DNA from: Zygnema cylindricum
Lineage: Eukaryota > Streptophyta > Zygnematophyceae > Zygnematales > Zygnemataceae
DNA length: 64,000 nt
NCBI GenBank assembly: GCA_037447655.1
Contig: JBBHKE010001101.1
Location: forward strand, 87,306-151,305
Direction: 5' to 3'
The translations under genes were made by a program, and so were the position numbers. The notes beneath the pieces are model-generated. The model was not told where the DNA came from, searched no databases, and saw only the letters and a program-made list of their open reading frames with translations. Of this stretch, positions 1 to 64,000 are shown one piece after another; the stretch's first letter is position 1, and each line of letters begins with the position of its first letter.

Positions 1-902
1 TTTGCTTTAAAGTGATGCTTAGGGTTTGGTACAATTGCAATTGCAGCTTGATTATCACAAAATATATTTTGCACTCCATTCTTTATATATCCAAGTTCTT
101 GAAGCAAAGATTTCACCCACATTAATTCTTTCACAAACGAACAAGAGGTTATATACTCAACCTCCATGGTGGATTGAGCAATCACCTTTTGTTGCTTTCT
201 GCTCCAACAACAAGCCCCATTCCCAACATAAAACACATATCCAGATGTACACCTCCTCATCGGAGCATCCACATAACTACCATCACTCGAAGTGGTGATG
301 TTAGTTTTATCCAATCCCAAATGCAACCTCAGATCTCTTTTTCATATCAAGTATCGCATGAACCTTTTGGCCGCTTCCCAATCTTTCTTCCGAGGATCAT
401 TCAGACTCCTACTTCATATCATACGAGGTGTTGCTTTATGAGGACAATATAGTTCATAAAGTTGATCAAATTACCGACAACCTGTTTGTACGGAATAGTT
501 TGCATAAACTTGCTTTCCTCAGATCCTAACTCATTATCCAAGATCAAGACTCCCTCTTTTAAGATCCCTTCATTTTTTTTTTATATCCATTGGAGTTGTA
601 CAACTATTTTTTTTATCCATTTGAAAATTTTCAAAAATATTTCCTATTGTTTGCTTTTGAGCTAGTCTAATTGTTTTCTTCTCTCTATCCCTCTCCATCT
701 GAATTCCCAAAATGTTTTTTGCCTCTCCAAAGTCCTTCATTTCAAATCTACTCTTAAGATCCTTTTTCAACCATTAATTTTATTTATTGATTTTCTCAAA
801 ACAAGCAAATCATCAATATAGATGGTAATGAAAATTATACCTTCCTCGTTCTCAAATAAATAGATGGAATGATCCGAATTGTTTGGATATATCCCAAACT
901 CG

Positions 903-1445
903 TCAAAACTCGTCCAGCTTCTTGTTCCATTGGGGTGGAGCTTGCTTTAGTCCATAAAGAGACTTTATCAATCTACACACCTTTCTTTTTTCTCCTTTTT
1001 CCACAAATCCTTCCGATTGTCGCATGAAGATCTCTTCTTCTAATTCTCCATGTAAGAAAGCGGTTTTGATATTTATCTGGTACACTTCTATATCTTCCAG
1101 TGTCGGTCGACTAAGTAGAATCCGGGTGGAGGGAAATGTAACAACCGGAGCTAAGGTCTCATTATAATCGATTCCCTCCTTCTGTGTGAACCCCTTTGCC
1201 ACTAATCCGGCCTTGTATCGCTCGATAGTATTATCTGGATTGAGTTTCAACTTAAATACCCACTTGCATCTTATCGGCTTTCTATCTAGAGGACAATCCA
1301 GTAGCTCCCATGTGTTTGCTTCCATAATGGAAGCCATCTCATCATTAATGGATGTAATCCATCTACTACGTTCTAGACTATTAATTGCTTCCGAGTAAGT
1401 CTGGGGTTTGCTTAAATGTGACATCTTAGTTACCTTGTTGTTCAC
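903..1445 (-). pseudogene. Element A reverse transcriptase fragment
   Basis: An open stretch of about 180 residues with the conserved copia reverse-transcriptase start: ITSINDEMASIMEANTWELL, then CKWVFKLKLNPDNTIERYKA, then LVAKGFTQKEGIDYNETLAPVV, AFLHGELEEEIFMRQ and SLYGLKQAPPQWNKKLDEF. In the family this domain copies element RNA into DNA inside virus-like particles. The YVDD active-site part that should follow is missing from this frame; the downstream sequence (about 570-900) holds only degraded pieces such as LGIQMERDREKK. It is therefore a dead copy. The annotated coordinates are the open frame and not a functional gene. Confidence 0.85.
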
Positions 1446-2477
1446 TTATCTCTTTTGAATTCTCTTGCTGCTTGTCGTTCCTCTTTCAAAATCCAATGTC
1501 GGAATGGAGGGTAATATCGCATTTCCCCGGAAGACTTCGTCTACTCCCCTATCTGTGGAGTCCATCTCCGGACGTTCATCATCCATTTCCGGTCTTTTCT
1601 CGTTTTCTTCATGGGTTTGAAACGGAAGCTGTGACTTCAAGAGAGGGTCACTCTCTGTCACATTTTTCTCTTCATCTGCAAGGTCAGGCTGAACCGAAGT
1701 TTGGTTAGAAGAATCTTAATCAAACTCATTTTCGGATTTCATTCTAATTCTAACTGGTTTAGTGTATTTAAAGGGATCTATGGACTTTCCTTCATCCATG
1801 ATTGCCAAGTGTTTTACTAAAATGATGTCTTCTCTTTCGAGATCATAAACTGTATATCCTTTTACATTTTCATCATGCCCAAGTCGGAATCCCAACTTTT
1901 CCCTTGTATGTAACATCGAATCAAATTTTTATGTGTTTAGACTAAACACTTACTTCCAAACACCTTTTAGCGTAAAATAATAGGTTTTCTCCCGGTCCAT
2001 CTTTCATGAGGTGTTTGTCTTTTAAGTGCCGAGGTAAGGACTATATTTTTTTGAGAAAGTTAGCACAATTCATAGCTTCTGTCCTGAAGATTTTTCTATC
2101 TTTTTATTCGACGACATACTATGGGCACTATCACTTAATATCCGATTTAGTCTCTTGGCTACATTGTCATGTTCTGGGTTCTTTGGAACAGACTATTGGT
2201 GTTGAACCCTTCCTCTTTCAAAAAATCCTCAAACTTATTAGAAGTGTATTCCCCCCTATTATCACTCCTATTTAAAATAAGCCGAAGCCTCAGGTTTATT
2301 TTTCAAGAAATATACTCTACAGTATCTAGACTAATTATCAGTGATAGTAAGCATAAATCATTTTTCTCCAACTAATGGCACTTTGGCCGGTCCCCATATG
2401 TCAGTATTAACCAGATGTAAGACCTTATCACCCTTATATGTTGCGGTTTTCGAGAGAGGCAATCTGTGGGCTTTACC

Positions 2478-2702
2478 CTAAGCACATCCACTACAATCAT
2501 CTAAGGTCTCATTATCTCCAAAATATATTCCCTCATCTACACCCATTTTCTTCATTTCTTTCAATCTATCTAGATCCACATGTCCCAATCTTTTATGCCA
2601 CATCATCAAATCACTTACAGTAGCATAGTAAACTCTCGTCTTTCCATTACTCCAATTTAGCCGAAACATTCTTTGGCTACCCTTTTCAGTTGTAAATGAC
2701 AA
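2478..2702 (-). pseudogene. Element A GAG-pre-integrase zinc region
   Basis: About 74 residues with MMWHKRLGHVDLDRLKEMKK and a closing DDCSGCA, the HHCC zinc-binding module that precedes the copia integrase core. The matching D-element copy (17575 onward, MIWHKQLGHVNLDKLREIKK) shows the two belong to one family. No intact integrase core follows. Confidence 0.8.
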
Positions 2703-2784
2703 TTCATTCTCATAGCTAGCAACAAAGACTCATTTCTTCGTACTAGTGACAAAGCCCTTATCATTTAAGGCCGACGTAGAGATA

Positions 2785-2789
2785 AGATT
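2785..2789. repeat. Target-site duplication of element B, left copy (AGATT)
   Basis: The five bases AGATT directly before the plus-strand TGTTG terminus of B recur at 8525-8529 directly after its other end. A 5-bp duplication is the normal signature of copia integrase. It shows that B entered element A as one complete unit. Confidence 0.9.
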
Positions 2790-3604
2790 TGTTGATTTGA
2801 GGCAACCGGTGACCCAGAGGAGGAAGAAGAAGCACCAGCCGTTGCCATAATATTCAGATTACAAAAGAGGAAACTCTCACGGAAACCACAAAAAGACCGA
2901 CTTCACAATGAAGCCCCAAGCAAACCAGACACACACTAGGTCTGCAAATTTGCCACAATATAAACAGTATAACAAAGAATTCACATGCAGAATTTCACAG
3001 GGTTCTGCCAAAAGATCACAATGATCTTGCAATTCAAAAAGACACAAAAACTGCTTCGCAGTTTTCCATTCACTGAAATCCTAACTCCAAAATATTCTAA
3101 GTCCTACATATACAAAGTGAACCTACAGCTGATCTACACCGTACCACAACTACCGCGGTGTGTCGGTACACTAAACATTAATCAAACTAAACCCCGCCAT
3201 CTACCGTACAAGTATTTACATCAATCCTTAACCCTAGCCACTGCTAAAGTACGCAGTCAAAGTTAGTCTGCTGAAATGACGGCTCGGTCAATTTCTCTTC
3301 CAAAAATGACGGCGAACTCCGTCCGCCGTCCGCGTATTCATTCATCACCAAAGATGAACCTCCACGTGTAAATCTGGTCCCTCAAGTAAATATGTACTTT
3401 GTCAACCAACTCAACCAAGCTTGACTTCCCCACGGACCGACACGTGTACATAGAGTGTACCAAATCTGTGAACTCCCTTTGGAGTTACATACCACACCAC
3501 ATCTTGTCTACGTCAACTCATTTTGTACATAAAAACCGACTAAGTTTAGACTCTCTTTCTCACACACGAGATATAGAGAGGACTAAAGGTTTCCAAAACC
3601 AACA
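2790..3604 (-). repeat. Element B 3' LTR (815 bp), carrying a copy of the Gag start
   Basis: Matches 7777-8524 over its whole length apart from about 67 extra bases near 3320-3390. It starts TGTTGG and ends CAACA in element orientation. The last 59 bases contain ATG (minus, 2846-2848) and an open frame of 19 codons plus two bases, the same as in the 5' LTR. This shows that the Gag start codon is part of the LTR itself and not of the internal region. Confidence 0.9.
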
Positions 3605-3627
3605 CTCCTCTAAACCTTTAGACTCTC

Positions 3628-4432
3628 TCACACACTAAGTCCACATGCCTCTCTACAAAACTTCAACTTAGGTGCAGGTAAAGGCTTAGTCATCATATCT
3701 GCTACCATCATCTCATCCGGCAAATAACTGAGTTTTAAAATTATGTTCACCACGGTCTCTCTTACAAAATGCAACTTTATATCAATATGCTTGCTTTTGA
3801 AGTGATGACTTCGGTTAGATGCAATCGCTATAGCAGCTTCGTTGTCACACCACACTATTTGAGGTCCAGATTGCATAAACGTGAAGTTTTTGAAGGAGAG
3901 ACTTTACCCAAAGTAACCCCTTGACAACTGAGTTGGCTGCCATGTATTCAGCCTCCATTGTAGACTGAGCTGTGACTTTCTGAAGCTTGCTGCTCCAGCA
4001 ACATGTTCCACTTCCGATCTTTAGAATGAATTCGGTGGTGGAGCGCCGGCTTGGCATGTCCCCGTAGCTCGCATTGCTCCAAGTATGAATCTTGACCTCT
4101 TCTCCACCGAGAGCGAGTCGTAGATTGCGTGTCCCTGCAAGATACCGAAGGACCTTCTTCGCTGCCTCCCAATCCGATCTCCTCGGATTTTGTAAACTCT
4201 GGCTTAGAGCACCAACGGCAGCCGCGATGTCCGGGCGTGTGCAGTTCATGAAGTAGATTAGGCTACCAACAATCCGACGATATGGAATGGCAGCCATAGA
4301 ATCTGCCTCCCCTGATTCCAAGGTGTCATCAAAAATGACTCCTCCCTCGGTCTCTATGCCTTCCACCTTTTGCTTGAATTCCATGGGGGTGGCACTTCCC
4401 TTTGCCTCTGCCATGCCAAACTTCTCAAGCAT
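3628..4432 (-). pseudogene. Element B C-terminal reverse transcriptase and RNase H
   Basis: Two overlapping frames (3845-4432 and 3628-3876) make up the copia RNase H. Visible parts are PYRRIVGSLIYFMNCTRPDI, WEAAKKVLRYLAGTRNLRL, the catalytic-region sequence WSNASYGDMPSRRSTTEF (D of the usual WSDAS replaced by N), QSTMEAEYMA, VWCDNEAAIAIA, KHIDIKLHFVRE and the usual end MVADMMTKPLPAPKLKFCRE. RNase H degrades the RNA strand during reverse transcription. A frameshift lies near 3870, and a stop codon at 4457-4459 separates this part from the upstream reverse transcriptase in the same frame. Confidence 0.85.
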
Positions 4433-4456
4433 ATTCCCAATCGCTTCCTGTTGTGT

Positions 4457-6118
4457 TTAATAGATTATTCTCTTATCTCTATCCCTTTCTACCTGAATCC
4501 CGAGAATATACTTAGCCTCTCCTAAATCTTTCATCTCAAATCTCGAATTCAATGCTGCCTTTATTTTCTTAATCTCATTTAATGACTTACTCAATAGCAG
4601 CAAATCATCTACATACACAGCAATGTAAATAGTCCCATGTTCCCCTTCCATAACATAGACTGAGTGATCTGAACTAATCCTCACAAAATCGAGACCAGTT
4701 AGAAACTCATCTAATTTTAGATTCCACTGAAGTGGAGCTTGCTTCACATCGTACAAAGATTTCAACAGCTTACAGACCAAATTTTCTTTTCCGGTCTCTG
4801 CATACATTTCCGGTTGCCTCATATAAATCACTTCCTCTAAATCTCCATGCAAGAAAGCTGTCTTCACATCCATTTGATGGAGTTCCATATCCTCAATGGC
4901 TGCTAAAGACAAAAGAATTCTAATAGTTGGAAACCGGACAACCGGAGAGAAAGTCTCCTCATAGTCAATTCCCTCCTTCTGACTATACCTTTTTGCAACA
5001 AGGCGAGCCTTATATCTTTCAATAGAATTATCTGGATTTAGCTTAACTTTAAAAACCCACTTACAACCAATAGCCTTTCGATCCGGCGGAAACTCCACAA
5101 GTTCCCAAGTTTGAGCCTCCAGTATCGATCGCATTTCATCATTTGCCGCAGAGATCCATTGATCCTTTTCCGAGGCTGAAAATGCGTGTTGTATGGTGAC
5201 TGGCTCCATTGTGGTTGCAGAAAATAGGGCATGTTCCGCCGGTTCACCTCGCACGCTGCTGCTTTGCCTTCTTCCCCCCGGAAAATCTGAGGCTGGAACT
5301 GTTGGATCCCTAAGCTGCGGCCAAGGAGGAGGAGGAGGAGGAGGAGGAGGAGGAGGAGGATGAGGAGGAGGAGGAGGAGGAGGAGGAGGAGGAGGAGGAG
5401 GAGGAGGAGGAGGAGCTTGCTGTACAGGTTGAACAACTGGAATGACCGGAGTAGGAATAAAGAAAGAACTTGTGAAAGAGGAAAGAGGAACATTTTCAAA
5501 AATTACATATTCTTGATTTTTGGCATTTTTCTCAAAATCTGTCATGCCAAAAACATCGACCGATTGACTTTCTTCCTTAACCTGAATATTCCTAGCAACC
5601 TGAAGAGTTTTCCTGTCTGGGTTGTAAACTCTATAGCCTACTAACTCATCAGCATAACCCATAAAAATTCCCGGGACAGATTTTGGATGAAGCTTAGAAA
5701 TAGGAAGATTATCCAAAAAAAGACATTTACCACCAAAAACCCGAAAGTGACTTACATTGGGTTTCTTTCCTGTCCACATTTCATAAGGTGTCTTCCCTTT
5801 TAACGCCTTAGTTTCTATTCTATTCGTTATATAAGATGCACAAGAGAAAGCCTCACCCCAAAACTTGAAATCTATCCCTTTATCCAACATCATAGATTTT
5901 GCACTCTCCGTTAAAGTCCGGTTAAGTCTTTCGGATACTCCGTTTTGCTCCGGAGTATAGGGAACCGTGAACTGAAGAATATGCCGTGTTCCTTTAAATA
6001 ATCCGAGAATGCATTCGAAATATATTCTCCCCCGTTGTCGGACCGAAGAGAGAGAATCGGCTTTCGTGAAGCTTTTCCGCCCACGTTCGGAAATGTTTGA
6101 AGTGAGTGAACACTTCAC
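4457..6118 (-). pseudogene. Element B integrase C-terminus and reverse transcriptase
   Basis: A 553-residue open frame. After a few out-of-frame residues it enters the integrase end (VPYTPEQNGVSERLNRTL, then YITNRIETKALKGKTPYEMW), a linker with a long proline tract, and a full copia reverse transcriptase: WISAANDEMRSILEAQTWEL, CKWVFKVKLNPDNSIERYKA, AFLHGDLEEVIYMRQPE and the catalytic IAVYVDDLLLLS. It ends at a stop just after LGIQVERDRDK, where relatives continue. The integrase core preceding PYTPEQNG is frameshifted around 6020-6075. The YVDD box is intact, so most of the polymerase domain is undamaged. Confidence 0.88.
5325..5414 (-). repeat. (CCT)n trinucleotide tract coding for polyproline in element B
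   Basis: About 30 repeats of GGA on the plus strand (one TGA unit at about 5360) read as CCT proline codons in the polyprotein frame. They encode an almost uninterrupted proline run with one histidine between integrase and reverse transcriptase. Such a tract is prone to length change and, in a polyprotein, would act as a stiff linker. Confidence 0.9.
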
Positions 6119-6218
6119 TCTTCTCCTTCATGAAGTAAACTCGGCTGTACCGCGAGAAGTCATCCGTAAATGTAACTAGAAACCAGTTGCCACTAAGGGG
6201 AGGGACTTTAGACGGTCC

Positions 6219-7835
6219 TCACACGTCCGAATGAATAATTTGCAACAAATCCGTAGCCCGGTTATCCGCGGTTTGAGGTAGGGGCAGCTTGTGAAGCTTC
6301 CCTAAAGCACAACCATCACATACATGAGAATCTTTTTGTCCTAATATGACCCCATCTATCATTTTGTGTTTCACCATTTTATCAAGTTTTTTGTGATGAA
6401 CATGACCGAGCCTCTTATGCCACAAAACATTTTCCGGAATGACACTTGAGTATGCAAAGTCAATTTCACTAGCCAAGTCCATCCGGTACAACAAGTTTGG
6501 GCCTCTAGTTCCTACCAAAGCTACTCTCCCATCTTTGTTTACTACCTTCTTCCCATTCTTTTGCAAAATTTCAAATCCTTTCATTTCAGCCACAGAAGTG
6601 GAAAACAAATTTTTCTTAAACTTTGGAATATAGAGAACATCATGTAACGTTCTCTTTACAATCTGACCATTAATGTCACATGCTAACTCCACGCTTCCCT
6701 TTGCCGTAGCCTCCACACCGCTATCATCCGCGTAGTAGATTCGACGAGTCGGAATCGGAGTAAGGGTTTTGAAGTAAGCCCGGTTGCCGCACATGTGGGA
6801 AGAGCACCCGGAGTCCATAATCCATCCATTGTCTTGAGGCCCCTCCATGAGATCTTTTGCAAGTGCAAAGAACTCATCATCTTCTGATTGCGGAAATCTG
6901 ACCACATCATCTTTTTCCCCCAAAAATTCGTCTTGTGGCGTCTCATCAAATGCAAGGAACGCCGCATTTTTCACCGGCTGTTTTGGTGTTGACCCATTTG
7001 AAGGTGGTTCCTCCGATCGCACCTTCCATCCCGCACGGTATATTCCTGTTTCACACGCTTTTATAAATGCTGGGCACAGCCGGAAAACATGACCTTGACC
7101 GAAGCAATAGACACACCTATCATATTGCCTATAATTAGGATTAGGGGTAAAGTTCCTATTTCCGGAAAATCCAGCCTGCCTATATGTCTGAGCATTGTAC
7201 GCTACCGCTGATTTTCCACCATTCAATGCTATCTGAGTTGCCTCTTCCTCTAGAATGTAAGCTTCAGCTACGGTTATATTCCATCTAGCCTTCTCCAACC
7301 TTTTCATTTGTTCCGCGGCTCCTTTATATTCAGCAGGAAGCCCTCTCATTAAAATCATAGCTTGATGATAGGGAGGAAAATTCCCCCCGGAACATGCATT
7401 TTCCGACAGCAAAAGCTTCAAGCCATTACAATAGGAGTTCATATCACCCCCGGTATACTTATAATCCCAAATTTTCCCAGCAGTTATAACCTCATTCTGC
7501 TCACTAGCTAGGACATATGACTCCCGTAAGGCCTTCCATATATCAGATGCTTTAGAGATATTGATATATGTCATGTTCAGATCTTCGGACAGGAGTAGTT
7601 TGAGAACATGCAATGCATCCTCATTTTTCTTTTCAAAATCAGAATCCGTATCCGGAAGAACACCGGAAATCACATCATACAATCTCACTTGCTTAAGGTA
7701 AGACTTAGTCAAATCCGCCCAATATAAATATTTTTGGCCATTAAACACCGGGATCCGTGAGGGTGGGCCCGTAACCTGTTGATTTGAGGCAACCGGTGAC
7801 CCAGAGGAGGAAGAAGAAGCACCAGCCGTTGCCAT
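6219..7835 (-). pseudogene. Element B Gag, protease and pre-integrase frame (538 residues)
   Basis: Gag starts at the ATG at 7835, inside the LTR. Its first 19 codons and two bases of the next lie in the LTR; the next residues, QVTGPP, are encoded by the LTR edge and the primer-binding site. Then follow VFNGQKYLYWADLTKSYL and the retrotransposon Gag region, a CX2CX4HX4C zinc knuckle (CVYCFGQGHVFRLC, about residue 242), the aspartic protease motif WIMDSGCSSHMC (about residue 340) and the pre-integrase LWHKRLGHVHHKKLDKM (about residue 470). Gag packages the RNA and protease cuts the polyprotein. The frame ends at a stop just after LLQIIHSDV, where related elements continue into integrase; one base change would explain it. 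Confidence 0.88.
7764..7776 (-). promoter_or_regulatory. Primer-binding site of element B (half-tRNA-iMet type)
   Basis: Immediately after the CAACA end of the 5' LTR the minus strand reads GGTTACGGGCCCA. It is complementary, with one mismatch, to the anticodon-stem region of eukaryotic initiator tRNA-Met, which contains TGGGCCCATAACC. Drosophila copia has this kind of site and is primed by a cleaved tRNA half. Here the site is translated as part of Gag (V-T-G-P). Confidence 0.8.
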
Positions 7836-8524
7836 AATATTCAGATTACAAAAGAGGAAACTCTACGGAAACCACAAAAAGACTGACTTCACAATGAAGC
7901 CCCAATCAAACCAGACACACACTAGGTCTACAAATTTGCCACAATATAAATAGTATAACAAAGAATTCACACGCGGAATTTCAAAGGGTTGTGCCAAAAG
8001 ATCACAATGATCTTGCAATTCAAAAAGACACAAAAACTGCTTCGCGGTTTTCCATTCACTGAAATCCTAACTCCAAAATATTCTAAGTCCTACATATACA
8101 AAGTGAACCTACAGCTGATCTACACCGTACCACAACTACCGTGGTGTGTCGGTACACTAAATATTAATCAAACTAAACCCCGCCATCTACCGTACAAGTA
8201 TTTACATCAATCCTTAACCCTAGCCACTGCTAAAGTACGCAGTCAAAGTTAGTCTGCTGAAATGACGGCTCGGTCAATATTTCTCTTCCAAAAATGACGG
8301 CGAACTCCGTCCGCCGTTTTGTCAACGAACTCAACCAAGCTTGACTTCCCCACGGACGGACACGTGTACATAGAGTGTACCAAATCTGTGAACTCCCTTT
8401 GGAGTTACATACCACACCACATCTTTTCTACGTCAACTCATTTTGTACACAAAAACCGACTAAGTCTAGACTCTCTTTCTCACACACGAGATATAGAGAG
8501 GATTAAAGGTTTCCAAAACCAACA
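7777..8524 (-). repeat. Element B 5' LTR (748 bp)
   Basis: Starts TGTTGG at 8524 and ends CAACA at 7777 in element orientation. It lacks about 67 bp present in the 3' LTR at about 3320-3390 and otherwise matches closely. It contains the Gag ATG at 7835, so transcription start, leader and the first codons of Gag all come from the LTR. The solo LTR at 19963-21024 begins with nearly the same 35 bases. Confidence 0.9.
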
Positions 8525-8646
8525 AGATTCTTGTTCAACTCTGGGATAAAAAGAACATTAGAGAAAGTGACTATGGATGTCTTACCAACAACTAAGACTT
8601 TCAGATCCACAAATCCCACTAAATTAGTGGTTACTATTCTCCTATC
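8525..8646 (-). mobile_element. Element A fragment between the B and C insertions
   Basis: The right copy of the AGATT duplication (8525-8529) is followed by 117 bp of element A. On the minus strand it reads through the protease-to-pre-integrase linker (a piece like VVTTNLVGFVDLKVLVV, then LFIPELNK). It ends at CTATC (8642-8646), the left target duplication of element C. The two elements entered the same host copy 117 bp apart, in opposite orientations. Confidence 0.85.
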
Positions 8647-9318
8647 TATTGAAAAGTAAGCTTTAGTAAGTCTTCGAAATTAGAGTCTAGGACTTCAAAT
8701 ATTTTTGGACCACCAACTATTAAATATAAGCTATATTTGTAGTGGATTTTTTAGTATCTACTCGAGTAGTTATCTTTGAGTAAATTAGTGTGCACGACCA
8801 CCTATGAATGTAGACGTGATAAATATCTCACGGATATTTAGGGTGTAGATATTGCTACTAGACAATTCTGGTCTAAGTATTTAGATTTTTGTCAGTAAAT
8901 TTTTAGGTGAACCTTCTACAAACGTTTTAGATGTTTTCTAGATCTTTTGAGTATTTAGTTCAATTAGACACAATCAGTTGATATAGAATTTTCATTCTAC
9001 ACAGAGTTAAGGAAATGAAAGCACTAAGTGCACTTTAAGTTGTGTTATGTTCTATTGTGCTCGATTTGGCGGTGGTATATGTTTGTCGTGTGAAAGACAT
9101 CTTTCATTTGGAGTTACATATCTTACACTATAGATCTAGTCTATTAGGCATTTCTCTTTGGGTTTGCTTCTGCTGTCATGTTTATTGGTGGCTCAATCCC
9201 TTCGGGCGCAAGTGCTTCTCCATGCACCTGCTGCTGGGACGAATATACCAGCTGGTGCGAGTGAGACGCCGAGTGCTAGTGGATCAAAATCAAGTCAAGG
9301 TGCCCATGACCTTCAACA
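8647..9318 (+). repeat. Element C 5' LTR (672 bp)
   Basis: Begins TATTGAAAAG and ends CTTCAACA, matching the 3' LTR at 13422-14218. The Gag ATG (9178-9180) lies 139 bases before the LTR end. This copy has one base more than the 3' LTR around 9225, so its Gag frame is shifted. Confidence 0.88.
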
Positions 9319-10019
9319 GGTTATGGGCCCACCGCCTAAATTGCCTTTTTTTGATGGAACGGACTACTTATACTAGGAAGATATGTTGAGCTCATATTTC
9401 GAGGAGAGGGACTTGTCACCCATTGTGGAAGGAATTGTTGATGTGACTGCACCAGATTGGAGAAAGAAGAATCTCCGCTGCCTCAACGTCTTGAAGCAGT
9501 TAATGACAAAAGAGTTGGTAATGTCGTATCTTGATATGAAGTAAGCCTCTAAAGTTTGGTTTAGTATACGTGCTATGTATGTTCAACTAGATGTTAATGT
9601 CCAGACTAACATAGCCACTCAAATTTTTGAATTTAAGTATTCTGGAGGTAGTATGTCACATCATTGTCATGCTATGAAAAGGTTGTTCCTTCAGAGTACG
9701 AGTGCAGGTTGGGATTTTTCACCACCTCAACAGGCTATGTTGTTGATGAGAACTCTGCCTGATGAATATAAGGGAGCCATGGATAGGCTTAGGGCTCTTC
9801 CACAACGTCATGGAATATAGCGTTAGGAATTCAGTTTATTTTAAGCGAAAAAGCTAACCAGATTTCACAAAGAGGTAGTAGTAAGTTTTTGCACGCACTA
9901 GCTAACCAGTTTTCAGACTTTAACAATGGAAGTGGCAGTGGCAAAGGTAGTGGCCCTAGAAGGTCACCTTTAACTTGCTATTACTGTGATGAGTAAGGGC
10001 ATGATTTCAGAATATGTAA
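9178..10019 (+). pseudogene. Element C Gag remnant
   Basis: Begins in the LTR, then reads HDLQQVMGPPPKLPFFDGTD across the LTR end and primer-binding site, the same layout as element B. Downstream pieces include SGGSMSHHCHAMKRLFLQST and QQAMLLMRTLPDEYKGAMDR, which align with the B Gag (YHQAMILMRGLPAEYKGAAE). A zinc-knuckle remnant lies at about 9979-10018, with a stop codon inside it. The frame is interrupted several times, including a stop at 9375. Confidence 0.8.
9319..9331 (+). promoter_or_regulatory. Primer-binding site of element C (half-tRNA-iMet type, perfect)
   Basis: The bases GGTTATGGGCCCA follow the CAACA LTR end with no spacer. They are the exact complement of TGGGCCCATAACC in the anticodon arm of initiator tRNA-Met and match the known copia site. 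They are read in frame as V-M-G-P of Gag. Confidence 0.85.
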
Positions 10020-10139
10020 TGCCTACAAGAGAGCGAAAGCCGCAAAAAAAAATTTCGCTCTAGTTCCGACGAAAGCCATGTTCGTTCTCAAACAGGTGGA
10101 CAACCATCTGCTCTCTTCAACAAATTTAAGAACGAAGAG

Positions 10140-10904
10140 GTGAGCAGTTTTCGCGACAACACTGAAAAGAAATACTTTGCGATGGCACAAGCAACAAAAG
10201 GCGTGGAGGAAGACGAATGGATAATGGACTCCGGTGCATCTGCCCACATGTGCCGCAATCGCCAATTGTTTGAGAGTATTCAATTTATTTCACCCATCCA
10301 AATTTATTTTAGTGATGACATGTTTGTTGAGTCGAAAGCAAAGGGGAGGGTGTCACTTATGTTGAACGTAGATGGAAAACATATAAAAAGGATCTTTGAA
10401 GATTTGTTACATGTCCTCGCTTTTAAAAGAATTTTTTTCTCTACGTCAGTGGCAGAAAAGAAAGGTTTTAATACTATATCTGAGAATGGGAAGAAGACAG
10501 TGAGTAAGAATGGGAAAATAGCTGCAAAGGGATTTGCTGGAGGAAACAATTTGTATCGATTGAGTCTTGCAAATGATAATGACAATGATGTTATGTACTC
10601 AAGTGTAGTTAGTGATTCTGATTTATGGCATAAACGTTTAAGACATGTGAATAATGATAGATTAGAAAAGATGGGAAATCAAAAAATGGTGGAAGGTATA
10701 AAAATTAGTCAAAAACCAGTATCAAATGTATGTGATGGTTGTGAAATGGGAAAAATTCATAAGTTGCCTTTCCCTTCGCAAACTGATTATAGAAGTAGCA
10801 GGGTAATAGACGAATTTATTCAGGTGTATGGGGGACATCTAGATACCCATCTGTGGGAGGTGTTAAGTTTATGCTTACCTTTACAAACGACTATAATAGA
10901 TTAA
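10140..10904 (+). pseudogene. Element C protease and pre-integrase
   Basis: A 254-residue frame with the aspartic protease motif EWIMDSGASAHMCRN, the linker LLHVLAFKRIFFSTSVAEKK and the HHCC pre-integrase module (LWHKRLRHVNNDRLEKM, then VCDGCEMGKIHKLPF). It is closest in layout to element B, showing that B and C are related lineages. A frameshift follows near 10860 at the start of the integrase core. Confidence 0.85.
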
Positions 10905-11747
10905 CTACAGTTTCTTTTTTGAAGAGTAAGGATGAATTTTTTGCAAAGTTTAAGGAAAAAAGGCTTGGGGTAAAAATCTGCATGAGAGAAAGATAGCAGG
11001 ATTCAGATCTGATAATGGAGGGGAGTACATTTCTATTGAGTTTGTAGAATTCTTAAAATTGCATGGAATCTCACGTCAGCTAACTGTTCCTTATTCTCCA
11101 TAACAAAATGGTGTTTCAAAGACGATGAATATGACCATATCAAAGTGTGCTAGGACAATGATGTCTGATATCAACATAGATTTCAAATTTTGGGCAGAGG
11201 CCATAAATTGTGTCGCCTATGTCAGAAACAGGATAGAAACAAGGGCACTAAAAGATAAAACTCCCAACGAAATGTGGACACAACAGAAAACCAGATGTAA
11301 GTCACTTCAAGGTTTTAGGAAGTAAGATTAGTAGATAATGATCCGCAGAAATCGAAGCTAGAACCAAAAGGCATACCAGAGCTATTTCTAGGGTATGATG
11401 ATCATGCCAAAGGTTATAGAGTGTATGACACTAAAAGAAATAGAGTTCTGGTAGCCAGAAACATCATAGTGAAGGATGAAGGAAATGGAGTAGATGTATT
11501 TAATAAGCGTATAGATGAAAAGAAAGAAAAAAGTGTTGATTATATCTTTTTGGAGGAAAATTCTATGTTTTTCAGAAAAAGTGCAAAAAATACATCTCGA
11601 CCAACTCAGAGTGACTTGCAGCATACAGAACCATCTCATCTGCCGGAAACAGGACTTCCTATGCCTAGAAAAGTTACAGAGTCTCCCCTACCTCAAGTTG
11701 AAAGCGAATCACAAGCAGAATCACATGTATCGAGGAGGAGGACATAA
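10905..11747 (+). pseudogene. Element C integrase remnant
   Basis: Broken integrase. Visible pieces include FRSDNGGEYISIEFVEFLKL (about 11003-11062), a PYSP-stop-QNGVS block (about 11090-11117) and ARTMMSDINIDFKFWAEAIN with NRIETRALKDKTPNEMWTQQ (11125-11325). A C-terminal part follows (KGYRVYDTKR type, about 11400-11480) with a linker to 11747. Several stops separate the pieces. Confidence 0.78.
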
Positions 11748-11929
11748 CCACCTATACCAGCGATATAATTTCCAGGTGGAGTCAGGCGAAATACAGCCTT
11801 TGCTCACTCAGCACACACAGAAGAGCCTCTTACGTTGAAGAAAGCTTTTTGAGTAATGAAAAAGAACACTAGGTGGAAGCAGTCAATGAAGAAATGAAGT
11901 CCATCATGGAGGCCCAAACATGAAATCTG

Positions 11930-12865
11930 GTGAAACTTCCTCCGGGGAGAAAGGCTATTGGGAGTAAATGGGTGTTTAAGTTAAAATTGAACCTAGATAA
12001 TACCATAGACAAGTATAAGGCTCGCTTGGTTGCTAAGGGATATAATCAAAAGACGAGGGTAAATTATAAAAAAACTTTTTCACCTGTTGTAAGGTTTCCA
12101 TCTGTCCGCATATTAATTACACTAGCTGTCATAGAGGACTTTGACATCCACCAAATGGATATCAAAACTGCCTTTTTGCATGGTGATTTAGATGAGGTCG
12201 TTTATATCAAGCAGCATGAGGGTTATGAGGAAGCAGGAAAAAAAAATCTTCTATGCAAACTTTTAAAATCTTGGTATGGCCTAAAGCAGGCCCCGCGGCA
12301 GTGGAACAGAAAGTTAGATGAGTTTTTGACAGGGTTAGGATTTACTAGAATTAGCTTTTATCATTCAGTATATGTGATGTCTGGTGATAATCTTAATGAG
12401 GTGATATTCATTGTTGTGTATGTTGATGATCTGTTACAAATCAGTAGGAAAAAAGATAGAATTGATAGAGTTAAACACGCAATTAATTCATAATTTGAAA
12501 TGAAGGATTTGGGTGAGGCAAAATATATTCTTGGAATACAAGTACAAAAAGATAGAGAAAAGAAAATCATTGAGCTAACTCAAAAAGAAGCAATAGGAAA
12601 AATGTTGGAAAAATTTGGCTTGGTTGATGTCAAAGGTTGTGCAACTCCTATGGAGTATAAGCCGAAACTTGAAGGAATGGACAATGAGTTTGGAGTCATA
12701 ATAGATGAGGAACTTAGTGCAGAAGAGCAAAATATTATGTCTCAAGTACCCTACAGACAAGTAGTAGGAAGTCTAATTTACTTCATGAATTGCACTAGGC
12801 CCGATATAGCTGCAACTGTTGATGTTTTAAGCATAAGTCTACAAAATCCACGAAAGAGAGACTAA
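11930..12865 (+). pseudogene. Element C reverse transcriptase
   Basis: Two frames in the same phase, split only by a TAA at 12491-12493. They read SKWVFKLKLNLDNTIDKYKA, LVAKGYNQKTRVNYKKTFSP, DIKTAFLHGDLDEVVYIKQH, the catalytic IVVYVDDLLQIS, then LGEAKYILGIQVQKDREKK and PYRQVVGSLIYFMNCTRPDI. The polymerase core is nearly full length and the YVDD box is present. Confidence 0.87.
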
Positions 12866-13399
12866 GAGGCAGCAAAAAGGGTCTTAAGATATCTTATTGG
12901 GACCAGAAATCTTTAGCTTACTTTGGGAGGGGACAAGGTTAACATTGACACTTGGAGTGATGCTAGCTATGGTGATGTGCCTAATATGAAATCTACAACT
13001 GCGTATGTCATTCAGAAGTGGAACTTGTAGTTGGAGTAGTAAACTTCAAAAAGTCACGGCTCAATCTACGATGGAAGCCGAATACATGGTTGCGAGCGCA
13101 GCCTTAAAATAGTTTTTCCGATTAAGGCATTTCTTCAAGAATTGGGTTTTACACAACACGGGACACATATAATGTGGTGCAAAAATCAGGCAGCCATTTC
13201 TGTGGCTACAAACCTAAGTCACCATTTTAAAAGTAAGCATATGGACGTTCCGCTACATTTGGTACGAGAAAAAGTATTTGCAAGTGTGGTCAAACTTTGC
13301 TATTTGCCTGATGAGAAAATGGTTGCACACATGTTGACAAAAGCCCTTCCAGCTCCTAAGTTGGAATACTGCAGAAAACCATGTGGTCTAAGTGAGTAA
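12866..13399 (+). pseudogene. Element C RNase H
   Basis: Follows the reverse transcriptase with a stop at 12863-12865 and a frameshift near 13010. Pieces are TWSDASYGDVP (about 12952-12984), AQSTMEAEYM, and the final frame 13142-13399 with IMWCKNQAAISVATNLSHHF, KHMDVPLHLVREK and the end MVAHMLTKALPAPKLEYCRK. It ends just upstream of the purine tract and 3' LTR, as expected for copia order. Confidence 0.82.
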
Positions 13400-13421
13400 G
13401 TCTTCTGAATGTTAAGGGGAG

Positions 13422-14218
13422 TATTGAAAAGTAAGCTTTAATAAGTCTTATAAATTAAAGTCTAGGACTTAGAATGTTTTTGGACCACCAACTATTCAAT
13501 ATTAGCTATATTTGGTGTGGATTTTTTAGTATCTCCTCGAGTAATTATCTTTAAGTAAGCTTTAATAAGTCTTAGAAATTAAAGTCTAGGACTTAGAATG
13601 TTTTTGGACCACCAACTATTCAATATTAGCTATATTTGGTGTGGATTTTTTAGTATCTCCTCGAGTAATTATCTTTGAGTAAATTAGTGTGTACAGTCGC
13701 CTATGAATGTAGACGTGATAAATATCTCACGGATATTTAGGGTGTAGATATTGCTACTAGACAATTCTGGTCTAAGTACTTAAATTTTTGTTAGTAGATT
13801 TTTAGGTGAACCTTGTACATACGTTTTAAATGTTTTCTAGATCTTTTGAGTATTTAGTTCAATTAGGAACAATAAGTTTGATATAGAATGTACATTCTAC
13901 ACAGAGTTAAGGAAATGAGAGCACTAAGTGCACTTTAAGTTGTTTTATTTTTTATTGTCCTTGATTTGACTGTGGTATATGTTTGTCTTGTTAAAAGACC
14001 TCTTTCATTTGGAGTTACATATCTTACATTATAGATCTAGTCTACTAAGCATTTCTCTTTGGGTTTGCTTCTTCTATCATGTCTACTGGTGGCTTAGTCC
14101 TTGCGGGCGCAAGTGCTCCTCGCGCACCTGCTGTTGGGACGAATATACCAGCTGGTGCGAGTGAGACGCCGAGTGCTAGTGGATCACAATCAAGTTTGAG
14201 TGCCCATGACCTTCAACA
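13422..14218 (+). repeat. Element C 3' LTR (797 bp) with open Gag start and internal duplication
   Basis: Matches the 5' LTR but contains a direct duplication of 124 bp (13429-13552 and 13553-13676). Its last 140 bases hold an ATG (14079-14081) and 46 open codons plus two bases, reading MSTGGLVLAGASAPRAP and on to SAHDLQ. The reading phase at the CAACA end is the same as in element B and the solo LTR. Confidence 0.88.
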
Positions 14219-15469
14219 CAATCCCCATGCTCTATCTCTACAGTAGGGATCTTTCTCATTTTGGTCAAAACAATGGTTTTTCTCTACACATATGCATATA
14301 GGCTCCTGAATCAATTATCCATCATTCTTTCAGGAGCTTCTCTTACTCCACGGAAAGCACACTTTTGCCTCTTTGGAATCTCTAGCTCACCTTTCACCTT
14401 TGGCTCCTCGTTGAGGAGAAGTTTTCCATCATCCTTAATCAAAATCCTCTCCCATGAATTGTATTGTCACAAATGCCTTCTTCTTTCTTGCGGCTGATTT
14501 TTGGATCCGCCCCTCCTTCAATCTCAGCTCAGTCGGTTTAGTACACTCCGCCATTTATTTTCCTTGCTTCTTACAAAAGTGACAAATGCCCTTCCGAGGC
14601 CTTAATTCAAATCTGTCCCATTTGTTTCCTCTTCCTCCTCCAACAAAGTTTCCGTAAGGTTTCTTGCAATCCTTATCCCCGAGTTAGTTCCAGCAGCCAA
14701 TGCTTGAATCCTCTTCCTCCTCTCCGAATCACAATTGTGATTCCCCCAACCGAAATCATCCCCACAATGGATTACTAGATCCATCGATAATCAGGCAAAT
14801 CTTGAACCCTATTAACAATGTTTACATAATCATCTAGGAGTTTTATCAAAATAGTATTCACCTTTTTTTTCTCGATCTCCATTTTTTCAACACTCTCCAA
14901 CTCCATAAATAACGCGAGCAAGTCATTACAAAAGTCTAACATCTTTCCTCGTTTGTACACATATGCTTGTACCTTCTGACATGTTAGCTTCCGCTACTGA
15001 ATTGTACCACTCTTGTAAATGTTGACAAGAGACTTCGACAACTCGTAAGCCCTGTCCACATGAAGATGAGGTGTAGAAACAGGTTGAGTGAGACTCCGAG
15101 AATAAAATGAGTCGCCACGGTGATGTTGAAATCCCAGGTTTCAATATCATTTGCCTCGGTTTTTTGAACATCTACTACCGAAACTGATCCAGTAGCCATC
15201 AATGTCAGTTTTTTTTCCCCTTCTGCTTCTTTTTGTCCGACACGATGCTTTCCCTAATATCCTCTACAACCTCTGCCTCCACAGATCCTCCAGTGAATTG
15301 AGATCCTCCAAACCGTGGTGGAACTCCGAACTTTGCAGGTTGCTGACGCACACGACCACTAACGATGCCCAATAGGCGTTTTTCAAACAATGCACCCCTT
15401 ATCATGGTTTCCCAATACATAAACCCTGTTCCATAGAAAATGGGCATTCTAGAGGGTGGGCCGATAACC
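14219..15469 (-). pseudogene. Element A gag and protease region with primer-binding site
   Basis: The right target duplication of C (CAATC, 14219-14223) is followed by the rest of element A on the minus strand. Near 14226-14268 it reads MRKIPTVEIEHGD, the same block found after the protease of element D. Upstream parts are gag: KMLDFCNDLLALFMELESVE (about 14890-14945), NDIETWDFNITVATHFILGV (about 15080-15150) and PPSRMPIFYGTGFMYWETMI (about 15400-15460). The minus-strand bases at 15457-15469 read GGTTATCGGCCCA, a half-tRNA-iMet primer-binding site with one mismatch, again in the Gag frame (K-V-I-G-P-P). Stops and frameshifts are frequent. Confidence 0.8.
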
Positions 15470-16560
15470 TTTAACTCTGTGACCTCGATTAGTCCACAGA
15501 ATGTCTAGCTTATATGAAGCCTCTAGGATAATATTTGCACATTTGACTTTGCCGATAAATAAGTGCCACCATGGCACGCAAAAACTCTGACCAATTATAC
15601 CTCTCTGTAGACTAGACTTCTCTAAGTTTGCAGCCAAACGAATCGTTGAATTTGCTCCCATGAGCATTAAGTTATGGTTGGCCAAAGATGTTCTATAAAT
15701 ACAAATGCACTCTGGGAGAGAGAGGCGGCTACCTAAATTTTGTCTATGTCCTAAGCTCCCTCTTTGAACCTACTACTAGTGTTCCTAGAAAACCAAAAGA
15801 CTGTAAAATACAAGAGAGTACAAGTACCGCTGTACTTCTTCAATAGCCATATTACGGCATGGCTGTTCCAATAACGTGTGTTAGTTTTTGAGCTATAGTT
15901 GCTCCCTCGTAATAACTGATGTCCAATCATAACTCGCAACGTGTCGTTTGCCGACATTGGCTTGCAAAACGCCAAATGTCTACCCCTGATTTTTGGCCCC
16001 TCTACGAGCGGTTGATCGCGAATGATGTTTGATTTCGTCCGTTGAAAATAAATGTCGTTTTGTTTATTTCGTGCGGTCCAGTTTTTCGTGCTGTCCTACA
16101 CGTTTCATGTTCATCTCGTTCCGTAAGCTATTAATTGAAATGTGTCGCCCCGTCACTATTTAAATATTTATCCCATCCCATATACGTAACGCTTCATCAA
16201 CACCTACTGGATAAAGCGGAAGGCTAATCCAAACGGCAGATATCGAAGAGGTCATACACTCAAATCCTCTCCCAAGCGGTCTATCTTTTGTAAGGGTTGT
16301 GTCTTCTGCCTATCTTCTTATTTGCCTGAGGCAGCTTTGGTTGCCTGCCAGTTCTCACTGACAACCTCAAGTATGAGAGTTGTAAAATGGCAATAGACTA
16401 ACTAGATAGAATACAAAATACCCTTTTTGAACAGCCACACCTCATCTCAATGTAGAGAGAGCCTCCGATTAGTGGGAGGCACTCGATTACATTTACATAA
16501 GTGGCACAATTCAGAAACAGAAACTTGCCGATCAGAAAATTTAAGCATTTATTCACAAAA
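15470..16560 (-). other. Probable degraded 5' LTR of element A and flank; no gene
   Basis: By position this should start with the 5' LTR of A, since the primer-binding site ends at 15469. The expected CAACA end is not present (the minus strand reads GTTAAA there), and I found no matching second LTR, so limits are unknown. A minus-strand ATG at 15683-15685 (MANHNLMLMGANSTIRLA) could be a decayed Gag start. From about 16000 on I see no coding signal until element D begins. Confidence 0.4.
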
Positions 16561-16810
16561 GAGAGAAAATGCTTGACTTTTGTAATGAATAAGCCGTCCT
16601 ATTTGTGGAATTTGGGAGTGTCGTGAAGGTGAAATTTGAAAAGGAGAAGGTGGATACCTTGTTGATGAAGCTTCCTGAGGAGTATGACAATAATGTCAAT
16701 AGAGTTCAAGATCTATCGGAGAGCCGATGGATTTGGAATACAGTGGTGGAATGATCTTGGTTAGAGAGAATACCATTAAGCTTTGAAGCAGAGGAAAGAT
16801 TGGTCAAGCC

Positions 16811-17337
16811 TTGGCCGCCGGAACAAATTGGAGAGATCAAGAGAACAAGAAACCATATGGAAGTTTTAGTGGAGGAGGAAAAGGAGTCCAACCGGATGGA
16901 TCTAGACCTCGGCCACCAAAAGAAATTTGCCATTTTTGCAAAAAGCCATGTTGTTATATCGCAGAGTGCACCAAGTTGACCAAACTGAGGCTTAAGGAGA
17001 ACAATCCCAGTGTATCTTGTGGAAAGAAGAAGGCACTCGTAACCATGCTGGTAAAAGAGGAGATCTCCGACGAAGAAAAAAAAGAGTTTCTTCTCAACGA
17101 AAACTTGGAGGAAAAAGAAATACCAAGAAGGCACAAATGTGCAATCGGAGCTATCCTAGAGCTCCGGAGGAAGGTTTGATCATAGACTCGGGTGCCTCAA
17201 TGTATATGTGTCGTCGAAAGCAATTATTTACGGAGCTGAGAAAGATTCCCACTGTCGAGATAGGGTATGGGGATAGGAGAGTAGTAAATGCATATCTTTT
17301 GGGATCACTAGATATAAAATTACTAATTGAGGGTTAG
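16811..17337 (+). pseudogene. Element D zinc knuckle and protease remnant
   Basis: Two overlapping frames. The first gives a charged gag tail and the altered zinc knuckle ICHFCKKPCCYIAECTKL. The second carries GLIIDSGASMYMCRRKQLFT, the aspartic protease active site, and continues to GSLDIKLLIEG before a stop. The frameshift lies around 17120-17170. The lost knuckle histidine would impair RNA binding by Gag. Confidence 0.75.
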
Positions 17338-17842
17338 ACATCTATAGTTACATTCTCAGATAATTTCTAAATACCTCAGTTAAGCAAGAATCTCATCTCT
17401 ACCTCTGTTCTAGATGACAAAGATTTTGAGACTTACACTAGGAAGGGAACTTTCACAACAAAGTATGATGATGAGATCTATTTCACTGCTGAAAAAGGTA
17501 GCCAACGAATATTTAGGCTTAACTTGAGCAATGAAAAGAAGAAAGCTTATTATGTTGGTGTCCCCGAGATAATGATATGGCATAAGCAGCTGGGGCATGT
17601 GAATTTGGACAAATTGAGGGAAATCAAAAAGCTGGGTTTAGTGGAAGAGATTCACTTTGGGATAGTGAACTGATGGATGATTGTAGTGATTGTGCACAAG
17701 GTAAGGCTCACACATTACCCTTCCCCAAAATCGCCACTTATAAAAGGGAAAGGGTACTAGATCTAAACACACTAACATCTAGGGACCTGTTAGAGTACCT
17801 TCGGTAGGAGGGAAAAGATATATGTTAATTATAACTGATGAG

Positions 17843-18188
17843 TGGTCTTAATATTCCAGAGTTTACTTTCTTTAAAAACAAGTCTGAAGCACCTCGTTAC
17901 TTTAAAAAATATAAAGCATGGAGTGAGAAGTTGCATGGAACCCCTATTAAAGAATCTATGGACATAATAAGGGGGAATACACATCTCACCAGTTTGAGGT
18001 GTTTTTGAGAGATCATGGTCTTAATATTCCAGAGTTTACTTTTCTTAAAAACAAGTCTGAAGCACCTCTTTAATTTAAAAAATATAAATTATGGAGTGAG
18101 AAGTTGCATGGAACCCCTATTAAAAGAATCTAAAGACATAATAAAAGGGAATACACATCTCACCAGTTTGAGGTGTTTTTGAGAGATC
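17843..18188 (+). repeat. Tandem 173-bp duplication inside element D integrase
   Basis: The block 17843-18015, starting TGGTCTTAATATTCCAGAG, is repeated at 18016-18188 with a few differences (for example TCGTTAC against TCTTTAA). Relatives have one copy of this integrase stretch, so this is a local duplication after insertion. Confidence 0.88.
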
Positions 18189-18757
18189 ATGGAGTGCAAC
18201 ATCAAAAGAGTGTCCTTGATAACCCAGAGCAAAATTGTGTAGCTGAAATACTTAATTGATCTCTAGGTGATAGTGCCCAAAGCATGCTCACAGATAAAGA
18301 AATAGGAAAACGCTTTTGGGCCGAGCTATAAATTATGCAAATTATATCAAAAATATAGTTTTTACTTTGGCTATAAAAAGGGAAACACCTTATGAGAGAT
18401 GGGTTAGAAGGAAGCCGGATGTATCTCATCTAAAAGTATTTAGGAGTCAAGTGTACAGTCAAAATTCTAACCGAAAGGATTAGAAGCTAGAAGCCAAGGG
18501 AAAGCCAAGATATCTAGTGGGATATGATAAGGATGTTAACGAATATCAAGCTATGATCTCGAAGAAAAAATATTATGATGGTTAAGCATCTTGGTCTCAT
18601 AGATGAAGGAAAGTCAAAAGATCCCTTCAAATATTCTAAGACAATCAAAATTAGATTTGACTCAGAGAGTGAGTAAGAGTGAGAATTCTCTGAAAAAAAT
18701 GTCAATCATCAGACAATCGCAGCTTCAAAAGAAAAACAAGCCGAGGATAAGACACCT

Positions 18758-19717
18758 ATGAATGTGCAAGCTCCAATCCAGTTCGAGGACATGGAGGAAG
18801 AGGAGCCAGCTCCCATGGTCACAAGAGCAGATGAAGTGGTTCAGAAGAACCTGATTTTACCATCTATTCCAGCTTCTGAGTTTGAGGGAGGAGGTAGGAG
18901 CAACAAAAGGTTGCAAGAAAAACATGAAGTTCACAAGGTAACAAAACTTTCACATCCTGATAAGCCTTCGACTTACTACGAGGTAGTGAAAAGTCTATAA
19001 AAAGACAGATGGATTAGAGCCATTAATGATAGAATGGCTTCCATTACGGAAGCTAATACTTGGGAATAAGTGGACTCTCCTCCAAACAAAAAGTTGATTG
19101 GGTGTAAATGGGTGTTTAAAATGAAATTGAATCCAGATAACACCATTTAGAGGTATAGAGCCTGATTAGTAGCAAAAGGTTTTACCCAAAAAGAGGGAAT
19201 TCACTATGAAAAGAGCTTTGCACCAATTGTACGCTTTCCCTCCGTAAGGATTCTCCTCAGTCTAGCATCAGTGGAATACATGCAAATTCATCAGATGGAT
19301 ATCAAAACTACCTTCCTCAATGTTGAACTAAAAGAAGAAATTTTTATAAAACAGCAAGAAGGCATTGTGGAGAAAGGAGAGGAGAGTAAAGTTTGCAGAC
19401 TTATTAAATCTCTGTATGGGCTTAAACATGCACTTTGACAATGGAACAAGAAACTGGATGAATTCCTTATCAATCTGGGTTATGTTAGAATCAGCTTTGA
19501 CCACTATATTTATATGTTTCAGGATGAAAGGTGGGTAATTTTTATTGCCATCTATGTAGATGATATGCTAGTATTGAGTAAGTCTATTGAAAAGATCAAT
19601 AAGCTAAAGAAATATTTAAGAAGCACATTTGACACGAAATATTTAGGGGAGGCAAGATATATTCTAGGAATTAAAATAAAAAATAATATAGAGAAAAGAG
19701 TAATCAAAATAATGTAG
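18758..19717 (+). pseudogene. Element D reverse transcriptase remnant
   Basis: Starts with a linker frame (18758-19000, ending KLSHPDKPSTYYEVVKSL). It continues as CKWVFKMKLNPDNTI (about 19107), LVAKGFTQKEGIHYEKSFAP, SLYGLKHAL and the catalytic frame 19514-19717 with IAIYVDDMLVLSKSIEK and YLGEARYILGIKIK. Several single-base stops interrupt it. It matches the reverse transcriptase of element A closely. Confidence 0.82.
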
Positions 19718-19962
19718 AGCAAAATAGTAATCATGTTAACTCAGAAAGAGGCGATTGGAAATATGTTAGAAAATTTTCAGATGGATAACGCAAAGATTTG
19801 TACCACTCCCATCTACTTGAAGAAAGTGAGTGATGCGAGTGTAGAATGAGGTGTGATCATTTTTGATGAAGAAATGAGCTCTGAAAAAAAACAATTCATA
19901 AAGTTAATTCCTTATGACAGGTCGTTGGAAGTCTGATTTATTTCATGAATTTTACCAAGCTC

Positions 19963-21024
19963 TGTTGGTTTTTGGAAACCTTTAGTCCTCTCTATATCAC
20001 ATTGCTATGCTGCCATGCTGCGCTGGTCACACCGCAGACATAGCAGCATGTATGAAAAAGATATTGTGCTGCCATGCTGCGCTGGTCACATCGCAGGCAT
20101 AGCAGCTTGCATACTAAGTACTAAGAGTATTGAACGTAAGGAATTGGACTTCAAATGACGCAAAGAAACATAGACGAAAGTGTTGAATGTGTTGGAGAAA
20201 TGGACGGCGGATCGCGAAGCCATCCGATGATTAACATTCGAAATGATTTAAATTGTACGTCGGCCGTACGAAACATAATGCGGCGGTCAACATGTGATGA
20301 ATTGGACGCCACCGGAGCTACGGACGGCAACGTTGTCAGTTTGGTGAGGGACGCGAAATCGCGTCCATCACATGATATTTATTTTGGACAGTCCTGATTT
20401 GTTTGACGGAATTCGTACGACGTGTAAATATTTAACAATGTTTTGTCCTGTGTTTTTAATTATTAGTGTAGATCTTAGGTACACTCACATTAATAGAGGT
20501 AGTTGATTGATTAATAACCGCTGGTATGCCTCCGTACAGTTAGTAGTAAGCTGTAGTGTATATTTGTAGGACTTAGTCATTTCTAGACTTAGGAACTTTT
20601 TGGACAGAAACTGTTTCTACTCCTTTTTGGGAATTTCATCTGAGAATTGCTCTCAAGTTTATTGGCAGAATTATCCGAAATATTGCATGTGTGTTCCTCC
20701 TTGTGTGGGAAATATTGTGGCGAATTTGCAGACCTATTGTGTGTCTGGTTTGCTTCGGGCTTCATTGTGAAGTTGGTCATATTTATCAAAGTTCTGGCAG
20801 GCTGTTTTTCTGCAACTTTGACTGAGTGTTGTGATTATTCGGTTTGGTATTATTGTATAAAATTTGGTGGGAATACTAAGTGGACTAGGAAATATCTGGT
20901 TGAGTAGTCTCAGCTTGGTTTGGTAATTCTGTATAATTCTGAGTGGAATCAAAGGAGGATGTTTTGGGGTAGTCTGTGGTGCTTCCGAGGGTACATTCAT
21001 GGCTGAAAAGGGCTATGAACAACA
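19963..21024 (+). mobile_element. Solo LTR (1062 bp) of a B-like copia family inserted in element D
   Basis: Begins TGTTGG and shares the first 35 or so bases of the B LTR (through CTTTAGTCCTCTCTATATC). It ends CAACA at 21020-21024. Flanks are AGCTC (19958-19962) and AGCTG (21025-21029), a 5-bp duplication with one change. On either side the D reverse transcriptase/RNase H reading (FMNFTKL, then SRSLDDPKKKDWEAAKSVMR) is simply split. Its last 26 bases are ATG plus seven codons and two bases (MAEKGYEQ), so this LTR also carries a Gag start in the same phase as B and C. It contains two similar 40-bp blocks around 19998-20107 (GCTGCCATGCTGCGCTGGTC). Confidence 0.85.
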
Positions 21025-21656
21025 AGCTGTACATATTTGGAGCAGTTGGGGTACTTAGTAGGAGTCTTGATGATCCTAAGAAGAAAGATTGGGAGGCAGC
21101 CAAGAGCGTCATGAGATATATGATGAGAACCATAGATCTTTGGTTACATGTGGGAGTGGAGAATACTGACATCACCACTTAGATTGATGCCACCTATGGG
21201 GCTGCTCCTATGAGCAAGTGTACATCTGGATATGTTGTGTATGTCAGGAATGGTGCTTGCTGTTGAAGCAGTAAGCAACAAAAGGTGGTTGCTTAGTCCA
21301 CTATGGAGGTTGAGTACATGGCCTATTGTTCTGCTGTCAAAGAGCTCATGTGGATGAAGTCTCTCTTGCAAAAACTTGGGTTCATGAAGGTTGGTGTTAA
21401 AAAAGTGTTCCGTGATAACCAAGCTGCCATTGATATTGCACCTAATCCAAAACACAATTTCAAAGCTAAACATATAGATATAAGATTGAGCTTTGTGAGA
21501 GAAAAAGTTGAAAAAACAAAATTGTGAGTTTGGAATATAAAAATGATGGGGAAATGGTGGCAGATATGATGACAAAGCTAGTCCAATCTCCTACACTAAA
21601 ATTTTGTAGAGAACAGTGTGGACTGAAAGAAAAGAATGATTAGAAAATAAGAGAAG
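21025..21656 (+). pseudogene. Element D RNase H remnant
   Basis: Continues element D after the solo LTR: GVLSRSLDDPKKKDWEAAKS (about 21052-21111), a broken IDATYGAAPMSKCTSGY block, then the frame 21303-21527 with MEVEYMAYCSAVKELMWMKS, FRDNQAAIDIAPNPKHNFKA and KHIDIRLSFVREKVE. The end is MVADMMTKLVQSPTLKFCRE and CGLKEKND with a stop near 21644. A frameshift lies at about 21520. The LTR of D probably starts near 21657 (TTGAAATTTTAGG). Confidence 0.82.
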
Positions 21657-22616
21657 CGTTGAAATTTTAGGATTAATTGTATTTTCTATGTCAGAATGTA
21701 GCAAACCAAAATGGTCTTATTTTGCTAGTCAGGCTCTACCGTTTTTGTCTCTCTCGTCCCCATAGTTTAGTAGTCACTAAAGGCTAGTGAGAGAGAGGTA
21801 GAGCCATGGCTGCCTGAATAGCTAGGAGATAGGGGAATCAGTTGTTAGCCAAAAGCTGACGTACCAAAGATTTGATCCTTGTCCCTTCAGACCACCAGAT
21901 TAGCCAATCGGCGTATCCGATAGAATATGTATCTGGTGCTAGAATATATAGGGTTTGATAGCTATTTAACTAGACACTAGTAGACTAAGCCGATTTATGA
22001 AATTATAAGACTGTAACATAAATTCAGTCAGATATTTTGGAAGGCGCACGGATAGCACGAAATTCACTAGTGCGGGCATTTAATTTCAACGGCGCGAATT
22101 AAAAGCCGGTTAACAACGGACAGCTCTCCTCCAAACCGCCATCGCCGAATGGTCGCCTTGGCCGTTTTTTTTTGTCACATTACCAAATACCATGTGGCGA
22201 CCTATCAGTAGTTTGTAGAATTCACGGGAAACACGGAGACAAGTTTTGAGGTGACAAACGTCCCCCCCATGGCCATATTGTATAGTGGCCGTACAGAAAG
22301 TACATTGGTTATAGTACCTTCCTATACTATACAGTCATTTGATTGGTTTCCTACGTTAGCACTAGGGGGTTTGGAGAAGGGTTTAAGACTTAGAGTTTTT
22401 GGTAGATAGGCGCCTCTCTCCCAAAGAGCTTGTGTAAAAACTAGCATCTTTGCCACTTGCTAATTTAATCGCCTGGCTCAACGTTTTCAGCAATTCTTTT
22501 AGCATTGGACTCAGCGGAGTCCTACTTTCACAGGGTAGAAGGGAGTCAAAGTCTTTGCCTGCCAGGGTGGCAATTGTTATGTGGGAAAGAGAGGCATTAG
22601 AATTATCTTAGAACCT
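21657..22616. other. Probable D 3' LTR and intergenic DNA; no gene
   Basis: The first part is expected to be the 3' LTR of element D, but I cannot find a matching copy or a clear CAACA end. The segment holds a short inverted pair around the polypyrimidine stretch near 21731-21804 (GCTCTACC against GGTAGAGC) and otherwise no coding signal. Confidence 0.4.
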
Positions 22617-23678
22617 TCAAGTAAGTTGCATATTTTGTGGACCAATAGAGGTCAAAGAATTACACCTTCTTGTTGCCTCCGCCGCTACCACCACCTCTCG
22701 GGCCACCTCTACCACCCCCTCTTCCATCGGCGTAATTAAGATTCGAGGTTTCAGAAGTAGTATAGTTAAGAACTCATACTCTTCCACTTGAACAAGCCGT
22801 TGGAGTTCCCTTCGACATTTTGATAAAATTGACGTTAAATCTGAAGGTGTTATCCTCCTTCGCTCGTAAAATAGCTTTAAGATACGAAAGCTTTTCCAGT
22901 AAGGCATTAAGAAAAACACTTAAGTTATCCGCATCCAAGATTACTCGGCCATTGTTGATTAATTGGTCGAGTATAATATTGAAGCGCTTCACTACATCGT
23001 CCATCAATTCATTTGACTTAATTTTAAAATTCATAAAGTCGGTATAAACATATTTACCATTGTACTCAACGCCTTTCTCATATTTCTCCGCAAGTGCTTG
23101 CTAACACCCACGGGGCCGTGTCGTGAGCGAGGAAGTGATCAAGCACGGAAAAAGTGCAATTTTTCATCAAACTGGTTGTTGCCGCAATATCTTTTATCCG
23201 CCATTGGGCACGCGCCTTGCTCTCGATTCTCATTTTCTCCTTTCCGTTGACAATCCTCTAAAGTTTCTTGAGAATTAGTTGGCCTGAATGAATTTTTTCC
23301 AAACGACATAATTGGTGCTATTAAAGGCCACGGATTTCCCGACACGGTCCAATTTTCTTCGTTTTCCAATCCTTCGCCAAAATCAGACTCTTCTTCTTCT
23401 ATCTTCGCCTTTTCCTTCCTAATCCTCTCTTTTCTCTCACTCTCATTAGCTCCTCCAATGAATGGATCGGTAGCCGAAAAGGAAGTGTTTTCTTTGTTCT
23501 CACTTGGTTGAGTTTGAAAATGGGAATCTACATATTCAATAAGTGTATCAATTATTTCCACGAATTTTCTTTCCGTATTTCATGTCTCCTCAAATTGAGA
23601 CCCCGAAAAACATAATTCTCTTGCTCTCTCCAAAGTCGACATGGGGGAAGGAGTATTTCGATTTTTCTTCCTCCCCAT
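22617..23678 (-). pseudogene. Copia element E Gag fragment (different family)
   Basis: A minus-strand gag starting at ATG 23678 (MGRKKNRNTPSPMSTLERAR). It has an early stop near 23580 and then continues in VEIIDTLIEYVDSHFQTQPS, an acidic-basic charged linker, and LMDDVVKRFNIILDQLINNG (a typical copia Gag helix, about 22950-23010). It ends in a glycine-arginine-rich region (22640-22740) where the RNA-binding part of Gag lies. Nothing of pol follows on the left, so the element is truncated. Its family differs from A-D because its primer-binding site is the conventional one. Confidence 0.7.
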
Positions 23679-23707
23679 GCGCACTCTCTCTAACTCCGAA
23701 GCACTAA

Positions 23708-23718
23708 CTCTGATACCA
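23708..23718 (-). promoter_or_regulatory. Conventional copia primer-binding site of element E
   Basis: On the minus strand the LTR end CCAACA is followed by two bases and then TGGTATCAGAG. This is the standard plant copia primer-binding site, complementary to the 3' end of initiator tRNA-Met. It lies outside the Gag frame, unlike the sites of A, B and C. Confidence 0.82.
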
Positions 23719-23720
23719 AT

Positions 23721-24020
23721 TGTTGGATCTAAAGCAAAAGACATTCACTCAAAATAAATTCACAAAACATAAAACATTACACAGCCGAAGCTCATAATAG
23801 ATAAGAGGTAAAACGGCCAAAAAGTATCATAAGTGTTCTTGGCCGAAGCCTCTTTACATCATCTATCTTCTCTCTCTTCTCTCTTTGTCGTAAATAATCT
23901 CTACTCCAAAGATTAATACTCCAAGGTTAATACTCTGCACATTTAATCATTTAAGATATAATACTGTGCACATGTACACTGCAGCCTATATACTCTGCTA
24001 CTCTGCACTAATAGACAACA
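23721..24020 (-). repeat. Probable 5' LTR of element E (300 bp)
   Basis: Runs from the TGTTGG next to the primer-binding site to a CAACA at 24016-24020 on the plus strand, giving TGTTG/CAACA termini in both orientations. No second copy is in the window to confirm the outer limit. Confidence 0.5.
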
Positions 24021-24821
24021 AAGTAAGACAAGCAAGACTACGATGGCGACAAAATCTGTCCCTAGCTAACTGTCGCACACTGTCGCACACTGTCGTTCAC
24101 TGCACTGAAACTTCCACGAAGGAAAACGCACATGCTTTCTTCCTTCGAAACGACAAACTCCAAAGGTAAACTTTAACACGTTTACGCACGAATTAAAGCA
24201 CTTGTACACGATATAGGAACACCTGTCCAAAAGTAAAAGTCACGCGAAATGAAATAATAAGTTTCGTTCGCGGACACCTCAAATAGTGCCACAAAACGAC
24301 ATCGCACATTTCGCACGATGACACGGCACAAAACCATACATGTCCAATTCGTACGGATTTGGATTTTTTACGAAAAACTACGAAGTATTTGCTTTTTTCG
24401 TAAAATTTGTAAATTTCGTACGTCTCATTTTGTACGAAAATGTGTACGGACATAAAAAAAAGACGTTGCTTCATTTGCGCGCTCGTATTTTTTACTTGTC
24501 CTCCACTCCGTTTTCATAAGGAAGTCGTCGTTGGAGACGCCGTAAATTTCGGCGCTCGCCGCTAGTTCGTTGCACTTATCAGTTTTTTAGGGTATTGAAT
24601 ATTTAAATTTTTGAAATTTGAAAGTTAAAAAAAATTACGAATTTTACGACGAATTTTTTAAAGTTTGAAATTGTTTTATGCGCACTCTACGTAGCATTCG
24701 TTAGTTTACTCCGTGCGTTTTATGCGCATATGACATCTATGCACATAACGTCAATCAAATATAATTGGTATGCCGCTTCGCGTTAAAGTGGCGATTCGGC
24801 GATATCCCAACACATTTTTAC
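24021..24821. other. Intergenic, no gene recognised
   Basis: AT-rich DNA with no long open frame of recognisable type. It is rich in short CGTAC/GTACG motifs around 24300-24450, but no clear repeat unit was found. Confidence 0.5.
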
Positions 24822-25183
24822 CATAGTTCAAAAGTAGGCGTTTCTATTGTAGGCCTTTTGTAAGCGCCTTTATCGTAAGTTGTGCTATGGGATTTTCATG
24901 TGATCTTCTTAGATTGCTACTTTGATCAGCGACCGTCCGATCTCCCAAATCTGACGGTTTAAATAAAAAATACCTCAAACCTCACAAAAAAATAATTTTT
25001 TGTCCCAATGTTTTTCAAAATTTAGACATGACGTTTAATTCTCTATCGATCAATGTGCAACTCAACCCTGTGACTATTTTTTTTTTTTGCGACCAATACA
25101 ATATGGGTCTTAAGGTCATATTGTATGTTTTGCGTACAATAGGCATATTGTATGGGCCTACTTTCACCTACTTTTGAACTATG
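24822..25183. mobile_element. hAT-like MITE, copy 1 (362 bp)
   Basis: Termini are CATAGTTCAAAAGTAGG on the left and its inverted complement on the right. Flanks are the 8-bp duplication ATTTTTAC on both sides (24814-24821 and 25184-25191). An 8-bp target duplication is typical of hAT transposase. There is no coding capacity, so it is non-autonomous. It shares internal blocks (CGACCGTCCGATC, TTATCGTAAGTTGTG) with the copies at 38-42 kb. Confidence 0.9.
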
Positions 25184-25258
25184 ATTTTTACCAAAATTTG
25201 TATATCAGTGCTAGTACACAAGTGGCTCTTAAGGAGCCACGCAAAAAAACATGATGTA

Positions 25259-25827
25259 CAGTACACCGCCAATCGCTATTAGCGTAGAAGTTTCTTTAGC
25301 GTATATGAATAATTACCGTGGTTTACGCTAATTAAGAATTTGAAAATTTTGAAAAAAAACATACATTCTAATTGTTTAATAATTCTAATTCGGGTCTTTG
25401 AAAAAAGTAAATGTCGGTCGCAAACATGCTTACACTAATATAGGTATTTGTACAAAATCTGACAAATGGTACACAAATTGTACGTTCACACAATCGAAAT
25501 GTGGTTGTTGGACGAATATATGCTAACGTGATATTTGACAACCCGATTTCATCCCCTTTTTAGACCGCACATTCTCATGCGTCCGCGGCTACTAAACATA
25601 ATGAATTGTACTTTTCACTTAAAAGGTACGTTTTTGTACGGTCAAACTCTGACCGTACACCACACTATTTAAAAGATGACGTACTTCCGTTTTGTACGGT
25701 ACCAAAAAATATACCCTAAATAGAATAAAGAAAAAAATAGAATGAACTACGCTAATGGAGAATAAATATAAAAAAAAGCGGGACGGAATTAGCGTACGCT
25801 ACGCTAATAGCGATTGGCGGTGTAGTG
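25259..25827. mobile_element. Second MITE family, copy 1 (569 bp)
   Basis: Inverted termini of about 28 bp: left CAGTACACCGCCAATCGC and right its complement GCGATTGGCGGTGTAGTG, both continuing into TATTAGCGTA. The flanking bases are TA on each side, which would fit a TA duplication, but the copy at 36085 does not show it. It has no open frame. Related half-ends occur at 25875, 43887 and 47800. Confidence 0.75.
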
Positions 25828-26291
25828 TACAGTAAACTTTTTTACTGTTAACGCTAATTATTCATTAACTTTAATAGCGATGGGCGGTGATGGGCGATGT
25901 ACAGTACAGTAGCAGGGTGGGATGGGAGGCATGGCTGACTTCCCCGGAATTCCTGGTGTCGCTACGTAATGACGCATAGCTAAGAGATTGTCTAGTTTCT
26001 TAATTGCTACTGCGCTATGGAGGCAAAGTCGGAGGATTTGATGGAGATAAACTTTCTCCTCCTCCTAGTTTTGTCGAACATTTTTCATCGTTTTTCAAGT
26101 TAAAGGTTCTAGAGATACCGAGATCTGTAATTCTACATTGAAAGTGCTTCGGGTAATGGCGAACAAAGAATTTGCAACTGAACCTACCATATGGCTGGGT
26201 TCCAGTGATGTGTATGCATAGCCCCTGGTTAGATTAATGACAAAGCATCCTCCATGAAATCTGAGTCACCTTGACTCGCGCCTGCAACAGT
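25828..26291. promoter_or_regulatory. Upstream region of the fucosyltransferase gene
   Basis: The first 90 bases are a degenerate end of the second MITE family (GCGATGGGCGGTG). The rest is the likely promoter and leader of the gene starting at 26292. I see no clear TATA box that would fix the transcription start. Confidence 0.35.
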
Positions 26292-29200
26292 ATGCGCACT
26301 GTGATTCCGTGTTCGTCAAGTGACGTTCAATATAACAACTCCCAAATGAATCAACTTGACATTTTCTTTTCCGGATTTCCATTTAGCCTCCATTGTGGAT
26401 TTATCAGTCGCAATTTGAGATTGTTTGTGTTATTTACTGTTCTCAGCCATGTGGCAGCTACTAGTTCAAGCAAAAATGCTGAAGGATTGGATATTGAGTT
26501 GGATTCCCATTCTCCTGTGAACCAAGTATTGACTTTGCTTGGAATTCAGCAACCCAGGCAAGTGTATACTGAAGGTCCTGCTGATGTCGAGGAAGGAGGA
26601 GGAGGAGAAGCACCATCACCACATCGATTCCTGCAAAGTCAAAGCTATCGGCCTTGGCTTCACGCGCATCGTCTACGGAAGGAGAGTAATTTATGCTGGT
26701 CAAGGTTGTGTGGCTTCTTTACTTTCATTTTTGAACTTCTAAGGCCATTCTAAAATTGCAAACTCTTAGCCAGATTATGTTTTATATTTTCTACTGCTTC
26801 GCTCAAAGGATTGAAGACGACTAATAGACACTGTGCGTTATTTTGAAGGCATTTTAGAAATTTTGGTGAGAATGCTTTTAGTCTTCCCACCACCAGACAT
26901 TTCAGGTCACTTGTAGCAACAGTCGCTGATCAGTACATTACCGTTGGGTATTATTGTTAACTATGTTCTGGCTTTCAAAGAGTTTTGTCTCGTTCCATAT
27001 TTGTTGTTACACTGCATCCTAAAGGAAGCTTTCTCAGCTTTTGAACCGTCATTGCCAATTGGAAATTGGGCAACTATTCAATGGTTTAGATGACTTTGAG
27101 ATTCATATAGGTAGTTTGTAGTTCTAGCGATCAACAACTGTTAGTAGTACTAGCGCTCGTGGCTTCCATTATTTCCCATGCACTGCCTTCTTCATGTCCG
27201 ACCCAGACAAACACTTTTACAGTCTGCTCATGTACCTGGACGTTAACACAATGTTGAGGAGTAGCAACAATGCTTAACATGTGTACTTATTGGAGGTATA
27301 TTAGTGTAGGTTACATTGAAATCTCTTAAAATTGAACCCACTATGATCATCTTTTCACCGAGCTATGTACACAAGGGGGTGTTTTTGCCAGTGTACCCTT
27401 GTGGTGTTTGACCCGCTGGTTCTTCAGTCTCCATACTGGTACCATAATACTTCTGGTCTCCTCTGTGCTGTTTCATTTGTTTTCTCCCTTATACATCAGC
27501 TCAACCATTTCATACAGAGCCGCACTTAAATGCCATGTAAGGCTGCTCCTAATCTTTTGTGCTTACCTGGAGGATTTTTTCCAGTGACTTCATGCTTTTT
27601 CCACTTTTTGCGAGCCTGGCTTGGTAACATATGAAAACCAGTAGGATCATCCCCTTTCGGTGGCAACTATATGAATATCCTTCAGTTGGCTCCCATCGCC
27701 ACAATCTGTACTTTGTTATAGTTCCCGTTTGAATGAATGTCGTGTAAGCAGTGAGGCCTTGACGATACATTGAAATAGCTTCTAATATAAAACTCAATGC
27801 ATACTTTAGAGTGCTTGTTACTCTTAACGTTCACTCAATCGCACACAATAAGTTCCCTTTTAGGTGCCTTATCCTATTTATTTGGCTTTGCCCGTTTTGT
27901 GTATATTGTACAAGTATGTCTTATGTTAAAAACTAGGAGATTCAGCAACGGCCTTTCTATCATTTTCCATCAACTTCTAGGTACTTCGAATTTAATTGTC
28001 TTTAGCTTGGCATAACCACATGTTAGTTCTTAACGTACTATCGACACAGAAGTTGTTGACGTTTAACTTTTATTTTTGTTCAATCTACTCTAAAAAGTAT
28101 ACGCAGTACTTTAATACTTTTTGCTCACATTTCATTGTTTATTCATGGGGAAACCCTTTTTTCTAAGAGCCACTAGTATCTTTTCATGTATTTGACGTCA
28201 ACGGCATAACATGTCTCTGAACTTAATTTTCTGGTTCCACGTGGGTTACAAACCTTTATGTTACCCACTTTTCCCCCCCTTTATTCTACCGGGCTCTAAC
28301 GGTTCAAGATGAATTGTTGATTGTGGCGTGTGTGAATCGACCAGATCTGAAAAACATTTTTATAAACCTTCTGTTTCCAACATTAAGCCTTCCTCAGCGC
28401 TTGTTGATAACATAGCTGGTATGCAACCTCAACTCCCTGTATATCAAGCAAAAATTGAGATACTTCACATCTATCTAAAACTTTTCTAGACATTTTTTGA
28501 TTTTGGACTACAGTTTGATTTACATTGATGGCTAATGAAACCATGTATTTTTATGATCTGTCAAGACCTTTAAACCAACCAGCACTGCCATCATTGTGTG
28601 TGGAAATCTATGCAGCATCATAACTGCAAAGAAAAACTCTTACGTTCAAATGGTTGCCTCCAAACGAAAATAGCTATTGTGCATGGAAATAAACAATTTG
28701 AACTAAATAATGATTAGTGCAGTTCGTTGGCAAGTGTAGGTGAGCCCTTATAATCGAAGCAACTTTACTAATTTTGTCTGCATACTTGGATGGATGAAGA
28801 CTTGAACACGTTAGTGAAAGCTTCGGGTTTTTATTTCCTTTGGTGTTGACAATTACAGAGATTAGCAATTGCAGTCTGAACCGGACCAATAATGTACCAA
28901 TAATCAGAACCTTTGAATTTTACAAATGGGATATTTGAAGAGTCCTTAAATGTACATCACGGGTGACCTTCCTTGTCCTTGTGATATAATTTTTTCAACA
29001 TGATTGTACCCCGAAAATACTTAGTTTGCTTGATGGTTGCAATGTGAAAATGTCTCTTTGCTTTTGGGCTTTATCAGCATATTTGGAGCGGTACAAAAAA
29101 TGCTGGCATGGCCCAACAGATTGGCCTTATGTTGTTGGTGATTTTCGAGGAAGAGAAATCGGCAATTTTTCCCGACTAAAGGGATGCACATATGCTATGG

Positions 29201-32200
29201 TGGATCTCAGTGATGGCCTTGGAAACAGGCTTCTTGGTTTTGCATCAATTTTTATTTGGGCTTTGCTGACGGATCGTGTCCTTCTCGTGTCGGATACTTT
29301 GTTGGAGGTAGATGCTCAATCTTCTCTTATCCACACTAAATTGCGCACTAAATTGTCTTCTGTATTTTAGTGTTTATGGACGGCTATTTGTTCTGTGGTT
29401 GTAATTGGATAAAGTTTGAGTTCCTTTCCCTGTCATTTCTTTTTCTGTAAATTCTTTGTATGTCTTCCATTTGAAGTTACAACTTTTGAGAATTTGTCAA
29501 TTTGCATACCGAAGCTTGCCTTCAATAATCTCATTCGTCTGATGATTTCAGCAAATGCAAGGGATATTAGCAAGTTGTTGCTGGAATGAATATTCAGGTC
29601 ATGAGATTTACTAACGTTTTTTTTGAAAGCTTCGGAAGTGTTGTCCTTAACAAACGTTGTTATCGTTTGTCCCTTTTTCCTTAAGGTTCTTTTGGCTATT
29701 CAATTTTGCTGTATCGCAATGCTACTCCGGATTTCTCGAACTGCACCTCTAGTTTTAGAGGGTAGAATGCTGTTTCTGTTTCTGTCTGTGGTGATTCATG
29801 GTTCAAAAATGGCATTCACTTTCTTTTGTATCCATGCAATATGTTTATTTTACAAAAAACGTTTTCTGGCCTGCCAGCTCTTTGTAGCTGGTCCTTGCTT
29901 CAGTATTTCACGAGGATGCTTATTTATTAATAGATAAATGTTCTATACAAGTGTCATTGTTTCTGAACGTATGGAAAACAATATTTTGTCAAGTATTCAT
30001 TTTTTTATTGATGTATTAAAACAATGTTTTCCTGGCCTGATTCTTGAACCGCAGTGAATTGCAGGGCACACTCTGTGACTTTCCTGCTCCAGAAACTTCT
30101 TGGTGGGCTCCAGCATGGCAACATTGGCCAAATAAAGTCCCCTATGCTCAGCTCCTCAGGTTTGAGTGCTTTTTTCCTCAGTTTTCTTCATTTTTTTCAA
30201 AGGCCATCACGTGCACACCAAGTTTTTGCGTTGTTTTATTGATGAACAACTTTTTCAGATATAGTTTCCCTGTTAATTGGTTGGAACAACTTACTAAATT
30301 GTGTCAGTCATAATTTTCCTCTGAGGCTTTTGAAATATATCATAGCAACTGAGTCGGTGTGTTTTGTTCGAGAATGCAAGCTTCTTGAATGTCCGCTGTT
30401 AACGAAAGAACACTGAGGGCTTAATGTTCCGTTGTTAAGGTGTACATTTGTGGCATATGGTATTCTGCTTGCTTGCTCACGATGTCATTAGGAAACACCA
30501 AATGATGTATGGTTTTGCCAGAGATATGCTAACCGTCTGCTTTACTTTCACAAGAGGTTGTTCGTTCCCTTAATTGCAGAGCCGCCTTCAGTTTTGTTTG
30601 GCTAGTGTGTGTGTATGTATCTATGTCTACATGTGTACATATGCCTGTGTATATATGTCTATGTATGTGTGCGTATGTGTGTGTGTTTTGTGTGTGTGTG
30701 TGTGTGTGTAGTTTATGTGTATGTTTGAGGATATTGTGTGTATATGTGTATATGTTTACATGTGTATTTTTATACATGTGTGTTTGTGTGCGTGTGTGGG
30801 TGTGTATGTATAGACATGTGCATACATGTACATGTGTTTGTGTACAAAATTGTTTATTTGTGTATATTTATGACTATCAGCTTGTCTTATGTTTCCTGTT
30901 GTACTGAGTGGTACCACATGGACGCTCGTCTTGTTTGGCCATCCTCAGTCTCCAGAATGTGACCGGGTTGAAGGTCACAAAAAATGAAGGGCCCACACAT
31001 GTGGCTTGGATAGAGGTCAGCCATCGTCACGAGTATTCTGACGGGCCATCCTTCTTTTGTGAAGAGGCTCAATTGGCTCTTCAACAGTACGTGAAAACAG
31101 TTACGATGCAAAGCAACCAATTTTTTGCAACTGGTCTTTGGTTGTTACCCTCCATGGCTGACAAGCTTCTTCAACTCTTCCCTGACAGGTAAGAAAGTTT
31201 CTATACAAGTTTATCAGGAGTTGTCTTATCCATTGATGAAAGCAGTGGTGTTAAACCATGCTTTATTCTTTTGTACATCATTGGTTCTAATTCAGCCGTT
31301 TTAATGTCGAGACTGTTTATTGTAATTAGTGGGCACGCAATAATGGATGTGCAAATTACATGGTAAATCATGTACGGAAAAGTAGGTTTGGTTGATGCTT
31401 ATTTATGTGTAGGATCTGAAGCCGGCAACTGTCAGTGTGGTTCATACTTATTACAGCTGAGAATGTAGAAGCAAAAGTAAAAAGTATTGAGTTGCATTGT
31501 ATCGATTGTCAAAAAATGTCGCGATTTAATATGTTGCATGTTCTCGCCTTAAATTGCATATCGCTATTTGTTATCACAGATAATTCACATTCGGTATGTG
31601 CGATATATGATATAAAAGCATATGTATAGTACAGCCGGACAGGTACTGTACTGCGTCGCCTCTCGACTTGTAAACAAATCTGCGACTTACCACCAATTAT
31701 TCCATCACCAATAATTGACAACGGTCAGTTCATTGGCTGCAAATGTAAAAAATTAATTAAAAATGAATCAGTTAAAAAAATGAGAAATCTAAACATAATA
31801 AGTGGCAAACTTCCTTGTCTTTTTTTTGGGCTGCTGTTTATTTACAACAAAAACAAGCAAACAATACAAACAACCCATTAACAAGAGTATTTTTCAGAAC
31901 TATCAATATATGTATAGTTTTCCATCAATTGGTTATACGTTGCCATCAGTCCTTCAAGGACTGGATGTGTTTTATGGGTATGTACATTCTGATGGCCAGG
32001 TGAGTTCAGGAGTGGGGATTTCAGCCTATTAAATGGAATGAAAATTCAAGGGGACCATCAATGTTACGCTTGACAAAGCTTTGATTTTTTTTTTTTTAAG
32101 TTGGTAAGCGAGGAGGGAGCAAATGTGACTAGATGTGCTTCTTCAGACAATTCTCTTTCTGAGACTTAAGCTTGCTTCTAAGTACAAAGGGTACTCGTTA

Positions 32201-35200
32201 CGATTTTTTTTGTGACGTTGCACATGATCGGCTAAATTTTGAGAATTTGTCCTCTGTGTTTATGCTTTGAATTACAGGGTCTTATTTCGCCACATCGCGC
32301 ACTTTATTCTGAACCCTAATAATTTGGTATGGGACCGTATTACGCGGATGTATAGATCAAATCATGGGGACTCAGAGGAACGTATTGGGATGCAGGTGAA
32401 TTATTATCGCATCAATCTTTTCATTTTTGTCAATTTTCATTGGCATATAAATTCGTCTTTAAATATCAGAAACTTTTGAGCACCGTATTAACCCTTGGTC
32501 GTATTTGGTTTTTTTTATCCTTTTTCTACTTTTGTGCTTAGGTAGCAAATCCATCTCTAAGGGTTTTTCTTGGTACAGTCATTGCAGCCGACTTTAAATT
32601 TCTATGTTGGCCTGCATTATATTGGTACAGAAATGTAGTGTAGTCCACAGTGGAAGGACTGAATCGTTTTTTTTTGTTTTTCTTGTAGCTTCTTCAGTTA
32701 TTTAGTATCACTCAAGCTTTCTGTAGACCCTTTGTCCTACTGGAGCGTGGACTTTATGGGTGTTTGTTTTGATTTTAATTGGTCAGATGAGAGCAAATCT
32801 CAAGCACATAAGCTAAAATCGTGACTTTTAATGGCTCAGCTTACAACCTCTGCTGCACACCTTAAAGTCAATGGAGATTTTCTGTACTCCCTTGGTTCTG
32901 CAAATATATGTTGTTTTACACTTACATTTGTGTATTCACACATTACTCGCATGCTTATTTGCATTTTAACATGCTTTTGTACATGTTCACACATTTTTTT
33001 TTGTAACCAGAAGTATGCTTTTTACATGTTTGTGTCCAGATACGAACGAGATTGGAGGATGATATTGGGGTGCCCCCAGTTGTGCTCAATTGTGCTGTCA
33101 ATATATCGAAAGTACTTCCTCCTCCAAGTCCTGTAGGAACATGGGCTCGTGAACTCCATCCTTCTCGACAGAAGCAATCAGAAACTGTATCGTCTTACCT
33201 TAAGTAAGACTGTTTTCCAGGCATGAAAAGTTGTTAAAGAATAAATGCGATGTCCAATGCGGAGTCGGTCAAAAACGGTTTTCTTTTCATTTTGTCGGTT
33301 TATATTTCTTATATGGTATGGTTTGAGGGGATGTACTTTTAGAAAGATAAGCACCTTCTGGTTCAGGAGCACGGTGAAAGCCAAACGGAAGTTAAATATT
33401 CTGAATGATGCGTTTGCCTGGAGTGCAATTCAAGATCCTGTTTGGTTGTCCCCCTTATGTCTGATATTGAGCGCAGAATATTGCATTAAGAATAGTTGTT
33501 AGAAGCTATATTTCCATTATATTTATCCAAAGGTTGTTATTAGCTTATTATTTTTAGTGTAAATCTGCCCCTTACCTCAAAATCCCTCTTTGATGAACAT
33601 TTGTAATCAAACAGGTGCAAGATAGGCTGAGTGACAATCTCTCCGATCCTTCGTTCAGTTTTGAGTCAATGGGCACTCAGTACTATTGTATGCTTACGAG
33701 ATTACGGGATGTGCATTCCTATCAGTATTTCAAATTCCACAATAGACTATGTGATAATTTCCACATTCCTTTTGAGTTTCGCAGGAAAAATGTACCCAAA
33801 ATGATCTCAGTTTTTATTGCATCCCTCAATCACAGCCATGCCCAGTATCTCCGCCAAATATACAATGATGGTCCTGCAGAAGATGGTGCATATGTGGTAA
33901 TCCGTTCGGAAGCCATGGATACATCTCAGGATGACAGTTTGTCACAGGCTCAGAGGGCCTTTGCGGAGATGTGGCTGCTTAGTCTAAGGTGTGCATTTGT
34001 GAGAAGGATCTGAAAGCTTAGCATTTTCAACATTGTTGTCATTCCTTTCCTGGAATATTATTGTTAGGATGACGTATTGTCTTTTACGCATTATTTGTAA
34101 ACTGTCGCTTCTTTTTCAAACATTACTGTTAAAATGACGCGTCTCCCTTTTTAAACATTTTTATTGAGGTGACATGTTTTGACTGTAAAAATTGGGTGAA
34201 GAGAGCAGATTTCTTTGTTGGAGAGCCATTCAAACTTTAGGTGGAAGCCGATGCCAACATATATCCATTTAATTTTGATTCAAGCAATATATGTTGATAT
34301 ATATGTTTATTTTATTTTGTTTTTTGTCCTTTACTCTTTGTATTTTACCCTATTTATTAGTAACTATATCTAATATGATTCGCATATATTGCCTATTTTT
34401 CAGATCCTCAAAAGGTGGTCGATATCAGGCAATTGACCCATGTTCTGTATATCTACAGTCTTCATTTTCTTTCTTTCTATTTTTCTTGTTCTCTCTTCGT
34501 TTTTCATCCATCTTCCTTTTGTTTTTTCCTCTGTATACAGTGATCAGCTTCTTGTAAGTGCCGGATCCACTTTTGGTTACATAGCTGCTGGATTGGCTGA
34601 CTGCCAAAGCTATATGCTCGACATTCTCAACTGGAACCCGTCCCGGCTATTAGATAAAAATAGGTTTGTGAACTTTTGCTAAACCTTTTTTTCCCTTTTA
34701 TTTGTGTGCCTCTGTTTTATTTGTCCCCAATGTTGACACTTTTCACAAGGATCTCATTTAAGTGATCTTCTTAGCAAACACCATTGTCCTACTTAATGAT
34801 TGTTGTCGATTCCCTCTCTCTCTCCCCCTCTCTCTCTCCCGCCCTCCCCCCCTCCCTCTTCCTTTCTTTCCCCCTCTCGCTTGGAGTCTGGATGAAGCTC
34901 TGAAATGGTTAGATTGAAATTCTTATGGTGAATCAGTGGTCTTCTGCCCTTCGGTTGTATTCTTTTCAGTTCAATCACAAATGTTGCCTTCCCCACCAAT
35001 TTACAGACACTAATAATTAGTGAGTACAGTTATTGATAGCTTTTCAATATCAGTTGCTGTTCTCAAAAAATGGTGGACTTGACACCTTTCATCCACAGCT
35101 CAGACAGGCTGTTGTTACCATAGCCTTCATGTTGATGTGCGTTTTTTTTTTTTTCCTCTGCAGTTTTTTTGCAGAGAGCTGTTTGGGGCAGACAGTTTGA

Positions 35201-37692
35201 TTATCGAATCTATCTCTCTCTCCTCCCGGTTGTGGGTGGAATTGTGATTACAAGTGTTACCGAATTGAGTTTTGTTTGGAAAGGATTCATTGCTGCAATG
35301 ACAGGCTGTTTTGCTACCTCCACAAAGGTAACAAAACAAAGCTTCTGAGCCAATTGTTGCAGATGCATTTGTTAGCGACTCTTTAGTCCGCTGAAGTAAA
35401 GGTCTCTTTGCTCTCCATGTTGGTTATTTGGGCGTTGACAAGAAACCTGTCCATCGGTAATGTTTATCTGCTGTTAAAAAATAGCAACATGGGTGTTAGT
35501 AGTTGAGGCATTATAATAAAATAACAGCACGTTTGTATGTGGTTTGCCGGTTTCTTTGGTGCATGTTTATGGGCACACATCTTAATTCAATAACTGGATA
35601 ACCAGGCATTGGATTTTTATTTGATATTGGAGAACTGAAGTGCCGAAGAATTGAAAAACTGGAATGTTGGGGAATTGGATGGCTGGATTAATATGGGTAA
35701 TTTGGACATTTTGGACCATTGGGTGACTGAATAACTGGATGTTTAGCTGGGTTGGATAACTGAATGCCTGGAGCATTGATTTTCAATATTAGTCAATAGT
35801 TGACCACATATGATGTCTGGATTCGTCTTTTGGTCTGTGTTTGTGGTGCAGGCCACCTTGCTATAAGCCGATTGGATTGGACCCTTGTTACCACTTTCCA
35901 CCTCATGTCTTGGAGTGTAGGTGAGAGAACCTTTCCATTCATAATCTAGCCAACCACCTGCACTGCATCATTTATGATTCACAATTGCCTTTAAATAGAG
36001 AACACTATTACTCTCTATAATTCAGTCGTGGTTTTGCAGATGGAAGGCATGAAATAGTGTTGTAGAACTAGTTAAAGTAACAGACACTACACCTTGAATC
36101 GTTATTAGCGTATAGAAATTATTAGTGTAAAGAAAAAATTAGCGTCATTCATTCTAATTTAGTGCCAGGAGACGTGGCAGATTATGGTCCACGTCCTTAA
36201 ATAGTGTAATTTATTATATTTAAGGTATCAATGTCAAAATTTTGGGGTGCCAATATAGCGTACATAAGGCTAATAACGATTCACGGTGTAGTGTTGGGTA
36301 TCGAGGGCCCCATGCCGATATTCGATATGTACCGAATTTTGGGTACCGATAATTGATATATCGCTTCGATATATCGAGGAGGTGAATATCGCGATATTTA
36401 TGCGATATATCGGCCGATAATTCGATATATTTTCTACCGCGATATATCAAAGTGGGACCCTAGGAAAAAAAAAAAACAAACCCCCCCCCCCCCTTGCGCG
36501 CCCTCGGGGGGGAAGGGGGGGGGGGGGGCGTACTTTTTTCTGTACCTTTTCTGTTACGATTTTTTGTACCATATCGAGGCCTCTGACCGATCGATATTCG
36601 AAATATCGAATATCAAAATTATCGCGATATGATTTTACCCGATACCCAACACTGACAGACACCATTTTGCCACATCAGCCTCCCCTACCTACTTTTTCTG
36701 ATTCTAGTTTACATTGATTCTAATAGTTCGTTGGCTCGAATAGGGAGTTTCAGTTATATGGGGCTTCATGAAATTCTACAGCAATATTTCTCTATAGATT
36801 CCTGACAGGTCTCTGTAGGTTTAATGAATCAAAGGCTCAAATAATATTCACCGGTAGATTTTGCTTTCATCGACATGTACTGGTCAGGTGAAGCTCCAGC
36901 TATATAAATTCGAGTTTTACATGACTGGAGGTCTGTCACGCAGCGTATTTTCTATGGATTCATATCATACTGGTTGTATAGCCGATAATCGCGATAACGC
37001 TATTATCGTTTATCGATTGTTTCGAAATTTTGATATTTTGATGTATATGGTGTAGTACAAAAGGTACTGAAAGTACTGTACCTGGTGGTCAGTGATGTAT
37101 ATCTGTCCACATATTTACGTAAATGCATGCCCTGCTTTTGCGGGTTTTTCCTTTTCGTCCGATAGCATTAATTCTTGCAATCAGAAACTCGAAATCTAAT
37201 TTTAGTCACTTGTTTGTAGTGTATCGTTTTTGTTAAAGTACTCGTTGCTTTGTTTATTGAAATCTCTCATTCATAAATTGTGATGTGTCATCGGTCCTAT
37301 TGTTGTTGTTGGGTACCTCGGAATTTGCCTTCGATATGGATTCCTAGCATTTTTGAAAGAAATGTTGAATCTTTTATAGAGTCGAGTTGGTGAAAGAAAG
37401 TCAGTGTGTGCTTGATAGGTGTAATGTTGGGGACATTTACAGCTGTTCATTACAATACTGGATGATTCTTCAAATTTTTAACTTCACAAGTTTCGTTGTT
37501 CACAGGCATACACTTCAAGTGATTTCCTTCTTCACCTACAAATGGTATTAATGTTTTGGTTAAATGTTTAATGTGGTTTGCAGGAAACCTATCACTCTGC
37601 GTGAGACATTCTATTCACCCTTTGAGTCACTTCCTTCATTCCCATTTTTGCAAAGATGTTTGGATATGCCTCAAGGCATTGTAGTTGTTTAG
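26292..37692 (+). CDS. Xyloglucan/arabinogalactan-type fucosyltransferase (GT37 family)
   Basis: A Golgi type II membrane enzyme of the plant GT37 family, which transfers L-fucose from GDP-fucose onto galactose of cell-wall glycans. Ten exons are supported: 26292-26685, 29078-29307, 30065-30159, 30949-31188, 32278-32395, 33040-33203, 33785-33988, 34541-34663, 35852-35920 and 37584-37692. All have GT-AG borders and consistent phases, giving 581 residues. A hydrophobic segment (RNLRLFVLFTVLSHVAA) near the start would be the signal anchor. Family hallmarks are DGLGNRLLGFASIFIWALLT with DRVLLV (exon 2), FFATGLWLLPSM (exon 4), ERIGMQ (exon 5), VFIASLNHSHAQYL and AFAEMWLLSL (exon 7), SAGSTFGYIAAGL (exon 8) and PCYHFPPHVLEC (exon 9). 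The start could also be the ATG at 26346. The acceptor glycan cannot be told from sequence. Confidence 0.88.
30600..30870. repeat. TG/TATG-rich microsatellite in fucosyltransferase intron 3
   Basis: About 270 bp of alternating purine-pyrimidine sequence built from GTGTGT, GTAT and ACATGT units, between exons 3 and 4. Such tracts are length-variable and can adopt Z-DNA. It gives rise to meaningless open frames on both strands. Confidence 0.85.
34806..34880. repeat. CT-rich low-complexity tract in fucosyltransferase intron 8
   Basis: A polypyrimidine run of TCTC, CCCTC and CCTCC units between exons 8 and 9, with no coding content. Confidence 0.8.
35590..35775. repeat. Degenerate short tandem repeats in fucosyltransferase intron 8
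   Basis: Loose repeats of about 10-20 bp around the words GGATAACTG, GAATTGGATGG and AACTGGA. They are too diverged to define one unit and have no coding meaning. Confidence 0.5.
36085..36293. mobile_element. Second MITE family, copy 2 (209 bp), in fucosyltransferase intron 9
   Basis: Left end CACTACACCTTGAATCG and right end CGATTCACGGTGTAGTG form inverted termini, both continuing into TTATTAGC. It is shorter than the copy at 25259 but has the same ends. No clear target duplication is visible because another inverted structure abuts on the right. Confidence 0.75.
36291..36652. mobile_element. Inverted-repeat element in fucosyltransferase intron 9
   Basis: Begins GTGTTGGGTATCG and ends with its exact complement CGATACCCAACAC. 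The inside is rich in CGATAT/ATATCG palindromes (for example 36352-36440) and contains long C and G runs (36480-36493 and 36508-36528). It overlaps the end of the neighbouring MITE by 3 bases. The family is unknown to me; it is probably a non-autonomous DNA transposon. Confidence 0.6.
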
Positions 37693-38628
37693 GAAAAAAT
37701 CGTCAGGAAAGCAATTTTATCGTTCATCTTAATATCCATGGTGCTAGTACAGATTTATGAGTGTCGGTCAATACTGTGCAATAAATTACTTACTTTAACC
37801 ATCCATTGTAAAAAGAAATTTGTATGCTTCTTTTGGATGCAGTCGTTTTTTATTTATGACAAATAGCGTCTAGCTTGTGTTCTGGTGGCAAATTATTTTT
37901 TGGTCCCGCTATAATTTGTATATTTAGTTTTATGACGTAGAAAGATATTCAATGATATGGTGTGTACTTTAATATGTTTTTTTCTAGTGTACTCATAATC
38001 TTCCTCTGTTGAGGTAGCTTCGAATTATCCATCTTAAATTTTGTTTGGTGTGTTCTTGGCCATGACACATTTTTAGTTCTCAGTAAGGCCAAACTGCTTC
38101 TAGTTTTTTTTTTGCTGTTTGTTTAAAAACATTCCGATTTGTTAAATTCGCTTCTTTCAGTTTATATCTGGGCTCTACATTATGGCATTCCATTAAATAC
38201 CCTGCCACAGTAGATCCTGGTAGTGGTGCTGATGACTAATCAAAAGAAGTTCCTTACCAATAACTTTTTTAAAGGATAACTTAACATTTAGTGAGAATAA
38301 ATAACCATGTCTTTATTTGCTCCAACTGGAACAAGAGACAAAATGACAAAAAATAATACTACCTTGACTAAAAGAGAAAGCTGGATAATCAGAAAAAAAT
38401 AAAAAGAATCAGATACACATATACAAAGCAGGACAAGAAGCTCTAATAAGCAATAACTGAAACTAGATAAAATAACTAGAAATGTATAGATTTATGAACC
38501 AGAAAGCTCAAATTTCAATTCTTCGATTCTATGTATCTATACATGTTCAGCTTGCGGCTAACCAGGAATTTGAGATTTGATGGAGCGTGACGTCCATTTT
38601 CATGGAACACTTTTTCATTTGTCTTTTC
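37693..38628. other. Fucosyltransferase 3' flank and intergenic DNA; no gene
   Basis: Contains the likely 3' untranslated region; AATAAA-like words occur at 37780 and 38298. No open frame resembles a protein. Confidence 0.5.
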
Positions 38629-38902
38629 CATAGTTCAAAAGTAGGTGAAAGTAGGCCCATACAATATGCCTATTGTATGCAAAACATACAATATGACCTG
38701 AAGACCCATATTGTATTCGGACCTATTCGGACCAATTCAAAGATTTGGACCAAAAAAAAAATTTACACCGTCAGATTCGAACGATCGGACGGTCACTGAT
38801 CAAATTAGCGATCAAAGAAGATCACATGAAAAGCCCATAACACAACTTACGATAAAGGCGCCGCCAAAGGCCTACCATAAAAACACCTACTTTTGAACTA
38901 TG
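38629..38902. mobile_element. hAT-like MITE, copy 2 (274 bp)
   Basis: Same 17-bp termini as copy 1, in the opposite internal orientation. The flanking 8-bp duplication GTCTTTTC is perfect (38621-38628 and 38903-38910). Non-coding. Confidence 0.92.
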
Positions 38903-39495
38903 GTCTTTTCGAAATGAAAACTCGAAGTGCGGGAAACCACCAAGTAGAAGGAAAGACAATTGGAGCGCGACGGGATACGTTCTGGCAAAGACTTTTTTTC
39001 CTCCCCGAGGTGGGTAGTCAAATACGGAGCCGGATTAAGGGATTGCTTCGCGGATGAATACCCAAATATAATCCAACGGTCATTGTTAACTCCCGAACGT
39101 TTGGAAAATCCTGGTCGGATCTTCTATAACTTTTTTAGAATATATAAAAAACAGTACCGCATGGTACGAAGAGGTACGGATTTCTGTAAACAACCTCACT
39201 TTTCTTTGATGGAACTTCACCGTATGTACGGTATTTTATGTTTGATATCCACACTATTTAATCCTACTTGTGGTTATTGAAATTTTGGTGTGGGGGTTCC
39301 ACGGTGTTTTCCATGCAGGATGGTACTCAATTTGACAAGTTTGAATTTACGTTGTTTTGTCGTATAATTTTTGCTTCAAAATATTGGAAGGAAACGACAG
39401 TTTTAGTGCGAAACTACACACCGTACTATCGCTCGGCCAGGTTAAGCTAGGTTTGGTCAGTTCCGGTGTGGGCCAAACCGAGGGTTGCTTTGAAA

Positions 39496-39925
39496 CATAA
39501 CACAACTTACGATAGGACTATCGTCAGATTTGGAGGATCGAACGGTCACTAATCAAAGTAGCGATCTAAGAAGATCACATGAAAAGCCCATAACACAACT
39601 TACGATAAAGGCATTTACAGAAGGCCTACAATAGAAACATAGTTCAAAAGTAGGCGTTTTTATGGTAGGCCTTTGGTCGGCGCCTTTATCGTAAATTGTG
39701 TTATGGGCTTTTCATGTGATCTTCCTAGATCACTACTTTGATCAGCGACCGTCCGATCGTCCGAATCTGACGGTGTAAATAAAAGTTTTTGGTCCGAATG
39801 TTTTAATTGGTCCAATTTTTGGTCCGAATAGGTCCGAATATAATATGGGTCTTAAGGTCATATTGTATGTTTTGCATACAATAGGCATATTGTATGGGCC
39901 TACTTTCACCTACTTTTGAACTATG
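39496..39925. mobile_element. hAT-like MITE, composite copy 3
   Basis: A full copy with both termini lies at 39638-39925. It is preceded by a partial copy (39496-39637) that starts internally at CATAACACAACTTACG. The whole block is flanked by CTTTGAAA at 39488-39495 and 39926-39933, so the pair is bounded by the same 8 bases as the next copy. This points to duplication or nested insertion at one site. Confidence 0.8.
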
Positions 39926-39933
39926 CTTTGAAA

Positions 39934-40496
39934 CATAGTTCAAAAGTAGGTTAAAGTAGGCCCATACAATATGCCTATTGTACGCAAAACATACAATGTG
40001 GCCTTAAGACCCATATTGTATTGGTCGCAAAATGAAAAATAATAGTAACAGGGTTGAGTTGCACATCGATCGATAGAGAATTAAACGTCATGTCTAAATT
40101 TTGAAAAACAAACGGACAAAATTTTATTTTTCCGTGAGTTTTGAGGTGTTTTTTATTTAAACCGTCAGACTTCGACAATCGGACGGTCTCTGATCAAAGT
40201 AGCGATCTAAGAAGATCACGTGAAAAGCCCATAACACAACTTACGATAGGACTTACGTCCTTGTTTTTTTTTTCCGGGTTTTTTTTCCCGTGGAATGCAT
40301 CCTACGCCGTGTGAGTTCGCTAAAAAATTTCGTCCGGTGGCGTGCGGTGTACTATGATGATACGTCAGATTCGTACGTTCGTACAAAAGTGTGCACAACG
40401 CACACACATACAGTATGCTTACTCTGCGCGAGTTTTGTGCCAAGTTTTGTGCGCCTACCAAAGGCCTACCATAAAAACGCCTACTTTTGAACTATG
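39934..40496. mobile_element. hAT-like MITE, copy 4 (563 bp, with extra internal DNA)
   Basis: Both 17-bp termini are present and the flanks are CTTTGAAA on each side (39926-39933 and 40497-40504). About 190 bp around 40255-40450 are not shared with the other copies and have a different composition, so it has gained internal sequence. Confidence 0.88.
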
Positions 40497-40602
40497 CTTT
40501 GAAACTGGCTTTGAGATTTCCAAACAAAACCAACCAAAAAACGCCTACTTTTGAACTATGCTTTGAAACTGGCTTTGAGATTTCCAAACAAAACCAACCA
40601 AA
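40477..40602. repeat. Tandem 64-bp duplication at the right end of MITE copy 4
   Basis: The unit at 40477-40540 covers the MITE right terminus, the CTTTGAAA duplication and flank ACTGGCTTTGAGATTTCC. It is repeated at 40541-40602. The MITE end was therefore duplicated together with host flank after insertion. Confidence 0.88.
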
Positions 40603-40604
40603 CC

Positions 40605-41651
40605 AAACCAAACTTTGCATCCTGCTGTACCGAACGGCTCTAACCATCCAAATTCCTTAAAAGCCCTAAAAAGTAAAAACGCTAAAATTACAGATCCTAA
40701 AATTGTCCCGAACTGACGTGTCGTCTTAAGGGTGGCCTTCCATTAGCGAAAAAGTTGGGTTGTTTACTTAGAGTCGTACCGTTTTGTACAGGTCCGTACC
40801 ATTTTTTTTTACACGAAAAACATCTTTACGGGAATATCTCCAAGATTGTAGGCGTAAAATCTGACTGTCGGATGCCATCACACTTTTTATCGGTGACGCC
40901 ACGTCGCCAACCCTACAGTTTGACCGTGCACAGGGAGGACACTTTGCACGGACTGAACGTGTAAAAATGGGCCGCGGGGAAAAGGAAAAAAAATCTTCGA
41001 TGAGCGCGCGCTATTGTGCGTACACGTCGCACGGGCCATGTGCCTTCCGCCAGGGTGGATGCGAATCCGCCGAAATTATCCCGTCACGCTCCCACCATCA
41101 AAAGTTTGCCGCCGCCTTTTTGTCGTTGCGTTTTGAAATTTTGGATAGTACATTATAAATTTATAATGCCCTCTGTACGAGTCATTAATTACCTCCGGTA
41201 GTACAGATATTACCTCCGGTGGTACAGATATTACCTCCGCTGGTACAAATATTGCGTTCAGAACTTCAGACTTTGCATTCGAAGACTCTTTCAAGATTTT
41301 TAGCATCGAATATTAACCTACGTGTTACCAACCAGAATGAGCCACGCAAATATAAAGTGGTTTAGTGACGCGACATAATGAAAGTGTCGCCCCTTCAGTA
41401 AACGTATCCGTTTAATTACTTAAAAGCCTAATGGAAGTCCGCCTTAATGTAAATTTTGAAGACACGTCAATTTGGGATTATTTAGCATAATGCTTTTTAC
41501 TTAATCCGTACATCAATAGGCTGTTATTTATGTATTTTAATGTGTGTTGATAACACGGCAAATTCATCAATCCGTACATTGGTTCAAACCGACTTTGGCC
41601 GTTTGGCGAGATAGAAATCCAACCAGCGGTATCGATCATGCCGGTTTAAAC
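40605..41651. other. Intergenic between MITE copies; no gene
   Basis: No coding signal. A triple repeat of about 20 bp built on TACCTCCGGTGGTACAGATAT lies at 41190-41250. The last eight bases (GTTTAAAC, 41644-41651) are the left target duplication of MITE copy 5. Confidence 0.5.
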
Positions 41652-42116
41652 CATAGTTCAAAAGTAGGTGAAAGTACACCCATACAATATGCCTATTGTA
41701 CGCAAAAAATACAATATACCATTATACCCTTAAGACCCATATTGTATTGGCCACAAAATGAAATAAAATAGTAACAGGGTTGAGTTGCACATGGATCGAT
41801 AGAGAATTAAATGTCATGTCTAAATTTGAAAAAAAAAACGGACAAAAAAATCTTTTTCTGTGAGTTTTGAATAACTTTTTATTTAAACCGTCAGATTCGG
41901 AAGATCGGACGGTTTCTGATCAAAGTAGCGATCTAAGAAAACCACATGAAAAGCCTGTAACACAACCTACGATAGGACTATCGTCAGATTTGGACGATCG
42001 GACGGTCTCCGATCAAAGTAGTGACTTAAGACGATCGCATGAAAAGCCCATAACACAACTTACGATGAAGGTGTTGACAAAAGACCTACAATAGAAACGC
42101 CTACTTTTGAACTATG
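41652..42116. mobile_element. hAT-like MITE, copy 5 (465 bp), just upstream of a gene
   Basis: Both 17-bp termini and perfect 8-bp flanks GTTTAAAC (41644-41651 and 42117-42124). Its right end is about 200 bp before the start codon at 42321, so it lies inside the likely promoter of that gene. Confidence 0.92.
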
Positions 42117-42320
42117 GTTTAAACCGTAAGCGAATTAGCGAAAACTGAGCTGGTAAAAAAACCGGTTTGGTTCGGTTGTTCCGGCCCAAAACGGGCTGGG
42201 TGCAATACCGTACCATAGGACTGCACCTTACCGTACCATATTCTAAATTTCTGAGAGAGGGGAAAGTCTTAAGTATCCAAGTTTTGTCCGAAGTGAAAGA
42301 TTATTTCTCTTGTAGGAGTC

Positions 42321-45097
42321 ATGGCTGCCTCTTCTTATTCCCTGGGATTGTCGCTGACTCTGAATCGTCCAAGCAAAGGTCAAGAGTTTGTTCCTGCAGA
42401 TTATTGTACGGCAATTCAAAACAGTTATTTATCTCATCATTCAGTATCATCATTAGGCTCGCGAAACTTTACATGTAAAATTGCCAAAAACAGAAGCAGC
42501 ATCAAAGGTGAGAAGCAAGAATAAGTGTTTTATGAATTCACTCCTAAATTACAATGTTTCCTTCTATGTTTTATTTTTTTCTATCACATTTCCTTCCTAG
42601 AGCTATACTCCAACCCGGAGCTCGTCATTTTTTCAAGGGATTGTGAAGCCATGGTTACAATTGATATCATTTAATTTTGCTTGCAAGAAAGCTCTTGGAA
42701 ATTAATATCAACACGTTGGGTTTCAGTGTTTTCATCAGATTTCATTTTAAGCACCCATTTTTTTTTTTTAAGAGTTAGACTGCTTTTTTGTATGCACTTA
42801 ACATTCTTTGCGGCATTCATTTTCCAATCTTTCTTGACATTTTCTACAACATGATTGTTATTACAGTTGTTCTTTTCATAATATTATTGTTGTTATCACA
42901 ATTGCTTTTATCAAATGAATGGTGGTGCACGAGCTCGTTTACGTTTTAATGATATATCAAACACAATATTTCAATAGAGATTGAAGAGGGCAAAGTCATT
43001 GGGTGATTTTGATGAAGTCGTGATAGCCTCAGTCAAATTCATTTTCTTACTTTTTCTTCTTCCCTCTGAATGTTGAGAATCGTTCCACAGTTTAAACGCG
43101 TAAGGAACTTGCAACCGGGTCTAAGAATATGTTTTGATCATATGGTACTGTATCTTCTGGCACAAAGAGTTAAATTCACCTCCCAGCTTTCTCAACAAAA
43201 ATGGAATCAGCGAGAATGAAAAAAAAAAGTTTTTTGTCTACTGATATGAAAAATAGAAAATAAACATTTTTCAGTCTACTGACACCATTCATACACCATA
43301 ATTGCCTCAGTTTGGCTCTTATTACTGCACTGCCCATCGCTTTTTGTGTTAATAACACTAATTAGGTCGCAGCTTTTTTTGACCAAGTGTTAATAACACT
43401 ATTTGAGGGAGTTTACTACAAGTTGCTATGTCTTCCCACACTAAATTAATATTACACATTCTACTTCCGAATTTACATTGAGAATCCCTTTACACTAATA
43501 GTGAGGGGCAGCATTTGCAATGGAAAATAATGTCCTTTGTTTTTGTCTGTCTTAACTTGCGACCGTGCTGTTCAGATTAGCTCGTATTACTAATAGCCTT
43601 TGCATTTGCAATGAGAAATAAGCTTCTTCATTATTGTCAGTTTTGACTTGTGACCGTGGTTTTTTTTGTGCAGAGCGGAGACATCGAGCAGTTGTTGCCA
43701 TGGCCGCTGATGGAGCTCAAGGGGGACCACAGACGAGTTTTCTTTCAATGGAGGAGGCCGGTCTGGTGGAGATGGCCGGACTTGACATGCACGAGCGCTT
43801 CTTGGCACGGCTAACTGTAAGTGGCCAAGGCCTGCGAAGTGCATTCAATGCTCATTTTTTTATTATCGCTCATGGTTCAGCAAAGTGCACCGTGAATCGC
43901 TATTAGAATGATTTTTTTTTGTAGCGTGGGGTTTTTACTGGTGATATTAATTCTCATTCAGTTTAAATGATGTGGCTGTTTTTGAGCGGTTTAACGTATC
44001 TGCGTTTTGAAACAAGCAGTTAATGTTATTATCTCTATTTTGTGGTCAGAGGGCAGGAAAAACCGGCACCAAGTTACTGTTATAATTGCTATTTGTCCAC
44101 TCCCTTAAATTGTAATCGCAACCAAATTAGTGTTATCGGTGTAGTTTTAGATCATCTAGGCAGATGAGGGAGCTTCTGTCCTCTGTTTAGTAATAAGTTT
44201 TCAAGCACGTGTGCGGCTGGCTTGCCGATGATAGCTCGTTACTCACGCATTTCTTAGGAGGTAGATGCAAAACATAAGAATTGGATATTTATGGATCTGA
44301 ATTGAATAATAGTTAATTGGCTGACGAAAAGTTGCTAAACTGTCTATTACTTTAGTATTAGACAAATGAAAAGGCTCATTGTTGTGGCAAAGTTTGGATT
44401 CCACTTGAGAAGCCAGCTTTAAACGACTTCATGAAGGTTTTGTGATAGGATCAAGTAGAAAAGAATATGCGCTTGAGAAGAAAACTGTTTTTAATTAAAA
44501 AGTTGGGATTTTGTCAAAAATATAGTTCCTTGTTGACCTGAGGCCTGTATTAGGATAGTCTACCACTGACTAAAACCACGAACACGTTGGACTCCATGAC
44601 ACCTTTTGAAAATGGCCAAGTCCTTACAATTGCAATACCTGAAAACGGCAAGTCCTTAATATTGCAATACCTGTAAACGATAGTCCTAACCTCTTGATGA
44701 CATCCACCGGTAAGGTTGACCTTGAAACCTCATAAATCCTCTATGGGCATCCTGGCAGCCATTTCACTTGGTTATCTGAATTGTGCTCAGTCATAAACCA
44801 CATTTCGACCTTGGCGACATTTCACCAAGTCTGCGAGTACAATTCAACATGCACTATTTCGGTTAGAATTGTCGTGGTAGGCAAATGTGGAAACATATAC
44901 TATCCATGTTAACGTGTTTCTTTTTGTTGCAGGTATCTTCTTTGAATCTCCTCCGGGTTATTTCTGAGCAGGAGGGAATTCCCATTGAGGAACTAAATGC
45001 CGGGCAAATATGTGACTGGTTTCTAAAAGATAAAGCAAAGCGTGCTGAAGATATGAATTCAGCAGTTTTAAAATGGGACCATGGACCTGGCTGGTAG
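42321..45097 (+). CDS. Small plastid-targeted protein of unknown function (164 residues)
   Basis: Three exons, 42321-42507, 43674-43816 and 44933-45097, have consensus GT-AG borders and matching phases (1, then 0) and end at TAG. The first about 60 residues are rich in Ser, Ala, Asn and basic residues (MAASSYSLGLSLTLNRPSKG), typical of a chloroplast transit peptide. The mature part is mostly helical: FLSMEEAGLVEMAGLDMHER, then SSLNLLRVISEQEGIPIEEL and NAGQICDWFLKDKAKRAEDM. It has no membrane segment or cofactor motif. The conserved look of exon 3 suggests a real family, but I do not recognise it and assign no function. A hAT-like MITE sits about 200 bp upstream. Confidence 0.75.
43887..43906. 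repeat. Solo end of the second MITE family
   Basis: GCACCGTGAATCGCTATTAG in intron 2 of the plastid-protein gene matches the terminal repeat of the elements at 25259 and 36085. No partner end was found nearby. Confidence 0.5.
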
Positions 45098-47569
45098 TTG
45101 TAATGGCTTTTAAGTTATATTTTTTTAGGATTCACATATTTTTTTTGTAACATACCTTTGATAATTGAATAAATTTCCGGATTTGTACTTCAGAATGTCG
45201 GTGCTTGCTCACATCTCCCTTGTATAATTGTCAAAAAGTTTTAAACATGTAATTTGTTGCACCATTTTTCAGTAATTATACGATTCTGTGTAGGTGCCCT
45301 GTGGTTGAACAGACTGCATGATATTCAGTATGTCGTGAGACTTCTGCAAGAAAATTAACCGTCGTTGAATTGCCAAAATTTGCAAGTAAACGCAGTGCCT
45401 GTGTGAAGGAGCCCAGGTTAAGAAATTCACGTGAATGCCAGTGAACGCTTCTTGACCCCATTGGCCTTACCAAGGGTACTTAAGTTTTTTTTGGGCCTGT
45501 AAGGGGTAGAGGAGAGTGGATGTTATCCCGGAGGTACCTGCAGGAGGAGGTGCAACTATAGTTGCATCAGTCTGCTGGTTCTTGAACATTATCACTTTAT
45601 ATCATATGAGTCATTATATGCTTATTATATAGTTGTCACCTCCTGTTTGGTGATAGATAACTGAGCCCATCTGTATTTCTTACTCCTTCGAATTTCGTGA
45701 GATATATTTTCGTAGGCATTTGCATTACCTCAGCTGGGTAGATTAGTATTCAGACATATGGGCATTGACATGCAGTGTCCACTTTTTTTTTTTTTGTTTG
45801 CTGTGAAAATGCTTGGCGGTGAAAGTAAGTGCCTGTTTTTTCAGGGTAGCTCCTAATGCTTATGTTGTTTGTACTCACTTCTACCTTCCGTGTGTTTCTT
45901 TTCACTTGAAATAATATACTTGGCAAATGCAGGCATGAATCTTTTGAAGCGGGCACCTGATTTTTTTCTCAAAAGATGAAGACTGACTTAATTCAACCTA
46001 TGAGGGTCACCAGGCTGTGTGATGTGAATGGGGCTCATCATGGAGAAGTCTGGAGACATGGGTCGTATTATGATTTTGGCGATTATTTACGTGGGTCGTA
46101 TTATGGTTTTGGCGATTATTTACGACTGTTCCAATTTTGTCATTGAAGAAGAATCTTCAGGAAACAGACGCATGTTGCTCCAGATGCCATCGATCCCACA
46201 CAGAAAGAACTCAAGGTTTGTTTACTGCATGTGCACTCTTAATATGCTATGCAAATTAAAGGTTGTTTTAGTTGGTTACCGTTTTGAGGGCTTATTCTGG
46301 TAGTGGCTCTTGATGTAAGAGTTGTCACTCCACTGCGTTACTGGTTATGCTCAATTGAATGGAAATCTACAGTTGCATGAGATTAGATGTACTTCTCATA
46401 TTTTGAACTATTGATGACAAATTATGTAGCATTAACTGGCAGTTGCTTGCTGATTGATATATTTTCATTTTTGCTTTTTTTAGAAATTGTGTTTTGCCAG
46501 ACGTCTTGTTGTCTTCAAAAGTGGACGGTGGTTTTGTCCTTGCAAGCTAAAGCGCATTTATTTTTCCAGCAGTTGTTTTTTCCTTAGAGCCAGATTGTCC
46601 GTTAATTACGAGATTCTTTCCTATCCCTAATTTTCCCTTGGCCTCATTCTTCATTATTCCCCCTGTTGATTCTTTGTATTTCTCCATTGCTACTCTTGTC
46701 TGCATCCTCTATCCGCTGCATCACTTTGCAACCTCCTTTCCTACAAGTTCTCCTTTTTGCTTCTTTCTTCTGACTCTTTCCCTTTCCTATATATTCTTTT
46801 AATTTTGGTCATTAAACTTTCTGGAAGTAAAGTGGGCTATTCTTTTTCTGGATCTTTTCCCGTGTTCCCTTCCTTTCATTTTCCTTTTCCCTCTCTTTTT
46901 TCTTGCCATTCCTCTTTTTTTTTTGTTTTCGTCTGGGATTTACAGACATTGTTTATTGGCCTGTGATTAAATCTTTTCATGCACCACTCTCACTGGTTGT
47001 TCTCAACCACATGGTGAATATGAATCACCTAGAATCAACTTCTGAGGCCAGTGACTAGCTGTTTACATCTATGTATGACTGATGTCTTGTGTCCACCTCT
47101 CAATCACCTGTGTTTTAGTTTTTCTTCACGCGTTTTTTTTTTCATATCAGCTGTTGAATTTGCGCAAGAAAAATATGTTGTATTTCTTGCTTCTTCCTAA
47201 AGTATGTTAAGCCTTTTTTTGTCAAAAAGTTGCACTTCAGTTGATCTTCCTGATTGATTCTTTGTGTGAGGTAATGAAGTGCAGGAGACTCTAAACTGCT
47301 AATCTGTTTTAACTCCTTGTGGAGGATCCAACTAACAATTTGAGCATAAGTAAATATTAACTCGACGTTTTGTAAAATTATCTGATTGCCAATAGAACCT
47401 TTAATATGTTTAGGTGCAATCAGAATGGCAATGGAATATCACATTTGGTCCAATGTGTTGGAGGAATGTCCACTTCGGACTCCACTCGTGTGTATCGCAG
47501 TAAATGCTGGTTCCGCCAGTGCGCCGTTCATTGCCGTAAATTCGGTTTCAGGCGCTTGCATGCACAATC
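45098..47569. other. Intergenic, no convincing gene
   Basis: Long AT-rich stretch with T-rich runs. One 32-bp tandem duplication lies at about 46059-46122 (GGGTCGTATTATG followed by TTTTGGCGATTATTTAC, twice). Short exon-like pieces near 46130-46215 and 47400-47560 have open frames but no family resemblance and no consistent splice partners. Confidence 0.5.
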
Positions 47570-47642
47570 GGCCGGGTAGCTCAGTTGGTAGAGCTAGTGT
47601 ACGGCTAACACAAGGTCCTGGGTTCAATCCCCGGCTTGGCCA
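47570..47642 (+). tRNA. tRNA-like 73-mer (probable tRNA pseudogene or SINE head)
   Basis: Folds as a full cloverleaf of standard length. The acceptor stem is GGCCGGG with CTTGGCC (two G-U pairs), the D stem GCTC with GAGC and the T stem CTGGG with CCCGG; T8, A14, G18-G19 and TTC are present. Both internal promoter boxes are there (TAGCTCAGTTGG and GGTTCAATCCC). The anticodon loop ACGGCTA is abnormal: position 33 is C in place of T, position 37 is T, and the 27-43 pair is A-A. The formal anticodon would be GGC (Ala), but the rest does not look like plant tRNA-Ala. It is more likely a tRNA-derived repeat or pseudogene than a working tRNA. Confidence 0.6.
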
Positions 47643-48642
47643 TTTTCCAAAGTTTTCACTTTGGCGCCCATGCGATATGTTGAATATCGCCGATCCTCAA
47701 TACAATGAGTTATGAAAATTTGTGAAATACTTGAATATGAATTTGATTGATTATAAATCTGTTGTAGGACCTTTGCACGGGCTTAGATATTATGGTTGCA
47801 TTACACACTGTGTATCGCTATTAGTGTTTATGTTTTTTCGCCATGCAAGTCAACTTCTCTTTATGCACACTTGTCTGATTTTCATTTGAAGACTGCCAAC
47901 CTGAAGGTAAACTTTCCATTGCAATCTGTTGGATCAATAATCCAATAGGGGAAGAAAATGAGTTTATCGACCCAAGTAAACCTTAAGTGTGACTGGTGGG
48001 AAAAGTTAGAGTGAGTTGAAGTTGCATTTTTGGTAACACAACTGAATTCTGTGCACAGAGAAGTTGTTGAGTCGAGCTAGGCACAGTACAGTTGGAAAGA
48101 CCGAGGATTATGCATGTTATAATATCATACATACTCATTGTTTTCAATGAAATGGTGAAATTAAAATCTTCAGTCTTCATTATGAGGTCTCGTTTCCAAC
48201 AGTGCCAGTGACTCAGGCTATGAGAACAGACTTGATTGGATTCATTGTTTCTATTTATGTTTGGTTCGGACCTCTGCACTGTTTCTTGATAGAAAACCCC
48301 AAACTAGGTAACTTTGCCTTTTTATGTTATACTTCGAAGATAGATGTAAAGTAGATGCCTAATTTTCATTTTACTGAAGCTAAATTTCAGCCCCCGTGAT
48401 CCTACTGGAAGTTAACAACTAATTTCTTCCCCAGGTCTTGTTTGGGCATGAGGGACTTTCTATTTGTGTAACTATCGTTTTCTTATTTATGTGATTGTGA
48501 GTCAGTATGTCTTCCGAAGATTAGAGTGGCAGTATATGACATGAATGAAAACTGTATATGCACTCTTGTAACTTAAAGAATGCCTTTCCTGTTTATCAAA
48601 AGTTTAACTTATCTTGAATGAGGTGAAATAAAATGGCTGCAG
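47643..48642. other. Intergenic, no gene; MITE end remnant
   Basis: A remnant of the second MITE family end (ACACTGTGTATCGCTATTAG) lies at about 47804-47823. There is no terminator-like T run directly after the tRNA-like sequence and no coding signal. Confidence 0.45.
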
Positions 48643-48738
48643 GATAAAAATTTTGGACATTGCTGGCGGGAATGACTGGTACGGAAAATCATTTCATTTC
48701 TACAGGCTTTGCGTAGGAGATTGCACGGGTGGCATGAG
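48643..48738 (+). other. Exon-like segment of unknown gene
   Basis: A 96-bp stretch bounded by a good acceptor (TGCAG) and a strong donor (GAG followed by GTGAG), with only one frame open: ILDIAGGNDWYGKSFHFYRL then CVGDCTGGM. Entering and leaving phase are both 2. I recognise no family and found no companion exons, so it may be chance, a lone exon remnant or a non-coding RNA exon. Confidence 0.25.
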
Positions 48739-51700
48739 GTGAGTTTTTTCGAACGCATTTGATGTCTTCATAAGTTGTTTCTGTTACCTCTTTTTATGTC
48801 TCTTGTTGTAATCTAATGAAACAAGAAGTGCTATGTTAGTTCATGTCACTGCTTAAACCGTTGACTACGTTTCACTTTTGTTCCCTACTGAATATATGCT
48901 AGCAGTCAAGAATCCTAGATGACAAAACTATAGTATGTTTTTTTTTTTCGATAGAGCGGTCTATTTCTTATGAATTATGTGTTCGACTGTGTTCATAGAA
49001 GTTTCCATTTGCCCTTAACCCTCTTAAACTAAAGACTCGTGTGGGTTCTAATATTGGTTCAAAATGTTCTGTGGTTCGCTATTACAAGAGAAGAATGTCT
49101 TCTTTCAACAGGCGTGTCGTATCAACGAGTTAAGCACACTGAATACGGAGTCACCTTTCTTCTCTACTCCCCTTTTTTTTTGTTCTTGTCATCACATCAT
49201 AAATTTTGAGTTTGGTAAAGGTATGCCAAGCTTTCTCTTCTGATTGAAATATGTCGTACAAGGGTAGTCTAAAATCATATTTGTCGTTTATCGCATGTTT
49301 GTGTATCTGTGTTCTGATTCTTTTCTTGGTTTGACGCATAGTTCAAATGTGTGAAAACGATTTGTCACAATATGTAGCTTTTAACTGTTTTTGTGCATTT
49401 GAACTATATTTGGTGCGTTATTTCATTACTATCACCCACGAACATCGTCAAATGTTGTGGTCTTTGCTGCAATCAAAGGCCTTGGGCCAATTAAAAATTA
49501 GAGGCTACATAATTCTGGATAGAAATGTAGCGTGATCTGATGTAAGGCAAAAAATTTGTGAACCAATGAATCGACGTTTGTTTCATACTTCAAATGTAAA
49601 ATGTAAAATGTTATAAATTTTTTTCTTGAATAATTGTCCTGAAAACGATGGTGATTTTTCTTGTAGACATTAGCAAAAAGAGTTTTTACTCTTAACCTAA
49701 ATATGACACCTATAAGATTTACATTTTTAGCAAAAAGAACAAATCCGTTTGGTACAGAGTCTCACTGTGATGGGAATTGGAAAGGAGTCAAGTTTTACGT
49801 TTCAAGCTTCAAGTATCAAGTTTCTAAACCGTATGTGGTTTGACGTGTTGGCCTATTAACCAAGCAAGAATCCAGTTTTGTTACTATTTTTTATTTGTTT
49901 TGTTACTTTGTTACATTTTCGTTATTTTGTTATTTTGTTTTGAAATGAAAGGCCTGTGCCCCGCCTGTCGATTTTTTATGCCTGCTTATTGCCGAGCTTA
50001 TTACTGTTTCCGGGTTTTGATTTTGTTGTCCTCTTTTCTTACTCATTTCTTCATTATAAGCGAGATACTGTAGACCAAAATAGTGATGATTCAGGTGTAT
50101 CCTGGTCTGCATTTAAGCTAAAATCTGAAATAACGGTTATGTTTGAAAAAATAATCCGTATAAAATGTGGCGATTAGAGGTAAAAAAATCCTCTCGTTTG
50201 CCATGGCGTCATCTTCACTTGTCATCATCTGACACTTTATTTGGAAGAATATTTACATATAAAAAACATAGTGTGTTTTTTTTTGTTGTTTTTGAGCTTT
50301 CGAGGATGAAGTTCCATCGCAGTACTCTCCATCGGTTTTAGTAACATTTGGATTTATTATTTGGAACAGGTCATCTCGGTGGTCCTTTTGGTTTTTGAAG
50401 TTGAAGATGCCATTTTGGATTGGGAGTCTAATAAAATGGTCGAAACCATTGTATGAAAGGACCTAGCGGTCCTCGGAATAGAATTAGACTGAATCGTGTA
50501 CTCCAGTCTTAAGTGAACATGTACTTTGGTGGATATTAAAATTAAATGAGGTGAATGAATAAGCACACCCGGACCAACAAAAATCATGACACAGCTCCTG
50601 AAAAAAAAAAAAGTATTGACACACATTTGTAGTGGTCTTGTACTTTCGTTATCCTTTAAATGTAATGTATAAGCTAATTTTCTAGGTATAGCTGGGTCAT
50701 TAAACCAGGATATGTACTTTTTACTTTTGAGTCCGTCCAACTATTGCTTCACCCTCAAAAACGAGGGTTCTCTGAGAGTGTAGTTACCCTATGAGTACCG
50801 AATGGGGTGCTGTAGAGATTTGAAATACCTTTATTAAACCTGCGTAATATCGTTAGGTTGATGGTTTATCTAGGTTGAGAAACTTTTGTAATTGGGATGA
50901 CGGATAACAGAATTCTGAGCGGGACTGTCAATTTTTATAATTATTTAACTCACATTTCAACCTTGATATTTGTGGGCAATTGCCAGCCATTCAAAATGGG
51001 ATTTCTGCGCATAATTGACATAAATATTCCCGGTTGGGTGACTACAATTTTCTATTGTTTTTGCTTCGGCGAAATGAACTATTAACGGACTCTTTTAAAA
51101 AGTACATATGGAGTATCGGAAATCTTTGCTTGAAGCACAACCCTGAATAATTTTTTAAAATCCAATGAAAGGGCACAGCAAATACATCTGGAAAAATATG
51201 TAAAAATAATTGTTGTTCTGCCCTAGTCCCACATTCTTAAAACCCCCATGATCGACCATGCTTGGTGGGCACAAAGGGGGAGGTAGGAATATGTCGATGA
51301 TCCACTACACTATAAACTGTGATTTTTATTAAAAAATAACAAGTATGAGGACTATTTGCGTGTTAATGAAACTGTTTTTGGTCTGAATGATGTGGACATC
51401 TCTGAAATGCGCAAAGTTAGCGTTGCGGAAGATGATTAGTATTCATAGCGCTATTTGGTCTTTAAGAGAAAAAAACCCGGGCTAACAACGATTCTTGGTG
51501 TACCGCAGGAGCTGATTGAAGGAGCCTGCACGCTACAAAGATTCGGACAATTACTGATTACAAAGATGTTCGTATTAAACACTTTGCCCAAAGTACCAAC
51601 ATTTTGGTTCAGTTGTCATATACAACACATGCTGTGAGATATCCCTGCATCTTCCAGCTTGGGCCACCCTTGGACTAGCGACCACTGATACAATTTTTCC

Positions 51701-52467
51701 AATGGCAAACATGTTATTTGACCTCTGTTAACTTGCCTCAAAACATTGCGTCACCCTTGAAATGTTTTTGTCATTCCTTTGCTTCCATGGCTCGAATGGT
51801 ATACCACCTCACTTTTTTCGTGAAGATCAAATATGCGTGGTCATCTTCCCACGAGGAGGGTCATTATTGCTTTCATGTAGTAGGTTGTGGACACTTAGCT
51901 GCAGATATCATCGTAAGCTTGTTGTTTTCTAAATTCCGTCAGTTAAAGTGAAAAGGGCCATTCATAAATGTTTTACTAAAATAGGTTACTGGGCAAGTAC
52001 TTTGTTTTGAGAATAAAAAACAGATTTCCTGTGCTTTGGCATAGGGTTCCATATTTTAAGTTGTCCAACAAATGGTGAAGGATGAAAGACGACAAGTGGG
52101 AATACATCACCGCACGTTGAAGTGACATTATTACTCCAAAAACAACACATCAATATTAAATTCAAGGTACTACCTTAATTTCTCGGAACTAAAATGAAAC
52201 GATTCACAAATAAAAAAGCAAAAAATAGCAAAAAAAAAAACTTAACACCTATTCATATTGTTGTTGTTCAAAATATTGCATTATTAATACCATGACGTTG
52301 CTCGATTCATTCTTTCCAAAAAAAATAAAAATGATAAAAGCTTATTCTATAGTGGGACATTAAGCAAAAGCACTCAGAGAATGAACTACTACTGGACTTC
52401 ACATAAAACAAAAAAATGCAATCCCCAATGATAAAATAAAATAAAGATGAATAGGCACAAACTAATC
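48739..52467. other. Intergenic, no convincing gene
   Basis: About 3.7 kb of AT-rich DNA without recognisable coding or repeat content, except a possible diverged copy of the second MITE family at about 51303-51504 (left CACTACACTATAAACTG, right CGATTCTTGGTGTA). Confidence 0.5.
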
Positions 52468-55400
52468 CTACCGATAATACGACATTTGTCTACTTGACGT
52501 AAAAGGCGAAACATCGAGTGGACGGACAACATTTTGTTTGGATGGTTTTTTAATCGTTAATTTCCGTTTCTCTCTCTCCTCCCTCTCTTTTCTAAGCCAT
52601 GGTTCGACTACCCCGATAAGATTCTTTGCTCCATTTGGACCACCAAGTTCGGGCAGATCCGAAAGTTTTTCTGACCGCTTCAATCTCCCATTGTCCACAT
52701 ATGCGACATGTGTCGCCCATGATTCCAAACCGTCAAAAATATGAGTGGCATAAATAATTGTTGCACCTCTCTGTCAAAAACAATGTAAAACATATGAACT
52801 TTGTTACTTTTCAGTTTCCGTTGACTTATCTCTGTTTCACTTTACGGGTTTCAATGTTCAGATTAACAAAACTGTCCGTCAAAAATGAAAGTTTAAATAG
52901 ACCTTTGTTCATCTTGTTTTTTTCAAGTTCCAATTCGCTATTATTTGAAAAAAACCAGCACATTGGACCAGTTTTTTACTTTCAAATTTCCAATTATTTT
53001 GTATTATTCCTGTTTCAGATTCATTTTTTAGTCCTAGGAGCTCTCTAAAAAACCAAAGTTTCCAAATGGCAAATTAAACCTTTTCAGTTCTCAGTTTTCA
53101 GTCTTCCGGTTTCAGTTCACTGATGATCACCATAGACAATGATAAATTTGATGATTTGAAATTCCGGTTTTCCATTCTTGTCGCCGCTTATTTCTCAATT
53201 AAAATAAAACATATCCCCACTAATTTTGACCTCTGCTTTACCAAATACTCTTTCTAAACCAATTCTTTTACTACCCAAAGTCAGATAAAAACGTAAAATG
53301 ATGGGAAAAACAGCAAAAAAGAAAATAAGAAAAAAACATGCACCTGTTCACATTCTTCTTGGAAGAATCCGAGAAGATCCATTCGGGCAACCACATCCAG
53401 ATCCACAGTAATTTCGTCCAATAATAAGACCTGAAAACACCCACAGTATTTGAAAAAATGTGAAACCAACATTCGAACTAAAGACAATGGAAAAGAAACA
53501 ACTTTTTTGATCAAAGAAAAATGATTTCTTTCCCTCTTTGAGCCTCTTTCCCTAGAAAACCAGAGGCAGAATGATGCGATGCTCTGAGATTCGAGTTCCC
53601 TCGGTTTTCGGTTTTCAGATTTCAGTTCCGTTTACCTTAAACGGCCGCAACAGTCCCATGCATATTTGCACTCGTCTCCGTTGTCCGTCAGAAACTTTAT
53701 GCATTCTCCACCTTAAATCAATATCCAAAAGTTCAATTAAGGCCCTTCTGCGTTCTGGATCCACATCGGCAACTGTTCCCACGTACAAAGCCACAAAAAA
53801 AGGGAAAAAGAATGTCATTTTTAACTCATTTTTAGTCATTTGCTCGTCAATTGAAAAGTCCCTTTCTAGCAAAAAGTAATGATGGGACACATGGAAACAC
53901 CGTTTTTGCTTGAGAGGTTACATGCACAGATGCTGTAAACGGAAAACAGAAAACAGAAAAAAAAACGGACACGAAATGGTGAGAACTTCATACCTCCAAA
54001 AATCATATGCTCTGCGGAAAAATCACCTTGAAGAGGAACATCACCCTGTCATGACACACGAATTCAATTCACAGAAAGTCAAGTCAAAGAAAGTCAAATC
54101 AATTAGAAAACTCTCACTGAAAGGAGCCCAGAAATATTCAAACAGAGAAAAACCAGTACAAGTTGGATTAAGTCAAATAAATTAAGTCAAATAATTTGAT
54201 CAACCAAGCAAAGTGAATAAAGAGTTGAGCTAAATGAAGTAGAGTGACGTGGCATGAATTCAATACGAGGCAAATTGAATAAAGCTAGATGACTACAGTT
54301 GACTCAAATCCAGGATAAATTCTACTACGACAACAGTCCAGTCAAGTCAAGTCAAGTAAATACAAATTAAATGTAATCCAATCCCGACCTAACCCAATTT
54401 AACCCAGCCTAGCCTAGTCTACCCTTAACCGAACAGAACCCAAACCAAAGCAAACAGAATCAATCCTAACAGAGCCGAATCAAAACCAAACCAAATTAAA
54501 CCGAACCGAACCAAACCGGACCGAAGTGAACCGAACCAAGACCGGAAGCCGAACCATACCAATCCATCCTAAGTTAAGTAAACTAACCGCGCTGCCCATG
54601 GTGCGGCTCCATGTTCCTCCTAAATAACAGAGAGTCCCGTCACATGTGAGTTTGGTGTCGTGAAAAGCGGAACGGCCCAACACACGCACAACGTCACGCC
54701 CACCGGCCAAATGCTTGCCAGCCACTACCTTCAGGAGAGTGCTCTTGCCTGGGAGAGAGGCAGGAGGGAAGAGGGGAGAGGGAGAGAGGGACAGAGGGAG
54801 AGGGATAGGGAGGGGGAGAGGGAGAGGGAGGGAGAGAGGGAGAGGGGGAGAGGGAGATAATAATCAGCATTAAAGCTCTTTTAACTTTGTACCTGCCACA
54901 CTGTAAAAGTTGAAAATGTTCAAGTCTTTGTTGGTATAGTCTCGCTTTTCTGTCAATGTCAAAAATATCATATGTACTGCATAAAAAAACACGATCAATA
55001 TTGGAAATCAAATTAGATAAACGATCCCAAAAAAGAAGGTAACCTCCTTGATAGACTCTTGTATAAGTTCCATACATTCTCTTATGCCCAACAGCAAATC
55101 ATCATAAATAAGTGATTTTGGGTCTAGCTGTCATGTGCCTTACAACTGTGAGAGAAAGAAAGAGGATTAAAGAAAAAATAACATAATTAAGACCATCTAC
55201 ATAACTGCTTCCATTACTTATCACCATAATTAACTCGAATTCCGGTGGTATTAATCGACACAAATTCGTGACAAACCATTTGAGACATGAAATAGTATAC
55301 AGGGAATTTAAAACTTGTGTAGATTTCATGAATTTGGCACAAATTTTCCCGCAGGTAAAAAATTGGTTTGGACTGAACCACATTTCCGTTTTGCATTATT

Positions 55401-57114
55401 TTCGGTCCACATTAGCTTAAGTGCTACAGTTTACCACTGTAATACCAATTCTCTCTGCTTCTTTTCTCTTTCTATCCTTCTCTCACTCCTCCCAACAGTT
55501 CCTTCTCCTTTTCTCTCGTCCCATTACCTCTCATATCCCTCGCTCCCTCCCTCTCCCTCTCCCTCACCCTCCCTCTTTTCCCCTCCCTCTCTCCCTCTAG
55601 TGCAAATTTTCCATTAAAACCAGACCAATACTACCAATGTATTCCCACCAAAGGTCGGTACTAGCAAGCTGACACGTGTGAAAAGCTCCCCTAGCCACTC
55701 ACCAGCCACGCCGTAATGACAGCGAAGAAGGCGCCGAACCCGACCACGACCACGTATCCGACGCTCTCGGGGAGGTACGGCTTGTTGTCGAAGAAGGAGC
55801 TCTGGAACACGCACGCGCCGTCGACCACAGTGTAGTACTCTGCGGAGAAAGGGAAGGGAAGGGAAGGGAAGGGAAGGGAAGGGAAAGGGAAAGAAGGGGA
55901 AAGGATGGGAAGGGAAGGGAAGGGAAGGGAAGGGAAGGGGAAAGAAGGGAGGGGGAGGGGAGGGGAGGGAAGGGAGAGGTGAGTGAAATGGAAGGAAGAC
56001 AGAGGAGAAGTCTGTATAAAGAAGACAAGAAACGAAGAACGGAAGGGAGATAAGGGAACTGGAAGACTTTGTTGGTATAGTCTCGCTTTTCTGTCAATGT
56101 CAAAAATATCATATGTACTGCATAAAAAAACACGATCAATATTGGAAATCAAATTAGATAAACGATCCCAAAAAAGAAGGTAACCTCCTTGATAGACTCT
56201 TGTATAAGTTCCATACATTCTCTTATGCCCAACAGCAAATCATCATAAATAAGTGATTTTGGGTCTAGCTGTCATGTGCCTTACAACTGTGAGAGAAAGA
56301 AAGAGGATTAAAGAAAAAATAACATAATTAAGACCATCTACATTACTGCTTCCATTACTTATCACCATAATTAACTCGAATTCCGGTGGTATTAATCGAC
56401 ACAAATTCGTGACAAACCATTTGAGACATGAAATAGTATACAGGGAATTTAAAACTTGTGTAGATTTCATGAATTTGGCACAAATTTTCCCGCAGGTAAA
56501 AAATTGGTTTGGACTGAACCACATTTCCATTTTGCATTATTTTCTGTCCACATTAGCTTAAGTGCTACAGTTTACCACTGTAATACCAATTCTCTCTGCT
56601 TCTTTTCTCTTTCTATCCTTCTCTCACTCCTCCCAACAGTTCCTTCTCCTTTTCTCTCGTCCCATTACCTCTCATATCCCTCGCTCCCTCCCTCTCCCTC
56701 TCCCTCACCCTCCCTCTCCCTCTCCCTCACCCTCCCTCTCCCTCTCCCTCACCCTCCCTCTCCCTCTCCCTCCCTTTCTCCCTCTCCCTACTTTCCTCCC
56801 TCTCCCTCTCACGCTTCCTTCCCCTCACCCTCCCTCTCCCTCACCCTCTCCCTCCCTCCCCCTCCCTCTCCCTCACCCTCTCCCTCCCTCCCCCTCCCTC
56901 TCCCTCTCCCTGACCCTTCCTCGCCCTCCCTCTCCCCCTTTCCCTTCCCGTCTCCCTCCTTACCTGCTCCATTGGCCCCCACCAGCAGGCATCGGCTTCC
57001 CTGCTCGAGTCGTACGGAGAAGTTCTCTATGAAGGCTCCCTGGCCCGGGTATCCGAACGCCATGGATTTCACCTCCACGGCCGCCATGGATTCCTCCTCT
57101 CCGCCACTCGCCAT
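52468..57114 (-). CDS. Soluble ABC-type ATPase of the plant ABCI20/ABCI21 group
   Basis: Six exons on the minus strand, in coding order 57114-56964, 54748-54588, 54045-53994, 53772-53636, 53430-53344 and 52770-52468, give 296 residues with consistent phases and GT-AG borders. It is a single nucleotide-binding domain with no membrane segment. The Walker A GANGAGKST is split between exons 1 and 2. Then come [30 protein letters not shown], the signature [12 protein letters not shown], Walker [13 protein letters not shown], the H-loop YATHIFDG and a C-terminal basic tail ending SSRQMSYYR. Length and tail fit Arabidopsis ABCI19/20/21, soluble ATPases. All catalytic motifs are intact. Intron 1 (2.2 kb) holds a duplicated block and a foreign exon. 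Its 5' leader is a long GA-rich tract. Confidence 0.9.
54360..54552. repeat. Degenerate AACC/AACCGA repeats in ABCI intron 2
   Basis: A run of loose 5-bp units (AACCG, AACCA, AACCC) on the plus strand between exons 2 and 3. It resembles diverged telomere-like or simple-repeat DNA and has no coding content. Confidence 0.6.
54926..55575. repeat. Left copy of a 650-bp direct duplication in ABCI intron 1
   Basis: Matches 56067-56716 almost perfectly (offset 1141 bp). I see only about three single-base differences over the 650 bp, so the duplication is recent. The block contains no recognised protein motif. Its right end runs into a CCCTCT-rich tract. Confidence 0.92.
55703..55839 (-). pseudogene. 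Isolated DUR3 (urea/proton symporter) exon inside ABCI intron 1
   Basis: On the minus strand a 137-bp segment bounded by acceptor CTCCGCAG and donor GTGAGTGG encodes [20 protein letters not shown] then [20 protein letters not shown] and VITAWL. It corresponds to the N-terminal part of plant DUR3, a plasma-membrane urea transporter of the sodium-solute symporter family, which has a KYY-GDGGC-QSSFF and [12 protein letters not shown] pattern there. No other DUR3 exon is in the window. It enters in phase 1, which fits ABCI exon 1, but leaves in phase 0, while ABCI exon 2 needs phase 1. Inclusion would break the ABCI frame. Confidence 0.78.
55849..55977. repeat. (GGGAA)n polypurine tract beside the DUR3-like exon
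   Basis: About 130 bp of GGGAAGGGAA repeats with GGGAGGGG variants on the plus strand, directly upstream (in minus orientation) of the DUR3-like exon. Confidence 0.9.
56067..56716. repeat. Right copy of the 650-bp direct duplication in ABCI intron 1
   Basis: Near-identical partner of 54926-55575. Between the two copies lie the CT/GA tracts and the DUR3-like exon (55576-56066). Confidence 0.92.
56680..56960. repeat. CCCTCT polypyrimidine tract in ABCI intron 1
   Basis: About 280 bp of CCCTCTCC and CCTCACC units next to ABCI exon 1. The long open frames across it on either strand are compositional artefacts. Confidence 0.9.
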
Positions 57115-57563
57115 GACTCTCTTTCTCCCCTTCTCTCTCACTCCTACTCCCCTCTCGCCCTCTCTCACTTTCTGTCTGTATCTCTTTCTCCCTCTCTCGC
57201 TCTCTCTCTTCCCTTCTCTCTCTCTCTTCCCTTCTCTCTCTCTCTCTCTTTCCCTCTCTCGCTCTCTCTCTCTTCCCTTCTCTCTCTCTCTTCCCTTCTC
57301 TCTCTCTCTCTCTTTCCCTCTCTCGCTCTCTCTCTCTACACTCTGTATCTCTTCTCTCCCCTCTCTCTTACTTTACATATCTATTTGTTAATTGCAATCT
57401 CTCTCTCTCTTTCTCCCTCGCTTTCACTTTCCCTCTCCCTCTCTTTTACCCTTTTTTTTTTCTCGTTTATGTTTTGTTTTGTATCTCTCAATATTCACTC
57501 TCTCCCTTTTCGGTATTTCCGGCCTAATGGGACACGTGGCAGTCTCCCAGCCTTCCCTTTTAC

Positions 57564-57605
<42 letters not shown>

Positions 57606-58392
57606 GCGTCAGACTACGTTACTTTTCCTTTCCTTAAAACTTTCTTCCTTCCTTCAATCCGCCGAAACCTTCCGTACCAATTTCCTGCCAAAGAGCAAAC
57701 TATCCGTACAGTTTCAAATACTGTGCCAGGACGTACTGTATCTTCTACGATCTGACGTGCCGTCAACTTTTTGTGCAACGTGTCAGTTTCCGGATGGCAG
57801 TTTGCAGCAGCGGAGACTTTATTGGAAGCCCGTACTCTTCCACGTGAAAACCTAGCCGTGTGGAAGTAGCTCATTTGACGGCTGTCAACCCATTTTGACG
57901 GTCAGAGACATGGAATAACCGACACAAACTGTGTACGGTGGAGGAGGAAATTCCTACTTTTAGAATTTGCGCGGAAATTTCGTCACACGAAAATTTCCGT
58001 GGAGCACGTTTGAGCCGCTTGTTTCCAAAGGAGCTTTGCGCCTGCCGAGTCACCACGTGTCATACTGCTGTGCGTCCACGATTCGAAGATGCTTCCGATG
58101 CCGTCTATTCAGCTAAGATTCACGTGGCTAGTAATTTAGCCCTCGATATCTTTCCGTATGTGTACCACTCTGTAGCATGTACTTTAGTACAGATGATTGT
58201 ACGTTAGTACCTTTCCATACAGTACCTCCGTACGGCAGCATTCCCTCCAATTTTTCCAGAGTTTCACTGTTTCCTTTTCAAGTTCAAATCTCCCAGATGG
58301 AGTTTATTGGAAGGTCAGTCTGTGAACAAACAAATGCACCTAGTTGAGTTACTACTGGAAGTGAAGAAGCCATAGTTTTCTGTCAAAACTTT
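57115..58392. promoter_or_regulatory. Divergent promoter region between the ABCI and flavoprotein genes
   Basis: About 1.28 kb separate the two start codons. The ABCI side (57120-57610) is a long CT-rich tract, that is GAGA-rich on the coding strand, as in many plant 5' leaders. The remainder carries four CACGTG G-box cores at 57533-57538, 57841-57846, 58054-58059 and 58121-58126; the first and third are in ACACGTGG/CCACGTGT contexts. G-boxes bind bZIP and bHLH factors, including light- and ABA-related ones, which would fit a plastid gene on the right. Regulation itself is inferred. Confidence 0.55.
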
Positions 58393-61300
58393 ATGCAAAT
58401 GGCATCTTGCTGTGCTCTCTTACCTACAGTCTATGGTCGCTCCGTACGTTCTTCTTCACGTCCGTACAATGACAATGTAAGAAGAGATTCTTCATCTTTC
58501 CTAAGCCATTGCTGGAAAGAAACATTTCCAAGGTTTATTCTCAAGAATGTCAGCTGTAAAAAAGGTTATCATGGAAGGGAAATGGATGGACGTAACAGAG
58601 GACTTAACGTTTCTGCTTCTGCGGATGTCGAGAAGTCAAGTGATAAAATTACAGAGGGAAAAAGGAAAAAAGTGGTCGTAGTTGGAGCTGGATGGGCAGG
58701 ACTTGGAGCAGCTCACCATCTCTCAAATCAGGTGTGTTTTTAAAAAAATTTGTTTGAATGTTAACTATTTTCTGGAAGTTTATTTTTGGCTGTTTACAGT
58801 TTCTTTCCATATTTTGTACAATGCTGCCATACACTTTGCGAGTGGTTTGAATGTTTGAAGAAAAAGGTTGCAATGGATCCAAGTTACATTTTGGATTTTT
58901 CCAAGTGGACGAGATTGTCTTTTGGTTTTTTATGCGTGAGCATTTCCGTCTGATTTGTCCAGCTGTTCGCGGAAGAATTTTTAAATTAATATTTACGAGG
59001 ATGCTCAATTGCAGCCTATTTTATTTTTCACTATTGCAAGATACATTTTTTCCAGAACGAGAAAAACAGTCAGTTGTTGTCAATTGTTGTCATATTCCTT
59101 CTATCGTTCTGCAGCTCTCTTTTGTCAATTTTTCCTTAAACTTTTCATGCTTTATCTTCTTTTGAGAATTGTGTGAAAGGGCCATCAAACGTTGTAAACT
59201 TGTCTGATCTATAACAAAAAAAAGTGCAATTGCTTCAATAATTCATGGCTTCTTAAAATAACAATCATGATTTCCAAATGTTTTTTCAAAATTTATTTTT
59301 ACAAGTGATTCTCTGTAACTGGATTGACTTCCATCAGTAATTAAATGGTCCTTGTAACGTGAAACCATAAGCTAAAAATTGACACATTATAAATATGTAT
59401 GTGAAGTTTAAATGTCCAATACCCGTTTAAATGCATACATGAATTGGTATGCATTATCCTGTTTTCTTCATTTATATCTAGTAATCCACCCACACCATTA
59501 CTGTGAACCGTGGAGCTATCAAAATTTTCTCAAATTTTTAAGCTATTTCACTTATTTGTCAACCGTTAAAACAAAAGGAGATTTTTGAAAAAAACTGAGA
59601 AACAGAACTGAAATGGAACTTGAAACCGTAACTAAAACTGTAACTAAAATTGTAACTAAAATTGTAACTAAAATTGTAACTGAAACGGAACTAAAAGTGT
59701 AAGTGCTGTTTTCCAGGGTTTTGATGTGACTCTACTTGAGGCTGGGAAAAATCCAGGAGGCCTGGTGGCTGGCTGGAAGAGTGATTCCGGAAAATCGGTT
59801 GAAGTTGGAATTCATGGTGAGGTTTTCGTCAAATATGGTTTGGAATCGCTTTTCAAAAATAAAATTGAGGCATTAAAAAATGTTAAAAAAACAGACATTA
59901 GATTTTGTTTTTTTGTTTTTTTGAATTGTTTTTCCTCTGTTTTTCCCTCATTTCTGGAGTATCCTGTATTCGATTCCCTCTGGAAATAAAGCACAAGTTG
60001 CAATTCCAAACTTGGAAAATTGTATATTTTTTTTCTTTTCACTTCCTGTTTGCTTGATTTGTTGGTTTTCGTTTTTTTTTATAAATCTTAATGACCACTC
60101 TTGCTATATCTCATATCAAAACTAGTAGGTTTTGTTCTAAAGTTCTTATTGAATACGGCAATAGAGGAGGGATTCCCACTATCTCATGTTTGCGAAAAAT
60201 GAGAAAGGCAAAAAATCATCGCAATTCTTGAAAGAAGCTCAATTACTTGTTTCTACACTAGTTAGTGTGGTCCACAATAATGACACGGCCAATTTCTACA
60301 TCCTTATCAAATATTTATGGGGAAATTTCAATTCTTGACTCTAATTTAGAGCAAACAAATTTTTGATTTTCAGTCTATTTTTGATTCAAAACTTGTGGAT
60401 ACAAAATATTGAAAATTTTCAGTATCAGTCGGGAGAAAGGAAAAAAAGATCTGAAATGATTTGTGTGGCCGATGGGATGGAAATCAAAACAGGATTCTGG
60501 TACCCGTATAGAAATATCTTTTCATTAACAGACGAGCTTGGACTTGAACCCTTCACAAATTGGACAAAGTCATCTCAGTATTCTCCTTTTGGACTTGATT
60601 TTCTTTGCCGTTTCCACATGCCTCTCTCCATTTCTTTCTTCTTACAAATTTCCATTTTTCTCTCCTTCCTGTAGGTTGAATCCCCTATTTTTCAAGATAT
60701 GCCTCGACTTCCAAGCCCACTTGGTACCTTTGTCTGGACTCAGGTTAAACATTTTTTTTTACAAGACTTTTAGTCGGGATAATGTTCACGCTTTGGGCGC
60801 CATCATGTTTTGTTCCATCTGAGCAAATAACGGCGTCAATCATATTTATGTTATTTATAGTTTTACCGTGTCCCTTAGTTTTTGTTTATTTTTGTTCAAA
60901 TCTCACACTTGTTGTGGAAATTTCTCCCTCTCTCCCCACTACTAATGTGGCTCTTGTTAACAAGTTTGTGATTGTTTATATCAATGCCAATCCACACTGT
61001 TTTTGACCAGTCTCACAGATGTTTCAATAACAATTATTCATTCTTTTCTACTCAGCAAATTTGACATTATTAATGGAGTTAATTTACAATTAGTGTCGAT
61101 TGCACCAGGGATAGTGAATATAGTGTAGCTTTAATGTGAAGGCTATTTTCCTTGATGCTTTTATTCTTTTGGTAGATGGAGGATTCACGGTTTTAAAAGA
61201 ATTACGAAATTTTCGGTTCTGTGTGTGCAGTTTAAACGATTACCGTTAGCTGATCGTCTCACAGCTCTACCTCTCATGTATGCGGGTTGGTCCTCTCTCA

Positions 61301-63508
61301 CTCTCTCCTCTCCCTTCTCTCTTCTCTCTCACTTGGCCAAAAAATATTGTTTGGTCAGGAATGTCATGCAGAATGTTTCCTTTGAAAACTTTCTGAAATT
61401 TCTATGGATGACAGTTTTAATAATATGTAACAAGTCGACTTTTGACTTGTTTGGAGCGAGCAAGAGGGAAATGTGAATGAACAAAAGCTAATACATTTAT
61501 AATGCTACTACAGTATTTAGACATGGAAGGAAAGAATGCTCAAAAATGTGTATGATTTATGTTGAAGGTAGGTCATAAGTACAGGGTTTCATTTTGAACT
61601 TGATTTCTTGTCGTTTTTTGATTTTGTCTTTTGTTTCTTTTGCTTTGGGAGCAGTGGTAGATTTCGATAACAGTCACGATGCATGGCAGCGCTATGATAA
61701 GTGTACGGTATTACCTTTCAAACTCCTCCCTCGCCCTCCGCCTCCCTCTTGCCCCTCCCTTATGTTTGAAAACCCTTTTCTTTTCCCAAATAACCTTCCC
61801 TCGATTATCGAAACTGTCTCAAAATGATGTTGTAATTTTAATGTGCAAAGTTGCATTTAAGAACCTCTTCATCAAGCCACCCTGCTTTTCCCTATCATTT
61901 CAGTCCACTATTTATGAATTCAAGTCTTAAAAAATGTCATAAAAATATGATTGTATGTTATATATATGTTGGCCATTTCTATTCCCGTTTCTGTTAACCG
62001 TTTCTCTTCTCAGTCTGTTCCCGTTTTTGTTCCTGTGCTTCTTCCCCTTCATATTCCCCTTCCTCTTTCACCCTCTTTTCACCCTTCCCCTTCCCCTTTC
62101 CCTTCCCTGTCCTTCCCCTTTTCCTCCCCGTCCCCCTTCACCTTCTCCTCCATTCCTTTGTTTGTTCTGGTTCATCGGTTGTCCTTTTGTCGGCTTCTAT
62201 TTGATTAATTTTCCCTTCGTCTGTTTTTCTTTCATTAATGGCGTTTATTCGTTTCTGTTTCATTAATCATCTGCACATTCATTTCTGTTTGATTGATTGT
62301 CCGTTCATTTATTTATAATTCGTCAATCGTCCATTCATTCATTTCTATTTCGTTCACTCATATCTGTTTCATTAATCTTTCATTCATTCATTCGTACATC
62401 ATCAATCTTCCCTTTCGTCTCGTCCGTTTCGTTTCTGTTCCCGTTACCGTCCCCGTCACCGATCCTGTCACAGATCCCGTTCCTGTTCCCGTACCCGTTT
62501 CTGTTCTCGTCCACGTCCCCGTCCCTGCTCCTGTTTCCCTCACCGTTCCCGTCACTGTTTCTGTTTGCCGCTACCGTTTCCGTTTACCGTTACAGTTAGC
62601 GTTAGCGTTTCCGCTGTGCAGTGACGGCGCGGGAGCTGTTCAAGCAGTACGGCTGCAGCGAGCGCGTGTACCGCGAGGCCTTCAACCCCATGCTGTTGGT
62701 CGGCCTATTCGCGCCTGGGGAGCAGTGCAGCGCAGCCGCAGCGCTAGGCATGCTGTACTACTTCATATTGGCGCACCAGGTGGGGTGAGGGAGAGGGGGA
62801 GGGGGGAGGAGGAGGGGGGAGGAGGGGTGGGGATAGTTAAAGGAGATTGTAGGAAGTGTGTTGGAGGTGGTGGGGGGCAGGGGGAAAGGGGGAAAGGGAG
62901 TGGGAGGGAGGGAGAGAGGAAAAATATTCAAAATGGTTGTTGGAAGTTTATTCAGGCGAGAGAGGCGGAGACAGAGAGAGGGAGGGGAAAAGGGAGAGGG
63001 AGGGTGGGAAGGAGGAAGGGAGAATATTCAAGTGGATCGTAGAAGTGCATTACAGGTGCGAGAGAGAATTCCAATTTATTGTATGTAGTGTATTGTGTTT
63101 TTTGAACATATGAAAGTAATGTGTCAACGACTTACATTGTGTTATCATTTGATCTTTCATCATTATTATTTGAGTTTTTGACTAGAGGTTTTGGTCTTTT
63201 TTTTTCGCCCTTTTTTCTCCTCTTTTCTCCCCTCCCCTTTTTTTTGTCCCATGGTTGATAAATTGACAGCCGGATTTCGACGTGGTTTGGTGCCGGGGAA
63301 CTGTCGGAGATGAAATTTTTAGTCCCTGGGTCGAGAAAATTAAAAAACAAGGGGGTACATTTTTGGCGAATAAAAGGGTCACCGATTTGGTAGAGGATAG
63401 TTCCTCCGGAAAAATCACAGGAGTAAAATGTGGGGATGAGATTTTTGACGCCGATGCTGTTGTATTTTCCGTTGGGATTAACGGAATGCAACGGATTGTA
63501 GAGAACAG
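58393..63508 (+). CDS. Plastid FAD-dependent amine oxidase/carotenoid-desaturase-like protein, partial at window end
   Basis: Starts at ATG 58393 with a Ser/Arg-rich transit-peptide-like leader. Exons seen are 58393-58731, 59717-59816, 60493 to about 60600, 60675-60743, 61231-61285, 61655-61702, 62622-62779 and 63270-63508; the gene continues beyond the window. The FAD-binding motif is VVVVGAGWAGLGAAHHL at the end of exon 1, continued by GFDVTLLEAGKNPGGLVAGW. Then come FWYPYRNIFSLTDELGLEPF, FQDMPRLPSPLGTFVWTQ, LADRLTALPLMYA, TARELFKQYGCSERVYREAF, LLVGLFAPGEQCSAAAALGM and DFDVVWCRGTVGDEIFSPWV. This order fits the phytoene-desaturase/zeta-carotene-desaturase superfamily and looks closest to the cyanobacterial CrtU/CruE type from memory. 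The substrate is not known. The exon 3 donor is unresolved: no GT fits the phase needed by exon 4. Confidence 0.8.
59625..59702. repeat. 12-bp tandem repeat in flavoprotein intron 1
   Basis: About six units of TAACTAAAATTG with small changes, ending 15 bp before exon 2. A simple repeat, probably length-variable. Confidence 0.85.
62425..62610. repeat. CCCGTT-type hexamer repeats in flavoprotein intron 6
   Basis: Irregular tandem units such as CCCGTT, CCCGTA, CCCGTC and TTCTGTTC directly before exon 7. They continue a run of TTCATT/TTTCTGTT repeats from about 62220. The open frames over this region are artefacts of the repeat. Confidence 0.8.
62780..63020. repeat. GGGAGG polypurine tract in flavoprotein intron 7
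   Basis: Purine-rich DNA of GGGGAGG, GGAGGAGG and GGGAAAGG units directly after the exon 7 donor, with two related units around AAATATTCAAATGG (62925) and AATATTCAAGTGG (63022). Confidence 0.8.
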
Positions 63509-64000
63509 GTATGTTCCTGAACGAGTTTGTGTTTTTTCTTTTTATTTTGTACTTTTTTCTGTTTCTTTATTTTATTCTCTGTCGAAATGAAGGGAATGCA
63601 GTGAATTTAGAGAGCAGGCATGTATGTAACAGAATCAAGTTACATTTTTTTGCGTTTTTTTTTTATTTGTCTTTTTTTTTTGTATTTGTCTTTGTACTTG
63701 TTCTTGAGAGGTTTATCTGATGGGCAATGAAAATTTTGTGATAGTTGGAGGTAGAAAACTGAAAGGTAAACATATGGAGTATGGAGAATTCTGGCAGTTT
63801 TTTTGCAAGGATTTGGAGTTTTCCAAAAAAGAACTTGATAGTGTTTTAAAAGTAACGGGTAGTCTATTTGGAGAGTTCTTGTTCATGTTTCTGTTTATGT
63901 TTTTTTTTTCTGTTTATTTTTTTTTTGCGTTTTTTTACATTGAACTAAGACAATGTATGTACGGACGAGAGATTTAAGTGACGTAAGGGAAGTAAAGCTG
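63509..64000. other. Intron of the flavoprotein gene up to the window end
   Basis: T-rich intron-like sequence after the exon 8 donor (AACAG followed by GTATG). I see no further exon with resemblance to the family before the end. Confidence 0.6.

Follow-up and report, generated by a model that had tools for sequence, protein, structure and literature searches.

A group of LTR retrotransposons in Zygnema cylindricum raises the question of where Gag translation begins: inside the long terminal repeat (LTR), at the primer-binding site (PBS), or downstream of both. We analyzed a 64,000-nucleotide stretch of contig JBBHKE010001101.1 (the window) and searched the genome (352,776,454 bases in 2689 contigs) for similar LTR edges. 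These sequences point to a probable answer, in which copia-type elements with a half-tRNA-Met PBS start Gag at an AUG in the LTR and continue the reading frame through the PBS.

Candidate LTR-coded Gag starts in the window

The features are listed below, with a slash marking the LTR edge.

2790..3604, minus strand: 3' LTR of element B, with the same Gag ATG, at 2848
6219..7835, minus strand: ORF of B, 538 amino acids (Gag and the start of Pol), beginning in the 5' LTR
7762..7776, minus strand: PBS of B, GGTTACGGGCCCACC, read as Val-Thr-Gly-Pro-(Pro); 14 of 15 positions complementary to a host tRNA-Met gene
7777..7835, minus strand: putative LTR-coded Gag start of B, the first 19 codons plus 2 nt (MATAGASSSSSGSPVASNQ, CA/G)
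7777..8524, minus strand: 5' LTR of B, 748 nt, with the ends TGTTG...CAACA; flanked by the target-site duplication AGATT; agrees with the 3' LTR at 729 of 746 aligned bases
8647..9318, plus strand: 5' LTR of element C; a 1-nt indel puts the ATG at 9178 out of frame
9317..9811, plus strand: Gag fragment of C, in the same frame as the PBS; decayed, with 2 stops
9319..9333, plus strand: PBS of C, GGTTATGGGCCCACC; 15 of 15 positions complementary to a host tRNA-Met gene; contains an in-frame AUG
13422..14218, plus strand: 3' LTR of C; flanks CTATC and CAATC, 4 of 5 matching
14079..14218, plus strand: putative LTR-coded Gag start in the 3' LTR of C, 46 codons plus 2 nt, open up to the edge
15455..15469, minus strand: PBS-like block of element A, GGTTATCGGCCCACC, read as Val-Ile-Gly-Pro-Pro; CAACA edge and in-frame LTR ATG both absent
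19963..21024, plus strand: solo LTR, 1062 nt; flanks AGCTC and AGCTG
20999..21024, plus strand: putative Gag start encoded by the solo LTR, MAEKGYEQ, then CA/; this type is the most frequent among the sampled genome places

Element B has the traits of the copia superfamily, namely an LTR pair, a 5-bp target duplication (AGATT at both flanks), a PBS, and a polypurine tract (purine-rich GAGGAG ahead of the 3' LTR). Pfam places Retrotran_gag_2 at residues 61-200 of its ORF, which also matches Pol_BBD and gag_pre-integrs. The reverse transcriptase is encoded by a separate ORF downstream, where RVT_2 and SH3_retrovirus match. Relatives of B Gag with solved structures at E <0.1 are copia virus-like particle (VLP) proteins, aligned from residue 28 (E 4.2e-5); raising the limit to 1 adds one match, weak and unrelated. 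By its copia-type Gag and RVT_2 reverse transcriptase, B is classified from sequence as a Ty1/copia LTR retrotransposon. An AlphaFold model of B Gag residues 1-230 was set aside because of its pLDDT of 33.8. A long GGA/GAG run at 5320-5415 corresponds to a poly-proline stretch preceding the reverse transcriptase domain of B.

The Gag ATG of B, at 7835, lies 59 nt inside the 5' LTR (edge at 7777), and the frame then crosses the PBS. The second Met of the ORF comes only at codon 88, within the Gag domain, and 220 nt separate the Gag ATG from the nearest earlier ATG in any frame (138 nt in the B-type copy L040). The corresponding distances are 140 nt in the 3' LTR of C (ATG 14079, edge 14218) and 26 nt in the solo LTR (ATG 20999, edge 21024), and all three leave a remainder of 2 modulo 3. 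Thus, the claim of the sequence-only reading that CAACA-ended LTRs carry a Gag ATG in a shared phase is confirmed in its coordinates, with CA/G as the edge codon of B. Its extension, that the frame runs through the PBS in B and C, holds for B. In C, the 3' LTR is open up to the edge, and the 5' LTR, which is the copy next to the PBS, is frameshifted. The two C LTRs are 91% identical; the 5' LTR begins TATTG, and the C edge is the same as the B edge. A 124-nt direct duplication (13422-13682) opens the 3' LTR of C, and the 5' LTR is without it.

Element A had been cited as sharing the coded block. The block is there (15457-15469, one mismatch), but the adjoining edge is TTAAA rather than CAACA, and reading upstream from it reaches a stop without an in-frame ATG. 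Element A was therefore rejected as support for an LTR start.

An in-frame ATG is by itself weak evidence, because such an ATG also arises when the three LTR ends are shuffled, at frequencies of 0.31, 0.25 and 0.30. This frequency favors the view that the LTRs merely contain ATGs and open frames by chance. The weight for an LTR start instead comes from Gag homology, from the lack of any other AUG before the Gag domain of B, and from the genome sample described below.

A primer-binding site that complements the anticodon arm of host tRNA-Met

A tRNA pattern search of the genome gave six matches, each within a tRNA-Met gene with anticodon CAT as called by ARAGORN; two of the retrieved stretches (L105 and L106) overlap and display one same gene pair. 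Judged by the known initiator sequence, these genes are probably the initiator form. Against nt 25-39 of one of these genes, the PBS is complementary at 15 of 15 positions in C and 14 of 15 in both B and A. By these matches, the PBS is of the half-tRNA (Hemivirus) type, adjoining the LTR and predicted to pair with the internal anticodon region of initiator tRNA-Met.

Complementarity to the CAU anticodon brings an AUG into the PBS. The mismatches in B and A both lie in the triplet that encodes Met in C and that is ACG in B and ATC in A. Copy L040, although of the B type, has ATG at this place, so the ACG of B may be a late change. The three fourfold sites in the PBS are identical between B and C (3/3), versus 6/21 outside it.

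The LTR edge across the genome

Exact CAACA-PBS sites (CAACAGGTTAYGGGCCCA) number 906 in the genome, versus 3 for a reversed-pattern control. In the window, the same motif with up to 3 mismatches occurs twice versus 0.07 expected, and a chance origin of the motif was rejected on both comparisons. Our sample consists of the first 100 listed of the 906 places, selected on an exact PBS; many copies are close relatives, and none were dropped. The contiguous match between PBS and tRNA is 13-17 nt at these places, which were chosen on 13 nt or nearly so, and the PBS has the ATG form at 100/100, again under selection on the PBS.

An ATG occurs before any stop at 66/100 places in the Gag phase, at 0/100 in phase 0 and at 84/100 in phase 1. 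Because the wrong phase 1 gives 84/100, this count does not discriminate alone, and it can be set beside the shuffles in favor of chance. Phase 1 is rich in ATGs because the common LTR ends hold other ATGs 10, 16 or 19 nt from the edge.

When only the DNA that follows the PBS was used for clustering, the places fell into a main Gag-coding cluster, a non-coding family and eight small clusters. An in-frame LTR ATG that is open to the edge is present at 60/67 places of the main cluster, 0/24 of the non-coding family and 6/9 of the remaining places. The original proposal depended on most copies retaining an open LTR frame, and in the main group they do. The Ty1-like arrangement, with a candidate LTR AUG and the PBS within the Gag frame, is found in B and at these 60 of 67 places.

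Six LTR families carry the in-frame ATG, at distances of 20, 20, 26, 59, 107 and 92-152 nt from the edge, so the claim that the arrangement is kept in several lineages is borne out among the 100 places. The 26-nt type has the ATG at 46/48 genome places of its cluster, in addition to the solo LTR of the window, and the C type has it at 14/16 (distances 92, 134, 143 and 152 nt). The others are the B type (L040), L034 (107 nt), L064 (20 nt) and L102/L103 (20 nt). Among single-member LTR clusters, L093 has an ATG at 26 nt, and L006, L016, L036, L076 and L085 are without one in frame, as is the LTR of L090. In L052, of a Gag-like family, GTG stands at the expected place of the ATG when read by eye. 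The Gag phase is shared across these six families, and the distance varies over 20-152 nt. The previous ATG in other families is often 85-176 nt upstream, with a few shorter distances.

At seven loci, the LTR-started ORFs all match Retrotran_gag_2 (7/7), six above the Pfam cut-off and one (L102) below it. In B, C and one further family, both LTRs of a pair terminate at the edge. In the L034 element, LTR similarity stops exactly at the CAACA edge, and CCACA stands on either side of the element; its two LTRs have coded parts of 107 and 65 nt, differing by 42.

The non-coding family (24/100 places, including L004 and L020-L024) keeps the half-tRNA PBS (Gag-phase reading QVMGPHPIYHML-) and has neither Gag nor an in-frame LTR ATG. 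It is likely a non-autonomous element. CAACA-PBS sites also occur at near-regular spacing on contig C262 (4187, 6442, 8697 and 10951; 2254-2255 bases apart) and contig C23 (324624, 328105, 331612 and 335294; 3481-3682 bases apart), which are probably head-to-tail tandem arrays of LTR elements.

Possible coding signatures of the LTR end

We examined 17 C-type LTRs, excluding the truncated L016, L101, which is not C-type, and the duplicate L083. The ATG is kept in 16/17, and the edge distance is 2 modulo 3 in 15/17, one of which (L015) is in phase by length yet has an in-frame stop. Of the pairwise indels, 162/204 in the coded part have a length divisible by 3, versus 0/112 in the LTR directly upstream (51/296 when alignment end gaps are counted), although these counts rest on few events because pairwise comparison repeats shared gaps. 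In the coded part, roughly nine separate gap runs can be told apart, and five of these span a multiple of 3 columns. Before removal of L016 and L101, the counts were 248/369 coded and 0/187 upstream.

The putative LTR peptides are rich in Ala, Ser, Gly, Thr and Pro, a statistic picked after the peptides were seen. The fraction is 0.79 in B, which is matched by 1/5000 dinucleotide shuffles, and the value of C is reached by 0/515 open shuffles; the richness is frame-specific in both elements.

Residue-level measures give a different picture. The pN/pS of the LTR-coded part is 0.67 in the C type and 1.31 in the 26-nt type (over 8 codons, in-frame copies only), and variability in the C type is 0.177 in the coded part versus 0.163 in the upstream LTR. 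Past the edge, pN/pS is 0.33 over the first 40 codons of 12 C-type copies, a stretch that includes the selected PBS. In alignments of the B and C LTR peptides, the score with the C 3' LTR is reached by 1607/5000 shuffles and is not significant, and that with the C 5' LTR is reached by 190/5000 and is weak. Judged by pN/pS, the LTR-coded peptide is barely constrained at the residue level. This would fit a floppy N-terminal tail, encoded in mostly dead copies, for which the frame counts more than the residues.

The double constraint by protein and tRNA that had been predicted is thus found only in part: the fourfold sites of the PBS and the frame-keeping indels of the C type agree with it, and the pN/pS values of 0.67 and 1.31 do not. 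A selection test within LTR pairs, suggested at the same time, proved not informative. The two B LTRs show no difference in their final 88 nt, which is unremarkable because the pair has only 17 substitutions in 746, and the C pair differs in 4/31 codons over the last 95 nt, all non-synonymous.

Taken with the shuffles and the phase counts, these data bear on chance as the source of the in-frame ATGs. That explanation is highly improbable, because it does not account for six LTR families at differing distances that are all in the Gag phase, for multiple-of-3 indels that dominate in the coded part alone, for the frame-specific peptide composition (post hoc as that statistic is), or for the fact that B offers no other AUG ahead of the Gag domain.

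Where Gag starts

In the arrangement that we favor, transcription of the genomic RNA would begin upstream in the LTR, and ribosomes would initiate at the AUG in its last 20-152 nt. The LTR end would encode the first 6-50 residues of Gag and the PBS the few that follow, with the edge crossed at a fixed codon phase (CAA CA/G GTT ATG GGC CCA) such that the PBS reads Gln-Val-Met-Gly-Pro. There would be no untranslated leader between PBS and Gag. The same PBS would fit the 5' half of the host initiator tRNA-Met and presumably primes reverse transcription with it. Its AUG would be held in the Gag frame, so that a competing out-of-frame start is avoided, and it might itself serve as a second start.

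This last point leads to the main competing explanation, in which Gag starts at the PBS AUG and the LTR ATG provides either an extension that Gag can do without or a weak additional start. The PBS AUG is in the Gag frame in the Gag-coding families, is found at all 100 places of the PBS-selected sample, and has by its letters a G at -3 and a G at +4; in the commonest (26-nt) type, the LTR ATG has a T at -3 in 45/46. Among 42 ORFs of at least 100 codons, the next Met lies 20-29 codons beyond the PBS Met in 36, past a conserved F-D-G-x-x-Y. The weak constraint on the LTR peptide would also agree with a PBS start, as would the alignment of the copia capsid protein to B, which begins only at residue 28. 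The ATG in the PBS of L040 counts somewhat for this explanation and against the LTR start, because the ACG of B is then possibly late. However, this codon is ACG in B and ATC in A, and a PBS start requires neither the open LTR frame at 60/67 places nor the phase-keeping indels of the C type. We regard this explanation as unlikely.

A start downstream of the PBS, which is the usual layout in most plant copia elements, is scarcely credible here. B has no further Met until codon 88, which already lies within the Gag domain. In the 42 ORFs, the Met that follows the PBS Met is 20-29 codons away in the 36 already mentioned, at least 60 in 3 and 8-9 in 2, with none listed for L064. The LTR AUG and the PBS AUG are the sole AUGs ahead of the conserved Gag motif in most of these ORFs.

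Returning to initiation at the LTR AUG, we also considered a more speculative elaboration, which we think doubtful: the Gag frame may be fused to the PBS AUG so as to provide two in-frame starts and two Gag forms, with the Val-Met-Gly-Pro codons recopied from the host tRNA. If true, a host tRNA gene would, through reverse transcription, periodically rewrite part of a capsid protein.

Other features of the window

Additional observations were made outside elements A, B and C. A direct duplication at 17843-18192, with a spacing of 173-174 nt, lies within the element that hosts the solo LTR. Another Retrotran_gag_2 fragment is found at 22774-23100 on the minus strand (26.8 bits versus a Pfam cut-off of 27). 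A match to xyloglucan fucosyltransferase, an enzyme whose known distribution would point to land plants, lies at 28990-29367. At 47570-47642 on the plus strand, ARAGORN calls a tRNA-Ala with anticodon GGC (Rfam tRNA, 46.6 bits), which is a gene or a tRNA-derived repeat. At 54694-56239 on the minus strand, one reading frame is present twice, 1141 nt apart, beside T/C-rich low-complexity repeats; this is a local duplication.

Searches of viral_contigs, genome_contigs and plasmids found no relatives of these elements. The exact pattern occurs in three stretches of genome_contigs, from two bacterial records; their sequence and ORFs look bacterial, and the occurrences were dismissed as chance.

Comparison with known systems

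Drosophila copia belongs to the genus Hemivirus and uses an internal tRNA-iMet site. The genus is defined with a short tRNA segment (PMC8515867). Element B resembles copia in its homologous Gag, but the match to the copia VLP protein starts at residue 28 of B, and the putative LTR- and PBS-coded extension is without a counterpart in the match.

Among plant elements, the portions of Neumann et al. 2019 (PMC6317226) at hand describe a half-tRNA-Met PBS in Osser, Bryco and part of Gymco-II, which thus share the PBS type of the Zygnema elements. In the main text of that paper, 'start codon' and 'within the LTR' each have 0 occurrences, and the available parts of PMC7466625 (Physcomitrium elements), PMC7773854 and PMC2359750 add nothing on the Gag start. 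In the open-licence literature searched, so far as its accessible text extends, no account of Gag translation beginning in the LTR of a plant copia element was recognised.

Annotation that takes LTRs as non-coding would lose the Gag N-terminus of such elements. A solo LTR retains a candidate start codon and the first Gag codons (8 here), and it could therefore serve as a movable start codon besides a promoter.

In yeast Ty1, the GAG start is located in the LTR, as follows from the RNA coordinates. Excerpts of PMC5454406 and PMC4974528 report that Ty1 RNA begins in the 5' LTR with a 53-nt 5' UTR, that the PBS (RNA nt 95-104) is within GAG, and that silent PBS changes preserving the Gag residues have been used experimentally. 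The suggestion that the combination is unusual in a plant was therefore overstated, to the extent that the consulted parts of these sources go: a half-tRNA PBS in plants and an LTR start with a translated PBS in Ty1 are each known already, and it is their combination in plants that was not recognised in that literature. The Zygnema elements resemble Ty1 in the probable position of the Gag start in the LTR and in a PBS inside the Gag frame. They differ in that Ty1 primes with the 3' end of tRNA-iMet, whereas their PBS matches the anticodon arm, and in that they reside in a plant host and have a PBS that itself contains an in-frame AUG. A compact Ty1-like layout, with a coding LTR and a translated PBS, thus appears to exist in half-tRNA elements of several LTR families within one plant genome, and it suggests a way for an AUG-bearing PBS to coexist with Gag translation.
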